DNA of 46,309 nucleotides, taken from the IMG/VR virus record IMGVR_UViG_3300046535_000750, positions 1 to 46,309 of that record; one strand, given 5' to 3'. Position 1 is the stretch's first letter; each line of letters starts with the position of its first letter. Of this stretch, positions 1 to 46,309 are shown one piece after another. This stretch comes from a virus. A program made the position numbers and the translations under genes. Below the pieces are notes generated by a model. That model did not search any database. It was given only the letters and a program-made list of their open reading frames with translations, and had not been told where the DNA came from.

Positions 1-219
1 GACCCATTCTATTTGACGCCCGAGTGGCGCGGGCCGCACGGGTGGCGGTATATGAAGAGCCTTGTGGCGGCGATTGCGCGGCTCACCCCCGGTTGCGAGC
101 TAGAGTGGGAGACGAACGACGCCTTCCAGCCCGACGAGCATGGCCGGTCTCGACTTGCCAAACTCCTAGAAAGGCTTAATTTCCGCCAAGTCGGGACTAC
201 CTTTCAAAGGCGCGCGTAA
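1..219 (+). CDS. GNAT-like acetyltransferase domain protein, 3' fragment (duplicate end)
   Basis: This is the C-terminal part of the GNAT-like protein found complete at 45587-46102. It is cut here by the window edge and has no real start of its own. It differs from the complete copy by one residue (Asn for Ser near the end) and three silent changes. It should not be counted as a second gene. The stop codon TAA is at 217-219 and shares its last base with the ATG of the next gene. Confidence 0.9.
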   Translation, partial: DPFYLTPEWRGPHGWRYMKSLVAAIARLTPGCELEWETNDAFQPDEHGRSRLAKLLERLNFRQVGTTFQRRA

Positions 220-426
220 TGGGCGGCAGTAGCGGCAATAGCAGCACAACGTCGGCGGGCGGTCCAGCTCCCATACCGCTGCTCAATGCCGAGAACCAAA
301 TCTTTACGCCGCTCGGCTATCCCAACACGGGGGGCGCGGCAAACAATGCTTTCAGTGGCGCAGGCGGTCTGACGGGGCCGGCGAACGCCGCTTATGGCTC
401 CGGTCAAAACGCGCTTCAGGCCGGCC
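1..426. repeat. Terminal overlap repeat, left copy
   Basis: Bases 1-426 match 45884-46309 without gaps and with five substitutions, at 90, 102, 179, 186 and 299. Four fall on third codon positions and are silent. The one at 179 changes Asn to Ser in the GNAT-like protein. The repeat starts inside one gene and ends inside the next, with no features of a packaging end. It is best explained as the closing overlap of a circular assembly, with the two ends drawn from slightly different members of one phage population. A physical terminal repeat is less likely because its copies are normally identical. Confidence 0.93.
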
Positions 427-965
427 AGAATACGTGGGACGTGCTGGCGCCGTTCGCCAGTCCAGCGCTTCAGGCGGGCTTCGACCCGCAACAGGCGCTC
501 TATCAGCGCACGCTGCAACAGGTACAGGACCAGACCAACGCGCAGAACGCCATGTCGGGAGTGGCGAGCACACCCTACGGCGCGTCGCTGGCTAACCAAG
601 CCAATTCAAATTTCAATATCGACTGGCAGAACCAACAGCTTCAGCGCCAGCAGATGGGCGCGCAGACAGCGGAAGGCTTGCTTGGCGCGGGGACGAACGC
701 GCTGAACGCCGGGACGAGTGCGAACCAAGCGGGGCTCCAGCTTGGCAGCGGCATCACGCAGCAGCAAATCGCTGACTTCTTGGCTTACCTTGGGCAGAAC
801 ACCGCGAACTCTTCGGCGTTCACAGGCGCGGTGAACAACACGTATGCCGGCGCGCTTGGCGGCGCGGGGCTCAACAATCAGGCGGCGCAGCAGAGCAACG
901 CCAGTTCACTCGCTGGCCTTAGCGGACTCGGCTCACTGTTCGGTTCGGCCTTGAAGTTTTTCTGA
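219..965 (+). CDS. Podovirus-type tail / internal virion protein
   Basis: This is a 248-aa protein rich in Ala, Gly, Gln and Asn. It has a central block (about residues 85-140) of the type FDPQQALYQRTLQQVQDQT followed by a TPYG motif and an NSNFNIDWQNQQLQRQ stretch. I know this pattern from conserved proteins next to the internal virion proteins of many podoviruses. It is predicted to be helical, with a small hydrophobic C-terminus (residues about 228-248). The ATG overlaps the previous stop by one base (TAATG), so it is probably translationally coupled. The role is inferred from position and composition: an inner tail or ejected virion component. Confidence 0.7.
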   Translation: MGGSSGNSSTTSAGGPAPIPLLNAENQIFTPLGYPNTGGAANNAFSGAGGLTGPANAAYGSGQNALQAGQNTWDVLAPFASPALQAGFDPQQALYQRTLQQVQDQTNAQNAMSGVASTPYGASLANQANSNFNIDWQNQQLQRQQMGAQTAEGLLGAGTNALNAGTSANQAGLQLGSGITQQQIADFLAYLGQNTANSSAFTGAVNNTYAGALGGAGLNNQAAQQSNASSLAGLSGLGSLFGSALKFF

Positions 966-966
966 C

Positions 967-2106
967 ATGGCGAGCTTCCTCAATTCGCTAGGAGCTTTCG
1001 GCGCCGGGGCCGCGCCGGGGATCGCCGACTTCGCGCAGCAAATGAACAACAATGCGCTTGGCGACGCGCTCGCAAGCCTCTATGGCGGTGGTCAGGCGGC
1101 GCCGCAGCAGAGCGCCGGCCCGATGGGCAGCATCAGCACGCTCCTGCAGGGGCTCGGTGGCGGCATGAACGCGCCCTCTCCGCAACTGCCGGCCATGCAG
1201 CAGACGAGCATACCGCAGGGGCCACGCGCTCCCATGCCGGCGAACGCGCCGCTTACGGCGAACGTCGGCGGCGGGACCCCGGCGCAGCAACAGGCGCAGG
1301 CGCAACAGCCCGCGCCGGCCATGCAGCCGCAGCAGCAACCACAGACGCCGCCGCCGCCGCCGCCGCCGCCGCCTCAAGCGCCACGCCCACAGCCTCAACA
1401 ACAGCAGGCGCCCCAGAGTACCGGGCCGCTCGATATCCCCACCTTGGTGAAGTCGCTGACCGCGCATGGGATCACGGGTCATAAGCTCGTGGATGCGCTG
1501 CACACGGCTGTGCCGCTGCTCAATGCGCAGGGGCTCCAGCAGTACCGTGATCTTGGGCTTCAGCTACGCGCGCAAGAGCAAGCCAACCGCCAAGCGGAAC
1601 GCCAGTTCCAAGATAACCCCGACGCTCCAGGCTCGCGCGCTAACGCACGCGTGAATAATCAGCAGATTGCGAGGGATCGGTTGCATCAGCGCGCGGATCA
1701 GTTCAAGGCGCAACAAGACGCGGCGCTCGACAAGTTGAGAAACGCCAAGACCGACAAGGAAGCTAAAATAGCCAAGGACGATCTGGAAAGGATCGCAGTC
1801 GATCTTAGAACGCAGCTTCAGGCGGAGCTGAACATTATCAATAGCCCCGGCACTTCGCCAGCGGATCAGAAAGCCGCCTCCGAGGAAGTGGCTAGGATTC
1901 GCCAGCAGCTTGACGACGCGACCAGCGAAGCGATCAAGGCGCGGCGAAGCGGCGGCGCGAGCGGTGATCAGGTCGGCGGCATACCGGGGGCTGAGAAGTC
2001 CGCGCCGCCAGATGTCGCCTATGGGCCTGACGGCAAGAAGGTGAAGTACAAGGGCACTGGCGACCGATCCGACCCGGCCAATTGGGCGCCGGATAATGGC
2101 GGATGA
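967..2106 (+). CDS. Low-complexity internal virion protein (poly-Pro/Gln linker)
   Basis: This is a 379-aa protein in three parts. A short N-terminal region (1-60) contains Gly/Ala helices. A long Pro/Gln/Ala linker (about 70-150) is encoded in part by a GCC trinucleotide run at 1348-1374 giving nine prolines. A charged helical region follows (about 155-330) with several RxxA/QQ heptad-like stretches. It lies between two virion proteins and overlaps the next gene by 11 bases. I do not recognise a named family. A structural, probably ejected, protein is the best inference from context. Confidence 0.65.
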   Translation: MASFLNSLGAFGAGAAPGIADFAQQMNNNALGDALASLYGGGQAAPQQSAGPMGSISTLLQGLGGGMNAPSPQLPAMQQTSIPQGPRAPMPANAPLTANVGGGTPAQQQAQAQQPAPAMQPQQQPQTPPPPPPPPPQAPRPQPQQQQAPQSTGPLDIPTLVKSLTAHGITGHKLVDALHTAVPLLNAQGLQQYRDLGLQLRAQEQANRQAERQFQDNPDAPGSRANARVNNQQIARDRLHQRADQFKAQQDAALDKLRNAKTDKEAKIAKDDLERIAVDLRTQLQAELNIINSPGTSPADQKAASEEVARIRQQLDDATSEAIKARRSGGASGDQVGGIPGAEKSAPPDVAYGPDGKKVKYKGTGDRSDPANWAPDNGG

Positions 2107-5100
2107 TCTGCCCGCGGGCTTCAGCGCCTCGCCACCAGTAGCTGACACACCGAAGCCGAAGCTTAAAGGGCTCGATGCGATCCACTCGTGGTTCAAGGAG
2201 AAGGGTAACTTCCTCAACCCGCACGCGGCGGATGCTCTCGCGTCTGTATCGTCTGCTGAGACGGGCGGCGATCCGTATGCGGCGAACAAGGCGGGCAGCG
2301 GCGCGATAGGGGGCTTCCAATGGCTCGGGCCGCGGAAGAGAGCGTTCCTTGCAGGAGCGGACACGCGTCCCGAAGCGCAAGCCGAGTTCGCCATGAAGGA
2401 GCTGTCGTCGGGGCGCTATCCGCGATCGTGGGCTGCGCTGAACGATCGGAACGCTTCGGTAGACTCGATTCGCGCCACACTGATTGATGAGTTCGAGGCG
2501 CCGGGGGGGAGCGCCGCACGTGGCTATGGTCCTGCTGCCGGCGACATGCAGCGAGCCCGCGCATACAAGCCGCCGAAGGCAGGCGACGTGCAGGTGACTG
2601 ACCTACCACCACCCGACAAGGCTAAGGGCGGATTGCCCCCCGGCTTTAGCGCTCAGGCGCAACTGCCGGCAGGGTTCAGCGCGCTGCCTCCAGGACGGCA
2701 GGACCCTTCGATCGCCGCTCATACGCCGCAGGCTGAGACGTGGAAGGATACGGTTAAACGGTACGGCGATCAGGTGATCCAGAAGCTGAAGGACCCTGAG
2801 CTGCTGGCCAAAGGGCTCGGCAAGGTGGGCGAATACGGTGGGCGCGCGGTGGACGCGATGCTCACACCGACAGGGCCGCTCGATCCGCTGAACGCGATAC
2901 CGAACCGCGAGAAGCTGATCGCGGACGTAAAGGCTTACCTCTTCGAGGGTGGCAATCTCGCCGGTCCCGAGGGAACGCCGGGCCTTAAACGGCCAGCGAA
3001 GCCCGCTGAAGCCCCGAAAGCAGTGGAGGCGGCTAAGCCAGCAGCAGAGCCGCTGAAGGCTACGGGGACTGATCCCTTGGGGCAGAGCGTGACGCGCACG
3101 GGAGCGCCACCCGTCGAGCTAGCGCCTTCTGAGTTACGCCCCGCAGCTGCCGGCGCCGCGACCACGCCGCTGCACGAGATTGCCGCGCAGAACATTAGAG
3201 ACTTCGAGGCCGCCAACGCCGAACCGGGCTTCCGGCAGAAACTCAAGAACACAGCCGACTACGCCAAGACGTTCTTTGAAAGAGCCGATACCGCCAAGGC
3301 GATCATTCAGCGCAACCAAGGCAACATGAACCGGATGGGGGCGCAGGCCAAGGAGGCTATGGTTCCGTTTCAGAAGTTCGTTCGCGGGCTCAACCCGCAA
3401 GAGCAAATGGATATGATCGAATGGTTGGAGACGCCGGGACAGAAGCGCGCCAAAGGGCTGGAGCTAAATGACGAAGCGCAGGGGTTCGCCGATACGTTCA
3501 AGACATGGATGCAAAAATACGCCGATAAAATCAAGGCGCTTCCCGACAAGGATCAGCTGGCGTTCCGCCAAGACTTCGTGACGCATCTTTACCGCGATCC
3601 CAAAGACAGCATGGCGGCGATCAATGAGTACGGCGCGAAGAAGGGCTCTGGCTACTTCACCAAGGGGCGCATTTTCGACACCTACGCCGACGCCATACGC
3701 TCGGGTAAAGCGCTGCTCACCACTGACCCGATGGAGATATTCTCCCGCTATATAGAGAACGCGTCGCGCAAGATCGCTTCGTGGGAGACGCTGAGCGACG
3801 CTAAGGATAACGGCCTCGCAGTCTACCGCAAGCATGAGAACGCGCCGGCTGGCTGGGAGCCGCTCAAGGGCGAAACGGATGGTTTCGGGCATCAGCTCTA
3901 CGCGCCTCCAGGCTTCTCGAACGTCTATAATAATTGGCAGTCGCGCGCCGCGCAGGTGATGATCCCCGGCACACAGGTTGATATCTTTGATGCTGCGCAG
4001 CGAGCGGCTACGACAGCCACCGGGATTAAGCTTTCACTGAGTGCGTTCCATCCGGCGCTTGTCGCTATGGAGTCGATCGTCTCCGGTGTGGCCGATGGCA
4101 TAACAGCGGCTAAGAACGGCCATCCGATATCGGGCATCGCTAAGATAGCCAGCGCGCCCGCTAAGCCGTTCACGGGCTTCTATAAAGGCCGGCAGGCGCA
4201 GAAAGCTTTCCTAGACGACAGCTATGGCGATCCGGTGATGCAGCAAGTTATTCAGGGGCTCACCGACGCCAACTATGATTTCATGCACGATAAAGGACTA
4301 GCTGACGAATACCGCGAATCGAAGCTCCCCGGCTTCATTAAGGGCTGGCAAAGGGGCGTTCCGGTAACGGCTGGTGGGCCGATCAAGATGGGCATACGCG
4401 CCTTCAACACAATCATGGAGCCGACGTTTCAGTACTACGTCCCCTTCCTCAAGAACCAAGCTGCAATGGCGCGGATGCGAACGTGGCTAGAGGCGCATCC
4501 CAACGCGACGCGTGAAGAGTTCGCTGATTACGGGCGCGTAGTGGAGAGCCAGCAGTCAGACCGCATGGGCGAGATGAACAACGATACTAACTTCCTGCCC
4601 GCGACTGCGAAGAAGATGGCGCGCGCAGCGATGCTCTCCTACTCGTTCACGCTCGGCCAAGCCAAGAACGCGCTTGGCGCGGCATGGGACGCCTCGCGTA
4701 TCCCCGATCGGACCTATCGCGCGATTAAGGGGACCAAGCCGTCCACCGAAGAGATATGGACCGATCGGCTAAGCTACGCTGTGGCGGCGCCGCTCACGAT
4801 CGCGTTCGTCAGCAGTGTCTATCAATATTTCCTCGGTGCGGGTGAGTTGCCGAAAGACGCTTCGGACTTGCTCAACCCCCGGACGGGCGGCACGGACCCG
4901 GCAACGGGCAAACCAGAGCGCGCCACACTGCCTAGCTTTACTAACGCCTATCGCAACATTTGGGAGGGCAACGCCCGAGGCGAAGCGTTCAACAAACTCA
5001 ACCCGCTGTGGCAAACCGTGTGGGAGGCTACAACAAATAAGGACTTCGCCGGTCAAGACATTCGCGATTTGAACTCTCCCGGCGCTACGCAGCTCAAGCA

Positions 5101-5437
5101 GCTTGGTGAGTTCGCGGGGCAGCAAGCTTATGAGCCGGTGGGTATTCAGAATACCTATGCTGCGAAGGCCGGATCGAAGATCGGAACTGTTGAACGCATG
5201 TTCGGCGTGCGTGCAGCGGGCCGGCGCGACACGGACCCTGAAGGGTTTCAAAAGATGATGTCCTATGAGAACGCGAAAGACTGGTTTGCTTCGGCCAAGA
5301 TGAAGCTTAACCAGCAGCGCTATCAGCAAGGGCTCGGCCCGCTTCGCATCCCTTACAAAACCCAGCAAAGAATTATACAGTACCACATGAAGCATCCGGA
5401 AACGGATATCCTGCAAGGCTATGGCGGCACGCAATGA
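2096..5437 (+). CDS. Large internal virion protein with N-terminal lysozyme-like domain
   Basis: This 1113-aa protein is the largest in the window. Residues about 28-145 look like a phage-tail-lysozyme/transglycosylase domain. Glu55 sits in a SSAETGGDPYAAN context and is followed by GAIGGFQWLGPRK, the pattern in which this fold holds its catalytic acid and substrate groove. Short LPAGFSA-type repeats (about residues 5-11, 180-186 and 191-197) act as linkers. The rest is long, mostly helical and apparently free of cysteine, as expected for a protein that unfolds and is ejected. By analogy with podovirus internal core proteins it would open the cell wall during DNA entry. It overlaps both neighbours (11 bp upstream, ATGA downstream). 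Confidence 0.8.
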   Translation: MADDLPAGFSASPPVADTPKPKLKGLDAIHSWFKEKGNFLNPHAADALASVSSAETGGDPYAANKAGSGAIGGFQWLGPRKRAFLAGADTRPEAQAEFAMKELSSGRYPRSWAALNDRNASVDSIRATLIDEFEAPGGSAARGYGPAAGDMQRARAYKPPKAGDVQVTDLPPPDKAKGGLPPGFSAQAQLPAGFSALPPGRQDPSIAAHTPQAETWKDTVKRYGDQVIQKLKDPELLAKGLGKVGEYGGRAVDAMLTPTGPLDPLNAIPNREKLIADVKAYLFEGGNLAGPEGTPGLKRPAKPAEAPKAVEAAKPAAEPLKATGTDPLGQSVTRTGAPPVELAPSELRPAAAGAATTPLHEIAAQNIRDFEAANAEPGFRQKLKNTADYAKTFFERADTAKAIIQRNQGNMNRMGAQAKEAMVPFQKFVRGLNPQEQMDMIEWLETPGQKRAKGLELNDEAQGFADTFKTWMQKYADKIKALPDKDQLAFRQDFVTHLYRDPKDSMAAINEYGAKKGSGYFTKGRIFDTYADAIRSGKALLTTDPMEIFSRYIENASRKIASWETLSDAKDNGLAVYRKHENAPAGWEPLKGETDGFGHQLYAPPGFSNVYNNWQSRAAQVMIPGTQVDIFDAAQRAATTATGIKLSLSAFHPALVAMESIVSGVADGITAAKNGHPISGIAKIASAPAKPFTGFYKGRQAQKAFLDDSYGDPVMQQVIQGLTDANYDFMHDKGLADEYRESKLPGFIKGWQRGVPVTAGGPIKMGIRAFNTIMEPTFQYYVPFLKNQAAMARMRTWLEAHPNATREEFADYGRVVESQQSDRMGEMNNDTNFLPATAKKMARAAMLSYSFTLGQAKNALGAAWDASRIPDRTYRAIKGTKPSTEEIWTDRLSYAVAAPLTIAFVSSVYQYFLGAGELPKDASDLLNPRTGGTDPATGKPERATLPSFTNAYRNIWEGNARGEAFNKLNPLWQTVWEATTNKDFAGQDIRDLNSPGATQLKQLGEFAGQQAYEPVGIQNTYAAKAGSKIGTVERMFGVRAAGRRDTDPEGFQKMMSYENAKDWFASAKMKLNQQRYQQGLGPLRIPYKTQQRIIQYHMKHPETDILQGYGGTQ

Positions 5438-6570
5438 GCGGGTCAGGCGACGGCGGCGGTGCATCGGGCGGTGACGCAGCGGCTGCTGCGGCTGCGGCTG
5501 CGGCAGGCTACGGCGGTCCGGGAGCGGCTGCGGCTGCGATGGGCTTCGGTACAACTGCGTCACCCGCAAGCACAGGATGGGGCGGACCAAGCACGTCTCC
5601 AGGACAGGCGACTGCCGCTGGCTATGGGTTCGGCAGCGGCATAGGCGGGCCGGGTTCGGCGGGCATGGCGTCAGGCTTCGGCGCGAGCACCACAGGCATG
5701 GGAAGCTTTGGCGGCGGCATGGGAGGCGCTGCGACGGGCTTCGGCGGCAGTAGCGCCACGGGCTCGAGTGTTGGCTACGGCGGCGGCTCATCAAACGCAG
5801 GTACGGGCAACGCGGGCTATGGTGGCGGCGTCGGCGGACAGGGCGGCGTGGGTGTCGGCGGAGTGACCGGCTTCGGCATGGGCGGCGCGGGCTTCGGTGG
5901 CGGCGCTGCGACAGGCGGGGGCGGCGGAACGGCGGCGGGCGGGTCCTCGCCGGGAGTCATGGGCGGTACTGGCGGGCTGGGGTCGGGGCTCAGCACATTT
6001 CAAGGACCAGCGTTTCAAGCGTTGCTGAGAGCGCTTCTCGGGCAGCAACAGGCGGGGCAACAAGGACCGCCCGGCTTTCACAATCTCGGTGTGCCGCCCG
6101 GTGTGCTTAGCGGCGTGCAAACGGCTACAACTCCCGTAACGGTGTCCGCGCTTGGCCCGCCGTCTAAAGGCGGTCAGGGGTCGCCCGCACCTGGATACAG
6201 CCCAGCGGTCGTTGCTCAGCTCAACCAGCAGGTTACGAAGCTCTATGGGAATACGCCCGTAGCCAAGGCCGTGCAGCAAGCGATCGCGCAAGCCTTAAGC
6301 ATCGGGCCAGGAGGTATAGGTTCGGACGCAGTTTCGGGCGGGGCAACGGCGCAAGCGCCCGCGACGCCCGCGCAACTCGCGCAAAACCCCGCTGTGCAGA
6401 ACTATGAGAATCAAGTGGCGATGCGTGGCTCGCCGGCTCCTGGCTATAGCGCCGCGCCTGTCGGCGTCGCCCCCGTTGCGCCCGCGACGCCCGCACAACT
6501 CGCGGCGAACCCGGCAGTGCAGAACTATGAGAACCAGGTTGCGATGGCGCGTGGGCGCCGGCCCGCATGA
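5434..6570 (+). CDS. Gly/Ala-rich virion-associated protein with C-terminal repeats
   Basis: This is a 378-aa protein. The first 190 residues are almost entirely Gly, Ala, Ser and Thr, with recurring GFG, GYGG and GGMG units. The C-terminal half has Gln/Pro-rich helices and an imperfect duplicated unit, ATPAQLAxNPAVQNYENQVAM, occurring twice. The ATGA overlap with the large internal virion protein suggests a coupled virion component. I know of no defined family, and the composition hinders homology searching. It could be an unstructured linker, a chaperone for ejection proteins or an ejected protein itself. Confidence 0.6.
   Translation: MSGSGDGGGASGGDAAAAAAAAAAGYGGPGAAAAAMGFGTTASPASTGWGGPSTSPGQATAAGYGFGSGIGGPGSAGMASGFGASTTGMGSFGGGMGGAATGFGGSSATGSSVGYGGGSSNAGTGNAGYGGGVGGQGGVGVGGVTGFGMGGAGFGGGAATGGGGGTAAGGSSPGVMGGTGGLGSGLSTFQGPAFQALLRALLGQQQAGQQGPPGFHNLGVPPGVLSGVQTATTPVTVSALGPPSKGGQGSPAPGYSPAVVAQLNQQVTKLYGNTPVAKAVQQAIAQALSIGPGGIGSDAVSGGATAQAPATPAQLAQNPAVQNYENQVAMRGSPAPGYSAAPVGVAPVAPATPAQLAANPAVQNYENQVAMARGRRPA
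6356..6546 (+). repeat. In-gene duplicated 68-bp unit
   Basis: Two near-identical stretches, about 6356-6423 and 6479-6546, both encode the ATPAQLAxNPAVQNYENQVAM unit. They are separated by a linker encoding GSPAPGYS-type sequence, a motif that also appears near 6181. Differences are mostly silent, so the protein repeat appears to be under selection. Confidence 0.75.
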
Positions 6571-7895
6571 GATTGCTGATCGTTGACCCCGCGGGTATGG
6601 CGCTCGACTTCTCGTACCGTGCGAAGCAGGCCGGCCATCACGTCAAACACTTCATCCGCCCAGACCTTAAGACCGAGCATATCGGCAAGGGATTTGTCGA
6701 CGTCGTGCGCGAGTTTCAGCCGTTCATGGAGTGGGCAGACTTGGTGTTCTGCTCCGACAACATAAAATACCTTCGAGACCTCGACGCGTACCGAGAGCGT
6801 GGCGTACCGATCATCGGCCCTTCGCAAGAGACAGCGCGCTGGGAGCAGGACCGGACTTGCGGCATAGAGATTCTAAAGAAGTGCGGCATCGATTGTCCGC
6901 CATACGAAGAGTTCAATAATTACGATAAAGCCATCGCTTACGTCAAAAAACGGAATACCCGGCTCGTCAGCAAGCCGAGCGGGGATGACGACAAGTCACT
7001 CTCCTACGTCGCCAAGACGCCCGCCGACATGGTCTATATGCTGGAGCGCTGGAAGAGAAATAATAAGCTCAAAGGCGAGTTCATCCTGCAAGACTTTATT
7101 GAAGGCGTTGAGATGGGCGTGGGCGGGTGGTTCGGCCCGCACGGGTTCAATGCAGGGTGGGAGGAAAACTTCGAGTTCAAGAAGCTCATGGATGGAGACA
7201 TGGGAGTAGCGACTGGCGAGCAGGGCACGGTCATGCGCTACGTTCGGCGCTCCAAACTCGCCAGGAAGGTGCTCGAACCCCTGACCGATCTGCTCGCTGC
7301 GGCGAACTATGTCGGCGATATCGACGTGAATTGCATCATAGACGATAAGGGTACGCCTTGGCCTTTAGAGTTTACAATGAGACCCGGCTGGCCTACCTTC
7401 AACATCGAACAAGAACTTCGCCAAGGTGATCCAGTCGAATGGTTAGCGATGCTGGCGGAAGGCCAGGACGCCCGCAATATCTTAATGGATACGATAGCGA
7501 TCGGCGTCGTTCTCTCCATTCCCGACTATCCGTACTCCCAACTAACGAGGAAGGAAGTGCTGGGAGTGCCGATCTATGGCCTGACCCCGCAGCTTCAGAA
7601 GCACGTCCATTTCTGCGAGGTGATGCAGGGCAAAGCGCCAGTGGACCGCGACGGCGCCGTAGTCGAAGAGCCGATCCCGGTGACGGCGGGCGACTACGTG
7701 CTGGTGGTGAGCGCGACGGGGCCGACGGTCTACGACGCGAAGCAGACCGCATACCGACGTCTGAAGCGTTTGATGTTGCCCAACTCCCCGATGTACCGGA
7801 CGGACATTGGCGACAGGCTCTCGAAACAGCTACCGAAAATTCAATCGCACGGTTTCGCGATGGGGATGGAGTTTTCGACGGACCCAGCGCCCTAG
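6567..7895 (+). CDS. ATP-grasp enzyme, PurD (phosphoribosylamine-glycine ligase)-like
   Basis: This is a 442-aa protein with an N-terminal Rossmann-like start (MRLLIVDPAGMALDFSYRA). A central ATP-grasp core follows: KPSGDDDKSLSY, then ILQDFIEGVEMGVGGWF, then DIDVNCIIDDKGTPWPLEF with TMRPGWPTF. The order and spacing match the PurD/carboxylate-amine ligase superfamily. In classical enzymes the last motif is E-x-N with N as a metal ligand. Here it reads E-F-T, so activity or substrate may differ. It would join a carboxylate to an amine with ATP in the cytoplasm. The gene sits at the end of the virion operon with an ATGA overlap, away from any nucleotide-metabolism genes, so substrate and role are unclear. 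Confidence 0.75.
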   Translation: MRLLIVDPAGMALDFSYRAKQAGHHVKHFIRPDLKTEHIGKGFVDVVREFQPFMEWADLVFCSDNIKYLRDLDAYRERGVPIIGPSQETARWEQDRTCGIEILKKCGIDCPPYEEFNNYDKAIAYVKKRNTRLVSKPSGDDDKSLSYVAKTPADMVYMLERWKRNNKLKGEFILQDFIEGVEMGVGGWFGPHGFNAGWEENFEFKKLMDGDMGVATGEQGTVMRYVRRSKLARKVLEPLTDLLAAANYVGDIDVNCIIDDKGTPWPLEFTMRPGWPTFNIEQELRQGDPVEWLAMLAEGQDARNILMDTIAIGVVLSIPDYPYSQLTRKEVLGVPIYGLTPQLQKHVHFCEVMQGKAPVDRDGAVVEEPIPVTAGDYVLVVSATGPTVYDAKQTAYRRLKRLMLPNSPMYRTDIGDRLSKQLPKIQSHGFAMGMEFSTDPAP

Positions 7896-7936
7896 AGGCT
7901 CTGACCGACGAAGCGCTCGTCGTCACCTACGAGCAC

Positions 7937-8146
7937 ATGAAGCGAACCGGCCCGCTCGATGAGGATCAAGCGCGCACCGAGCGAATTCGACAAAACGCCG
8001 CGAAGATGGCGCTAAACGCTCAGCTGCGTGTTAACGAGCATCGGCTGAAAAAGTCGCACGACGACTCGAAGCTGGCTGTGATCATGGCGAAGATGTGGGA
8101 GGTTCGTAAGCAGCTGGAGCTAGAGGGGCACGTTCTACCCGAGTGA
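7937..8146 (+). CDS. Small charged helical protein; start uncertain
   Basis: The reading frame ending at 8146 encodes a very charged helix-rich protein. From the only nearby ATG (7937) it is 69 aa. The frame stays protein-like for another dozen codons upstream (ALEALTDEALVVTYEH), reaching back to the end of the ATP-grasp gene. No ATG, GTG or TTG is available there, only a CTG at 7901. I see no convincing ribosome binding site for either start. Translation may reinitiate after the ATP-grasp stop, or a frameshift may join the two. Function unknown. Confidence 0.5.
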   Translation: MKRTGPLDEDQARTERIRQNAAKMALNAQLRVNEHRLKKSHDDSKLAVIMAKMWEVRKQLELEGHVLPE

Positions 8147-8196
8147 TCAATTTTGTGTGACGCAGCGCACATTAAAACACTGAGAGGTGTGTTAAC

Positions 8197-8547
8197 ATGC
8201 GCGATACAACCTCGAAGCGGTTGCATTGGCTCCCCCATTATGTGGAGAGGACATTGCACTACGGTCCAAATTACAGGTATGCTCGTCATCTCAGCGGCTT
8301 GAGACGGGTTATGGATACCGTGGAAGCTACAGGCGATGCGATCAAAGCCTCTGCCGTTCTAACCGCAGTGCTAGTTGTCATGCTCGCGCTCACCACTGGC
8401 ATGGTCGGGTGGCTGTTCCTTAATACGGTCACGCATGGTGAAGTGATTCAGCGCTTGGAAAGTCAACAGGACTGGCAGAACGCCCGCTTGGCTCGGCTCG
8501 AAAAGCGACTGGATGATCTTATCGCGGTGGAGCAGCAACGTCGCTGA
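8197..8547 (+). CDS. Small membrane protein, one TM helix plus coiled coil
   Basis: This is a 116-aa protein. A basic, aromatic N-terminal segment (1-40) precedes a strong hydrophobic helix (about 50-78, KASAVLTAVLVVMLALTT onward). A charged coiled-coil tail follows (about 82-116). A GAGAGG-type ribosome binding site lies upstream of the ATG. It is the last gene of the rightward arm, and its final 29 bases overlap the 3' end of the convergent primase gene. It may act in the membrane late in infection (lysis or superinfection control), but nothing in the sequence fixes a role. Confidence 0.65.
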   Translation: MRDTTSKRLHWLPHYVERTLHYGPNYRYARHLSGLRRVMDTVEATGDAIKASAVLTAVLVVMLALTTGMVGWLFLNTVTHGEVIQRLESQQDWQNARLARLEKRLDDLIAVEQQRR

Positions 8548-11425
8548 GTCGCTGCACCACGGAGTCGCGCCGAACGTCTTCGCGCACAACGCGCGCCACG
8601 CCAGTCAGCGCCGGGTGTCCGATGTCCACGCTGACGCACGGGACTTGCCCGCCTGACATGTCAGTGCCTCCGGTCAGCGTCCGAAGCACGTAGGGGGCTT
8701 TGAGCAGGCCCGCGGTTTTAACTTCGGTCAAAAGGTCTGAAAAACCGCCGCCTGTGTTTTTCTCCAGCCATATACGGAGTGGCAGGATGGACACAAAGGC
8801 AGTGTCGGTGTCCACTTCAACTCGTATTGATACTCGACGCCTTGGGCGGTCGCCAATGATTGCAAACTGACGCCGTCCTTCAGGAGCGCAGGGCATGGTA
8901 AGAGTTTCGTCCAAATGCTCGGCGAAATATTGCGCCAGAACCGGCAGCATAGAGCGCTCACGACCGCGTTCCTCTCTGGAGATCACCTTCTGCGAGAAGT
9001 GGTGAAACGCCCAGTCCATGATCCTGTCTGGGTCGAAGCTGATCAAGCCCGCCTTTGAAACGATCAAAGCGGCAATTTGCGTGCACGCCAGCGCTCGCGC
9101 CCAGAAGCGATGCTCCTTCTCGAAGGCGCACTGCTCCATGACGTAGTCTATTGATCGTAACAGGTTCTCTTTGACCCATGGCATGACCCCTGGAAGCATG
9201 AGGTATCGGAGATAGGCATCGCCTGCCCAGCCGGCGTTGGCGGCGAGCACTTGAGACAATTTGATCAGCTCACTTTGTTTCATGCTTCCTGATGACTCGA
9301 CGGGCAGCTCTAGGATGCGCATGGCCGGCGCGGTGGCGCTGCCCCCGGCTAAAACGCTCTCGCTCATGGACTGGTTGCCTGCGGTGAGCAGCATGTTACG
9401 CCATTCGATGGGGTTAACGATCACCTGCCCCGCATTGTTGGCGCGCTTTTTATCGCGGCCCGACGTGTAGAGGATCAGGAACTCGGCGACCATCGCGGGG
9501 TCTTTGTTTTGGAACTCGTCGTAGATGGCCGGTAAGTTGCAGAGCAGCGCCATTTCGCGCCCCTTTGATACCTTGGTGTCGATCGTCGTCAGTTCCAGGC
9601 CACGCTTGTCGCCCGACCATACGGTGAGGGCGCCTGATAGCGATGTCGATTTGCCGGCCCCCGAGTGGCGGGTGACGAGCTGTATGACCGCGCCGCCCTC
9701 GGTGTTGTCTAGGAACTTGATTAAAGGGCTAGCGAAGCTCGCCAGCACGGTGAAAGACATGCTCTCGCTGCCACGCCCCATGAGATTGTCGACTGCCTGT
9801 TTCCAGCCGTCTACGGAGCCTCCAGGCGTGGGTCTGAGCCAACGGCTCCTGCCGCGCAGCTCTTCGCTTAAGGCCGGCGAGGGCCGCTCTGTGACGGCGT
9901 AGAGCTTATCTCCGTAGAGGAAGGTGGTGTCGGCGTCTTTCCAGCCGAATTGCTCGTAGAACATGCCCGTTCGTTCCCGGTGCCGTATGACATCTGCGCT
10001 GTCTCTAATGTATTTTGCAAATCGCAGAGGATCGTGGACAACCATTCCTGAATCGCTGAGCTTGGCGACCATGTTTGACGAGTGCAGCTCACCGGCTTTT
10101 AGCTCCACGTCCTTCCAGCCGTCGTGCGGGTGGTAGTGCTGCACTAGGTAGTAGTGCTGGCCGCTCGTGACTTCACCCGTGTGGATCGATGAGAGCCGAA
10201 CTGGAAAGGATGAAAGTTTGCTCGATATCGGTTTGCCAGCAGGGTTCGCCTCGTAGAAGTAAAGCTCACCCGCTTTATATCGGTACTCAGAATGGCCCTC
10301 CAGCGCCATGCCGTCCACAACTGAGTGAACTGACGTTTCCGAATTTTCTTGTGCTCCCTTCGCACAATCTTCACGTACAGCGGATGGCGCAAAGTCATCT
10401 CCGCCACGTCGAGCACTGTCAAGCGGGCTGGTTGCGGTGTCATAGAACGCGCATCCTTCGCAGAGTTTGTTTAGGCTTTTGAATTTTGCGCAAGTCGTTG
10501 GACCGCTAAGTTGCCGAACTCGCTCGATTCTTTCGTCTGTTTCGGCAGCATTGTATTGAGGATGTCCACTTGACCATTCATGTATGACACGTGTTCCTTG
10601 ATCGCACCAAGCAAGGACTCCGATTCCGGCATACCATTCGGGTTCTGATATATTTCCGCGAGTCTCCCTATAATTTCGCAGCTGTGCGCAATTCGCTGTA
10701 AGAAGATCGAAATCGACGGGCTCATAGGTGTGGACATTGAGAAGCTTCCTTATCAGTGCTGATTGAGGTTTGCCGTTTATCCTAACGCTAAGATGACGAA
10801 CGCGACTAACACTGTGTACACCTTCCAAGCTAGCGAAGGCCGAGAGCGGGTACGGACCGGTGATGGGGCCGCCAATAACAGGTACTGGGTCGGCTTTCCG
10901 GTTTGTCGTTCCAGGCGTTCTAAGGATCGACGACGCATCCGCGGTTCGAGTAGGATCACATTTGAAACCGTGGACGTCGCAAGCCGCTTTGAGTCCATCG
11001 GCGTAGGGTTGCCAGTCGTCACGGCTCAGCGCCTCCGCCAAGGGCCAGTAAGCATGAAACCCATGACCAGAAGCAACAACAGTGGGTACAGGTAGCCCGG
11101 TGGCTCCGACGAAACGGGAGAGGTGTACGAGGGCATCGTTGGCGTCTCCGTCGTAGTCTTTTCCATCAACGTCGAGCCACAGGGAACGGATAGCCCCCAC
11201 TGATCCCTGCAATCTATTTCGTGTACTAAAGCTTGCACAGGCGTGGTAGACGGCTCCATGGCTACCCTCGAATTTACCGTCCCAGTATTTTATCCGTTGC
11301 TCTAGTTTTCCTAAGGTGTCGTGGAACTCTTGGCGCTTCAACTTTGTCGCCGGATCGAGCGCTACGAGACAGTACAGCCCTTCCTGTGGAAGCACCGCTT
11401 CCAGAAACTCCCTCATTGTTGGCAT
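8519..11425 (-). CDS. Primase-helicase: AEP-type primase with DUF927-like ATPase
   Basis: This is a 968-aa fusion. The N-terminal third resembles an archaeo-eukaryotic primase/PrimPol core. It has a DVD metal motif at residues 85-87, SGHGFHAYW at 119-127 and LRTPGTTNRK at 168-177, the usual order for replicative primases of plasmids and phages. The C-terminal half carries a DUF927-type ATPase with a Walker A RHSGAGKST near residue 585. A Cys-containing linker (CEGCAFYD near 320) joins the two. It would prime and unwind phage DNA at the fork with the family A polymerase. It is the last gene of the leftward arm. The start at 11425 follows an in-frame TAA and fits the family; the upstream HTH gene overlaps it by 152 bases. 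Confidence 0.85.
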   Translation of the reverse strand: MPTMREFLEAVLPQEGLYCLVALDPATKLKRQEFHDTLGKLEQRIKYWDGKFEGSHGAVYHACASFSTRNRLQGSVGAIRSLWLDVDGKDYDGDANDALVHLSRFVGATGLPVPTVVASGHGFHAYWPLAEALSRDDWQPYADGLKAACDVHGFKCDPTRTADASSILRTPGTTNRKADPVPVIGGPITGPYPLSAFASLEGVHSVSRVRHLSVRINGKPQSALIRKLLNVHTYEPVDFDLLTANCAQLRNYRETRGNISEPEWYAGIGVLAWCDQGTRVIHEWSSGHPQYNAAETDERIERVRQLSGPTTCAKFKSLNKLCEGCAFYDTATSPLDSARRGGDDFAPSAVREDCAKGAQENSETSVHSVVDGMALEGHSEYRYKAGELYFYEANPAGKPISSKLSSFPVRLSSIHTGEVTSGQHYYLVQHYHPHDGWKDVELKAGELHSSNMVAKLSDSGMVVHDPLRFAKYIRDSADVIRHRERTGMFYEQFGWKDADTTFLYGDKLYAVTERPSPALSEELRGRSRWLRPTPGGSVDGWKQAVDNLMGRGSESMSFTVLASFASPLIKFLDNTEGGAVIQLVTRHSGAGKSTSLSGALTVWSGDKRGLELTTIDTKVSKGREMALLCNLPAIYDEFQNKDPAMVAEFLILYTSGRDKKRANNAGQVIVNPIEWRNMLLTAGNQSMSESVLAGGSATAPAMRILELPVESSGSMKQSELIKLSQVLAANAGWAGDAYLRYLMLPGVMPWVKENLLRSIDYVMEQCAFEKEHRFWARALACTQIAALIVSKAGLISFDPDRIMDWAFHHFSQKVISREERGRERSMLPVLAQYFAEHLDETLTMPCAPEGRRQFAIIGDRPRRRVSIRVEVDTDTAFVSILPLRIWLEKNTGGGFSDLLTEVKTAGLLKAPYVLRTLTGGTDMSGGQVPCVSVDIGHPALTGVARVVREDVRRDSVVQRLSDVAAPPR

Positions 11426-11690
11426 TTACAAATGCCTTCTGAATGTATGCCCTGCGACCATGTTTCAGCACTTCATAAGGGACGGGAAAGTCGCTTGACC
11501 GTTCAAGCATATCGAGGCGGCGCGCGCACTCTTTGAAAGCTCCGCGCGCAGCGTCGGGACGGTGCTCGTCAGCCATCCAGGTTCGCACAGTGACACGCGG
11601 CCTCGCAAACCAAATCGCGAGGTCGCTAGCGGTCAGGTCGTGCTTACCCGCTACAGCTAGTAGGCGAGCGCAAAATTCTTGTGCGTCCAT
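11274..11690 (-). CDS. Small HTH-like DNA-binding protein
   Basis: This is a 138-aa protein. The first 85 residues contain a plausible helix-turn-helix (LTASDLAIWFARPRVTVRTW, about 19-38) of a type often seen in phage replication operons. Beyond residue 88 the frame runs inside the primase gene and gives a basic, Ser/Arg-rich, low-information tail. That tail could be an artefact of a lost stop. The start directly abuts the stop of the upstream gene. It may regulate the replication operon or bind the phage origin; this is inference only. Confidence 0.6.
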   Translation of the reverse strand: MDAQEFCARLLAVAGKHDLTASDLAIWFARPRVTVRTWMADEHRPDAARGAFKECARRLDMLERSSDFPVPYEVLKHGRRAYIQKAFVNANNEGVSGSGASTGRAVLSRSARSGDKVEAPRVPRHLRKTRATDKILGR

Positions 11691-12854
11691 TTACTTTCCG
11701 ATGCGAAGCCCGAACGCCTTGGTCAGCAGATCCGACATATCGGTTGGCGCCGGTGCGGCTTGCGACATGCCGAACTTAGCCGCCAGCTCAGGCATGGCGC
11801 CCACAGCCCGCTGATCCGTTTGCGTCGGTTGAATGAAGCCTTGCTGCGGCGGGTTGCGCTCGTTCACAGGCGCTGCCGGGTACATGCGCGAGAACGGATC
11901 GGCGGAGACACCCGGCTGTCCAAGCCCTGCTTGCTCAGGCGTACCGAGTTGCGGCTCCTTGCGCGGCACACCCTTGTCGGAGCGCGGCTTGCGAGCAGGC
12001 TTGCCGCTGTTGTGAGCTTCAGCTTCTTGCGAAGTCATAGGCTTAGCTTCACGCGCTGCCTGATCAGCTGCTGCTGCCGCAAAGCGCGGATCGGTGAACG
12101 TCTCGGGGATCATGTCAACGGGTTCAGGCGCTGCAACGGGAAGCGGCTGAGCCGCGAATTGTCGCTCAATCGCGTGTTGATGGCCGGGCAAGTTTGGCGC
12201 CGGGCCTGCTAACGCTGCTTGGTGCGGCCTATCGTGCTCGTTCACAACATCGTCGGGAGCGGGGCTAGCGACAATTTGGTCAATCTTTGGCTTCAACTCA
12301 TCGGGCACATACCCTGCCGCTGAGAACTGAAGCACGCGATCGACCATTGTCAGTGTCGTGAGCACATGCTCGGGGTCGTGCTTAACCTCACCGCCGAGAT
12401 ACGCCATGTACTTGCGGAACGGCTTGAGCGACGCGGGTGGTATGTCGAGCAGGAACACCGTGTCGCCAGCGCCAGCCACCAGTACCGCTGTTTTCTTGCG
12501 GTCACTACATTCTGGCGGGGTCGCGGTCGGCCCGGTCCCGATCCATCTGTTGTGCGGACACACGGCACACGTCGGCGACTCGGGTTTCGCTACCTGATCC
12601 GATGGTGCAACGCCATTGTCAGACCAGCATGTGGGCGGCGTCGGCGAATCCTTCTCGTAAGGATCAGGCATGTAGGTTTTCGAGACGTGCGAATTGCCGC
12701 CAACGAAGATCACCTGGATAGACAGTATGGGCGGAATAGTCGGGTGTTGCGCGCCGCTGTCTAAGATCAGTGTGAATCGCCCGTCGTTAAGACTGATGCG
12801 CGCGGGCCGGGGGGCGATTAGCCCGCCAACGAGTTTTTGACCTAGTGATGGCAT
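11691..12854 (-). CDS. Conserved phage protein with Cys-rich N-terminal domain
   Basis: This is a 387-aa protein from the ATG at 12854 (a TTG two codons upstream overlaps the previous stop). An AAGGA sequence about ten bases upstream supports the ATG. Residues about 1-190 form the ordered domain. It contains a beta-rich start, a motif PTCWSDNGVAPS, and then CAVCPHNRWIGTG with a further Cys, suggesting metal binding. Residues about 200-387 are Pro/Ala/Gln-rich and probably disordered. I associate this pattern with replication operons of podoviruses, where a single-stranded-DNA-binding role would be plausible. I cannot confirm that from motifs. It lies between the HTH-like gene and the 131-aa gene. 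Confidence 0.65.
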   Translation of the reverse strand: MPSLGQKLVGGLIAPRPARISLNDGRFTLILDSGAQHPTIPPILSIQVIFVGGNSHVSKTYMPDPYEKDSPTPPTCWSDNGVAPSDQVAKPESPTCAVCPHNRWIGTGPTATPPECSDRKKTAVLVAGAGDTVFLLDIPPASLKPFRKYMAYLGGEVKHDPEHVLTTLTMVDRVLQFSAAGYVPDELKPKIDQIVASPAPDDVVNEHDRPHQAALAGPAPNLPGHQHAIERQFAAQPLPVAAPEPVDMIPETFTDPRFAAAAADQAAREAKPMTSQEAEAHNSGKPARKPRSDKGVPRKEPQLGTPEQAGLGQPGVSADPFSRMYPAAPVNERNPPQQGFIQPTQTDQRAVGAMPELAAKFGMSQAAPAPTDMSDLLTKAFGLRIGK

Positions 12855-12856
12855 GT

Positions 12857-13252
12857 TCAAGCTTTCCTTATGTGGCAGACGGTGGTTCGTTCAACCTTGA
12901 CGCCGGGAGGGTTAACGCCCTTCGTGTCGCGGTATTCCTTGACGTGATCCTTGGCGACATGGTTGGTCCAGAAACCCCAGTCGCCGGTCAGCACTGTGTA
13001 TTTCATGAGCGCATCGCGGTCCTCCATGGACACGCGCAGCTGCTCGGATTGGAACGCCGTGCCGGCGCTCGTCTTGATGTTCTTCTCGCCGCGATCCTGC
13101 ATGGTCTTGAGCAGCCAGTTCTCACAGGTCTCCAGTCCTTGCTCGTAGGCGAGCAGCTCTTCGGCGTGGCGCTTTTTAATCGCGGCAATCTCATCGCGGA
13201 GCGCGAGCCCTTGCGCAATTACGTCTTCGGTGGTGATTGCTGGTGCGTTCAT
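12857..13252 (-). CDS. Conserved phage protein with N-terminal coiled coil
   Basis: This is a 131-aa protein. An N-terminal helix (about 8-45, rich in Glu, Lys and Leu) is followed by a beta-containing region with KTSAGTAFQSEQLRVSM. It ends with an acidic/aromatic segment leading to PPGVKVERTTVCHIRKA. Proteins of this design are common in phage replication clusters and resemble the Gp157/Gam-like group in outline, but I cannot assign the family firmly. It overlaps the helicase stop by ATGA. A promoter inside the helicase gene (13614-13641) could drive it separately. Confidence 0.65.
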   Translation of the reverse strand: MNAPAITTEDVIAQGLALRDEIAAIKKRHAEELLAYEQGLETCENWLLKTMQDRGEKNIKTSAGTAFQSEQLRVSMEDRDALMKYTVLTGDWGFWTNHVAKDHVKEYRDTKGVNPPGVKVERTTVCHIRKA

Positions 13253-14847
13253 GCTCCATTCCTCGCAAACTGCAAAATCAAACCCTGCATCGCCTGTTGG
13301 TTGTCCAGCCGGTCGAATATCTCTTCCTCGATTTGGGTGGCTACGATTTGGACAATTGTCGTCGGTACGCGCTGTCCAGGACGGTCCACCCTTTTGTTAA
13401 GTTGATCGTAGAGCTCGGATCGGTCGGTGGGAGCGTACCAGATGACAACGGAAGCGGTAACAAGATCGTTAATACCGTGCGCCACTGTTCCGGGGTCCAC
13501 AATGAGCACGCGGAGTGGGTCAGATGGATCACCGAATCGTCGGAAAATGTTATCGCGATCTTTAGCACTGACGGTTCCATTGACGATCTCCCGTTCGTAC
13601 TCACCAAGCTCCTTGTATAACAGGTTTAACGCATTTGTCAAGGGCGCAGCAATAATCACTTTCTGCGTGCAGCCTTCAATGATTTCCTTCACCAACTCGA
13701 TTCGCGGCGCGGGGTCAAGATTATGGCTCTCGTGTTCGGTATCATAGATCGCGCCAGCTACGGTCTGAATGAGTTTCATGCGCAGCGCGGCTTCATTGAC
13801 CGCATGCACAAGCGCGCCGCTCGCCAACTGAAGCGTCGCCTCTTTTTTCAATGTCTTGAGCGCGTCGGCTTGCTTCGCCGACAGGTTACAGGCGCGCTGC
13901 TGTTTGGTGCAGGGTGGCAGATCGACGCAATCCTCAATCGCGTAGCGAATCGCAGGCGAGAGCATCTTGGAGGCTTCGATTGCGCTGCCTGCGCGCGGGA
14001 CCCATTTGAACTGCGAGAGCTGGAGCAGCACGCGCTGTTTATAATTGAGATAGCTCTCGCCGAAGGCGTTATTGACCAGCTTGGCGAGCCCGTAAGCGTC
14101 TTCCGGCCCGTGGCTTGTCGGCGTGCCGCTCATCAACCATAGGTACTCCAGGCTGGCCAGTAAAGCTCTCGCAGCACGGTGGCGTCGGGTTGTGTGATGA
14201 CGGTATGCGCTGGCTTCGTCAACGATTCCAAGTCGAATATCTGTTCTCGCCTTGATATCTTTGGCCAGCCCCGCGAGTGGCGACCTGCGGTCAGCCGGTA
14301 CGCCGATGGTAAGCCCGTCGTGGTTGATGATGTAGAAGTCGACGTCTTGTGCAAGGAGCTTGGCCCTCTTCTCTGCGCTGCCGTGAACGACAACGCATGT
14401 TCGTCGGCCAAGAAAATTTCGAAGGATTGTTTTCTGCCAGACGCTCTCCAGCGTTGATAGAGGGCTAACAATAATTGATCGTAATCGACGCCCATCTCTT
14501 CGCTCCATTTCCATGAGGTAGTCAGCCGCCCACAAAGCGCTGAGCGTCTTCATCGTACCCATATCGTTCAGGCAGAAGCACCGCTTGTGAACGACTAGGA
14601 AGTTGGCGGTTGTTTGTTGATGAATAAGAGGACGATCAGGACTGCGAATAGGCCAATCGTAACCATCAATCTCCATAGGCCGGGGGACAACATGGCCAAG
14701 TCGCCTGAGAGATTGAATGTTAATAAGACTAGCAGGAACACCAACGTGCGATCCATTGATCGGGCGCGCTCCTTCGGTCGCGGTGACGATCGCGAGCGGT
14801 TGCTCGGTCTTGTAGAGGATGACGTTATGGTCAGCGCTGTAGAGCAT
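13249..14847 (-). CDS. SNF2/DEAD-like helicase with variant Walker A
   Basis: This is a 532-aa superfamily 2 helicase. Motif I is NDMGTMKT near residues 94-101, motif II is VDEAS near 209-213, then LMSGTPT (motif III). QLNKRVDRPGQ near 490 is the arginine-finger motif VI. This is the usual short phage SNF2-type enzyme without extra domains. In motif I the glycine before the lysine is methionine (codon ATG), an unusual substitution in the phosphate-binding loop. It would remodel or unwind DNA during replication or recombination. ATG 14847 is preferred over the TTG one codon earlier. It overlaps the nuclease gene by 17 bases. Confidence 0.85.
   Translation of the reverse strand: MLYSADHNVILYKTEQPLAIVTATEGARPINGSHVGVPASLINIQSLRRLGHVVPRPMEIDGYDWPIRSPDRPLIHQQTTANFLVVHKRCFCLNDMGTMKTLSALWAADYLMEMERRDGRRLRSIIVSPLSTLESVWQKTILRNFLGRRTCVVVHGSAEKRAKLLAQDVDFYIINHDGLTIGVPADRRSPLAGLAKDIKARTDIRLGIVDEASAYRHHTTRRHRAARALLASLEYLWLMSGTPTSHGPEDAYGLAKLVNNAFGESYLNYKQRVLLQLSQFKWVPRAGSAIEASKMLSPAIRYAIEDCVDLPPCTKQQRACNLSAKQADALKTLKKEATLQLASGALVHAVNEAALRMKLIQTVAGAIYDTEHESHNLDPAPRIELVKEIIEGCTQKVIIAAPLTNALNLLYKELGEYEREIVNGTVSAKDRDNIFRRFGDPSDPLRVLIVDPGTVAHGINDLVTASVVIWYAPTDRSELYDQLNKRVDRPGQRVPTTIVQIVATQIEEEIFDRLDNQQAMQGLILQFARNGA
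13614..13641 (-). promoter_or_regulatory. Internal leftward sigma-70-like promoter (copy 2)
   Basis: Read leftward: TTGACA at 13641-13636, a 16-base spacer, and TATACA at 13619-13614. Bases 13617-13641 are identical over 25 bases to 18561-18585, the promoter ahead of the polymerase cluster. The match lies inside the helicase coding sequence, where such identity has no protein reason. It would feed the 131-aa, 387-aa, HTH-like and primase genes downstream. Confidence 0.7.
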
Positions 14848-15196
14848 CAACTCGCCGCGCTTTGAGAAGCATGTTCTTGACCGCTGGTAACGCCGGATCG
14901 TTCTCTAAGCACGTACCACCGTGCGAGTGTGGACACTCGGGCGCAAGGCGGTCATTTCGCGGTAACGAGGCAACATCGCACAGAACGTTGTGCTGGCGAT
15001 CAGTCGGCTCATTGACTCCACTGCGCTTCGTCTCGACGGCGAAGAACATGCCTTGATAGCAAAAGAACACGTCCACCGACGTCGAGCCGTAGCCCATGGG
15101 GACCGGCCAATATTGATACGCGCCGATCGTCTTAAGAAATTCCTTGAGCGATTTTTTCACGTCTTTTTCGCGCGCGGTAAGCTTTATGCCAACCAT
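14831..15196 (-). CDS. VRR-NUC domain nuclease
   Basis: This is a 121-aa protein of the VRR-NUC (PD-(D/E)XK) family. After an N-terminal helix (KDVKKSLKEFLKTIG) comes PVPMGYGSTSVDVFFCYQGMFFAVETK, read in two parts: the GYGS..D and the E-x-K catalytic signature near residues 34-56. Phage VRR-NUC proteins are thought to act on branched DNA or in repair. The C-terminal 45 residues, with CPHSHGGTC, are unlike the short standard ending of this family. The start has a strong GGAGGA site. It overlaps the helicase gene at its 3' end. Confidence 0.8.
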   Translation of the reverse strand: MVGIKLTAREKDVKKSLKEFLKTIGAYQYWPVPMGYGSTSVDVFFCYQGMFFAVETKRSGVNEPTDRQHNVLCDVASLPRNDRLAPECPHSHGGTCLENDPALPAVKNMLLKARRVDALQR

Positions 15197-15368
15197 TATA
15201 ATCCTCCGACTTTATCTTGCGGTACCAGCGGTGGTACTCGTTGTGATCATCATACTGCGACGGCTGGCTCTCTTTGCGTAGTCGTTTGGACTGCAGCGCG
15301 CGGCGCAGCGGATCATCCCATGCGAGGCGAATTGCCGCGTTGCGTGCTTCTAGCTGTTCTCTTGTCAC
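15132..15368 (-). CDS. Small basic protein, possible DNA-binding
   Basis: This is a 78-aa protein from a GTG start, rich in Arg, Lys, Tyr and Trp (EYHRWYRKIKSEDYNGWHKA). It overlaps the upstream 55-aa gene by 56 bases and the VRR-NUC gene by 65. The overlaps weaken the call, but composition and codon use look coding and the frame spans an otherwise empty gap. Function unknown; the charge suggests nucleic-acid contact. Confidence 0.5.
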   Translation of the reverse strand: MTREQLEARNAAIRLAWDDPLRRALQSKRLRKESQPSQYDDHNEYHRWYRKIKSEDYNGWHKAYRARKRREKIAQGIS

Positions 15369-15480
15369 GGTACGCTCGCATGTAGTCGCGCATGTAAGCG
15401 CGACGTTTGTCTGTGTCGGGGTATTTGGACTTATGCTCTGACGGATCGTAGCCGGGTCTTTTTGGCGGCCTAGCCGTCAC
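15313..15480 (-). CDS. Small basic protein with RAYMRDYM motif
   Basis: This 55-aa protein is coupled to the upstream gene by a GTGA overlap (GTG start at 15480, upstream stop at 15479-15477). It begins with a Pro/Lys-rich segment (PPKRPGYDPSEHKSKYP). It then has DKRRAYMRDYMRAYRDKR, a short basic helix that recurs in many tiny phage proteins. It is probably a nucleic-acid-binding accessory protein, by composition only. It is easily missed because it is short and starts with GTG. Confidence 0.6.
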   Translation of the reverse strand: MTARPPKRPGYDPSEHKSKYPDTDKRRAYMRDYMRAYRDKRTARSTQRGNSPRMG

Positions 15481-15623
15481 GGCTTTTTACCCGCCTTTTC
15501 TTTTTTCTTCTCGCTCATCATGATTGCGATCGCTTGCTTGCGGCTCTTCACTTTTGGGCCGCTCTTCGACCCTGAGTGCAGCTTGCCGGTCTTCCATTTG
15601 TGCATCACATCTTTGCTTGGCAT
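15477..15623 (-). CDS. DUF6496-like small basic phage protein
   Basis: This is a 48-aa protein, MPSKDVMHKWKTGKLHSGSK onward, then KVKSRKQAIAIMMSE and a Lys-rich tail. The pattern KVM.(K/E)(F/W)K.G.L.SGS followed by VK.RKQAIAI is the signature of the small DUF6496-type proteins seen in many phages. The ATG at 15623 has GGAG about eight bases upstream. An in-frame ATG at 15680 lies further up, but the family starts at MPSK. It overlaps a second, zinc-finger-like frame by 137 bases and the next gene by GTGA. Function unknown. Confidence 0.8.
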   Translation of the reverse strand: MPSKDVMHKWKTGKLHSGSKSGPKVKSRKQAIAIMMSEKKKEKAGKKP

Positions 15624-15735
15624 ACAACGGCTCCATAGGCTTTGTGGAGGACCAGAATTTATAAAACTGATAGTCTGCATGCTCTCGCTCTGTAGCGAAA
15701 GTTTGTTTGCATATCGGACAGTTAATCATTGTCAT
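15487..15735 (-). CDS. Small zinc-finger-like protein overlapping the DUF6496 gene
   Basis: This is an 82-aa frame beginning MTMINCPICKQTFATEREH. It has one CPIC knuckle and few other metal ligands (a His and a later Cys). The start overlaps the upstream XRE gene by 14 bases. The first 37 residues are in single-coding DNA and look real. The remaining 45 share DNA with the DUF6496 gene in another frame and are polar and low in information. Either two genes truly overlap, or a stop has been lost. Confidence 0.5.
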   Translation of the reverse strand: MTMINCPICKQTFATEREHADYQFYKFWSSTKPMEPLYAKQRCDAQMEDRQAALRVEERPKSEEPQASDRNHDEREEKRKGG

Positions 15736-15964
15736 CGGGCCATTTAAGTTCCACACCTAGAGCTTCGCACCAAGCCAAAAATGTCCACGCCCTCGGCTGT
15801 ACGCCGTTTTTCTCGTATCGTATTATGTCCATGTGTGAGCAGCCTATACGATGCGCGAGCTTATCGCGGCTCAAGCCTCGTGCTACGCGCAGCTCGATCA
15901 GTTTGCGCAACACCTGATGCGTAGGCAACGGCCCTTCGAATCGCGGTGGCGAGACGGGAGTCAC
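15722..15964 (-). CDS. XRE-family HTH regulator
   Basis: This is an 80-aa protein with one HTH_3 domain. RKLIELRVARGLSRDKLAHR enters helix 2, CSHMDIIRYEKNG is the recognition helix and wing, and PRAWTFLAWCEALGVEL closes the fold. The short N-terminal arm and lack of another domain suit a Cro/C1-type DNA binder acting as a dimer. It is coupled to the polymerase gene by ATGA. It could bind palindromic operators in the control region, but the target is not shown. Confidence 0.85.
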   Translation of the reverse strand: MTPVSPPRFEGPLPTHQVLRKLIELRVARGLSRDKLAHRIGCSHMDIIRYEKNGVQPRAWTFLAWCEALGVELKWPDDND

Positions 15965-17772
15965 GAGTACGTCTCCCCGATCTTACAGTCCGCATCGAGC
16001 GGCAGGCCCGGCGCCCAGTCGGGCACGTGGCGCATGATTTCGATAATGCGCTCCTTCCATAGCCTTAGATCGTAGCGCGAATCGCATAAGTCCCAGATTC
16101 CATTGAAGGGGATCAAGAGCCAAACGTCGTCGTGCGACATGCCTACGACGCTCATCAGCTTTGTATCCTCGAACCGCACCATCGCTTCGGCGGTTATGAT
16201 CCGGCTCAGCCATTGCACCACGTTCTCGACGAGCTTTGCGCCGTACATCTTAGACCAGCCACGGCGCCCGTGCAGACGCCACTCGAGCGTATTACTGCCC
16301 CACTCGAGTCTCGTGTAGTCGAGCCACGAGCCGTTAGGATGGTAGAGCCTACCCTTATCGCCGTGGAAGATGCGCCAATTGAATGTTGCGCCACGCGCGA
16401 GTTGCCCGATTGCCCACTCGCCTTCTCTCCACAAGCTAACTACGTCGCAGTGTGTCTCGCGGTAGAGCTCCACAGCGTCTGTTGCTTGCACCAGTGTCAT
16501 CTGCACTGGCGGACCATACGTGCCACGCCCAGCAGTGATTTGAAACTTAGCGCCGCCACAGCCGAACCCACAGCTTAGCTCCAGCTGCTTGCCGGTGCCG
16601 CGCTCGGTGGTGTCATCTTTCGTAAGCTCGCGTCCATAGAACTTGGAGGCGATAGGCAGGTAAGGATCGTGGCCCTGCCTGAACCGTTCTACGACGTCCT
16701 CCTGGCCGGCGAGCCAGTTCAGTATTCTGCACTCGCCTTGGGATTGGTCGGGAGCGGCAATAAGATAGCCTCTAGGCGCTCGCAATCCTGTTCTAAGCCG
16801 ATGTTGCCTAGGTAAATTTTGAAAATTGACCGCGTCTCCACCGGACCAGCGTCGGGTATGCGCGCCACAGTAGTGCAGGTAGACCGACATTGGCCCTCGG
16901 GCAGACATGTCATGAAGCCGCCCAGCTCTTGTCTCGTCAATAGTGCTTCGAACGTCCAGACGCGCTTGCGCGAGCGCTGCAACTCTCTCGTCGCTGTCCT
17001 CCAGCAGGGCACGCATGAAAGAGTCAGTTTTGGCGATGGCGGGAATTGGCCCGTTGGTTCCTTCCTTGTACTCCATCTCGACGCCTTCGGCTTCGAGTAG
17101 CGCTGTAAATCTGGCTGCTGATTGTAAGTCGGCTTCGCCCACGCCCAGCGCATACATGCGTTCGTTCTTACTCAGAAATTCGCGGTCGCGAATGTCGGCG
17201 AAGAGCTGCGCGTCGCCCACGAGCTTGGGCTCGGTGAACATGCGTATGGTGGTGTCGATAGCGCGATACTCTACTGAAGGAAACCCGCGAGCCATAGCCA
17301 CGAAAAGATCGTAAGTAGTATCGCAATCGCGAGCGCAACCGTCACCGAGAGCCCTAAGATCAGTATCGCCCAGCTCAGCCAATCGACGGCCTTTAAAACT
17401 CTCATAATCGATCGTTTTTTCGCGTAGTCCGTATTTGACTGCGAGGCTTGCGAGCGAGAGTGAGTCTTGTTGTCCATGAAGATACCTCGCCATTGAAAGC
17501 GTGCAGAGCCATCGCTTGGGCTTAATGCCGAAATGATGCGAGAGAATCAGACCGTCGAACTGCGCGTGATGGCAAAGGACCCATGCGTTGGACCAATCTA
17601 ATTTAGGATTGCGTAGCGCGTCCGCTGAGTAGTATTTAGCGGGTTTATCGCCCGCCTTAATGCCAACCAGCAGCGCTTGAAAGCGCGGATCGCGAACGTA
17701 CGCCTCCGTCGTCATCTTTTTGAGCGTGTAGTCGGAGTCGTAGTACGTCTCGAAGTCGAGCGTAATGATCAC
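15961..17772 (-). CDS. Family A DNA polymerase with 3'-5' exonuclease
   Basis: This 603-aa replicative polymerase is of the short phage kind. The exonuclease has DFE at residues 6-8 (Exo I), HAQFD at 69-73 (Exo II) and an RDCD segment near 148-151 (Exo III). The polymerase has motif A DQSQGECR near 342-349, motif B RGTGKQLELSCGFG near 395-410 and motif C SHDD near 547-550, where the usual HDE is HDD. It copies the phage genome with the primase-helicase. ATGA overlaps link it to the genes on both sides. The start ATG at 17772 gives the family's typical N-terminus, so I am confident in it. Confidence 0.95.
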   Translation of the reverse strand: MIITLDFETYYDSDYTLKKMTTEAYVRDPRFQALLVGIKAGDKPAKYYSADALRNPKLDWSNAWVLCHHAQFDGLILSHHFGIKPKRWLCTLSMARYLHGQQDSLSLASLAVKYGLREKTIDYESFKGRRLAELGDTDLRALGDGCARDCDTTYDLFVAMARGFPSVEYRAIDTTIRMFTEPKLVGDAQLFADIRDREFLSKNERMYALGVGEADLQSAARFTALLEAEGVEMEYKEGTNGPIPAIAKTDSFMRALLEDSDERVAALAQARLDVRSTIDETRAGRLHDMSARGPMSVYLHYCGAHTRRWSGGDAVNFQNLPRQHRLRTGLRAPRGYLIAAPDQSQGECRILNWLAGQEDVVERFRQGHDPYLPIASKFYGRELTKDDTTERGTGKQLELSCGFGCGGAKFQITAGRGTYGPPVQMTLVQATDAVELYRETHCDVVSLWREGEWAIGQLARGATFNWRIFHGDKGRLYHPNGSWLDYTRLEWGSNTLEWRLHGRRGWSKMYGAKLVENVVQWLSRIITAEAMVRFEDTKLMSVVGMSHDDVWLLIPFNGIWDLCDSRYDLRLWKERIIEIMRHVPDWAPGLPLDADCKIGETYS

Positions 17773-17966
17773 TTCGCATAGCCCTCGGGGGCGCGCGCGC
17801 CAGACATGAGCGCTGCGTAATAGTGTTGAAACGGCGATGGATCGAACGGGAGCAAATCATAATATCTTTGTGCGGTCGCGGCGTAGTCAGGTAGCTCGGC
17901 GCGTATCTGCGCCAGCATCCTGCGCCACTCTGGCGCGCGTGGATCGGCGTCGTTGATACCTCTCAT
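17769..17966 (-). CDS. Small hypothetical protein upstream of polymerase
   Basis: This is a 65-aa protein, mostly helical, with aromatic residues (YAATAQRYYDLLPFDPSPFQHYY). The ATG at 17966 overlaps the upstream stop as ATGA, and its own stop overlaps the polymerase ATG the same way. The frame stays open further upstream, but there it only shadows the zinc-ribbon gene. No family recognised. The tight coupling suggests a replication accessory role. Confidence 0.65.
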   Translation of the reverse strand: MRGINDADPRAPEWRRMLAQIRAELPDYAATAQRYYDLLPFDPSPFQHYYAALMSGARAPEGYAK

Positions 17967-18184
17967 AGCCACGCCTCTGCTGCTTTGCGTGTCGCCTCGC
18001 TGCGCCGCTTGCGCTTCACCTGCGCATAGGCGCGCTCGAGCGCCTCTTGCGTCGCCGGTAGCTCCATCGTGCGCCAGTTCTCGCCACACGCGTAGCAACG
18101 GTATGTGCGGTGAATCACGTCGTCGACCACACGTCGATTGATCGTAATGCGTCCGCCTTTGTGCGCGCAGATGTTGGTGATCAT
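17963..18184 (-). CDS. Small zinc-ribbon-like protein
   Basis: This 73-aa protein starts at ATG 18184, which overlaps the previous stop as ATGA. The N-terminal half has a Cys and His (ICAHKGG) followed by YRCYACGENW, giving a likely metal-binding C-x-H/C-x2-C ribbon. The C-terminal half is a basic helix (AQVKRKRRSEATRKA). This is the layout of small phage transcription or DNA-binding adaptors. The partner is unknown. Confidence 0.65.
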   Translation of the reverse strand: MITNICAHKGGRITINRRVVDDVIHRTYRCYACGENWRTMELPATQEALERAYAQVKRKRRSEATRKAAEAWL

Positions 18185-18387
18185 AGCTTGCGATTTCCAA
18201 GGCGTGTGAAGAGCCATTTCTCGATTTTGTTGCGCTCGATATCTAGTTGAAAGCGCGCTTGTTTAAGGTCTGCGACCAGCACTTCGTTGCGGCGCAGTAG
18301 CGCTGTGAACTCGCGTTCTAGCGCGCGATTCTTCTTGCGCAGCATGTCGTAGACTTGTGTTGACAGCTCGGGCTTGACTTGTTTCAT
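18181..18387 (-). CDS. Small coiled-coil protein, first gene after the structured leader
   Basis: This 68-aa protein is almost wholly a charged coiled coil (LRKKNRALEREFTALLRRNE onward). It is the first gene after the promoter at 18558-18585 and the structured leader. A GGGAG ribosome binding site sits immediately after the leader's proximal stem, so folding of the leader could control its translation. Coupling through ATGA would pass that control to the zinc-ribbon, 65-aa and polymerase genes. Function unknown. Confidence 0.7.
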   Translation of the reverse strand: MKQVKPELSTQVYDMLRKKNRALEREFTALLRRNEVLVADLKQARFQLDIERNKIEKWLFTRLGNRKL

Positions 18388-18555
18388 GTGAATCTCCCTT
18401 AAGTGAGCTGCCAGTCACTCTTCCCATTGGGTTTGGCTCGGAGGCTATGAACCCAGCAGCTCGCTTAAAGAAGGGCAGTCGGGACCGGCTAGGGGGCAAG
18501 CGGTGCGTGCCGGTCCCGACGCCGCGCGAAGGTGGGAGGACCCCGCGCGATTTTG
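18388..18555 (-). promoter_or_regulatory. Structured 5' leader ahead of the polymerase gene cluster
   Basis: The leader runs about 165 nt from the inferred start near 18551 to the ATG at 18387. It holds a perfect 11-bp stem (18509-18519 with 18479-18489, 19-nt loop). A second, 13-bp stem with one mismatch (18399-18411 with 18456-18468) encloses a smaller GGGTT/AACCC helix. The second stem ends beside the GGGAG site. A CGCGCG-rich segment (about 18521-18550) could form a third helix. No protein-coding frame explains the pairing. It looks like a cis-acting RNA control element; no known riboswitch class was recognised. Confidence 0.6.
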
Positions 18556-18557
18556 CT

Positions 18558-18585
18558 ACCATAACAGGTTTAACGCATTTGTCAA
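18558..18585 (-). promoter_or_regulatory. Leftward sigma-70-like promoter (copy 1)
   Basis: TTGACA at 18585-18580, a 16-base spacer and TATGGT at 18563-18558, read leftward. Bases 18561-18585 repeat exactly at 13617-13641. The -35 box overlaps the stop of the small Cys-rich gene upstream. It would drive the coiled-coil gene through at least the polymerase. Confidence 0.75.
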
Positions 18586-18755
18586 TCGAGAATTTTAATC
18601 TCGGTCGTGCATTTCTTTTCGTCTACGCTGTCCTTAAGCTTCGTCATCGTGGCGACGCACAGTTCGTCGCTACCCTTGCACACGAGCAAGAGCGACGTGT
18701 CAGTCTCGCATTTGATCGTCGTCATCCACGTAGCGAAGGCGAGAGCGATCAGCAT
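18582..18755 (-). CDS. Small Cys-rich protein with hydrophobic N-terminus
   Basis: This is a 57-aa protein from ATG 18755, which has a strong GGAGG site. The first 13 residues are hydrophobic (MLIALAFATWMTT) and four cysteines follow, an even number compatible with two disulfides. The leader lacks a positively charged start, so export is only possible, not clear. It sits between the zinc-ribbon gene and the promoter of the polymerase cluster. No family recognised. Confidence 0.6.
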   Translation of the reverse strand: MLIALAFATWMTTIKCETDTSLLLVCKGSDELCVATMTKLKDSVDEKKCTTEIKILD

Positions 18756-18988
18756 GGTTTTTCCTCCGTTTTGTCTTCGCACTCGCTGCATGACCACGCC
18801 CTTGCCTCTTCAGGCACTGGCCAGCGCGTTTCGTCGTAGGGCAACCCGCAAAAGTCGCACTTCTCAGGCAGGCCGCCACGGATACTTATGAGTAGGTCGA
18901 GCGTGTTTATTTGAGCGCACGCGCCGTGCGCGCCCTCCTGAGCACTGCTATGCCCATCATTGCGAACCCGGTGAGCAGCATAGCCCAC
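18749..18988 (-). CDS. Small zinc-ribbon protein; start uncertain
   Basis: The frame ending at 18749 encodes a clear two-knuckle ribbon, CDFC and CSEC spaced by about 20 residues, ending in an acidic tail. The only start I can find is a GTG at 18988, which gives 79 aa but an 82-base overlap with the PEP-CTERM-like gene. The real start may be nearer 18905 with a rare codon. The ribbon itself looks genuine. Function unknown; such mini-proteins often bind nucleic acid or host enzymes. Confidence 0.5.
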   Translation of the reverse strand: MGYAAHRVRNDGHSSAQEGAHGACAQINTLDLLISIRGGLPEKCDFCGLPYDETRWPVPEEARAWSCSECEDKTEEKPC

Positions 18989-19506
18989 GTGCCCATCTCG
19001 GGCGCTCCAGAGGCCGCGTTGAAGTTCCTACTGGTGTCCGCAAACACGCCGTACTCGTGCGCGCCCGACGAGATGATCATGTCGGAGAACGGCGACAAGC
19101 CTTCAATCTTGAAGCCGATGTTTTCATAGCCACTCAACGTCACGTTAGGGTCGCTCAACCCTAGCGCATGGTCGATGTCGTGTAGGGAGATGCTGACCGG
19201 GCCGTGGTCGGTTCGGAACGTCAGGCCATTGCCGGAACTCGCGGTCGCCTCACGCAGATACATCGCCACGCCATCTTGCGGGGTCGCGAAATGAACGTCT
19301 GTAAGGTCAGCGCGCAGATAGTTCGTATGCGCGATGAAGTTGGGATTCACGAGCGATCCCTGATTAGCCACCACTCCAGTGCCGTTGAACGTGGCGGTGG
19401 TCGCGCCCCAATCGACATTGCCTGCGTGCTGGCCGACCGTGGCGACGTCGAAGCCATTCCAGTTCGTATCGCCACCATGAATGGCGATGATTGTGATCGT
19501 GCTCAA
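18907..19506 (-). CDS. PEP-CTERM-like surface protein
   Basis: This is a 199-aa protein. Residues about 1-165 are beta-rich, with many Thr, Asn and Gly. The last 32 residues (from 168) form a tripartite tail: APEMGTWAMLL, then a hydrophobic helix, then RRAR and a basic end. That is the layout of PEP-CTERM sorting signals, which exosortase handles in some Gram-negative bacteria; PE-x-x-TWAM variants are common in alphaproteobacteria. The TTG start at 19506 is set by AAGGAG seven bases upstream. An in-frame stop nine codons earlier rules out a longer N-terminus. No signal peptide is present, which is unusual for this class. Confidence 0.75.
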   Translation of the reverse strand: MSTITIIAIHGGDTNWNGFDVATVGQHAGNVDWGATTATFNGTGVVANQGSLVNPNFIAHTNYLRADLTDVHFATPQDGVAMYLREATASSGNGLTFRTDHGPVSISLHDIDHALGLSDPNVTLSGYENIGFKIEGLSPFSDMIISSGAHEYGVFADTSRNFNAASGAPEMGTWAMLLTGFAMMGIAVLRRARTARALK

Positions 19507-19549
19507 TGTGAAGCTCCTTAAGGCTCGTCAGTGACGCTACCTGCGCCAG

Positions 19550-19570
19550 ACGCCGCATCGCACGCGGCGT
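19550..19570. other. GC-rich hairpin between small genes
   Basis: A perfect 7-bp inverted repeat (ACGCCGC / GCGGCGT, 7-nt loop) lies in the short gap before the PEP-CTERM-like gene. There is no U-run on either side, so it is not a clear terminator. It could reduce read-through or protect the mRNA end. Confidence 0.4.
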
Positions 19571-19575
19571 TTCGC

Positions 19576-19806
19576 CTATGACTCTAAGCCTATCAACGCT
19601 TCGCGGACGCATTTGAAGTTGTAGGTAGCGCCGTCCGGCGTTTTCGCGCCTTCACCCATATCGCGCAGAAACTCGCGCGCTGCGCTGCTTTTGGTTTTGC
19701 TGTGTTTGATGCAGTCGAGCGCCATGTAGTACAAGCCTTCATCGTTACCGATCCACAGCGCCACATTCCAAGCGTTCCAAGAGCGGTGTCCATTGTATCG
19801 CGCCAT
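19576..19806 (-). CDS. Conserved small phage protein (WNVALWIGNDEGLY type)
   Basis: This is a 76-aa protein with the pattern SWNAWNVALWIGNDEGLYYM, then a helical AAREFLRDMGE and a TPDGATYN segment. I recognise this block from small proteins found near early genes of many phages, though its function is unknown. The ATG at 19806 has a GGAGG site overlapping the end of the tiny upstream membrane peptide gene. Confidence 0.75.
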   Translation of the reverse strand: MARYNGHRSWNAWNVALWIGNDEGLYYMALDCIKHSKTKSSAAREFLRDMGEGAKTPDGATYNFKCVREALIGLES

Positions 19807-19808
19807 CG

Positions 19809-19877
19809 TTACCTCCAGCAGACAATTATCATGGTCGTGGCGACCACCACCAGTAAGGCTAGGGGAATGAAGATCAT
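19809..19877 (-). CDS. 22-residue one-helix membrane peptide
   Basis: This is a tiny frame of 22 codons starting at ATG 19877, which overlaps the upstream stop as ATGA and has GGAGG eight bases upstream. Residues about 2-19 are almost all hydrophobic (FIPLALLVVVATTMIIV), ending Cys-Trp-Arg. The ribosome binding site, coupling and lack of any other use for the gap support a real gene. It would be a single membrane-spanning peptide, perhaps a modulator of a host membrane protein. Confidence 0.6.
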   Translation of the reverse strand: MIFIPLALLVVVATTMIIVCWR

Positions 19878-20134
19878 GGTTGTTCCTCCAAGTCTGCTAC
19901 GGTGTCTTCCAGTAGCTCAATGCGTTCACTCAAGCGCTCGTTTTCTTCGCGAATCTCAGCGATACGCGCTTTGTATTCGTCTTTCTCGTCGCTGAGCAAT
20001 GTCTCGCGGTCCGGATCATAAGCCTCCAGCGTTTGCTCCAGATAGTCGCGTCGGGTTGGCCAGACGCTCGGCAGGATGCGGGCGACCGGCAAGCCGTCAA
20101 GTTCGATGGTGTCGTCTATGATTCGGAAGATCAT
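19874..20134 (-). CDS. Small protein with C-terminal coiled coil
   Basis: This is an 86-aa protein from ATG 20134 (ATGA overlap; a GTG three codons upstream is possible). The first 45 residues are beta/loop-like (IFRIIDDTIELDGLPVARIL). The last 40 form an acidic coiled coil (ARIAEIREENERLSERIELL). It resembles small phage scaffolding or regulatory proteins in outline, but I assign no family. Confidence 0.7.
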   Translation of the reverse strand: MIFRIIDDTIELDGLPVARILPSVWPTRRDYLEQTLEAYDPDRETLLSDEKDEYKARIAEIREENERLSERIELLEDTVADLEEQP

Positions 20135-20325
20135 AGCCTCCACTCCCGCACCATTTCACGCGCCTTGTGATGATATTCGAGCATATTACGGTAGAATAGT
20201 TTGCGGCCCTCACGATAGCTCGCATCGTGCCAGCATGATGGTTTCAGCTTGGCGCGTGCTGCGCGAATAACGTCCGAGTCACTGGCGGACACGTGGACGC
20301 GTAGTCTTTGATATGTTCCGTACAT
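20131..20325 (-). CDS. Small basic hypothetical protein
   Basis: This is a 64-aa protein starting at ATG 20325, which overlaps the XRE stop by one base (TAATG). It is basic, with many Arg, His and Tyr (KLFYRNMLEYHHKAREMVREW), and probably helical. Upstream codons in the same frame only shadow the XRE gene. Function unknown. Confidence 0.65.
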   Translation of the reverse strand: MYGTYQRLRVHVSASDSDVIRAARAKLKPSCWHDASYREGRKLFYRNMLEYHHKAREMVREWRL

Positions 20326-20528
20326 TATGCTTGCTCCTGTGCGTAGTAGGCCATGAGCACTTGTTCGAAGCGCTCGGAGAAGTCTCGCGGGACCTGGCCA
20401 TTCTCCCAATGCGAGATGGAACGTTGCGACGCGTCGAAGAGTTCGGCCACGTCGGCCTGGCTGAGACGCTCACGCGCCCGCCATATGCGCAACTCTTCGG
20501 CCGTGTAGGGCTCAGCGCGCCGTGTCAT
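20325..20528 (-). CDS. XRE-family HTH regulator (early)
   Basis: This is a 67-aa protein dominated by one HTH_3 domain. LRIWRARERLSQADVAELF covers helices 1-2, DASQRSISHWENGQVPRDF is the recognition helix and following turn, and a short dimer helix follows. It is coupled to the gene upstream by ATGA. Its place in the first early operon makes it the best candidate for the protein that reads the GGCTA-N3-TAGCC palindromes at the control region. That link is inference. Confidence 0.85.
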   Translation of the reverse strand: MTRRAEPYTAEELRIWRARERLSQADVAELFDASQRSISHWENGQVPRDFSERFEQVLMAYYAQEQA

Positions 20529-20728
20529 AGCCGCGCACGCCCTAGTGCGTTGCCCTCGGCAATAATACGCGCCACTTCGGCCTTTAGTTCAGTGTTGGTG
20601 GGCTCGCGGCCAAACTTGACGCATAGCGCCTCATAGATCGTGAGCGCGCGCGTAGGCGCATAGATCGTGAGCGCGCGCGTCGGCGCATAGATCGCGAGTG
20701 CAGGGCGCTTGTGATAGTGGTTAGCCAT
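20525..20728 (-). CDS. Small early protein with internal 9-residue repeats
   Basis: This is a 67-aa protein. Residues about 10-32 are a tandem repeat of IYAPTRALT. The rest (about 33-67) is a helical domain with YEALCVKFGREPTNTEL and a basic end. The C-terminal part looks like a small conserved phage module. The repeat may be a recent expansion. It overlaps the upstream gene by eight bases. Confidence 0.6.
   Translation of the reverse strand: MANHYHKRPALAIYAPTRALTIYAPTRALTIYEALCVKFGREPTNTELKAEVARIIAEGNALGRARL
20632..20698 (-). repeat. 27-bp tandem repeat inside an early gene
   Basis: Two units, 20632-20658 and 20659-20685, differ at one base. A third partial unit runs to about 20698. Each encodes nine residues, so the frame is kept. 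Copy number may vary between related phages. Confidence 0.85.
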
Positions 20729-20966
20729 TGCTTTGCTCTCCCATGCGCCTACGCGCGGTGCTGCGATCTTTATTTGTAGGATTGCCCTTGGCCGCGTTCA
20801 TGAACCGATCACGATCAAAGCGCGGGTTATCTCGCTTAAACATGTCAGCGAACCCGGATTGCAACATGAGAATTGCGTCGGGCGCGCTATAATGTTCGCT
20901 CGTATGCTGAAAACTGGCCAATAGCGCGGCCACGTGCGCGTAGTGCCTGTGTTGAAAGTCAGCCAT
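20721..20966 (-). CDS. Conserved small phage protein (first main gene of left arm)
   Basis: This is an 81-aa protein whose C-terminal half carries FADMFKRDNPRFDRDRFMNAA. This block (FK.DNP.FD..RF) is known from many small phage proteins of unknown role. The N-terminal half is His/Ala-rich. The GGGAG site about eight bases before the ATG at 20966 also ends the leader-peptide gene, so the two may be coupled. It is expected to be expressed early. Confidence 0.75.
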   Translation of the reverse strand: MADFQHRHYAHVAALLASFQHTSEHYSAPDAILMLQSGFADMFKRDNPRFDRDRFMNAAKGNPTNKDRSTARRRMGEQSNG

Positions 20967-20969
20967 TAT

Positions 20970-21050
20970 TTATCTCCCACGAAGAAGTTTGGCTATCCTA
21001 GCACCAAACGAGCCTGCGATCAATGGCTTTATTGGGCATTTATCCATCAT
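20970..21050 (-). CDS. 26-residue leader peptide
   Basis: This is a short frame (ATG at 21050, or 21047) with the strongest ribosome binding site in the region, AAAGGAG at 21061-21055. It encodes 26 residues with a basic C-terminal helix (ARIAKLLRGR). Its stop lies three bases before the next gene's ATG. One operator-like palindrome (20991-21003) falls inside it. It could be a true early peptide or a leader whose translation tunes the next gene. Confidence 0.55.
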   Translation of the reverse strand: MMDKCPIKPLIAGSFGARIAKLLRGR

Positions 21051-21068
21051 TATTCTCCTTTGAGGACA

Positions 21069-21107
21069 AAAAGGAAGAAAGTTAACAGTGTCTACTTTCT
21101 TCCTTTT
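21069..21107 (-). promoter_or_regulatory. 13-bp perfect hairpin in the leftward leader
   Basis: AAAAGGAAGAAAG at 21069-21081 pairs with CTTTCTTCCTTTT at 21095-21107 across a 13-nt loop. In leftward mRNA it stands just upstream of the leader peptide's AAAGGAG site. Going leftward, the stem is followed by a short T run, so it could act as an attenuator. The long A/G-rich stem is also like an RNase III processing site. Confidence 0.6.
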
Positions 21108-21143
21108 CGGCTAGGTTAGCCACCAAGGACGGTGAAGTTGGCT

Positions 21144-21172
21144 AAGATAGCCGATGATTTATTGCTTGTCAA
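21144..21172 (-). promoter_or_regulatory. Main leftward promoter with operator over the -10
   Basis: Read leftward: TTGACA at 21172-21167, a 17-base spacer and TATCTT at 21149-21144. The palindrome GGCTA-AGA-TAGCC (21140-21152) covers the -10 box, so a bound protein would block the polymerase. The promoter leads into the hairpin, the leader peptide and the early operon. Confidence 0.7.
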
Positions 21173-21448
21173 GCGGTATTTAATTTAATTTTGTGGCTTT
21201 TGTGGGGAAATGCAACCACAGATGTACACAATCTAATAAACCTTTTGTAAGGTCTGGGACTTCACTTTTAGTTAAACCTCAATGATATCAATGGTGGCTA
21301 TTTCAGCCATTTAGGTTACCCGTTAGCATCGTTTGCCAATGAAATCAATGAGTTAGTGGCCACTTTAAAAGCGTTTGTTCTCGTTTGGCCCCTTTTTGAT
21401 GGTATGGGGAGACTATATATATACACGTACATAATAATTATTAATTCA

Positions 21449-21494
21449 CTAGCATGGATTTCCATGACAATGAAAGCTAGCATGGAAATCCATG
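21449..21494. repeat. Paired CATGGA-WW-TCCATG palindromes
   Basis: Two 14-bp palindromes, 21453-21466 (centre TT) and 21481-21494 (centre AA), are each preceded by CTAG. They start 28 bases apart. The same 18-base block is thus repeated with only the centre changed. TA runs lie on both sides (about 21414-21423 and 21506-21519). They look like a second class of protein-binding site. Confidence 0.7.
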
Positions 21495-21779
21495 TTAGCG
21501 GTCCCTATATATATATATTACTTTAAGAATATTATTATTAGGTTCCCGTAATCCACTAGGTTTTTTCTTTGAAAACAATGGCTTAATGTTATCGAACAAT
21601 CACACGGCTAAAATAGCCACGTCCTCGGAGTCCCTACTATTTCCTACGAAAACAGCCTAAAGAAAAAGGCTCGAACCTAAAGCTTTGGCTAGTCCAGCCG
21701 GCTAAACGAGCAATACGGCCAATAACTCGGTGGAGGGACTTAAAACCTCCCACGCTAATTTAATTTTAAGGTCTAACTC

Positions 21780-21930
21780 GCAAACCGATTTAATATATCG
21801 ATATCTATTTTCTATCTTAGCATATTGATATTTAGCGCTATTTATTTTAGCATATCGCTCTTAAAAATTTTAGCGGAAATAATTATCGATCTCATATTCT
21901 AAAATAGCCGAAAATATTTTTTCATTTTCC
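21780..21930. other. AT-rich block with TTAGC repeats, origin-like
   Basis: This block is strongly AT-rich against a GC-rich genome. TTAGC recurs at 21817, 21832, 21847 and 21870, the first three spaced exactly 15 bases, with another at 21941. Easily melted DNA beside short repeats fits a replication origin, but no initiator protein is identified. Confidence 0.4.
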
Positions 21931-21931
21931 C

Positions 21932-21960
21932 TTGACACGTTTAGCGGCTTGTGCCAATTT
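21932..21960 (+). promoter_or_regulatory. Possible rightward promoter ahead of the terminase gene
   Basis: TTGACA at 21932-21937 with a 17-base spacer and a poor -10 (CAATTT). It is the best candidate I see for driving the packaging and virion arm. The weak -10 suggests help from an activator, as in late phage operons. Confidence 0.4.
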
Positions 21961-22112
21961 CATGTGGCCGGCAATCCTGCCGGTGACCCGGCTGCTGACA
22001 TGTTGTCGGCAATCGGTATGGTTTGATCCGATACTTGGAACATTCATTCCCCCTACGTTGACAATCACTCACTGACTTGACCGTGGCTCTCCGCAGGGTC
22101 ACGGTCCCCTTC

Positions 22113-24098
22113 ATGGCCTCAGATCAAGAGATACTCATCCAGAAGCTGGTCAGTTCGCCGTTGACCGCGCATGGTTTATTTTTCGGCGAGCGACATTCGG
22201 TAGCGTCTCCCAAGTTTCATGCGAGCATCATCGATGACTGGCACAGTCAGCGACCCAAGGTTCTCACTCTTGCCTTTCGGGGCGCTGCTAAAAGTACACT
22301 TGCTGAGGAGGCGATCACAGTCATCGCCGCGCTCGGTCAGACCCGCAACTGCGTCATCCTTGGCGAGTCTGAGGCGAGAGCTGCTGAGCGGTTGCGTTCG
22401 ATCAAGCACAATTTCGAGGCCAACGATTTCATCGAAGGCGCGCTTCATGTCGGCCCTGGAGACATCTGGACCGACACCCGATGCACGCTGACCAACGGCG
22501 TAATCATCCAGGCGTATGGACGCTACCAATCGCTGCGTGGAGTGAAGCACCTTGACCAGCGTCCCGATCTTATCTTCATGGACGATTTGGAGGATAAGGA
22601 GAGCGTGTCTACACCGGAGGCTCGTCATAAGACGCGCCAATGGTACACAAGTACGGTTGTTCCGGCGCTTGCCGTGGGCGGACGCATGCGTATGGCGGCG
22701 ACGCCCTTACATCCTGAAGCGCTGGCAGTCACGCTTGGCAAGACGTCGCAGTGGGTCCAGCGGCTCTATCCGATAATTTACAAGGGAGACGAAGGCGAAT
22801 GGGTAGCGACGTGGCCTGCGATGTATCCGGTCGAGTGGGCGCTGGCCAAGCAACTCGAGATGGAGGAAGTCGGACAGGGCGAAGACTTCGTGCAGGAGTA
22901 CCTGTGTCAAGCGACCGATCCCGCCTCACAGACTTTTACCAGCGATATGTTTCGCGTCGCCCCACGTGCTCGCTCTTATCACGCGGTCTATGCAGTGTAC
23001 GATCCTGCCCGAACTACGAACAAGAGTTCGGCGACAACGGGGAAAGCTGTTTGCTCTTGGATTGGCTCGAAGCTCATCGTGTGGGAGAGTTTCGCGCGAA
23101 AGATGATGCCCGATGAAATCGTCAAAGACATCTTCGATACCGACGAGCGATATTCTCCGGTGGCGATCGGATTTGAAGAAAATGGACTCAATGAATGGGC
23201 GCTCCAGCCAATCCGCGCTGAGCAGCTCCGAAGGGGATACTCAATACCGTTGCGCCCACTGTCTGCGCCGAAAGGGAAGCTCGACTTCATTCGAGGTCTT
23301 CAGCCATATTTCAAAGCTGGGGAAGTTGAATTTGCGGTTGACATGCCTGAATTGCGGCAGCAACTATTGGGCTTCCCCACCGGACTGATCGATGCGCCGA
23401 ACGCGCTCGCCTACATGCTCAAGATGAAATCTGGAGTGCCGATCTATGAAAACTTTAGGGAGGAAATTATCTCCAGCGACATACGCTGCACTGCTCGAAC
23501 TCCGGTGTACCTTGTCCTCAACACAGATGGACGTGTCACTACAGGACAACTTGTCCAGATGGCTAGAGGACGCTTACAGGTCTTGTCTGACTGGCTCAAC
23601 GAAGGCGACGCCGGAACCGCCTTGCCAGACATCATCCAATCTGCCAGATTAGAGCTGCCTACGGCCAGCCAGGGCCTCGGGGCGCAGGCCGTTGCTCCTT
23701 CCAGCTTGCGCCCCATCGCTCCACGGGATCACTTCGATGAATATTCGACCCTCGCGCTGCGTGCTGTGGCCAAACGATCGAAGCTCATCGTTCAGCGAGG
23801 CGGAGATATCGTTGCAGGTCGAGAGGAACTTCGTGCGCTCCTTCGACGCTTTGTTCACGACGAGCCCGCTATCGTCGTACACCCCCGCGCCCGCTGGACG
23901 CTGCGCGCGCTGGCCGGTGGCTACTCCCGCCAGCTCGACAGCCCGGACCCCACTCCCGGCGCCTACGCGGTCCTGATGGCGGGGCTGGAGAGCTTCGCGG
24001 CCCTGCTCAGGAGCGGACTGGACGACGTTGACAGTCAGCCCGCTTATGCTTACACCGAGGATGGTCGCAAATATATTTCGGCTTTAGCGAGGTCGTGA
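22113..24098 (+). CDS. terL: Terminase large subunit
   Basis: This is a 661-aa packaging motor from ATG 22113. TTG 22077 and GTG 22083 are in frame but, like the ATG, lack a clear ribosome binding site. The ATPase has RGAAKST as Walker A about 55 residues from the start and DLIFMDD as Walker B near 152-158. The nuclease follows with VYDPA, GFEENG and DAPNALAYML as its acidic motifs. The long C-terminal region after about residue 430 carries no motif I recognise. It cuts and pumps DNA into the procapsid through the portal. No small terminase gene was recognised beside it. It is the first gene of the right arm. Confidence 0.92.
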   Translation: MASDQEILIQKLVSSPLTAHGLFFGERHSVASPKFHASIIDDWHSQRPKVLTLAFRGAAKSTLAEEAITVIAALGQTRNCVILGESEARAAERLRSIKHNFEANDFIEGALHVGPGDIWTDTRCTLTNGVIIQAYGRYQSLRGVKHLDQRPDLIFMDDLEDKESVSTPEARHKTRQWYTSTVVPALAVGGRMRMAATPLHPEALAVTLGKTSQWVQRLYPIIYKGDEGEWVATWPAMYPVEWALAKQLEMEEVGQGEDFVQEYLCQATDPASQTFTSDMFRVAPRARSYHAVYAVYDPARTTNKSSATTGKAVCSWIGSKLIVWESFARKMMPDEIVKDIFDTDERYSPVAIGFEENGLNEWALQPIRAEQLRRGYSIPLRPLSAPKGKLDFIRGLQPYFKAGEVEFAVDMPELRQQLLGFPTGLIDAPNALAYMLKMKSGVPIYENFREEIISSDIRCTARTPVYLVLNTDGRVTTGQLVQMARGRLQVLSDWLNEGDAGTALPDIIQSARLELPTASQGLGAQAVAPSSLRPIAPRDHFDEYSTLALRAVAKRSKLIVQRGGDIVAGREELRALLRRFVHDEPAIVVHPRARWTLRALAGGYSRQLDSPDPTPGAYAVLMAGLESFAALLRSGLDDVDSQPAYAYTEDGRKYISALARS

Positions 24099-24538
24099 TG
24101 CCGCTCAATTCAGCCGGTACGAGCTTTACCTCGAACGCTGTCTTTCCGATCGTCCAGCCCACGGTCAAGGAGCCGACAGTCAGCATGAACGGGCTGACGA
24201 CCGCGCAATGCGCCGCCAATGGCTCGCTCACCGCAGTTACGGTCACGTCCACCATCACACTGGTGGAAGCGGCCAAGCTGCGTACGAACGGGATCGTGCT
24301 CATCGTTCCGACCGATCAACCGCAAACCACCTTCGGCAACGACAACGCCGCGAGCGCAACGCCGATCGTGGCGGTGACGCCGGCGCCTGCCGGTGGATTG
24401 ACCCCTACGAGTACGCCCTCTTCCAACGGGTTCGCGGTCCCTCCGGGGCAATCAATCTTCGTCACGCCGTTCAACGATGCGATGTACGCGGTTAACTCGA
24501 CCGGCGTCTCCGCGACGATTTACTTCATGGACCCGTAA
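24098..24538 (+). CDS. Hypothetical structural protein
   Basis: This is a 146-aa protein, beta-rich with many Thr, Ala and Asn. It shows STITLVEAAKLRTNGIVLIVP and a C-terminal GQSIFVTPFNDAMYAVNS. The ATG overlaps the terminase stop by one base. One Cys, no signal peptide. The C-terminal pattern resembles small phage beta proteins that decorate heads or fibres. Exact role unknown. Confidence 0.6.
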   Translation: MPLNSAGTSFTSNAVFPIVQPTVKEPTVSMNGLTTAQCAANGSLTAVTVTSTITLVEAAKLRTNGIVLIVPTDQPQTTFGNDNAASATPIVAVTPAPAGGLTPTSTPSSNGFAVPPGQSIFVTPFNDAMYAVNSTGVSATIYFMDP

Positions 24539-24548
24539 GGAGCGCGTC

Positions 24549-25049
24549 ATGGTGGATGGGTATATCGAGCCGCTGCGTCAGGCGATCACCGCGCTTGCCG
24601 ATCGCGTTACCGCACTGGAGAACTTGAGCAAGCCCGAGGATCGCACCGCGGCCACGGCTAAGATAGCCGAAGCGAAGGCGGAGAACCTCAAAAAAAACCC
24701 TGCACAGACGCTCCACGCGTCGCGGCTGCCGGTCACGCCTGGTCTGCCGATCGCGTCCTACAACCCCGAGGTTCAGGGCGTCGACCCTGCCACCGAGGCG
24801 GCGATGGAGGCGGAGGCAAAGCTTCACGCGGACATGCGCGCGGGACGCGTTCCCGCCACCGGCTCGCAGGCCGAGCAGATCAAGGCCAAGCGCGCTGAGA
24901 TCGCGGCCCTTGAAGCCAACATGGACATCACGCCCGCCGCGCGCGCGGTGCAGATCGGGCGATTGAACCGAGAGATCAACGATCTTCAGAACCCCCCGGT
25001 TCCGCCTCCCAAGCCTGTCGTTCCTCCCCCGCCGCCTCCCGCCTCGTAA
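24549..25049 (+). CDS. Coiled-coil hypothetical protein with Pro-rich tail
   Basis: This is a 166-aa protein. A helical N-terminus (IEPLRQAITALADRVTALEN) is followed by Ala/Lys/Glu helices and ends in a Pro-rich tail (about 150-166). A GGAG site seven bases upstream fixes the ATG at 24549. It contains no Cys. It may be a fibre linker or chaperone for the cassette downstream. Confidence 0.6.
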   Translation: MVDGYIEPLRQAITALADRVTALENLSKPEDRTAATAKIAEAKAENLKKNPAQTLHASRLPVTPGLPIASYNPEVQGVDPATEAAMEAEAKLHADMRAGRVPATGSQAEQIKAKRAEIAALEANMDITPAARAVQIGRLNREINDLQNPPVPPPKPVVPPPPPPAS

Positions 25050-25058
25050 GGCTCGCAA

Positions 25059-25373
25059 ATGCGCTGGCTACCGCTCGCCCTGATCTTTTGCGCGAGTGGG
25101 GCGCTCGCGCAAATCCCCAATAAAATATTGTTGACGTCGCAAGTCGTCTGCGGCGCGACCGCAACACTGGTCGATGGCGTGCGTAACCGGCACGCGATCA
25201 CGGTCAAGGTCCCGACAGGCGGCGCAGTGACTTACATCGGAGCCGCGGGCGTCAACGCATCGACCGGGCTTGGGATCGATCCGGGCGCGGCGATGACGCT
25301 GCAGCCGTTCTCAGGCGCGCTCTATTGCATCGGCAGCTCGCAGACCGTCCAAGTCATTCAGACGCTGCCATGA
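25059..25373 (+). CDS. Small exported beta protein
   Basis: This is a 104-aa protein with a signal peptide (MRWLPLALIFCASGALA, cut after Ala). The mature part is beta-rich, with a TYIGAAGVNASTGLGIDPGA segment known from small phage beta domains, and two Cys. First gene of the exported cassette; its stop overlaps the next ATG as ATGA. Confidence 0.65.
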   Translation: MRWLPLALIFCASGALAQIPNKILLTSQVVCGATATLVDGVRNRHAITVKVPTGGAVTYIGAAGVNASTGLGIDPGAAMTLQPFSGALYCIGSSQTVQVIQTLP

Positions 25374-25561
25374 GATGGCTGCTTGCATGTCTAGCGATCG
25401 TCGCCGCGACGGCGGCGCAAGCTGACTACTACACGCCGGCTATAGGCGGTGGCTCTCCGCCTCCTCCTGGCGGTGACGCGGTGCTTATGATCAATGGGCT
25501 CGACAATGTACTGAACGTAGGCGGATTAAACATATGTCTCGCAGCTACCCTTACCTGCTAG
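25370..25561 (+). CDS. Very small exported protein
   Basis: This is a 63-aa protein from ATG 25370. A signal peptide ([18 protein letters not shown]) precedes a Gly/Pro linker and two Cys near the end ([10 protein letters not shown]). Its first residues match those of the gene before it, suggesting duplication of the export signal. It overlaps the next gene by 28 bases. Function unknown. Confidence 0.55.
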
Positions 25562-27561
25562 CTTTTGCGGCGCTGGTCGCTTCGGCGAGCAGCTCTCTCG
25601 CTGCGTCGTCGAACGTCAACAGCATGACGGCTTCCGGCGCGATCACCGGGGCACAGCTGTTCTATTGCCCGGTCGGCGCGACCACCGACTTGAAATGCAC
25701 CGCGGCGCAAGTGGCTGCGTTTAACTATTCGCTCATGACCGGCGATTGCACGGCTACAGGCGTCGGCGGAATGACCTGCACCGCAACCAGCGGGACGGCG
25801 TTCGGCGCGCTGGCCACGCTCACCCCTGGAACGGGCGTCGCGACCGCGCTCGCGATCAACGTCGGCTCGGCGGGCGCGCTCGTCACCTTCAACGGCGCGG
25901 GCGGCACGCCGACCAGCTTGACCCTGACCAATGCAACCGGCCTGCCGCGCACTAGCATTACCGGGCTTGGAACGGGTGTCGCCACCGCGCTCGGCGTGAA
26001 TATCGGCGCAGCTGGAGCTCCAGTACTGTTCAATGGCGCGGGAGGCACGCCAACGAGCTTGGTGCTGACCAGCGCTACCGGTCTGCCGCTGACAACCGGC
26101 GTGACGGGCAATCTGCCGGTCGGCAACCTCAATTCGGGTACGAGCGCGTCAAACACGACGTTCTGGCGCGGCGACGGCTCTTGGGCAACGCCTAGCGTTT
26201 CGGGCGGCGTGACCCAGGTATCAACGACTTGTCCCGCAACCGGGCCGTCTACTGGTGCGGTGGTGCTGACTAATACGTTGCAAATCGTAAACAAGGCCGC
26301 AAACTATACGTCTCTGGCGTCTGAGTGCGGCGCAGTTATCACGTTCACGATCACCAGTCCGGCCACGTTCACACTGATTGCGCCTGTCACGGCCGGTTCA
26401 GGTTTTGGTTATGCGAGTGTCAACAACATCGCAACCAGTACGGCGAATTTAACTATTAGTCCTCCATCCGGTACAATCAACGGAGCAACGTCGCTGATCC
26501 TGCCGCCCGGTTCGTCGCTCGCGGTCTGGACCGATGGCGCGAACTACTTCACTTCAGGTGGGGTTGGCTCCGACATCGTCGTGTTTACGGCGACTGGCAC
26601 CTGGACGCCTAATCCCTCGATTTCGCGCATGCAGATCGGTTGCCTTGGCGGAGGCGGCGGAGGCGGCGGGGGCGGCGCAGTAACCGGTACATCGATCATT
26701 TACGGCGGCGGCGCGGGCGCAGGCGGATCGTCTAAGGCTATGAGCTATTCGGTCGCGCAGCTTCGATCGCTCTATGCGACCACGGTTGCGGTGACGATCG
26801 GTACGACGGCGTCGGGTGGTACGGGCTCGTCGGCCAGTTCGGGCACTTCGGGGGGCGTAGGGGGTAATTCTTCGGTCGGCTCCGGCACGAGCTTCCTTTG
26901 CAACGCATACGGCGGCGGGGGCGGGGGCGGCGGCGGCGCAGCGGGTTCAGCTGGCGGGGGCGGCGGGGGAGCAATCAGTGCCGGCACCGCGGGCACAGCG
27001 AACAGCGTAACTCCGGGTAACGCGGGAACGGGCGGCAACTCAGCGGGTACGGCTTCGGCGCTCACCACTCAGGCTCTCGCGTGTTGGGGTCCTGGTGGAA
27101 CGGGCGGTACGACAACGACGACTGCGGGGCGCGCGGTGGGTCCAGGCGGCTTCTGCACACAGGCCGGTGCGTCGGCTCCGGGTGTCGCTGCTTCGGGCGC
27201 GGCGCAAGTGGGCATAGCCACGCTCGCTCCGTATGAGTTCACCGGCAATAGCTCCCTCTACGTCGGCGGTTCGGCGGGCGCGATCGCAGGTAACGGCGGC
27301 AACGGAGGCTTGGGACAGTGGTCTGACGGGACGTTCGTCTTTGCCGGCGCTGGCCTGATCGGGGGAGGTGGTGGCGGCTCGGGCGGCTCATGCTTAGGCA
27401 CAGGCACAGGCTGCACGCCGGGTAACGGCGGCGCTGGTGGGTTTGGTTCAGGCGGCGGCGGAGGCGGTGGTTGCCAGGACCCGTCGGCGGCATGCACGGG
27501 CGGCACGGGCGGCGCAGGCGGCGCTCCGGTCGTTGAAATCATCGAGTACAACACCCCATGA
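25534..27561 (+). CDS. Glycine-rich fibre-like protein with signal peptide
   Basis: This is a 675-aa protein. Residues 1-24 form a signal peptide ending SLAAS. Residues about 85-215 hold two Thr/Gly-rich repeats (LxTGxGVATAL..[10 protein letters not shown]) ending in FWRGDGSW, a motif I associate with trimeric tail fibres. From about 350 on there is a glycine-rich domain. The mature part has 14 Cys. It is probably a host-binding fibre or adhesin. Export to the periplasm would be unusual for a tail fibre. Confidence 0.7.
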
Positions 27562-30410
27562 AGCGGCTGCTGTTAGGACTATTGCTAGCGGTCCTATTGG
27601 CTAGCCCCGCCGCTGCGCGAGCTGTGCAGCATCATAACTTCGGCGCGCGAACCAATGCGACTGCGCCGGGGCCCTTGAGCGCGCTCTCCGTATATCCCGG
27701 TTGTGTGCAGCCGACCCCGGCAGCGTGGAGCAAGAAATGGTATTTTGCGGTGTCGCCGCTCGACGGCAAGACGCCTGCGGACTGGACCACGGCGGGCGTG
27801 CCGACGGCGCAGCAAGGCGATATCAATCATCCGCTCTACCCGATTCAAAATTTGTTCAACTTTGGTTCGTTCCCGTTTACGACGGCGACGGGATGGACGA
27901 CGCCGCTTGACGGACTCAACATTTATTTTGGCCCTCCGGGCAACACGATCCACCAGTCGTTTACGACGCTCTCAGCGATGCAAGCAGGTGACACAGGGCA
28001 CCTTCATTTGTGGCCGGGGGACGAAGTTATTCTTCGCGGGCATACGGGGGTCAATGCGGGGGTATGGAGTATAAACGGGGTTCCCGGTACGGCGTCTCCG
28101 ATTGGCGGCGCCGCTAGCGCCGGGCTAGACGAAGTCGACGACGCAGGCCATCCGATCCATGTGTATATCCACAGTGATCCTGGCTTCCCACGCCCAATAT
28201 TCACGACCATAAATATGAATAGTACCGTGGGTATTATCGTACAGGGAATGAATGCGTATAATACATATGACCCGTCGGCCACGGCTAGTATACGAACTTT
28301 TAATTGGTCTACTGCGCAGCCTACAAACGGTATGACGCTGAATATTAATGAGCATGTTATAACGTGGAAGACTGCTCCTACACTGACTGACGATGTGTTG
28401 ATTGATCCAAAAGGTTATCAGCGAACGTTGATTCGGACGGCGGAGAGCTTTCAAAATAGCACTGATCCGCTTGTGAACGCGTTCACCATAACTAGTCAGC
28501 AGAGCAATTTTACGCTGATTAAGACCTACGCGGCCAACCTTTCAAATGGCGATACGCTTAATGTTAACGGCGTTACTTGGACTTTTGTCACGGGTGCGCC
28601 TGTCGGCAATCAGGTTCAGATCGGGGCCAGCCTTTCGGCGACGCTCACGGCTGCGGTGACGGCTTTCAAAGCCAGCGCGCTCACGGCAATGAAGGTGTTC
28701 ACTGTCTACGGCAGCACGGCGACGACACTGACGTTCGCTTATGCCCCTGCTGCGCAGCCAGCCAACGGCACGACACTCGGGCTCAACGGTTCTACCTGGA
28801 CGTTCGTGAACACGCTGACCGTGGGCAACCAAATTCAGATCAGTCCGACCAACACAACAGCGACCATCTGGGAAACGCTGGGCAACGCGATTTTGGCGTT
28901 CGATGCTGCGGGCAGTCCTTGGGGAACGGGCGTCACCTACACGACCAACAATGCTGGTTTGTCGACAATCGCCACGACACTCGGGGTACCGGGTATTTAT
29001 AAGACCCAATCGACGTTTCCCCAATTCGATGTCGACTCGCCGATCAATTTGTCAACCTTCTCGCTGGGGGGCTTCTATGGGATTCGCACATCGGCAAGCG
29101 CTATAGGACCGATGCATGACAACATTATCGACGACGTTTTCATCACGTCGTGGGACGGCGTGATGACGATGTCGCCGTCGTCCGTGCCGCGCGATCTTTA
29201 CCCGGTGACGGGCTCGCTCGGCATAAGTCTAACGACGGGCAATGTTGTCCCCGGCAATGTTGGCGGCCCGTGGAACGCAATGGACTGGACCATCATCCCC
29301 AATCTAACAGGTGTATCGCTCAACGGGGTTAGCACGTGCGTAGTCGTGGGCGGCTTTTGCCAAGGTGATAATACAGCCGACTTTAATTCTTGTCAGACGG
29401 TAAGTAATACTTCGGTTTGGTATACAGGATTGGGCATGGGTGTATCGAATATGCACGATACGCTTATGAAGAACGTAGCGGTAGCATATCAAGGCGACGA
29501 TCAATATGATAACTATTCTTCGTGGGATATGACATGGGATAGTTTCAAAGCTTATAACCCGCTTAATAATGGCTTGGCGTTCCACCCGGACTTTATGCAA
29601 GGAGGCATTACCGGGATTAATGCGGGAACAATGTGGAACAGCGTCTTTAACGCGGGGCAGCTTTATTCTGCAACTGACAATACGATTATCAATGATCCCG
29701 GCTGGACGGACATGAATGGGGGTACGAAACCATTAAGCGGCGGTCCGCAAGGGATTAGCGCTTCTGGCGCGTTCAATGGTATTCCTATCCATAAAAATGT
29801 AACTATCACTAATTCCCTCCTTATCACGACGGCTTGTCTTGGTATTACGGTTGAATCTCACCCGTCAGGCACTGTAGATATCGAGAATAATACGCTCATC
29901 TGGCCCGGTAAGCCGTCTAGTGGTGTAAGTATTTGTTCGACTTCTCCCGATATTACGCCGCATGTAAGCCCCGTCAGGACGCTTACTGAAACCATTATCA
30001 TGCGAAATAATGTCGCGCACTCGTACTCGGTCGGCGGTGGCGTCGTGACTTGCCCACTAGGGTCAAATGCGGTGTTTAGCAATAACCGTATCGTCGAGAG
30101 CAACGCCGGTGGAACGTATCATTTTACCACGTCCGCTTATTGCCCTGATGGGGCCGCGCCAGGATCAGCTGTTGTTATCGGGGCTCCACCGTCGTCTATT
30201 TTTGGTGGGGGCATTACCTACGCAGGGTCAGGCGATCCGAGCTTGTCTTTCGTCGCATACCCAGCTTCTAATCTCTTGGGGGATGGGAAGGTTCTAAACC
30301 TCAATCCGCTTGCGGCGGGGCCGCTTGACGGCACAGGGACAACCAACGCGCTTTGCTGTAATGTCTTAGGCGCGACGCGCGTACCGCCGCCCAACATCGG
30401 GGCATACTGA
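27558..30410 (+). CDS. Large exported beta-helix protein (tailspike-like)
   Basis: This is a 950-aa protein. The signal peptide is [19 protein letters not shown]. Residues about 255-480 contain three copies of a module with NGxTWTFV and GNQIQI motifs. The C-terminal half reads like a right-handed beta-helix (short strands with Asn turns: [22 protein letters not shown]), as in tailspikes and polysaccharide lyases. No lyase active site can be named. It has 10 Cys after the leader. Parts of the gene are AT-richer than its neighbours, a sign of swapping. It would bind or cut a surface glycan. ATGA overlap upstream. Confidence 0.7.
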
Positions 30411-30550
30411 TGTTTCAATTTATCATCGCGGCGATGCTATTTTTTGCCCGCGCTGGAACGGTAGTTCCGGTCGTGCCGCCTACGTGCACCAACGTGCTTA
30501 ATTTCTCCGTTGCGTGCAACTCACAGTACGTTCCCGTGGTGCTCCGATGA
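30410..30550 (+). CDS. 46-residue protein with hydrophobic leader
   Basis: This is a small frame whose ATG overlaps the upstream stop by one base (TGATG) and whose stop overlaps the next ATG as ATGA. It begins [15 protein letters not shown], then a Pro/Val linker and two Cys (PTCTN, SVACNS). The coupling on both sides supports a real gene. Leader or membrane anchor uncertain. Confidence 0.55.
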   Translation: MFQFIIAAMLFFARAGTVVPVVPPTCTNVLNFSVACNSQYVPVVLR

Positions 30551-32259
30551 AACGGCTTCTCGCACTTTTTGCGCTGTTATCGGTTGTTCCGGCTTACGCT
30601 GACCAGATCGGCGTCACGGTGGGAACAGGCAAAAACATTGGTGCGGCGCTTGATGGTAGTAGCAATGACTTCCCCGGCTCGGTGATTTGCGGCGGCGCGA
30701 CGGGAACGGTCTTCGCAACCGTCACACAGTGCGCCGTCGTCAACAGTTCGGGGCAGCTGCTCACGCTCTCGACCCTCACCGGCACGGTTCCACTTCCTAC
30801 CGGCGCGGCGACCGAGACCACACTTGGGTCTGTCCTGACTGCGATCGGCACGCCTATGCAGGCGACTGGCGGCACAGTTACCGCGGCACAAGCGACTGCG
30901 GCGAGCTTAAAAGCCCAAGTCTCTACGGTTTCTGGGGGCATTGCATCGGGTTCGGTTGCGTCTGGCGCTGTTGCGGCGGGTGCGCTGGCGGCGGGCGCGG
31001 GCGTAGATGGCTGGGATTTGACTCAAGGCGCTAAGGCCGATGCGGCGTGGGTATCGGGCAGCGGGTCGATTGTTTCAATTCTGAAGACGATCGCGGGAGC
31101 AGGGGCTAGCTCTTCGATCACGGGGTGGGGCGGATCGACTCTTGCTGCGGCGACGGCGCCGGGGACGCCTCAGACCACGGGCCTTGTTCCGACATTCAAC
31201 GTCGGCAACACAAACGCCAACGGCTCAGCCACGAGCGCCAACTCTTCGCCGGTTGTCATCGCTTCGGATCAAGTTGCAGTAGCGGTGAAGGCAGCTAGTG
31301 GAACCTTCGCGAGTGGCTCCATTGCATCTGGCGCATTGGCGGCTGGTTCTATCTCCAGCGGCGCGGCGGTAAGCGGCGCTTACGCGACGGGCGCTATCGC
31401 TGACTTGGCCGTGGCGCAAGGCGCAACGACATCCGGCAAGGTCGGCAATATGGGACTTGCGGCCGTTACGACGGCGGCGCCCACCTATACGACCGGCCAA
31501 CTCGATCCGCTGTCTCTTGATACCGCGGGTAGCCTCCGCATCAACTGCACCACGGGATGTTCGGCTTCAACAAGTATCACTAGTTGGGGCGGCGGCACGC
31601 TCGGCGCGATGGCGAACTACGGCACGTCTCCCGGTGCGGTGCTTGTCCCCGGCGTTAATGCCGCTGTCACCGCCTTGCCTAATGTCACGATCGGCACGAA
31701 CGCGGCGCTCGTTGCAGGCGCGGCGCTCATAGGCAAGGTTGGCATTGACCAAACCACAGTTGGCACGACCAACGCCGTCTCCCTGGCTCAGATCGGAGCA
31801 GTCACGACACTGACAGGCGCGGGCGCGAGCGGTACAGGCGCGCAGCGGGTGACAGTTTCGCAAGATGCAACGACCGTCGCAGGCGCTGCGCCCAATGATC
31901 CATGTATGTTCGTGGCTAAGACGCCGTTTGCATTTTCTAGCTCGACCGGTGAGTTTCAACTCGTCGCGCCGAGTGGTTCGTTACACGTCTATATTTGTTC
32001 GATCACATTAACCTCGACCGCCGCCGACTCGATCAGTCTTGTCGGCGGGACCGGCGCGACATGCACGACCGGTACGCCAGCCGCAATGTTGGGCTCGACA
32101 ACTGCTGCAAACGGTATGGCGCTTGCAGCAAACGCCGGCTGGGCTGTTGGCTCGGGGAGCGGGACCATCTATCGCACGATCACGGCAGGGCATGGCGTAT
32201 GCGTCTTGCAAAGTGGAACGACGCTCGTGGCAGGCGGTGGAACCTTCGTCCAACAATAG
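30547..32259 (+). CDS. Fibre-like protein with ASGA repeats and signal peptide
   Basis: This is a 570-aa protein from ATG 30547. The signal peptide is MKRLLALFALLSVVPAYA. Residues about 130-290 carry repeated ASGSVASGAVAAGAL and SGSIASGALAAGS units, typical of repetitive phage fibre shafts. The C-terminal 130 residues form a beta domain holding four of the eight Cys. It is probably a long fibre with a distal binding domain. An export signal on such a protein is the odd point. Coupled by ATGA. Confidence 0.7.
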   Translation: MKRLLALFALLSVVPAYADQIGVTVGTGKNIGAALDGSSNDFPGSVICGGATGTVFATVTQCAVVNSSGQLLTLSTLTGTVPLPTGAATETTLGSVLTAIGTPMQATGGTVTAAQATAASLKAQVSTVSGGIASGSVASGAVAAGALAAGAGVDGWDLTQGAKADAAWVSGSGSIVSILKTIAGAGASSSITGWGGSTLAAATAPGTPQTTGLVPTFNVGNTNANGSATSANSSPVVIASDQVAVAVKAASGTFASGSIASGALAAGSISSGAAVSGAYATGAIADLAVAQGATTSGKVGNMGLAAVTTAAPTYTTGQLDPLSLDTAGSLRINCTTGCSASTSITSWGGGTLGAMANYGTSPGAVLVPGVNAAVTALPNVTIGTNAALVAGAALIGKVGIDQTTVGTTNAVSLAQIGAVTTLTGAGASGTGAQRVTVSQDATTVAGAAPNDPCMFVAKTPFAFSSSTGEFQLVAPSGSLHVYICSITLTSTAADSISLVGGTGATCTTGTPAAMLGSTTAANGMALAANAGWAVGSGSGTIYRTITAGHGVCVLQSGTTLVAGGGTFVQQ

Positions 32260-32268
32260 GCGGATAAA

Positions 32269-32544
32269 ATGGCCCTTACAGTTACTCAAGGCTTGAATGT
32301 CGGGCAAGTCGCGCAAAATCATGTGGCTGCCGGCGCGTTCATTACAAAGCTTCAGGCTGCGGTTGCCGCCAATGTGCAAGTGACCGCGATACAGCTTACG
32401 TGTCTCGGGCTCCCTCCGGGGCAACCTAACATCGGCATGGACGTTGTTCTCAGCGCGGCGGACAGCGCGGTTTTGTGTAATCAGCTGGTGACTTTGCTCG
32501 GCCAACTCCAGGCCGAATATAACGCGACGCTTGCCGCATCCTAA
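32269..32544 (+). CDS. Small cytoplasmic-type protein inside the fibre cassette
   Basis: This is a 91-aa protein without a signal peptide. It is helical, with AAVAANVQVTAIQLTCLGLP and a C-terminal amphipathic helix. It is the only gene in the cassette with no leader. It could be a chaperone or assembly factor for the fibres. The next gene starts on its stop (TAATG). Confidence 0.6.
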   Translation: MALTVTQGLNVGQVAQNHVAAGAFITKLQAAVAANVQVTAIQLTCLGLPPGQPNIGMDVVLSAADSAVLCNQLVTLLGQLQAEYNATLAAS

Positions 32545-33620
32545 TGCTGAAGCGGTTTCTTCTCGCTTTGCTGTTCTGTTTAGGGGCAGCGCCAGTTTTT
32601 GCCGCCTGTCCTGGCGGCTGGGTGGTGGTTGGCGCAACTTGCCAGCTCATCATTACGACGACCGGCTCGTTGCAAGCTTGGACTGTGCCCGCCACGTGGA
32701 CCACGACAAACACGATTGAGCTTATCGCGGGGGGCGGCGGCGGAGCCAACGGAGCTGCTAATTCGGACGGTGCTGGCGGCGGTGAGTATCGCATCCTAAC
32801 CAACACGGCATCTTTAACCCCAAGCGCAACGGCGTACGCGTCAGTTGGTGTCGGGGGGACATCGGCTTCGGCGGGCGTTAAGGGCGGCTTCTCAGCGGTC
32901 TGTACGGGCAATACAACTTGCACTTGCGCCACAGGCACTTGCGCCGGGTCGACGGCTTCCACCTATGGCGCTCAGGTGCTGGTCGCTGCGTGTGGTGGCA
33001 ATGGCGGTCCTGGAAATGGAACTACGGGTTTAGGCGGCAGCTGCGGCACTGGCGGCGTGAGTCACGCTGGCGGCAATGGGTCGGCTAATACGGGCGCTGG
33101 AGCTACCACTTCGGTCGCAGGCGGCGGCGGCGCGGGCGGACCAAAGGGCGCTGGTTGCGCAGGCGGTAGCGGAACTGGGGGCGCGGCTGGTGGCGGAGGC
33201 GGCGGCGCGGGCGGCAATGGCGCAGGCACGGCGTGCTCCGTTGGTGGCGCAGCAGGAATAAATGGCGGCGCTGGGGGCAATAATTGGGCCGGAACTGGCG
33301 GCGGAGCTAGTGGCAATGCGGGCGCGGGCGGCATTGGTACAAATGGTGGCGGTGGCGGCGGCGGCGATGGCGCTAATGGCGGCGCGGGGGGCGCGGGTAC
33401 TGGGGAATGGCAAAGCATTGCTGGACCGGGCGGCGGCGGCGGAGGTTCGGGCGCGGGCGGCACCGGCGCCGCGGGTGGCCTTTATGGCGGCGGCAGCGGC
33501 GCATCAGCCTCTGGCTCCACAGCTGGGGCTGGGGCAGCGGGGATTGTGGTAATCACTTTTACACCTGGAGGCGCCGCTGCTCCAGCTTGTAAGAGAATGA
33601 TGATGGGCGTCGGATGCTGA
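32544..33620 (+). CDS. Exported glycine-rich protein
   Basis: This is a 358-aa protein with signal peptide MLKRFLLALLFCLGAAPVFA. A short Cys-containing domain (CPGGWVVVGATC) precedes a glycine-rich region (about 60-340) and a Cys-ending C-terminus. The mature part has 12 Cys. The WTVPATWT entry into the Gly-rich part matches the Gly-rich domain of the 675-aa protein (GTWTPNPS..). Probably a fibre tip or surface-binding protein. Confidence 0.65.
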   Translation: MLKRFLLALLFCLGAAPVFAACPGGWVVVGATCQLIITTTGSLQAWTVPATWTTTNTIELIAGGGGGANGAANSDGAGGGEYRILTNTASLTPSATAYASVGVGGTSASAGVKGGFSAVCTGNTTCTCATGTCAGSTASTYGAQVLVAACGGNGGPGNGTTGLGGSCGTGGVSHAGGNGSANTGAGATTSVAGGGGAGGPKGAGCAGGSGTGGAAGGGGGGAGGNGAGTACSVGGAAGINGGAGGNNWAGTGGGASGNAGAGGIGTNGGGGGGGDGANGGAGGAGTGEWQSIAGPGGGGGGSGAGGTGAAGGLYGGGSGASASGSTAGAGAAGIVVITFTPGGAAAPACKRMMMGVGC

Positions 33621-35278
33621 AGCGCGTAGCAGGTTTCTTATTTTTGATCATGCTCGCATGGTCGGCTAACGCTGCATTTTTTCAGGGGTCTACATTCAAG
33701 CCAGCGAGTGGCGGCGGCACGGCAGCTTTCACGGCGCTGCATACGTTTTTCATGAATCCTTCGGGGAACGACGCTTGTAATGGTACGGTGGCTACTTTGG
33801 GGTCATCGGGGAATTGCGCTTGGTTAACACCGGATCATGCTGGCCTTGTCTGTGGCGACGTGATCTTGGCGGCGTCGGGCAACTACGCGCCGTTTAGTGT
33901 CAACCACAATCCGGGAACGTGCCCATCGGTTTCCGGTGGTCTGACGGCAAGTCCAGGGGGAATCTATTTCGTTACGGTGCTCTGCGCAGGTGCGTCGGTT
34001 GGAGACTGCACTGTTAACTGGACGGCTACGGGAGGGATTGATCCAGGCATAGGCATTGGTGGTAATAATTGGGCTTTTGAAGGGTGGGAAGGGTCTGGCG
34101 GCTATTCGCTTTCAGCAGGCGGGGCGCCGTTTGTAATCGACGGCACAGTTGCTGGAGCTATCCGACATCACGTCGCGTTCATCAATGACATATGTATTAA
34201 CAATGCAAGCTGCGCCTTCGTGCAAGACAACGGCATCGCTGGGACCAATCTTGGTGGTGACTACTGGGCGATGATTGGATTGTTGGCGCAGAACTCCGGG
34301 GGGCGGTGCGACGGCTTCTTTGATGCGGCAATTGATATCATCGGCATAACTAATTTTGATACCGTTGCGGGCACTCATATTATTGCTGACGGTAACTTCT
34401 CTTACAATGTTAAGCAGCCAGTCGGTTGCAACGCCACAGACGGCGAAGCAATGATGACGGACACGTTAGACTTTCATAATTACACGCAGAAGATTGTCAT
34501 ACGTAATAGTATCCTGGCCGGAGCTACGCGCTACGGGATGCAGATGTTCTTCCAGAATAATTTTCAAAATGCGGTAACTATTGATTTTTACAACAATACC
34601 CTATACGGAAACAACACTACGCCAGCAAACGTTGTTGCGGCTTGTGATAATGCCGCAGGTGAAATAAATATTATTTCATCGTCGGGCACTATGCCGTGGC
34701 ATATTAATATTACAAATAATCTAGCTCAGAGTATTTTGGCGCAATGTCCTGCTGCTGGGCCTCGGCCTCTATATGGTTTGCTTGTCGCTACAACGTTGGG
34801 CGGCACCTTTGACCCTAACTTGGTGATAGGCGGTACAGGCACGCAAAACTATATAAAGGGACTTGCAACTTCGTGCGTAGGCAGTTTTTGTGATAGCGGC
34901 AGTACGCCTATTAGCGCGATAACGTTTGACACAATAAATAATCTTGGGACGAATATTTACGCTAGCCCGAATTTTAATAACCCAAGTGATTTCGTCACAA
35001 ATCGCTATGGAGTTCCAAATTGTTCCGGCTTTATAAGCACGACTGCTTGCATGGGCTGGGTTTTTGCTACGCAAACTGCAACTAATCCTTCTGTCATTTT
35101 TGATATGACGCCCACAACTGCTGGAGCTATTGGGAAGGGTTACCAGCCGCCATTAACTTCTTGTGCTTCATCTGACCCAGACTACCCGACTTGGCTTAAG
35201 GGGATCGTCTATCTCCATTGGAACGGGTCTTCGCTCACAGAGAACTCAGACCTTATCACCAAGCCTTGCGGGATGTGA
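33614..35278 (+). CDS. Exported beta-helix protein, Cys-rich
   Basis: This is a 554-aa protein with signal peptide MLKRVAGFLFLIMLAWSANA. It reads as a pectate-lyase-like right-handed beta-helix (IVIRNSILAG, TIDFYNNTLYG, INITNNLAQS). It has 18 Cys, many in pairs. The second half is clearly AT-richer than the genome. It may bind or cut a host surface glycan. No catalytic set could be named. It overlaps the previous gene by seven bases and is the last of the cassette. Confidence 0.7.
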   Translation: MLKRVAGFLFLIMLAWSANAAFFQGSTFKPASGGGTAAFTALHTFFMNPSGNDACNGTVATLGSSGNCAWLTPDHAGLVCGDVILAASGNYAPFSVNHNPGTCPSVSGGLTASPGGIYFVTVLCAGASVGDCTVNWTATGGIDPGIGIGGNNWAFEGWEGSGGYSLSAGGAPFVIDGTVAGAIRHHVAFINDICINNASCAFVQDNGIAGTNLGGDYWAMIGLLAQNSGGRCDGFFDAAIDIIGITNFDTVAGTHIIADGNFSYNVKQPVGCNATDGEAMMTDTLDFHNYTQKIVIRNSILAGATRYGMQMFFQNNFQNAVTIDFYNNTLYGNNTTPANVVAACDNAAGEINIISSSGTMPWHINITNNLAQSILAQCPAAGPRPLYGLLVATTLGGTFDPNLVIGGTGTQNYIKGLATSCVGSFCDSGSTPISAITFDTINNLGTNIYASPNFNNPSDFVTNRYGVPNCSGFISTTACMGWVFATQTATNPSVIFDMTPTTAGAIGKGYQPPLTSCASSDPDYPTWLKGIVYLHWNGSSLTENSDLITKPCGM

Positions 35279-35291
35279 TACAGCAGGGGCC

Positions 35292-37436
35292 ATGAGCAAG
35301 AAGCCCTCGAAGATCAAGAGCGACCCCGGCAAAACCCGCGAGCCTACGCCGCAAGAGGAAAAGCTTGACCGGGCCGAAGAGCTGTCCACCAAGGAAGACG
35401 TGCGCGAGGCGCTGCTCGATATCTTCAAGGACGTGGAGAAGGGCTTCCTGCAGCAGGCCGATCGTTCCGACAACATCGCCGATTATTGGGACTGCTACAA
35501 CTGCGTGTTGGGCAACCAGCAGTTCTACAACGGCACGTCCAAAATCTATGTCCCGATCGTTTACAACGCGGTCAACGCGCGCAAGACTCGGTTCGTCAAC
35601 CAGCTCTTCCCGCAGAACGGGCGCTACGTCGAAGTGACGACTGGCGACGGCACGCTGCCGCAAACCGAAATGGCGCTGCTCGAGCACTATGTGCGGCAGG
35701 ACAAGCTTCGGTCGCGTGTCGCGCCTGCACTGGCTAAGAACTCCGACATCGAAGGCCAGATGACTATCCAGATTGAGTGGGCGGAGAAGCGTCGGCACGT
35801 CGTCTACAAGACGAAGGTGAAGCCCGAAATCGAAGAGGGTATCGCGGATATCGAAGACGTTGATGACATCGAAGAGGAAGAGATCGTCAACGGCGGCCCG
35901 CACGTCAATGTCATTGCCGACAGCGATTTCCTCGTGCTTCCCTTCACCGCCGATTCGCTCGATCAGGCGCTCGCCGATGGCGGCAGCGTCACCACGCTCT
36001 GCCGCTGGTCCAAGGCAAAGCTCGCGCGCAAGATCAAGGAAAAGGAAATCGATACCGAAGCCGGCGATAACATGCTGGAGGAAATGAAGCAGCAAGAAAA
36101 AGAGACGGAGCGCTATGACAAGCAGAAGGATATGGTGGACGCGGCGGGGATCAAAGGCGACGGACGCGGCAAGTTCGCCCTTATTTATCGTACTTGGACC
36201 ATGCTCACAATTGACGGTGAGCGCCGCCTATGCCTCACGTATTATGGGGGTAAAGACAGGGTCTTGTCATGTAAGCGTAACCCCTATTGGTCCGACCGAA
36301 TTGATATTATTTCAGCCCCCTGTGACAAGGTAGACGGTTCGTTTAAGGGTGTGTCTAGGATCAAGTTTGTTGCCGGCCTCCAGTATCAAGCCAACGATGC
36401 GTGCAATGAAGGCATGGACAGCGCGGCTTATGCGTTAATGCCGATCGTCATGACTGACCCTGAGAAGAATCCTAAAGTTGGGAGTATGGTGCTTGCACTT
36501 GCTGCGGTCTGGGAGACTAGTCCAAACGATACCCAATTCGCGAAGTTCCCTGCGCTATGGAAAGATGCGTTGGAGATTGTCGCGAACTGCAAGTCTGAAA
36601 TATTCCAGTCGCTTAGTGTTAACCCGGCGCAGATTACGCAGGCGGGCAATCCGAAGTCTAAGAAGCCCAATCAAGCGGAAATCGCCAATGAGCAACAGAT
36701 CGATCTTCTGACGACGGCGGATGTTGTTACGATCATGGAAGACGAGATGTTCTCGCCCATGCTCGCCTTCATGCTTGAGCTAGACCACCAGTACCGCGAT
36801 AAAGACCTTACTGTTCGCGAGTATGGCGAGACGGGTATGAAGACAAACATGCAGCAAATACCGCTGTTGTCTTTGAGCAAGCTCTATCAGTTCCGTTGGT
36901 TCGGCGTGGAGAACGCGCGTAACGCGCAGCAGATACAGCAGCAGATCGGTATGCTGAATGTTCTCCAGCATGTCCCTCCACAATTATATCAGGGTTACAG
37001 GTTTAACGCTGGCCCTGTAATGTCGCAGATGATAGAGAACTCTTTCGGGCCGCGACTCGGGCCGCTTACATTTGTGGACATGCGGCAGGAGCTTTCTTTC
37101 GAGCCTGCGGAGGAAGACAAGGTTTTAGTTGAAGGCTTCGTTACTCCGGTTCACCCACAAGACGATCACATGGCGCATATCCAAGATCACATGATGGTGG
37201 CTAAGGCGACGGGCGATCCGTCAGGGGTCTTCCGTGTTCATATCATGGCGCACCTTCAGGCGCTTCAACAGCAGCAGGCTCAGACGGCTCCAGGCGGTCC
37301 TCCGCAGCCTCCAGGCGGCGGGGGCAGCGGTCCCCGGCCCGGTGCGGCTCCAGCCGCCCAGCGGCCCGCGCAGCAGCCTCCTGGTGCGATCCATACTGAT
37401 CAGATGAAAGACCCACAGGTGGCGCCGCGCGCATGA
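35292..37436 (+). CDS. Portal protein
   Basis: This is a 714-aa portal from ATG 35292 (frame open further up but only as a shadow of the beta-helix gene). The N-terminus is charged. An acidic insert (about 180-200) follows YDxCYNCV-type and QLFPQNGRY segments. The middle has the wing/stem-like region around FKGVSRIKFVAGLQYQANDACNE, and the last 70 residues are Pro/Gln-rich. This is the usual portal of podoviruses with an N4-gp56-like capsid. It forms the ring through which DNA passes. Codon use shifts to AT-richer between about 36180 and 37130. Confidence 0.85.
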   Translation: MSKKPSKIKSDPGKTREPTPQEEKLDRAEELSTKEDVREALLDIFKDVEKGFLQQADRSDNIADYWDCYNCVLGNQQFYNGTSKIYVPIVYNAVNARKTRFVNQLFPQNGRYVEVTTGDGTLPQTEMALLEHYVRQDKLRSRVAPALAKNSDIEGQMTIQIEWAEKRRHVVYKTKVKPEIEEGIADIEDVDDIEEEEIVNGGPHVNVIADSDFLVLPFTADSLDQALADGGSVTTLCRWSKAKLARKIKEKEIDTEAGDNMLEEMKQQEKETERYDKQKDMVDAAGIKGDGRGKFALIYRTWTMLTIDGERRLCLTYYGGKDRVLSCKRNPYWSDRIDIISAPCDKVDGSFKGVSRIKFVAGLQYQANDACNEGMDSAAYALMPIVMTDPEKNPKVGSMVLALAAVWETSPNDTQFAKFPALWKDALEIVANCKSEIFQSLSVNPAQITQAGNPKSKKPNQAEIANEQQIDLLTTADVVTIMEDEMFSPMLAFMLELDHQYRDKDLTVREYGETGMKTNMQQIPLLSLSKLYQFRWFGVENARNAQQIQQQIGMLNVLQHVPPQLYQGYRFNAGPVMSQMIENSFGPRLGPLTFVDMRQELSFEPAEEDKVLVEGFVTPVHPQDDHMAHIQDHMMVAKATGDPSGVFRVHIMAHLQALQQQQAQTAPGGPPQPPGGGGSGPRPGAAPAAQRPAQQPPGAIHTDQMKDPQVAPRA

Positions 37437-38227
37437 CCATACCCGCTGTCGCTCTCTCTTCGATCCAGCACTACATCGCCAAGGGCATCTCGAAGGATGT
37501 CGCGGTCGGGATTGTCGCTTGTCTCTACTACGAGTCGAAGCTCAACCCCGGCGCGCAGGGCTCGCAGTCAAGTGAGACACCCGGTGTGCTCAACCCGCGC
37601 GGAGCGTACGGGATCGCCTCATGGAACGGGCCGCGCCAGAAGGCGCTTGCGGACTTTGCGATAAAGAAGGTTGAGAGCCCCGGCCTGCTGAACACGCAGC
37701 TCGACTTCGTGCTGACCGAGTGTGCGAACTCTTACCCCGGGGTGTGGCACGCAATCCAGACGTATACGAGCTACCAGAGCTTCATACCCGTCTTCGTGAA
37801 CAACTACGAGATACCTGCCGACAAACCAAAAGAAATCGCCGCGGCGCTCGCCTACGCTGACGAGTGGTATCCGCTGGTCACTGCTCCCGCTGCTCCCGCC
37901 GCGCCGCCCGTCGTTACGCCTACGCCTGTCCCCACCGTCCCCATAGGAGTTGGACCAATGGACGCCGCCCTGCTTGCGCAGCTTGCGCCGATCATCGAAG
38001 CCCTTGCCGCGGGCTTGTTCCGCGCGCTCATCTCTCAGCTCTCCGCCGCTCCAGGTGCTGCGTCGGCAGGGGCGCCGGTTGTTGCGGCTCCCCCCGCGCA
38101 GCCGGCGCTTGATTTAGGCGCGCTCGCCAATGCGCTCGTGCCGATGCTCACGTCGCAGCTCAGCTCGATCCTGCCCAACCTGATCGCTGCTGAAGTGGCG
38201 AAGCTTAACCTCGGACCCAAGCCATGA
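37433..38227 (+). CDS. Endolysin, phage-tail-lysozyme type
   Basis: This is a 264-aa protein. Residues about 8-145 are a phage-tail-lysozyme (Phage_lysozyme2-like) domain. ACLYYESKLNPGA holds the likely catalytic Glu34, and RGAYGIASWNGPRQKAL is the conserved substrate-binding stretch. A Pro/Ala linker (about 148-170) leads to amphipathic helices that could act on membranes. It would degrade peptidoglycan at lysis. No signal peptide, so it needs a holin. It overlaps portal and holin genes by ATGA. Confidence 0.82.
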   Translation: MTIPAVALSSIQHYIAKGISKDVAVGIVACLYYESKLNPGAQGSQSSETPGVLNPRGAYGIASWNGPRQKALADFAIKKVESPGLLNTQLDFVLTECANSYPGVWHAIQTYTSYQSFIPVFVNNYEIPADKPKEIAAALAYADEWYPLVTAPAAPAAPPVVTPTPVPTVPIGVGPMDAALLAQLAPIIEALAAGLFRALISQLSAAPGAASAGAPVVAAPPAQPALDLGALANALVPMLTSQLSSILPNLIAAEVAKLNLGPKP

Positions 38228-38550
38228 ACTCGGAACAGTGGACCTCGCTTATCCGAACTGTGCTGAGCATCGTGCTCGGTCCTGCGTCCTACATCGTCGC
38301 GAAGGGTATCTTGACCCCCGAGCAGGCGAATCAGCTTATTCCGGCGATTGTTCCTCTCGTCATGGTGGTTGGCGCAGCGGCGATCGGCAAGTGGGGCATC
38401 GGCTCCCATTCCGCCCCTGCCGTTGTCGCCGCGGTGAACAGCGATAGCGTACCGGGCGTAAAAGTGGTATCAGCAGCTTCGCCAAGTCCGGCAGTTACGG
38501 TGACGGATACTGGTGCGGTTAAGACGATGTCGGAGACTGGAAAGGTGTGA
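38224..38550 (+). CDS. Holin-like membrane protein (Pam3-gp28 type)
   Basis: This is a 108-aa protein. A first hydrophobic segment (about 9-28) and a second (about 38-58, IPAIVPLVMVVGAAAIGKWG) fit a two-pass holin of the Pam3-gp28 kind. A polar Val/Ser-rich tail follows. Directly after the endolysin with an ATGA overlap. Role by position and topology. Confidence 0.7.
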   Translation: MNSEQWTSLIRTVLSIVLGPASYIVAKGILTPEQANQLIPAIVPLVMVVGAAAIGKWGIGSHSAPAVVAAVNSDSVPGVKVVSAASPSPAVTVTDTGAVKTMSETGKV

Positions 38551-38882
38551 TGGCTCTTTACGTCGAGTTCATTCCCGACCCCGACACGAGAGCGTTGCTT
38601 CACTCGATAGCGACGTCACTGGCCTCTTTGGCCAAAACACAGGAGAGAATGATGGCTGCGATTGATGATCTAAATGCTGCGATTGCTACGCTCTCAGCGG
38701 ACCTTTCGGGCTTCGCTACGGACTTTGCCGCAGCGGTTGCCGCGCTTCAGGCGGCGGTTTCGAGTGGCAGCGATGCGGCGCTCCAGGCGGCGACGGCTAA
38801 GCTTTTGGACTTGCACAGCCAGATTGCTGGCCTTGACGCGACTGCTAAGGGCCTTGTCCCGCCGCCTCCGCCAGCTCCGTAA
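38550..38882 (+). CDS. Coiled-coil protein of the lysis cluster
   Basis: This is a 110-aa Ala-rich helical protein (LNAAIATLSADLSGFATDF and later heptads) ending in a Pro tail. No TM segment. ATG 38550 overlaps the holin stop by one base; a GTG one codon up is also possible. Function unknown; perhaps a small fibre or tail component. Confidence 0.55.
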   Translation: MALYVEFIPDPDTRALLHSIATSLASLAKTQERMMAAIDDLNAAIATLSADLSGFATDFAAAVAALQAAVSSGSDAALQAATAKLLDLHSQIAGLDATAKGLVPPPPPAP

Positions 38883-39047
38883 ATGGAACTGCTGCTCCTA
38901 GTCCTAGTGCTCGTCCTCCTGTTTGGGGGCGGGTACTGGGGCTATAATTCCTACGGCCCCCAGGGCGGCATAGGGATAGTCGGCATTGTCCTAATTATTA
39001 TTGTGATCTACATCGTATTTGGCGGTGGCTTCCCGCACTACCGATGA
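38883..39047 (+). CDS. 54-residue membrane protein (DUF3309-like)
   Basis: Two hydrophobic stretches, LLLLVLVLVLLF and IVGIVLIIIVIYIVF, flank a Gly/Tyr turn (YGPQGGIG). This is the plan of small DUF3309-type membrane proteins. The ATG follows the upstream stop at once and the stop overlaps the next ATG (ATGA). It may be a second holin or holin helper. Confidence 0.65.
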   Translation: MELLLLVLVLVLLFGGGYWGYNSYGPQGGIGIVGIVLIIIVIYIVFGGGFPHYR

Positions 39048-39343
39048 ACGGCGGCGGCGACAGCTTGCTCGCGCAACTGCTCGCTGCTGTTGTCACGATC
39101 CTGTCCGCCATTGGCGGCTATATCAGCTCTCAAGTGCTGGGGCACTCTCGCGAGCTAGCCACGCTGCGGCAGAACCTATCGGACCTTAGAGAGACTATAG
39201 CGCGGCTGCATACCGAAGCGATGGGCCGACACGGGGAGGTGGTTCGCCGCCTTGAAAGCATAGAGCACGGATTGGCGAGCTTGTCGCTTAAAGTAGAAGC
39301 TATCCATGTGCGTTTGGGCGTCGTTGACGAGCATCTAAAATAG
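39044..39343 (+). CDS. TM-plus-coiled-coil protein (spanin- or holin-accessory-like)
   Basis: This is a 99-aa protein. An N-terminal helix (about 7-30, AQLLAAVVTILSAIGGYIS) is followed by a long coiled coil (35-95). This layout fits an inner-membrane spanin subunit, but no outer-membrane partner was found. Role by topology only. Confidence 0.6.
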   Translation: MNGGGDSLLAQLLAAVVTILSAIGGYISSQVLGHSRELATLRQNLSDLRETIARLHTEAMGRHGEVVRRLESIEHGLASLSLKVEAIHVRLGVVDEHLK

Positions 39344-39421
39344 CCGTATTAAATCACACCACGACTTGTGGCCGTTAGTCACTCACCGAGTTGCGACCGT
39401 TAGCCGCAGGAGAAAGCGAAA

Positions 39422-40189
39422 ATGGCAAACCCGAAGGACGTTGATGATGAAGAAATCAAGCTTCCCGATGAAGAAGAAGGGACAGATGCCGGACTCGATG
39501 ACGACGAAGGCGGGGATGAAGCCGAAGCAGGGCAAGAACCTGAAACAGCTGAAGCCGAAGAAGGGCTAGAGGACGAGCCTCCGCAACGCTCGCGCGCAAC
39601 GCGGGCGGTTCAGGAGGCGAAGCGAACAGCGCGAGAGGCGGCAGCGCGGGCTCAGGCGTTAGAGGCTGAGGTAGCTCAGCTTCGCGCAGAGCGGGCGGCA
39701 AGAGAAGCCGCAGCGGCGCAGCCTAAGGAAGAGACACCGGAGCAGGAAGCTCAAAAGCTTGCTTCGATGACGATAGAAGAGAGGCTCGATTATAGGCTCG
39801 CGAAGTCTGAAGCACGGCACGCGCGCGAGATCGGCCTAGCGAATTTCAGGTCCGCGGACATGGCGGACAGGGCAACATACGAGGCGAAGGCGTCCAGTGA
39901 TCCACGGCGCAAGCGACTTGCTAACGAGGTTGAGCAGCTGCTCACGTCAGAGCGGCGAGCTGGCCGCGACTTCCCGCGTGATACGATCTACTATTTCTTG
40001 CTTGGCCAGAAGGTGGAGCAAGGCGGGGCGGCGCGCGACAAGGCCGCGCGGGCCGGCGCGCAGCGTATCCAGCGTCAGACGGCGCGCGCTGACTCGGGCC
40101 GTAGTGATCGCGCTGCGCCTCGGCGTGGCGAGAGCGATCCGAACTCAATTGCAGCGTTGGAGAAGCGGCTCTCAGGAGTTTATATCTAA
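39422..40189 (+). CDS. Scaffolding protein
   Basis: This is a 255-aa protein. A very acidic N-terminus (1-60) precedes a long Ala/Glu/Arg coiled coil (about 60-105). Then comes TIEERLDYRLAKSEARHARE and a basic C-terminus ending in RLSGVYI. An acidic start with coils and a basic tail, directly before the capsid gene, is typical of podovirus scaffolds. AGGAGAAAGCG lies just before the ATG. It would guide capsid assembly and leave. Confidence 0.8.
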   Translation: MANPKDVDDEEIKLPDEEEGTDAGLDDDEGGDEAEAGQEPETAEAEEGLEDEPPQRSRATRAVQEAKRTAREAAARAQALEAEVAQLRAERAAREAAAAQPKEETPEQEAQKLASMTIEERLDYRLAKSEARHAREIGLANFRSADMADRATYEAKASSDPRRKRLANEVEQLLTSERRAGRDFPRDTIYYFLLGQKVEQGGAARDKAARAGAQRIQRQTARADSGRSDRAAPRRGESDPNSIAALEKRLSGVYI

Positions 40190-40190
40190 G

Positions 40191-40211
40191 CTCGGCGACT
40201 GTTCGCTGAGT
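40191..40211 (+). other. Short hairpin before the capsid gene
   Basis: CTCGGCGA and TCGCTGAG pair with one mismatch around a 4-base loop, between scaffold and capsid genes. No U-run. It may mark an mRNA processing site that sets high capsid expression. Confidence 0.35.
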
Positions 40212-40230
40212 CAACACAAGGCGAACGGTC

Positions 40231-41586
40231 ATGCCCACTAACGTATCTGGTTCCTTCCAAGCCGACGTTGAAGCGTACATTGCTCAGACTACGTTGCCTC
40301 TCGCTAGAAGGCGCTTGGTTGTTTATCAGTTCGGTGACCCTCTGGAGCTGCCTAAGGGTCATGGTGTAACCTATCAGGCGGCGCGCTGGAACCGCGTTCC
40401 TCTTCCCTTCGCGCCATTGTCCGAAGGTGTTCCGCCGATCGGTCAGCAAATGACCGTGACGATGGTCAGCGCTGTTGCACTCCAGTGGGGTGATAAGATC
40501 ACCCTTACGGACGTGGCGGAGATGACGATCAAGCATCCGATGTTCAAGATCGCTAAGGATTTGTGCGCCTTAGCCGTCGCCGAAACCTTCGAGAGAAATA
40601 CATTTAACAATTTACAAGGTGGAACTCAGGTCAATTTCGTCAACACCCGCGGATCGCGCTTTGCGCTTCAGGCCGGCGACGTGATGAACCTGCACGAGAT
40701 CAACCGCATGTACGGCGCCCTCGCTACGCTCGGCGCTCCGCGGTTCATGGGCGACGAGCAGACCAACACCAAGCTTGAAGCTGAGTCGGGCGGCGCCCGC
40801 GCTTCGAGCGACCCCCGCGGCATGCCGCACTACACCGCGGTCTGCCACGATCTGGCGTCGCAGGACTTGCGTGAGAACTCCACCTTCGTTCTGGCGTCTG
40901 CGTACAGCGATATCAACAAGCTTTACAACTCGGAGATCGGTGAGCTTGGCGGTATCCGCTTTACCGCGACGAACATGGTCCCGACATGGACCGGGTTTGC
41001 GCAGCTCGCTGGCACGCCGTCGAACACAGGCGGCGCGCTGACCGCCGCGGCCAGCCCCTACTTCATCGTCGTGACTGGCTCCGATACGCAGAACCAGTAC
41101 GAGAGCTACCTCACGCAGGTGTCGGCTGGTATCACTATCGCGTCAGGTGTGGCCGGCTCCATCTCGGTCACTACGCCGAACGTCGCCGGCTTCACCTGGA
41201 ACGTTTACATCGGCACGACCACTACGCCGCAGAACCTTGCCCTTTCCGCGAGCGGCCCGACCAGTGGCCCGATGCAAGGGCAGGCGACGCAGCTACCGAG
41301 CAACACCGCTGTGGTGCTCACCGGCATTGGCACGCCACAAGCACCGCCTTCGCCGGCCCCGACGGGTCAGACGATTTATCCGTGGTACGTCTTCGGGCGT
41401 GGCGCTTACGGGCAAGTCCAGCTGGACGATATCAAGTACAGCTACCTGGACAAGCCGGATAAGTCCGATCCGCTCAACCAGTTGCGCGTTGTCGGCTGGA
41501 AGGTCATGTATGGGACGATCCTCTTGAACGTGCAGTTCATGGGGCGTATCGAGTCCACTTCAGCCTTCAGCGCCACCTTCGGCTAA
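40231..41586 (+). CDS. Major capsid protein (N4-gp56-like) with inserted domain
   Basis: This is a 451-aa protein. Residues 1-260 match the N4-gp56-type capsid pattern: PLPFAPLSEGVPPIGQQMTV, GDKITLTDVAEM, RGMPHYTAVCHDLASQDLR. The end carries WYVFGRGAYGQVQL and a final core strand. Between about 261 and 382 lies a Thr/Gly/Ser-rich beta domain (FIVVTGSDTQNQYESYLTQV, FTWNVYIG) that looks like a fibronectin/Ig-type insertion. It may form a surface knob on the head. Forms the icosahedral shell. Confidence 0.9.
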   Translation: MPTNVSGSFQADVEAYIAQTTLPLARRRLVVYQFGDPLELPKGHGVTYQAARWNRVPLPFAPLSEGVPPIGQQMTVTMVSAVALQWGDKITLTDVAEMTIKHPMFKIAKDLCALAVAETFERNTFNNLQGGTQVNFVNTRGSRFALQAGDVMNLHEINRMYGALATLGAPRFMGDEQTNTKLEAESGGARASSDPRGMPHYTAVCHDLASQDLRENSTFVLASAYSDINKLYNSEIGELGGIRFTATNMVPTWTGFAQLAGTPSNTGGALTAAASPYFIVVTGSDTQNQYESYLTQVSAGITIASGVAGSISVTTPNVAGFTWNVYIGTTTTPQNLALSASGPTSGPMQGQATQLPSNTAVVLTGIGTPQAPPSPAPTGQTIYPWYVFGRGAYGQVQLDDIKYSYLDKPDKSDPLNQLRVVGWKVMYGTILLNVQFMGRIESTSAFSATFG

Positions 41587-41595
41587 GGAGTAGTC

Positions 41596-41886
41596 ATGGC
41601 CCTCTTAACGCTCGGGACGAACGCCACCACGACGCTGAGCGCTCTGCTCTACACTCGGAACCCGCCGAGTGTGGCGGATGTGGCGACGGTCAACGCGAAC
41701 ATTAAGAACGACCAGATCAACGGGCGCCCGGTTGTTCCTAACTCTTTTCGACAGGGGACGTTGTTTATCCCCAATCGCGGAGTGTTGCAGCTGGTGCCCG
41801 GTGACTATGTAGCCTACGACTCGCAAGGTTGGCCGATTCTCATATCGGCCAACTCCATCGCTAACGGACCCTGGACACACAGCTAA
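41596..41886 (+). CDS. Small head-associated hypothetical protein
   Basis: This is a 96-aa beta-rich protein, with GTLFIPNRGVLQLVPGDYVAYDSQGW near the end, as in small capsid-decorating proteins. A TAAGGAG site sets the ATG. Sits just after the capsid gene and overlaps the next by one base. Decoration or head completion is inferred. Confidence 0.65.
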   Translation: MALLTLGTNATTTLSALLYTRNPPSVADVATVNANIKNDQINGRPVVPNSFRQGTLFIPNRGVLQLVPGDYVAYDSQGWPILISANSIANGPWTHS

Positions 41887-42386
41887 TGGCGCGCAAAATC
41901 AGCCGGCCTATCCGCGACTCGCAGCAGGACGCCAAGCCCGCTCCGCCGCCCGAACGTATCCTTGATATGGATGCACTTCTCACCGATGCGGAGAAGGACG
42001 CCATTCGCGCCAAGGCGCGGCTTAAGATCGAAGCGCGAGACAAGCTCGATGCGGAAGAGAAGTTCCTTCGAGACGAGATGGATCGGCTTGACCGCGAGGC
42101 TCACCCGGAGATCGTGGACGAAATGGTGAGCTTCACGCCCGATCTTGCCGACTTCGCCGATGCGATCCGGCTCGACGGCAAGGTGTACCACCACGGCTAT
42201 ACGGCCGAGGTTCCCGCTAGCGCACTCGCTACGCTCTTGGACATTCAGTATCAGACGCACCGCCACGACTTCGAGATCACCAAGCGTGGCAGTACGAACG
42301 CCAACTTTTACCGACGCTCCCGTGAAATGTCGGTCAGCCTCGACACGGGCGCCGCCCATGCGGGCGGTCGACCAGTGAGGTTTTGA
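41886..42386 (+). CDS. Hypothetical head protein
   Basis: This is a 166-aa charged protein. N-terminal helices (DALLTDAEKDAIRAKARLKIE) and a C-terminal beta segment (RHDFEITKRGSTNANFYRRS). No family recognised. One-base overlap upstream (TAATG). A head-completion or assembly role is likely by place. Confidence 0.65.
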   Translation: MARKISRPIRDSQQDAKPAPPPERILDMDALLTDAEKDAIRAKARLKIEARDKLDAEEKFLRDEMDRLDREAHPEIVDEMVSFTPDLADFADAIRLDGKVYHHGYTAEVPASALATLLDIQYQTHRHDFEITKRGSTNANFYRRSREMSVSLDTGAAHAGGRPVRF

Positions 42387-42877
42387 TGGACTACGAGCAG
42401 TCAGCCAAAGTGACAGATACTCCCGCGATCGGCATTACGCTTCAGTACCCGCTTGATGAAGGCGCGGGGCGCAGCCTTGTCTTCCAGACTTTCGTCGCCG
42501 CCGATTGCGCGAGCCACGAACTGAACGGCGCCCTCGACAAGGTGCGTAAGGCGGCGGATCGGCAGCGCGCGATCGTCATCCTGCCGACACTGCGCGGCAT
42601 GCTGGCGGACAAGGAACAGGCGATACACAACGCGACGGAAACTCACTTTGAAGCTGAGACGTACAAGGGCTTGCTCTTCAATAAGTGGGTGCAGGAGCAC
42701 AAGGCGCAGGAGCGCCGCGGCGAACTCAAACTGTCATCGGCGCAGGTGGCTGAGCAAGCCAAGGTGGACCAGCAGATCGGCAGTTCAAAGAGCGCGATCG
42801 AAACGCTGAAGAAAGAGATCGTCATCTTTGAGCGCAGGGTCGCCGACGCTGAGAAGTTGATCGCGGAAGGGGAGTAA
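42386..42877 (+). CDS. Hypothetical protein with C-terminal coiled coil
   Basis: This is a 163-aa protein from ATG 42386, which overlaps the upstream stop. A beta N-terminus (TPAIGITLQYPLDEGAGRSLVFQTFV) is followed by long helices (IETLKKEIVIFERRVADAEK). Position between head and adaptor genes suggests an assembly factor. Confidence 0.65.
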   Translation: MDYEQSAKVTDTPAIGITLQYPLDEGAGRSLVFQTFVAADCASHELNGALDKVRKAADRQRAIVILPTLRGMLADKEQAIHNATETHFEAETYKGLLFNKWVQEHKAQERRGELKLSSAQVAEQAKVDQQIGSSKSAIETLKKEIVIFERRVADAEKLIAEGE

Positions 42878-43617
42878 TGCCCTACACCGCTACTCAGATT
42901 GTCACGCTGGCTACGCAGACCGCCAAGGTTCCAAGCTGGCTGACGCAGGCGGGGCAGCTGCTCAACATGGTGCTGAACGAACTCTGCACCGATTACAATC
43001 TGGCGGTGAATCGGAAGACGTTCAACTTCACTTTCAACTCAAGCGCCGGGATTAACTACGGCCCCTACACCCTGCCGACCGATTGGCTGCGCGCCGACAA
43101 GAACGATGTCTATTACACGATCCTCGGTGTTAAGTACGTGATGATCGCTGAGACGCTGGCGCAGTTCAACGCACAGGTCCAGCAGCCGGGGCTCGCGCAG
43201 TACCCTCAATATTTTGCTGTGGATAACTCACCTATCGCCACGGGCGCTGCGCCGGTCATGTACATCTGGCCGCCCGCCGCGGGCAGTTACCCGGTGACGG
43301 CGGTTTATTTTGCTCAAATGCCTGAAATTGCGAACCCTGAGAGCAGTTCGACAATCCCTTGGTTTCCGCTCCAGCTCTACATCCTTCGGCGGGTGACGGG
43401 TGAGCTTATGCTCATGAGCGGCGATGATCGCGCGCAGATGTTCCTTGGTGGTGAGACGCCGCAAGGCGGCAGCACGTTCCTCGGGGCGGCGGCGATTCTC
43501 CACCGCTACCTGAAGAATGAGGGTGACACGCAAGCGGTGAAGCAAGTCACGCTTGATCGGCGTTCGTTCAGCCCGAGCTGGCGAGACGCGCCGAACACCA
43601 AGACGATCGGCTGGTAA
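42877..43617 (+). CDS. Head-tail adaptor protein
   Basis: This is a 246-aa protein of the podovirus adaptor type. QAGQLLNMVLNELCTDYNLA is the first helix. YTLPTDWLRADK precedes the central beta part, and ILRRVTGELMLMSGDDRAQMFLGG the helices that join the portal. It would form the ring between portal and tail. Overlap of one base (TAATG) upstream. Confidence 0.8.
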   Translation: MPYTATQIVTLATQTAKVPSWLTQAGQLLNMVLNELCTDYNLAVNRKTFNFTFNSSAGINYGPYTLPTDWLRADKNDVYYTILGVKYVMIAETLAQFNAQVQQPGLAQYPQYFAVDNSPIATGAAPVMYIWPPAAGSYPVTAVYFAQMPEIANPESSSTIPWFPLQLYILRRVTGELMLMSGDDRAQMFLGGETPQGGSTFLGAAAILHRYLKNEGDTQAVKQVTLDRRSFSPSWRDAPNTKTIGW

Positions 43618-45264
43618 GTGGCCGCGCCGACCCCGCTTCGTGATACCTTCGTCAAGCGGTGGTCGCCGCAGGGCGTATCGGACAGCTTGGACGCGACCGA
43701 AGAATTTCCAGGCGCTTGCCAGTTCCTGACGAACCTAGTCCCTGACCCAACGACAAAGAATTTATGGACGCCGCGCCAAGCGGCCACACCAAGATTTAAC
43801 TTCGCCAATTGCCCCGGCCTCCCTGGCGGGCATACTGCCGGCCCTTCCGTTGTCCACAAGGTGGTGGGCGACTTAGTGTATGGTCTGTTTCAGGACGTCA
43901 CCAGTGCTGTTGATAGGCCGTACTGTTTTGATCTGGTCGCTAACGCTTTTCGCGTCGTTACAGGGACCGGGCAGACGCCAGCAACGGCGGTCAACTCCGC
44001 AGCGTTAGACTGGACGCCGCCCTCGGTCGATGCGATGGGTATATACCTAATATTCACACACCCTAATTATACCTCCCCAGCGTTCTTCGGCTGGATGGAC
44101 ATAACAACCTTCACTAGCCCTGTGTATTCTACCGGAGATACCGCAGCCGGTAGCCTGATCCTCTTCGCCACGGTAGGCAAGCCGTCGTGGGTTACGCAGT
44201 TCAACCAGCGGGCTTACTTCGTTGTCAACAGCATCTCCGGGGGAGCGCCTGCAACCGTCGCCACCGATGTGTTAACGCTCAAGGTAACGAACGCTGGTCA
44301 AGTCCTTACGTTCGGCGATAAGTTCCCGATTACTTGCCTTGCCCCGCTGGGGCTTAACAATCAGCTTGGCGGCATTATCCAATCGCTTATGGTCTTCAAG
44401 GGCGGCGAGAACATATACCAAGTTACTGGAGATTTCGCCGGCAGCACTTGGGCAGTCAACACGCTGAATGTAACCACCGGCACTGTATCCCCTCGAAGCG
44501 TCGTCGCTACGCCTAAAGGACTGGCGTTCATGGCGCCCGATGGGGCGCGGATTATTGATCAGAACGGCACTGTGAGCGATCCGATCGGCGCCGCGGGTAC
44601 AGGCGTAAACGTGATCTTCCTCGACCAGACGCAGGCGATCATGGCGCGAAGCAAGATCGCGGCAGGTTGCGACTCGCATACCGTTCGGGTGGGCTATTAC
44701 AATTCGTTGGGTGATAAGCCAGAAGAGTACTGGTATGATCTTGTAAGGCAAGTGTGGACAGGGCCACACACCCCATTCTCCGGGAGCATGTACGACGTTT
44801 ATAATGGCGGGTTTATAGTGGCGCCAACAATAAGCCCAGTAATAGCGACTGGCGCTATCGCCGGTCTATACGACGCGCCCACAGTCCCTAGCGTCACGGC
44901 GAGTTACACCGAGTTCGGCGCTGCTCTGACGTGGCATTTACGGTCTGTGGTGTTGGAAGATAACCAGCAGATGGCTGAGTCTGAAGTCTGCGAAACTCAA
45001 GTCGTACTATCTTCTCCGAATACGTCTACCGTTACGTTTAAGATACTAGACGGCTTCGCGGCGACTTTAGGCAGCTCTACTCTTACGGTCAACGCTGTAG
45101 GAATAGCGTTTCAACTCTACCCGTACAAAGTTGACTTCACGACGCCTATCGTATTTAACCGGATGCAGATTGACATCACTGGGACTTCGGCTTCGGTGAC
45201 GCGCATTGGTGATACATACGTCAGGACTCGCGTACACTCGTACATCACGTTCCCTAACCCATGA
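43618..45264 (+). CDS. Tail nozzle/hub protein, beta-propeller-like
   Basis: This is a 548-aa protein from GTG 43618, which follows the adaptor stop directly. It opens with a DSLDATEEFPGACQFLTNLV block known from podovirus stabilisation or tubular tail B-type proteins. Repeated beta blades follow (VYGLFQ, FVVNSISG, GLAFMAPDGARIIDQNG, EYWYDLVRQVWTG). Such proteins form the nozzle below the adaptor. Role by pattern and place. Confidence 0.8.
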   Translation: MAAPTPLRDTFVKRWSPQGVSDSLDATEEFPGACQFLTNLVPDPTTKNLWTPRQAATPRFNFANCPGLPGGHTAGPSVVHKVVGDLVYGLFQDVTSAVDRPYCFDLVANAFRVVTGTGQTPATAVNSAALDWTPPSVDAMGIYLIFTHPNYTSPAFFGWMDITTFTSPVYSTGDTAAGSLILFATVGKPSWVTQFNQRAYFVVNSISGGAPATVATDVLTLKVTNAGQVLTFGDKFPITCLAPLGLNNQLGGIIQSLMVFKGGENIYQVTGDFAGSTWAVNTLNVTTGTVSPRSVVATPKGLAFMAPDGARIIDQNGTVSDPIGAAGTGVNVIFLDQTQAIMARSKIAAGCDSHTVRVGYYNSLGDKPEEYWYDLVRQVWTGPHTPFSGSMYDVYNGGFIVAPTISPVIATGAIAGLYDAPTVPSVTASYTEFGAALTWHLRSVVLEDNQQMAESEVCETQVVLSSPNTSTVTFKILDGFAATLGSSTLTVNAVGIAFQLYPYKVDFTTPIVFNRMQIDITGTSASVTRIGDTYVRTRVHSYITFPNP

Positions 45265-45488
45265 ACGACGGCGCAATCTTCCGCGAAACTCTGGTCGAGG
45301 CGATCGTGGATCGCTATGCGCCGTTGAGTTGTGATTCCGAGTTCAGATTCCGCACTTTCGGCGCGGTTCGTGAAGCAGTCCTTGCCGCCGCGCACGAGAT
45401 GGCGCAGACTTATCCGCAGCTATCCGAGCGCATCCAGGCGCGCTTCGGCATGTCAGGCTGGACACTTCAGGAAGACGACAATGGCTAA
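45261..45488 (+). CDS. Small tail-cluster protein
   Basis: This is a 75-aa helical protein (GAIFRETLVEAIVDRYAPL, AVREAVLAAAHEMAQTYP) ending in an acidic tail. ATGA overlap with the nozzle gene and an eight-base overlap with the next. Unknown function; perhaps an assembly factor. Confidence 0.6.
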   Translation: MNDGAIFRETLVEAIVDRYAPLSCDSEFRFRTFGAVREAVLAAAHEMAQTYPQLSERIQARFGMSGWTLQEDDNG

Positions 45489-45648
45489 AAAAGGCGGTAT
45501 GGGTGGTTCGGGCTCCATTCTCAAAGGGCTGAAGACGCGCAGCGTTTCGTCTGCTCTTCCAGCTCCGAAAGGCAAGTCGGTCAGTGATGGAGCATGTCGA
45601 TCCGAGACAGCCAAGCACTCCCCAACCATTGGACCAAGATCGGCTTAG
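45481..45648 (+). CDS. 55-residue basic protein
   Basis: This is a small frame beginning MAKKGGMGGSGSILKGLKTR, basic and Ser/Gly-rich, ending in its own TAG. It overlaps the upstream gene by eight bases and the next by about 62. The N-terminus resembles tiny virion proteins of podoviruses. Function unknown. Confidence 0.55.
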   Translation: MAKKGGMGGSGSILKGLKTRSVSSALPAPKGKSVSDGACRSETAKHSPTIGPRSA

Positions 45649-46102
45649 CTGTTCTTGGGAGCGACCGTCGGCGATCGCGCGTGAAGTCACGCCGCTCACC
45701 AATCGTTGGGCCGATGAGCTTGGCGTTGCCAGATTTGATCCGGATTGGGATCGCGTCTTCGCGCTCGAACGCGCGGGTGCTCTTGCAGTTTGGACCGCTC
45801 GCACTCTAGATCGAACCCTCGTCGGCTACGCCGTCTGCAGCTGGACCCGCGGGTTCTGGACCAACCAGAGCTTTTGTCGAATAGACCCATTCTATTTGAC
45901 GCCCGAGTGGCGCGGGCCGCACGGGTGGCGGTATATGAAGAGCCTTGTGGCGGCGATTGCGCGGCTCACCCCTGGTTGCGAGCTTGAGTGGGAGACGAAC
46001 GACGCCTTCCAGCCCGACGAGCATGGCCGGTCTCGACTTGCCAAACTCCTAGAAAGGCTTAGTTTCCGACAAGTCGGGACTACCTTTCAAAGGCGCGCGT
46101 AA
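45587..46102 (+). CDS. GNAT-like acetyltransferase domain protein
   Basis: This is a 171-aa protein. Residues about 60-165 follow the GNAT fold: LVGYAVCSWT as beta-4-like strand, FYLTPEWRGPHGWRYMKSLV as the loop and helix that normally bind acetyl-CoA, and KLLERLSFRQVGTTF as the closing helix and strand. The acetyl-CoA loop lacks the clear Q/RxxGxG/A form, so catalysis is uncertain. Proteins of this kind lie in the tail cluster of many podoviruses. ATG 45587 preferred; a GTG one codon earlier exists. Confidence 0.7.
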   Translation: MEHVDPRQPSTPQPLDQDRLSCSWERPSAIAREVTPLTNRWADELGVARFDPDWDRVFALERAGALAVWTARTLDRTLVGYAVCSWTRGFWTNQSFCRIDPFYLTPEWRGPHGWRYMKSLVAAIARLTPGCELEWETNDAFQPDEHGRSRLAKLLERLSFRQVGTTFQRRA

Positions 46103-46309
46103 TGGGCGGCAGTAGCGGCAATAGCAGCACAACGTCGGCGGGCGGTCCAGCTCCCATACCGCTGCTCAATGCCGAGAACCAGATCTTTACGCCGCTCGGC
46201 TATCCCAACACGGGGGGCGCGGCAAACAATGCTTTCAGTGGCGCAGGCGGTCTGACGGGGCCGGCGAACGCCGCTTATGGCTCCGGTCAAAACGCGCTTC
46301 AGGCCGGCC
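45884..46309. repeat. Terminal overlap repeat, right copy
   Basis: This is the partner of bases 1-426, about 98.8 % identical. Removing one copy gives a closed map of about 45,883 bp in which the virion operon runs unbroken from the GNAT-like gene into the downstream tail protein. The mostly synonymous differences argue against sequencing error. Confidence 0.93.
46102..46309 (+). CDS. Tail / internal virion protein, 5' fragment (duplicate end)
   Basis: This is the first 69 codons of the gene that is complete at 219-965, cut by the window end. Only one silent difference. Not a second gene. Confidence 0.9.
   Translation, partial: MGGSSGNSSTTSAGGPAPIPLLNAENQIFTPLGYPNTGGAANNAFSGAGGLTGPANAAYGSGQNALQAG

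Follow-up and report, generated by a model that had tools for sequence, protein, structure and literature searches.

The small accessory membrane or exported proteins that phages encode in early or accessory regions for superinfection exclusion and lysogenic conversion of the cell surface are known phage counterparts of the open reading frame (ORF) described here, which resembles them as a small accessory gene in such a region, and none of them is known to use the exosortase route. The closest described cellular system is that of the PEP-CTERM substrates of the exosortase EpsH (TIGR02595, PF07589, NF035944). In the portion of PMC1569441 considered, these proteins cross the inner membrane by means of a signal peptide and are held by a C-terminal helix with its basic end inside, and EpsH reads the PEP motif at the outer (periplasmic) face of the inner membrane after signal-peptide export. 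In viruses, proteins of family TIGR03118, whose C-terminus putatively interacts with exosortase, have been reported on Yellowstone hot-spring virus contigs (n=13, in the section of PMC11003980 concerned); these are likewise cellular-type proteins with such a C-terminus on virus contigs, but belong to another family and another habitat than the present ORF. Within the open-licence literature covered, including the accessible parts of PMC12642866, PMC1569441, PMC11003980 and PMC4886054, phage-encoded PEP-CTERM proteins were untreated beyond this TIGR03118 remark. The ORF analysed here shares with PEP-CTERM substrates a C-terminal PE, one hydrophobic helix and an Arg-rich end, has likewise a body without homologues, and possesses a complete signal-peptide form in a sister phage. 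It differs from them in lacking a signal peptide, in having PEM for PEP, in scoring below the curated cut-offs and in being carried by a phage.

The window, i.e. the whole stretch of DNA analysed, is an IMG/VR virus record of 46,309 bases. It represents a tailed phage, since a terminase large subunit is present, and it also encodes a family A DNA polymerase, a DNA helicase, a primase, an SU10-type adaptor and a tail lysozyme. No named phage resembled its first 25 kb in a megablast search, indicating a poorly sampled phage lineage. The ORF with the PEP-CTERM-like tail lies between the polymerase and the terminase (Table 1) and shares both its strand and its gene block with the DNA polymerase, helicase and primase genes, so the early phase suggested by the original prediction is plausible. 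No repeats were found around the ORF, and consensus promoters near it were pattern matches only, to which no weight was given. Elsewhere in the window, a PurD-like protein (6567-7895, plus strand; GARS_A 31.3 bits with a cut-off of 27, GARS_C 31.0 bits with a cut-off of 34.8) is predicted to be a purine-synthesis or nucleotide-modification gene product.

Table 1. Position of the tail-bearing ORF, its sequence elements and its neighbours in the window.
Feature	Position	Strand	Remarks
Family A DNA polymerase	15961..17772	-	72-74% identical to L122
57-aa Cys-containing protein, hydrophobic N-terminus	18582..18755	-	phmmer 2e-14 versus L122 6186-6359 (-)
79-aa ORF, paired Cys motifs	18749..18988	-	later start likely
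ORF with PEP-CTERM-like tail	18907..19506	-	199 aa, TTG start, without signal peptide
Tail codons 167-199, GA-PE-MGT + helix + RRARTARALK	18910..19008	-	homologous to L122 tail
Hydrophobic stretch, residues 174-189	18940..18987	-	WAMLLTGFAMMGIAVL
In-frame TGA and 7 start-less codons RALRSFT	19507..19530	-	DNA aligns to L122 signal-peptide start
AAGGAG, likely ribosome-binding site	19514..19519	-	7 nt before TTG
Upstream small gene common to L122	19874..20143	-	54% identical; synteny anchor
Terminase large subunit	22077..24098	+	87% identical to L122

The 600-nt frame of the ORF was open in only 1 of 5000 mononucleotide shuffles. Its product ends in APEMGTWAMLLTGFAMMGIAVLRRARTARALK, which presents a PE motif, then a helix, then an Arg cluster; the hydrophobic stretch followed by RRARTARALK corresponds to a transmembrane helix with a terminal basic cluster, and the third residue of the motif is Met. 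NF035944 (NCBIfam PEPxxWA-CTERM) aligned over positions 2-24 of its 24 with residues 169-191 of the protein (E 1.3e-4), reaching 21.8 bits for a curated cut-off of 35, and three more PEP-CTERM families matched, all below cut-off. TIGR02595 was absent from the NCBIfam matches, and there was no Pfam match at E<=1, PF07589 included, and no PHROG match. The motif-helix-arginine layout of exosortase substrates claimed by the original prediction is present, and models related to the TIGR02595 proposed as a check do match it, under their cut-offs. A complete lack of matches to PEP-CTERM models, the first half of what would have refuted the prediction, thus did not occur, and the assignment of the tail to the exosortase-substrate type is supported. 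Single-sequence AlphaFold prediction of the protein gave a mean pLDDT of 35.7, with usable confidence for the helix at 171-196 only. The body contains no Cys and a single Lys, with 5.4% K+R+E+C. It resembles in this the other PEP-CTERM bodies (median 6.4%), which favours derivation from such a substrate, but the long structural-type proteins of the same phage are similar to it in composition too.

Signal peptides were scored on a simple scale of our own. From its TTG, the window protein reached a hydrophobic score of 1.44 with a charge of 0 and was not scored as having a signal peptide. No ATG, GTG or TTG is found between the upstream in-frame TGA, 7 codons away, and the TTG, and the claimed absence of a signal peptide consequently holds for any usable start. 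A hidden signal peptide in another upstream frame was ruled out, no hydrophobic stretch being found there. The strong Shine-Dalgarno sequence before the TTG suggests that the short form is really translated. Once the codons RALRSFT are joined in frame to LSTITIIAI, the score rises to 2.07 with a charge of +1, which is signal-peptide-like despite the missing start codon, and the window frame may for this reason hold the remnant of a signal peptide.

A complete form was found in a sister phage represented by a contig of 19,413 bases (L122), of which the terminase and DNA polymerase identities with the window are given in Table 1. Its tail gene sits between the same two genes as the window ORF and after the same small upstream gene. 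The 57-aa gene, which matches no Pfam family, follows the tail gene in the window and in L122 alike, its Cys residues conserved, and the 79-aa ORF is placed between the two in the window and is missing from that interval in L122. The L122 protein, of 130 aa, consists of a signal peptide (MRKLLLSGVLIAWSAPALA) that is clear by eye (heuristic score 2.36, charge +2), a short region, a Pro-rich linker and the tail VPETSTWLMLGTGFAMVGLMGLRRARTARSLA, with PET instead of PEP as its motif. It scored 16.0 bits on TIGR02595, at the cut-off of 16 and hence borderline (E 0.016); its scores on other PEP-CTERM families, 24.2 bits at most, were under the respective cut-offs. All substrate features, namely signal peptide, motif, helix, Arg tail and a borderline curated score, are thus gathered in one phage protein, for which no homologues were found among phages. 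Such a complete signal-peptide form, in a sister phage and at the same place, is new here. The alphaproteobacterial host originally proposed could not be established: the best PEP-CTERM models of the L122 protein are NF038119 and NF038129, which we take to be betaproteobacterial models. Two strict tail patterns gave 0 matches each in host genomes, nulls that say little given the strictness of the patterns.

The tails of the two phages are homologous at the DNA level, with 70 of 99 nt identical (dN 0.30, dS 0.59) and RRARTAR unchanged, and so is the DNA upstream of the start. The bodies of the two proteins are not alignable, and blastp gave no body match. Judged from these alignments, this is one accessory place where the tail has been kept and the body exchanged, since tail and pre-start DNA are homologous and bodies are not. 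Because L122 carries at the same place a homologous tail together with a signal peptide, the window copy most likely originated, by descent or by recombination, from a complete substrate of the exosortase type, and the gene probably represents a decayed or altered form of a phage-borne gene for an exosortase substrate or surface protein. The window copy has most likely lost its export start, which fits the start-less, signal-like codons and their DNA alignment to L122, keeping in mind that a single sister phage does not polarise the direction of the change (signal peptide lost versus gained). Our main reading, to which we give a probability of about 0.6, is that the window ORF belongs to the accessory (moron-type) genes of phages and goes back to an exosortase substrate encoded by a phage, with its body exchanged and its export start lost. 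The window copy would in this way illustrate how such genes change, with place and tail kept, body swapped and export start missing.

The distribution of the gene among relatives bears on a first alternative, namely that it is a captured fragment of a host gene, functionless in the phage. NF035944 found nothing in the 28 records of terminase relatives other than L122 (29 terminase loci in all), and among 56 polymerase loci the tail regex finds no credible tail outside the L122 contig, one implausible frame in L160 being its other match. The strict tail regex, applied to the window together with ~1.08 Mb of DNA from related phages, retrieved the window, the L122 contig (present in duplicate) and the same implausible short L160 frame, against 1 match in its shuffled control. 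Searches for other carriers by terminase profile (29 loci), polymerase (56), small gene (1) and tail DNA pattern (1 contig) led to the L122 contig only. The tail gene is, as far as sampled, confined to two sister phages. The original prediction had also proposed a search for homologues in phages, and this returned nothing: no homologue of the window protein was detected in phages (tblastn, E<=1), in plasmids (E<=1) or in IMG/VR by exact-peptide seeds. As no relatives of its body were found in the phages, plasmids and viral contigs searched, the body is not demonstrable as a surface domain. The absence of the gene from the 28 terminase relatives and, bar the L160 frame, from 55 polymerase loci speaks for a captured fragment, as does a GC3 of 0.755 compared with 0.66 for the genes of the genome. 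However, the same place and tail are shared by two phages whose core proteins differ by ~13-28%, and we consider a functionless fragment unlikely, with a share of probability that still deserves attention.

Another alternative is that the tail does no more than anchor a phage protein of the exclusion or lysis type in the inner membrane by its C-terminus, its likeness to PEP-CTERM being convergent. The score below the curated cut-off, the Met in third position of the motif and the lack of a PF07589 match are consistent with such an anchor. On the other hand, the window tail matches four PEP-CTERM families, and its L122 counterpart, scoring at the TIGR02595 cut-off, combines a signal peptide with PE, helix and Arg tail, which makes convergence improbable.

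Derivation from a phage-borne substrate, as preferred here, leaves the question of whether the signal-less form could itself be functional, its tail anchoring a cytoplasmic-facing or unusually inserted protein that would bind or block exosortase or another membrane target. The 199-codon open frame with its good ribosome site, the kept tail with RRARTAR unchanged relative to L122 and a dN/dS of ~0.5 over 33 codons are all compatible with function. Nevertheless, the Arg-rich C-terminus should be cytoplasmic and the 165-aa body is without export signal, so under the topology given in the relevant part of PMC1569441 the PE motif would be on the side of the membrane opposite to that where exosortase acts. 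In addition, signal peptides accompany nearly all of the other viral tails among the matches listed. We therefore give a functional signal-less form little credence. The last explanation, a small assembly or sequencing error hiding an L122-like start, can draw on the 7 signal-peptide-like in-frame codons before the TTG and on the DNA alignment to the L122 signal-peptide start, but no single indel visibly restores a signal peptide, there are differences at several bases and the TTG is preceded, at a suitable distance, by a good ribosome site, which leaves this explanation with scant likelihood.

In the mechanism proposed, the signal peptide of the L122 protein would lead to Sec export, its C-terminal PE-helix-Arg tail would keep it anchored in the inner membrane until the host exosortase cut at PE, whereupon the body would go to the cell surface or exopolysaccharide. 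Phages would likely use such exosortase substrates to change the infected-cell surface, for superinfection control, adsorption of sister virions, or adhesion. The L122 protein fits the published PEP-CTERM model, whereas the window protein, in its encoded form, cannot: its PE motif would fail to reach the periplasmic face where exosortase acts, and the copy would persist as a cytoplasmic or inner-membrane-associated remnant barred from the normal sorting route. Use, imitation or jamming of that route, as originally suggested for the window copy, is therefore unsupported, PEP being read after signal-peptide export in the portion of PMC1569441 concerned and export being absent here. The broader part of the prediction, a phage protein in the surface-sorting route, is better supported, through the tail type, the signal-peptide homologue in L122 and the recurrence described below; this support does not extend to the signal-less copy itself, which taken alone is weak evidence for any function.

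A degenerate PExxxWA..GF...G pattern was found in at least 120 IMG/VR stretches, with 127 tail frames among the matches listed. A signal peptide was scored in 112 of these 127 listed frames, compared with 144 of the 1494 frames in a control set, which were of comparable length and had no such tail. Among the other listed frames, 8 were cut off, 4 lacked a usable start and 3 miss the scoring rule and are signal-peptide-like by eye. NF035944 was above cut-off in 17 of 49, 38 of 49 and 45 of 50 records of three sets, of which the first includes the 29 terminase relatives with L122 among them, and two records (G042 and G047) occur in two sets. Among the listed tail-bearing records of at least 35 kb, chosen by length, Terminase_6N was found in 22 of 55 and above cut-off in 19, a lower bound as this is one terminase family; many of the contigs behind the at least 120 stretches may include host DNA, and some of the tail genes may belong to it. 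Exosortase (PF09721) was detected in none of the same 55 virus records, and the enzyme would have to be the host's. We propose, as a tentative reading, that phages of exosortase-bearing bacteria recurrently carry substrates without exosortase and borrow the host enzyme for surface display, the window being a member without export signal. This wider idea of phage-borne exosortase substrates is better supported than use or jamming of the sorting route by the window copy, because of the at least 120 IMG/VR stretches with tails, nearly all the untruncated ones with signal peptides and some in clear phage genomes. If phages routinely bring exosortase substrates, the exosortase route joins phage-host conflict, for which the genes of L122 and of a further contig, L099, offer direct and small test cases.

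Gene context was checked closely in two pairs of records (L099/L209 and L050/L210), where a PEP-CTERM gene with a signal peptide is flanked by connector genes on one side and a baseplate gene on the other, with scaffold and major head genes also on the connector side in L099; the L209 protein scored 32.4 bits on PF07589 (cut-off 20.7). Some neighbours of the tail genes were also scanned in L075, L024, L081 and L088, mostly without matches. In the structural region of two of these records, an open frame of 1241-1260 codons faces the PEP-CTERM gene (L209 1902-5627, minus strand; L210 2711-6493, plus strand); it has no Pfam or PHROG match in L209 and no PHROG match in L210. In L030, L055, G044, G046, G130, G123 and other virus records, two PEP-CTERM genes lie at a short distance from each other on the same strand. 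Near the tail gene of L024 lies a possible beta-helix or pectate-lyase-like protein, below Pfam cut-offs, and L009 and L024 encode near-identical proteins of 138-141 aa with a signal-like start, a Gly-rich linker and a PEP-CTERM tail.

Follow-up and report, generated by a model that had tools for sequence, protein, structure and literature searches.

Predicted Sec signal peptides on a fibre-like gene cassette of a podovirus and on fibres of its relatives: possible maturation of phage fibres outside the cytoplasm

Assembly of tailed phages is generally assumed to take place entirely in the cytoplasm. What, then, might be the role of a run of fibre-like genes with predicted export signals, lying between the terminase and portal genes of a tailed phage? 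We addressed this question in a stretch of 46309 bases from an IMG/VR virus record, hereafter the window. Its structural genes are of podovirus type: they code for terminase, portal and capsid, for tail tubular-like proteins and for large proteins of internal virion type, the last two labels being presumed from gene order. A block of replication genes runs leftward and includes a family A DNA polymerase and an SNF2-type helicase. Positions 300-426 are repeated exactly at 46183-46309 (127 bp), with the first 299 bases outside the overlap; the genome is therefore probably circularly permuted or terminally redundant, with a variant end. Among the neighbours of the internal virion genes is a phosphoribosylglycinamide synthetase-like (ATP-grasp) gene at 6567-7895. 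The phage tail lysozyme domain (PF18013) occurs in two window proteins, the large internal-virion-type protein encoded at 2096-5437 (just below the cut-off) and the product of 37433-38227, which adjoins the portal gene.

The initial annotation had placed nine translationally coupled genes, eight with leaders, between terminase and portal. The coordinates, order and position proved right; there are eight genes (A to H), seven of which have a strong predicted Sec signal. In this GC-rich DNA, automatic gene calling missed the starts for C, D and H, which were therefore placed manually. The features are as follows.

22077-24098, plus strand: terminase large subunit, upstream border (PHROG 38, E 1.5e-51)
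25059-25373, plus strand: gene A, 104 aa; predicted signal peptide MRWLPLALIFCASGALA (25059-25109); mature part with 2 Cys
25370-25561, plus strand: gene B, 63 aa; predicted signal peptide of 18 residues (25370-25423); mature part with 2 Cys
25534-27561, plus strand: gene C, 675 aa; predicted signal peptide (25534-25602); fibre-like repeats and a Gly-rich region; 14 Cys
27558-30410, plus strand: gene D, 950 aa; predicted signal peptide of 22 residues (27558-27623); mature part with 10 Cys
30547-32259, plus strand: gene E, 570 aa; predicted signal peptide MKRLLALFALLSVVPAYA (30547-30600); Ala/Gly/Ser repeats; 8 Cys
32269-32544, plus strand: gene F, 91 aa; no signal peptide according to the caller; 2 Cys
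32544-33620, plus strand: gene G, 358 aa; predicted signal peptide MLKRFLLALLFCLGAAPVFA (32544-32603); Gly-rich; mature part with 12 Cys
33614-35278, plus strand: gene H, 554 aa; predicted signal peptide MLKRVAGFLFLIMLAWSANA (33614-33673); mature part with 18 Cys
35292-37436, plus strand: portal, downstream border, without signal peptide (family match, signal scan and alignment)

Genes A and B, and C and D, overlap at ATGA; B and C overlap by 28 nt, F and G by 1 nt and G and H by 7 nt. These overlaps make translational coupling plausible for most of the cassette, but D and E are separated by 136 bp. An assignment as stand-alone lysogenic-conversion genes ('morons') was rejected, as most of the genes overlap or abut from terminase to portal.

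Signal peptides were identified using a home-made caller, distinct from SignalP, that combines a hand-written cleavage matrix of the von Heijne type with rules for the n- and h-regions. In a stretch of E. coli K-12, it found 13 of 14 exported proteins. Applied to the window, it detected an n-region, an h-region and an AxA-type site in A, B, C, D, E, G and H, that is, in 7/8 cassette genes. An additional automatic call at 33343 was discarded as a spurious ORF within gene G. Wrong start codons, or hydrophobic low-complexity N-termini resembling signal peptides, could in principle yield such a pattern by chance or through annotation; the proteins are rich in Ala and Gly, and their gene starts are predicted. 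However, the caller scored none of the ~43 other called window genes (Fisher p 7e-8) and returned 0/28 false positives in E. coli. Among 106 protein clusters of the clade, four contained a lipobox and one a Tat-like motif; export by Tat was accordingly rejected.

Exported proteins of Gram-negative bacteria prefer an even number of cysteines (PMC7678975). The Cys count of the mature part is even in all eight cassette proteins (2, 2, 14, 10, 8, 2, 12 and 18 for A to H, respectively), and four window proteins encoded at 219-6570 contain no Cys. We extended the count to related genomes after clustering the proteins and removing near-copies. Among clusters with Cys, the number was even in 88/99 signal-bearing clusters (89%) vs 136/331 others (41%; Fisher p 2e-18), and the Cys content was 1.54% and 0.90%, respectively. 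A test of a 'GDCT...C' hairpin was small and pointed in the same direction: two Cys were present in four signal-bearing cases and in 0/50 signal-less matches, many of the latter being chance matches. As Cys parity makes no use of the leader sequence, it constitutes a separate line of evidence for export and argues against an artefact of the N-termini.

Searches with the portal yielded over 100 related loci. When genomes were searched with the capsid, prophage-like loci were found in Paraburkholderia and other Burkholderiales, and also in metagenome-assembled genomes from other groups. Genes A, B and C are present in the nearest relative (L047/G019; terminase 87%) with leaders that are altered yet intact. 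The terminase-portal gap contains no cassette in most of the first portal relatives. More specifically, the orthologue of A (L047, 12914-13234) has a different yet intact leader, that of B (L047, at 13231) also has a leader, and that of C (G019) aligns from residue 1 on with 72% identity. Signal-bearing fibre-like genes recur in the relatives in the terminase-portal gap, downstream of the portal and downstream of tail tubular B. A signal-bearing protein of at least 150 aa was found in 45 of the 79 loci of at least 12 kb. The leader pattern thus recurs across related soil podoviruses, with a single case in a prophage of Paraburkholderia tropica LMG 22274 (L095), whose leader-bearing protein (7189-8388) has a Gly-rich C-terminus in common with a leader-less P. 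phenoliruptrix protein (58%/209 aa). Given the retention of the pattern in L047 and its recurrence across the clade, we consider a chance or annotation artefact scarcely credible.

Two further observations concern these relatives. A signal-bearing protein of 797 aa with Sortilin/BNR repeats (beta-propeller type) is encoded directly upstream of the portal at L155:7520-9913. In Paraburkholderia-type prophages, the major capsid and scaffold-like proteins have a hydrophobic N-terminal 'LLGLLLPGV'-like stretch in common (L092, L093 and L095 at 9950, L094 at 2855, and the adjoining scaffold-like genes).

The fibre gene adjacent to tail tubular B occurs in leader-bearing and leader-less forms, which allowed a comparison. 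Of its 76 distinct copies, 61 had a predicted signal peptide, 14 had none and one was ambiguous, a 61:14 ratio that is biased towards leaders because the scan was seeded with a leader-bearing query. The N-terminal domain of the fibre is conserved and otherwise alike in the two forms. Counted back from a conserved Pro, the predicted cut comes at a median of 6 residues, and leader-less forms have their initiator Met at 5-9. Since these positions coincide, cutting would restore the ordinary fibre N-terminus. At least two Cys were present in the N-domain of 46/61 leader forms vs 1/14 leader-less forms; the sole exception, in L232, has an N-terminal hydrophobic leader that the caller rejected. Among the leader forms, 15/61 had no Cys in this domain and 0/61 had exactly one, and where there were exactly two, the spacing was 27-28 residues in 43/45. 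Mapped onto a capsid tree built from 24 loci, the presence of a leader switched ~6 times (5-7 in bootstraps). The C-terminal regions also appear alike in L106 and L136, which are leader-less, and L099, which has a leader. In nearly all loci seen, the leader form replaces the leader-less one at the tail locus rather than standing beside it.

These data bear on a second explanation, in which the leaders stay uncleaved and, through their hydrophobicity, anchor the proteins either within the virion or at a membrane. The leaders are indeed hydrophobic, and an uncleaved leader would also yield a membrane-associated protein. However, the predicted cut generates the N-terminus of the signal-less orthologues, the Cys pairs go along with the leader, and a fold model of the N-domain, of good confidence, shows the leader as a helix of its own, ahead of a domain that contains a long helix. 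Anchoring is therefore improbable. The initial annotation had offered two readings, secretion to the envelope and anchoring in the virion; the export on which the former depends gained support, whereas the position of the cut and the Cys pairs disfavour the latter.

Overall, export of the cassette proteins from the cytoplasm is strongly supported at the level of prediction, by signal peptides, Cys parity and comparative evidence together. That the proteins are actually exported and processed is, in our judgement, very likely.

The assignment of the exported proteins as fibres is clearest in the relatives. Their signal-bearing proteins match tail, tail-fibre and collar-fibre families, and they also match a tail fibre of the Burkholderia phage isolate BcepC6B. 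In L140, the PHROG match opens at profile position 2, directly after the signal. Among A to H, only C had a tail-family match, a weak one to PHROG 863 (category tail, E 4e-6). When this gene was used to seed a second family of fibre motifs, the family drifted to low-complexity matches and had too few members. Neither E nor G matched a PHROG or Pfam family, and Pfam yielded nothing in A or C to H. The Gly-rich or repetitive character described earlier for proteins of the cassette is evident in C, E and G. By contrast, the proposed beta-helices were not confirmed for D and H: neither had a Pfam match, a PDB search with them gave no meaningful match, and a single-sequence fold of H was uninformative (pLDDT 31). 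No relatives of D and H were detected in viral contigs, and phage records contained no match for H, D or two proteins of relatives.

The N-domain of the fibre adjacent to tail tubular B is absent from the window, and that family is tied to A-H by analogy and through the weak tail match of gene C. A fibre role for the window proteins is suggested by composition, position and elimination, with weaker homology than that of the relatives' proteins: the cassette sits in the late structural region, and outside it the window contains no other recognisable fibre gene. Whether the mature cassette proteins are virion fibres appears evenly balanced.

The main competing explanation is that the proteins act off the virion, in the periplasm, at the surface or in the medium, as decoys, superinfection blockers or soluble factors that bind or degrade polysaccharides. 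An exported location fits such a function directly, as do the tandem arrangement of fibre-like genes with unrelated C-terminal domains, the Sortilin/BNR-repeat protein of L155 and a weak beta-helix match in L147. However, the exported forms retain a strongly conserved N-terminal fibre domain, the same one as in the signal-less forms, the leader form substitutes for the leader-less one at the tail locus, and removal of the cassette would leave the window with no recognisable fibre. We therefore regard action off the virion as a possible but rather doubtful explanation. The conservation of the fibre N-domain suggests that the exported forms still bind the tail by means of this domain; otherwise, they would be free surface-active proteins. 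For the same reason, a virion role is predicted to be at least as likely as the masking or degrading role originally considered.

Taken together, the data make it fairly probable that the cassette is a podovirus fibre/adhesin module made as Sec preproteins and oxidised in the periplasm. According to this model, the host would be a diderm (Gram-negative, probably proteobacterial) and the late genes would give rise to preproteins that Sec translocates unfolded. After trimming by signal peptidase I, they would acquire disulfides in the periplasm through the host Dsb system. As virions would be assembled and packaged in the cytoplasm, the oxidised fibres would reach them only when the inner membrane breaks at lysis. 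The exported fibres might then attach to virions, leave as free glycan-binding or glycan-degrading proteins, or both. More tentatively, a large clade of tailed phages may mature its host-recognition fibres outside the cytoplasm, as Sec-exported, trimmed and disulfide-locked proteins that join virions at lysis.

On this view, these are tail fibres made by a new route, and there is a real chance that tailed phages here follow a previously undescribed path of assembly. Should export and oxidation of the fibres come first, current ideas on the order of assembly, on what makes fibres stable and on how host Sec and Dsb contribute to phage production would have to be revised, and lysis would itself be an assembly step. 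If the proteins are instead free factors, a large group of soil phages would export sets of fibre-like, possibly glycan-active proteins. The combination of a signal peptide and paired cysteines also provides an easy sequence marker by which to annotate unknown phage fibres.

Searches of open-access papers yielded no description of Sec signals on the fibres of tailed phages, in agreement with the original statement that no described system matches. The closest fibres by position and N-domain to the signal-bearing fibres of the clade are the podovirus fibres adjacent to tail tubular B in Paraburkholderia prophages (L092, L093 and L095) and the BcepC6B fibre; in places, C-terminal domains are also common to the clade's fibres and those next to tail tubular B. 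The signal-less members begin at the fibre domain and are without the Cys pair. The window cassette differs from this family in lying between terminase and portal and in lacking its N-domain. Sec signals occur in other tailed-phage proteins, namely Lom and Bor, of lysogenic conversion, and the spanins, of lysis. T4 RI is a further lysis protein with a signal, according to PMC8385771. These are all single, non-fibre proteins, whereas in the window several fibre-like genes together, within the late structural region, have signals. In passages on Porphyromonas gingivalis phages, signal-peptide genes are described that belong to another host phylum and follow another cleavage rule, and that these passages do not call tail fibres. 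Inovirus pIII is a virion adsorption protein that has a cleavable Sec signal and is disulfide-bonded in the periplasm. Inoviruses are extruded through the membrane, whereas the window phage, as judged from its genes, is tailed and terminase-packaged; a pIII-type assignment was rejected on gene context, terminase, portal, capsid and tail tubular-type genes all being present. As a Sec-exported adsorption protein, pIII is the nearest idea to the window cassette.
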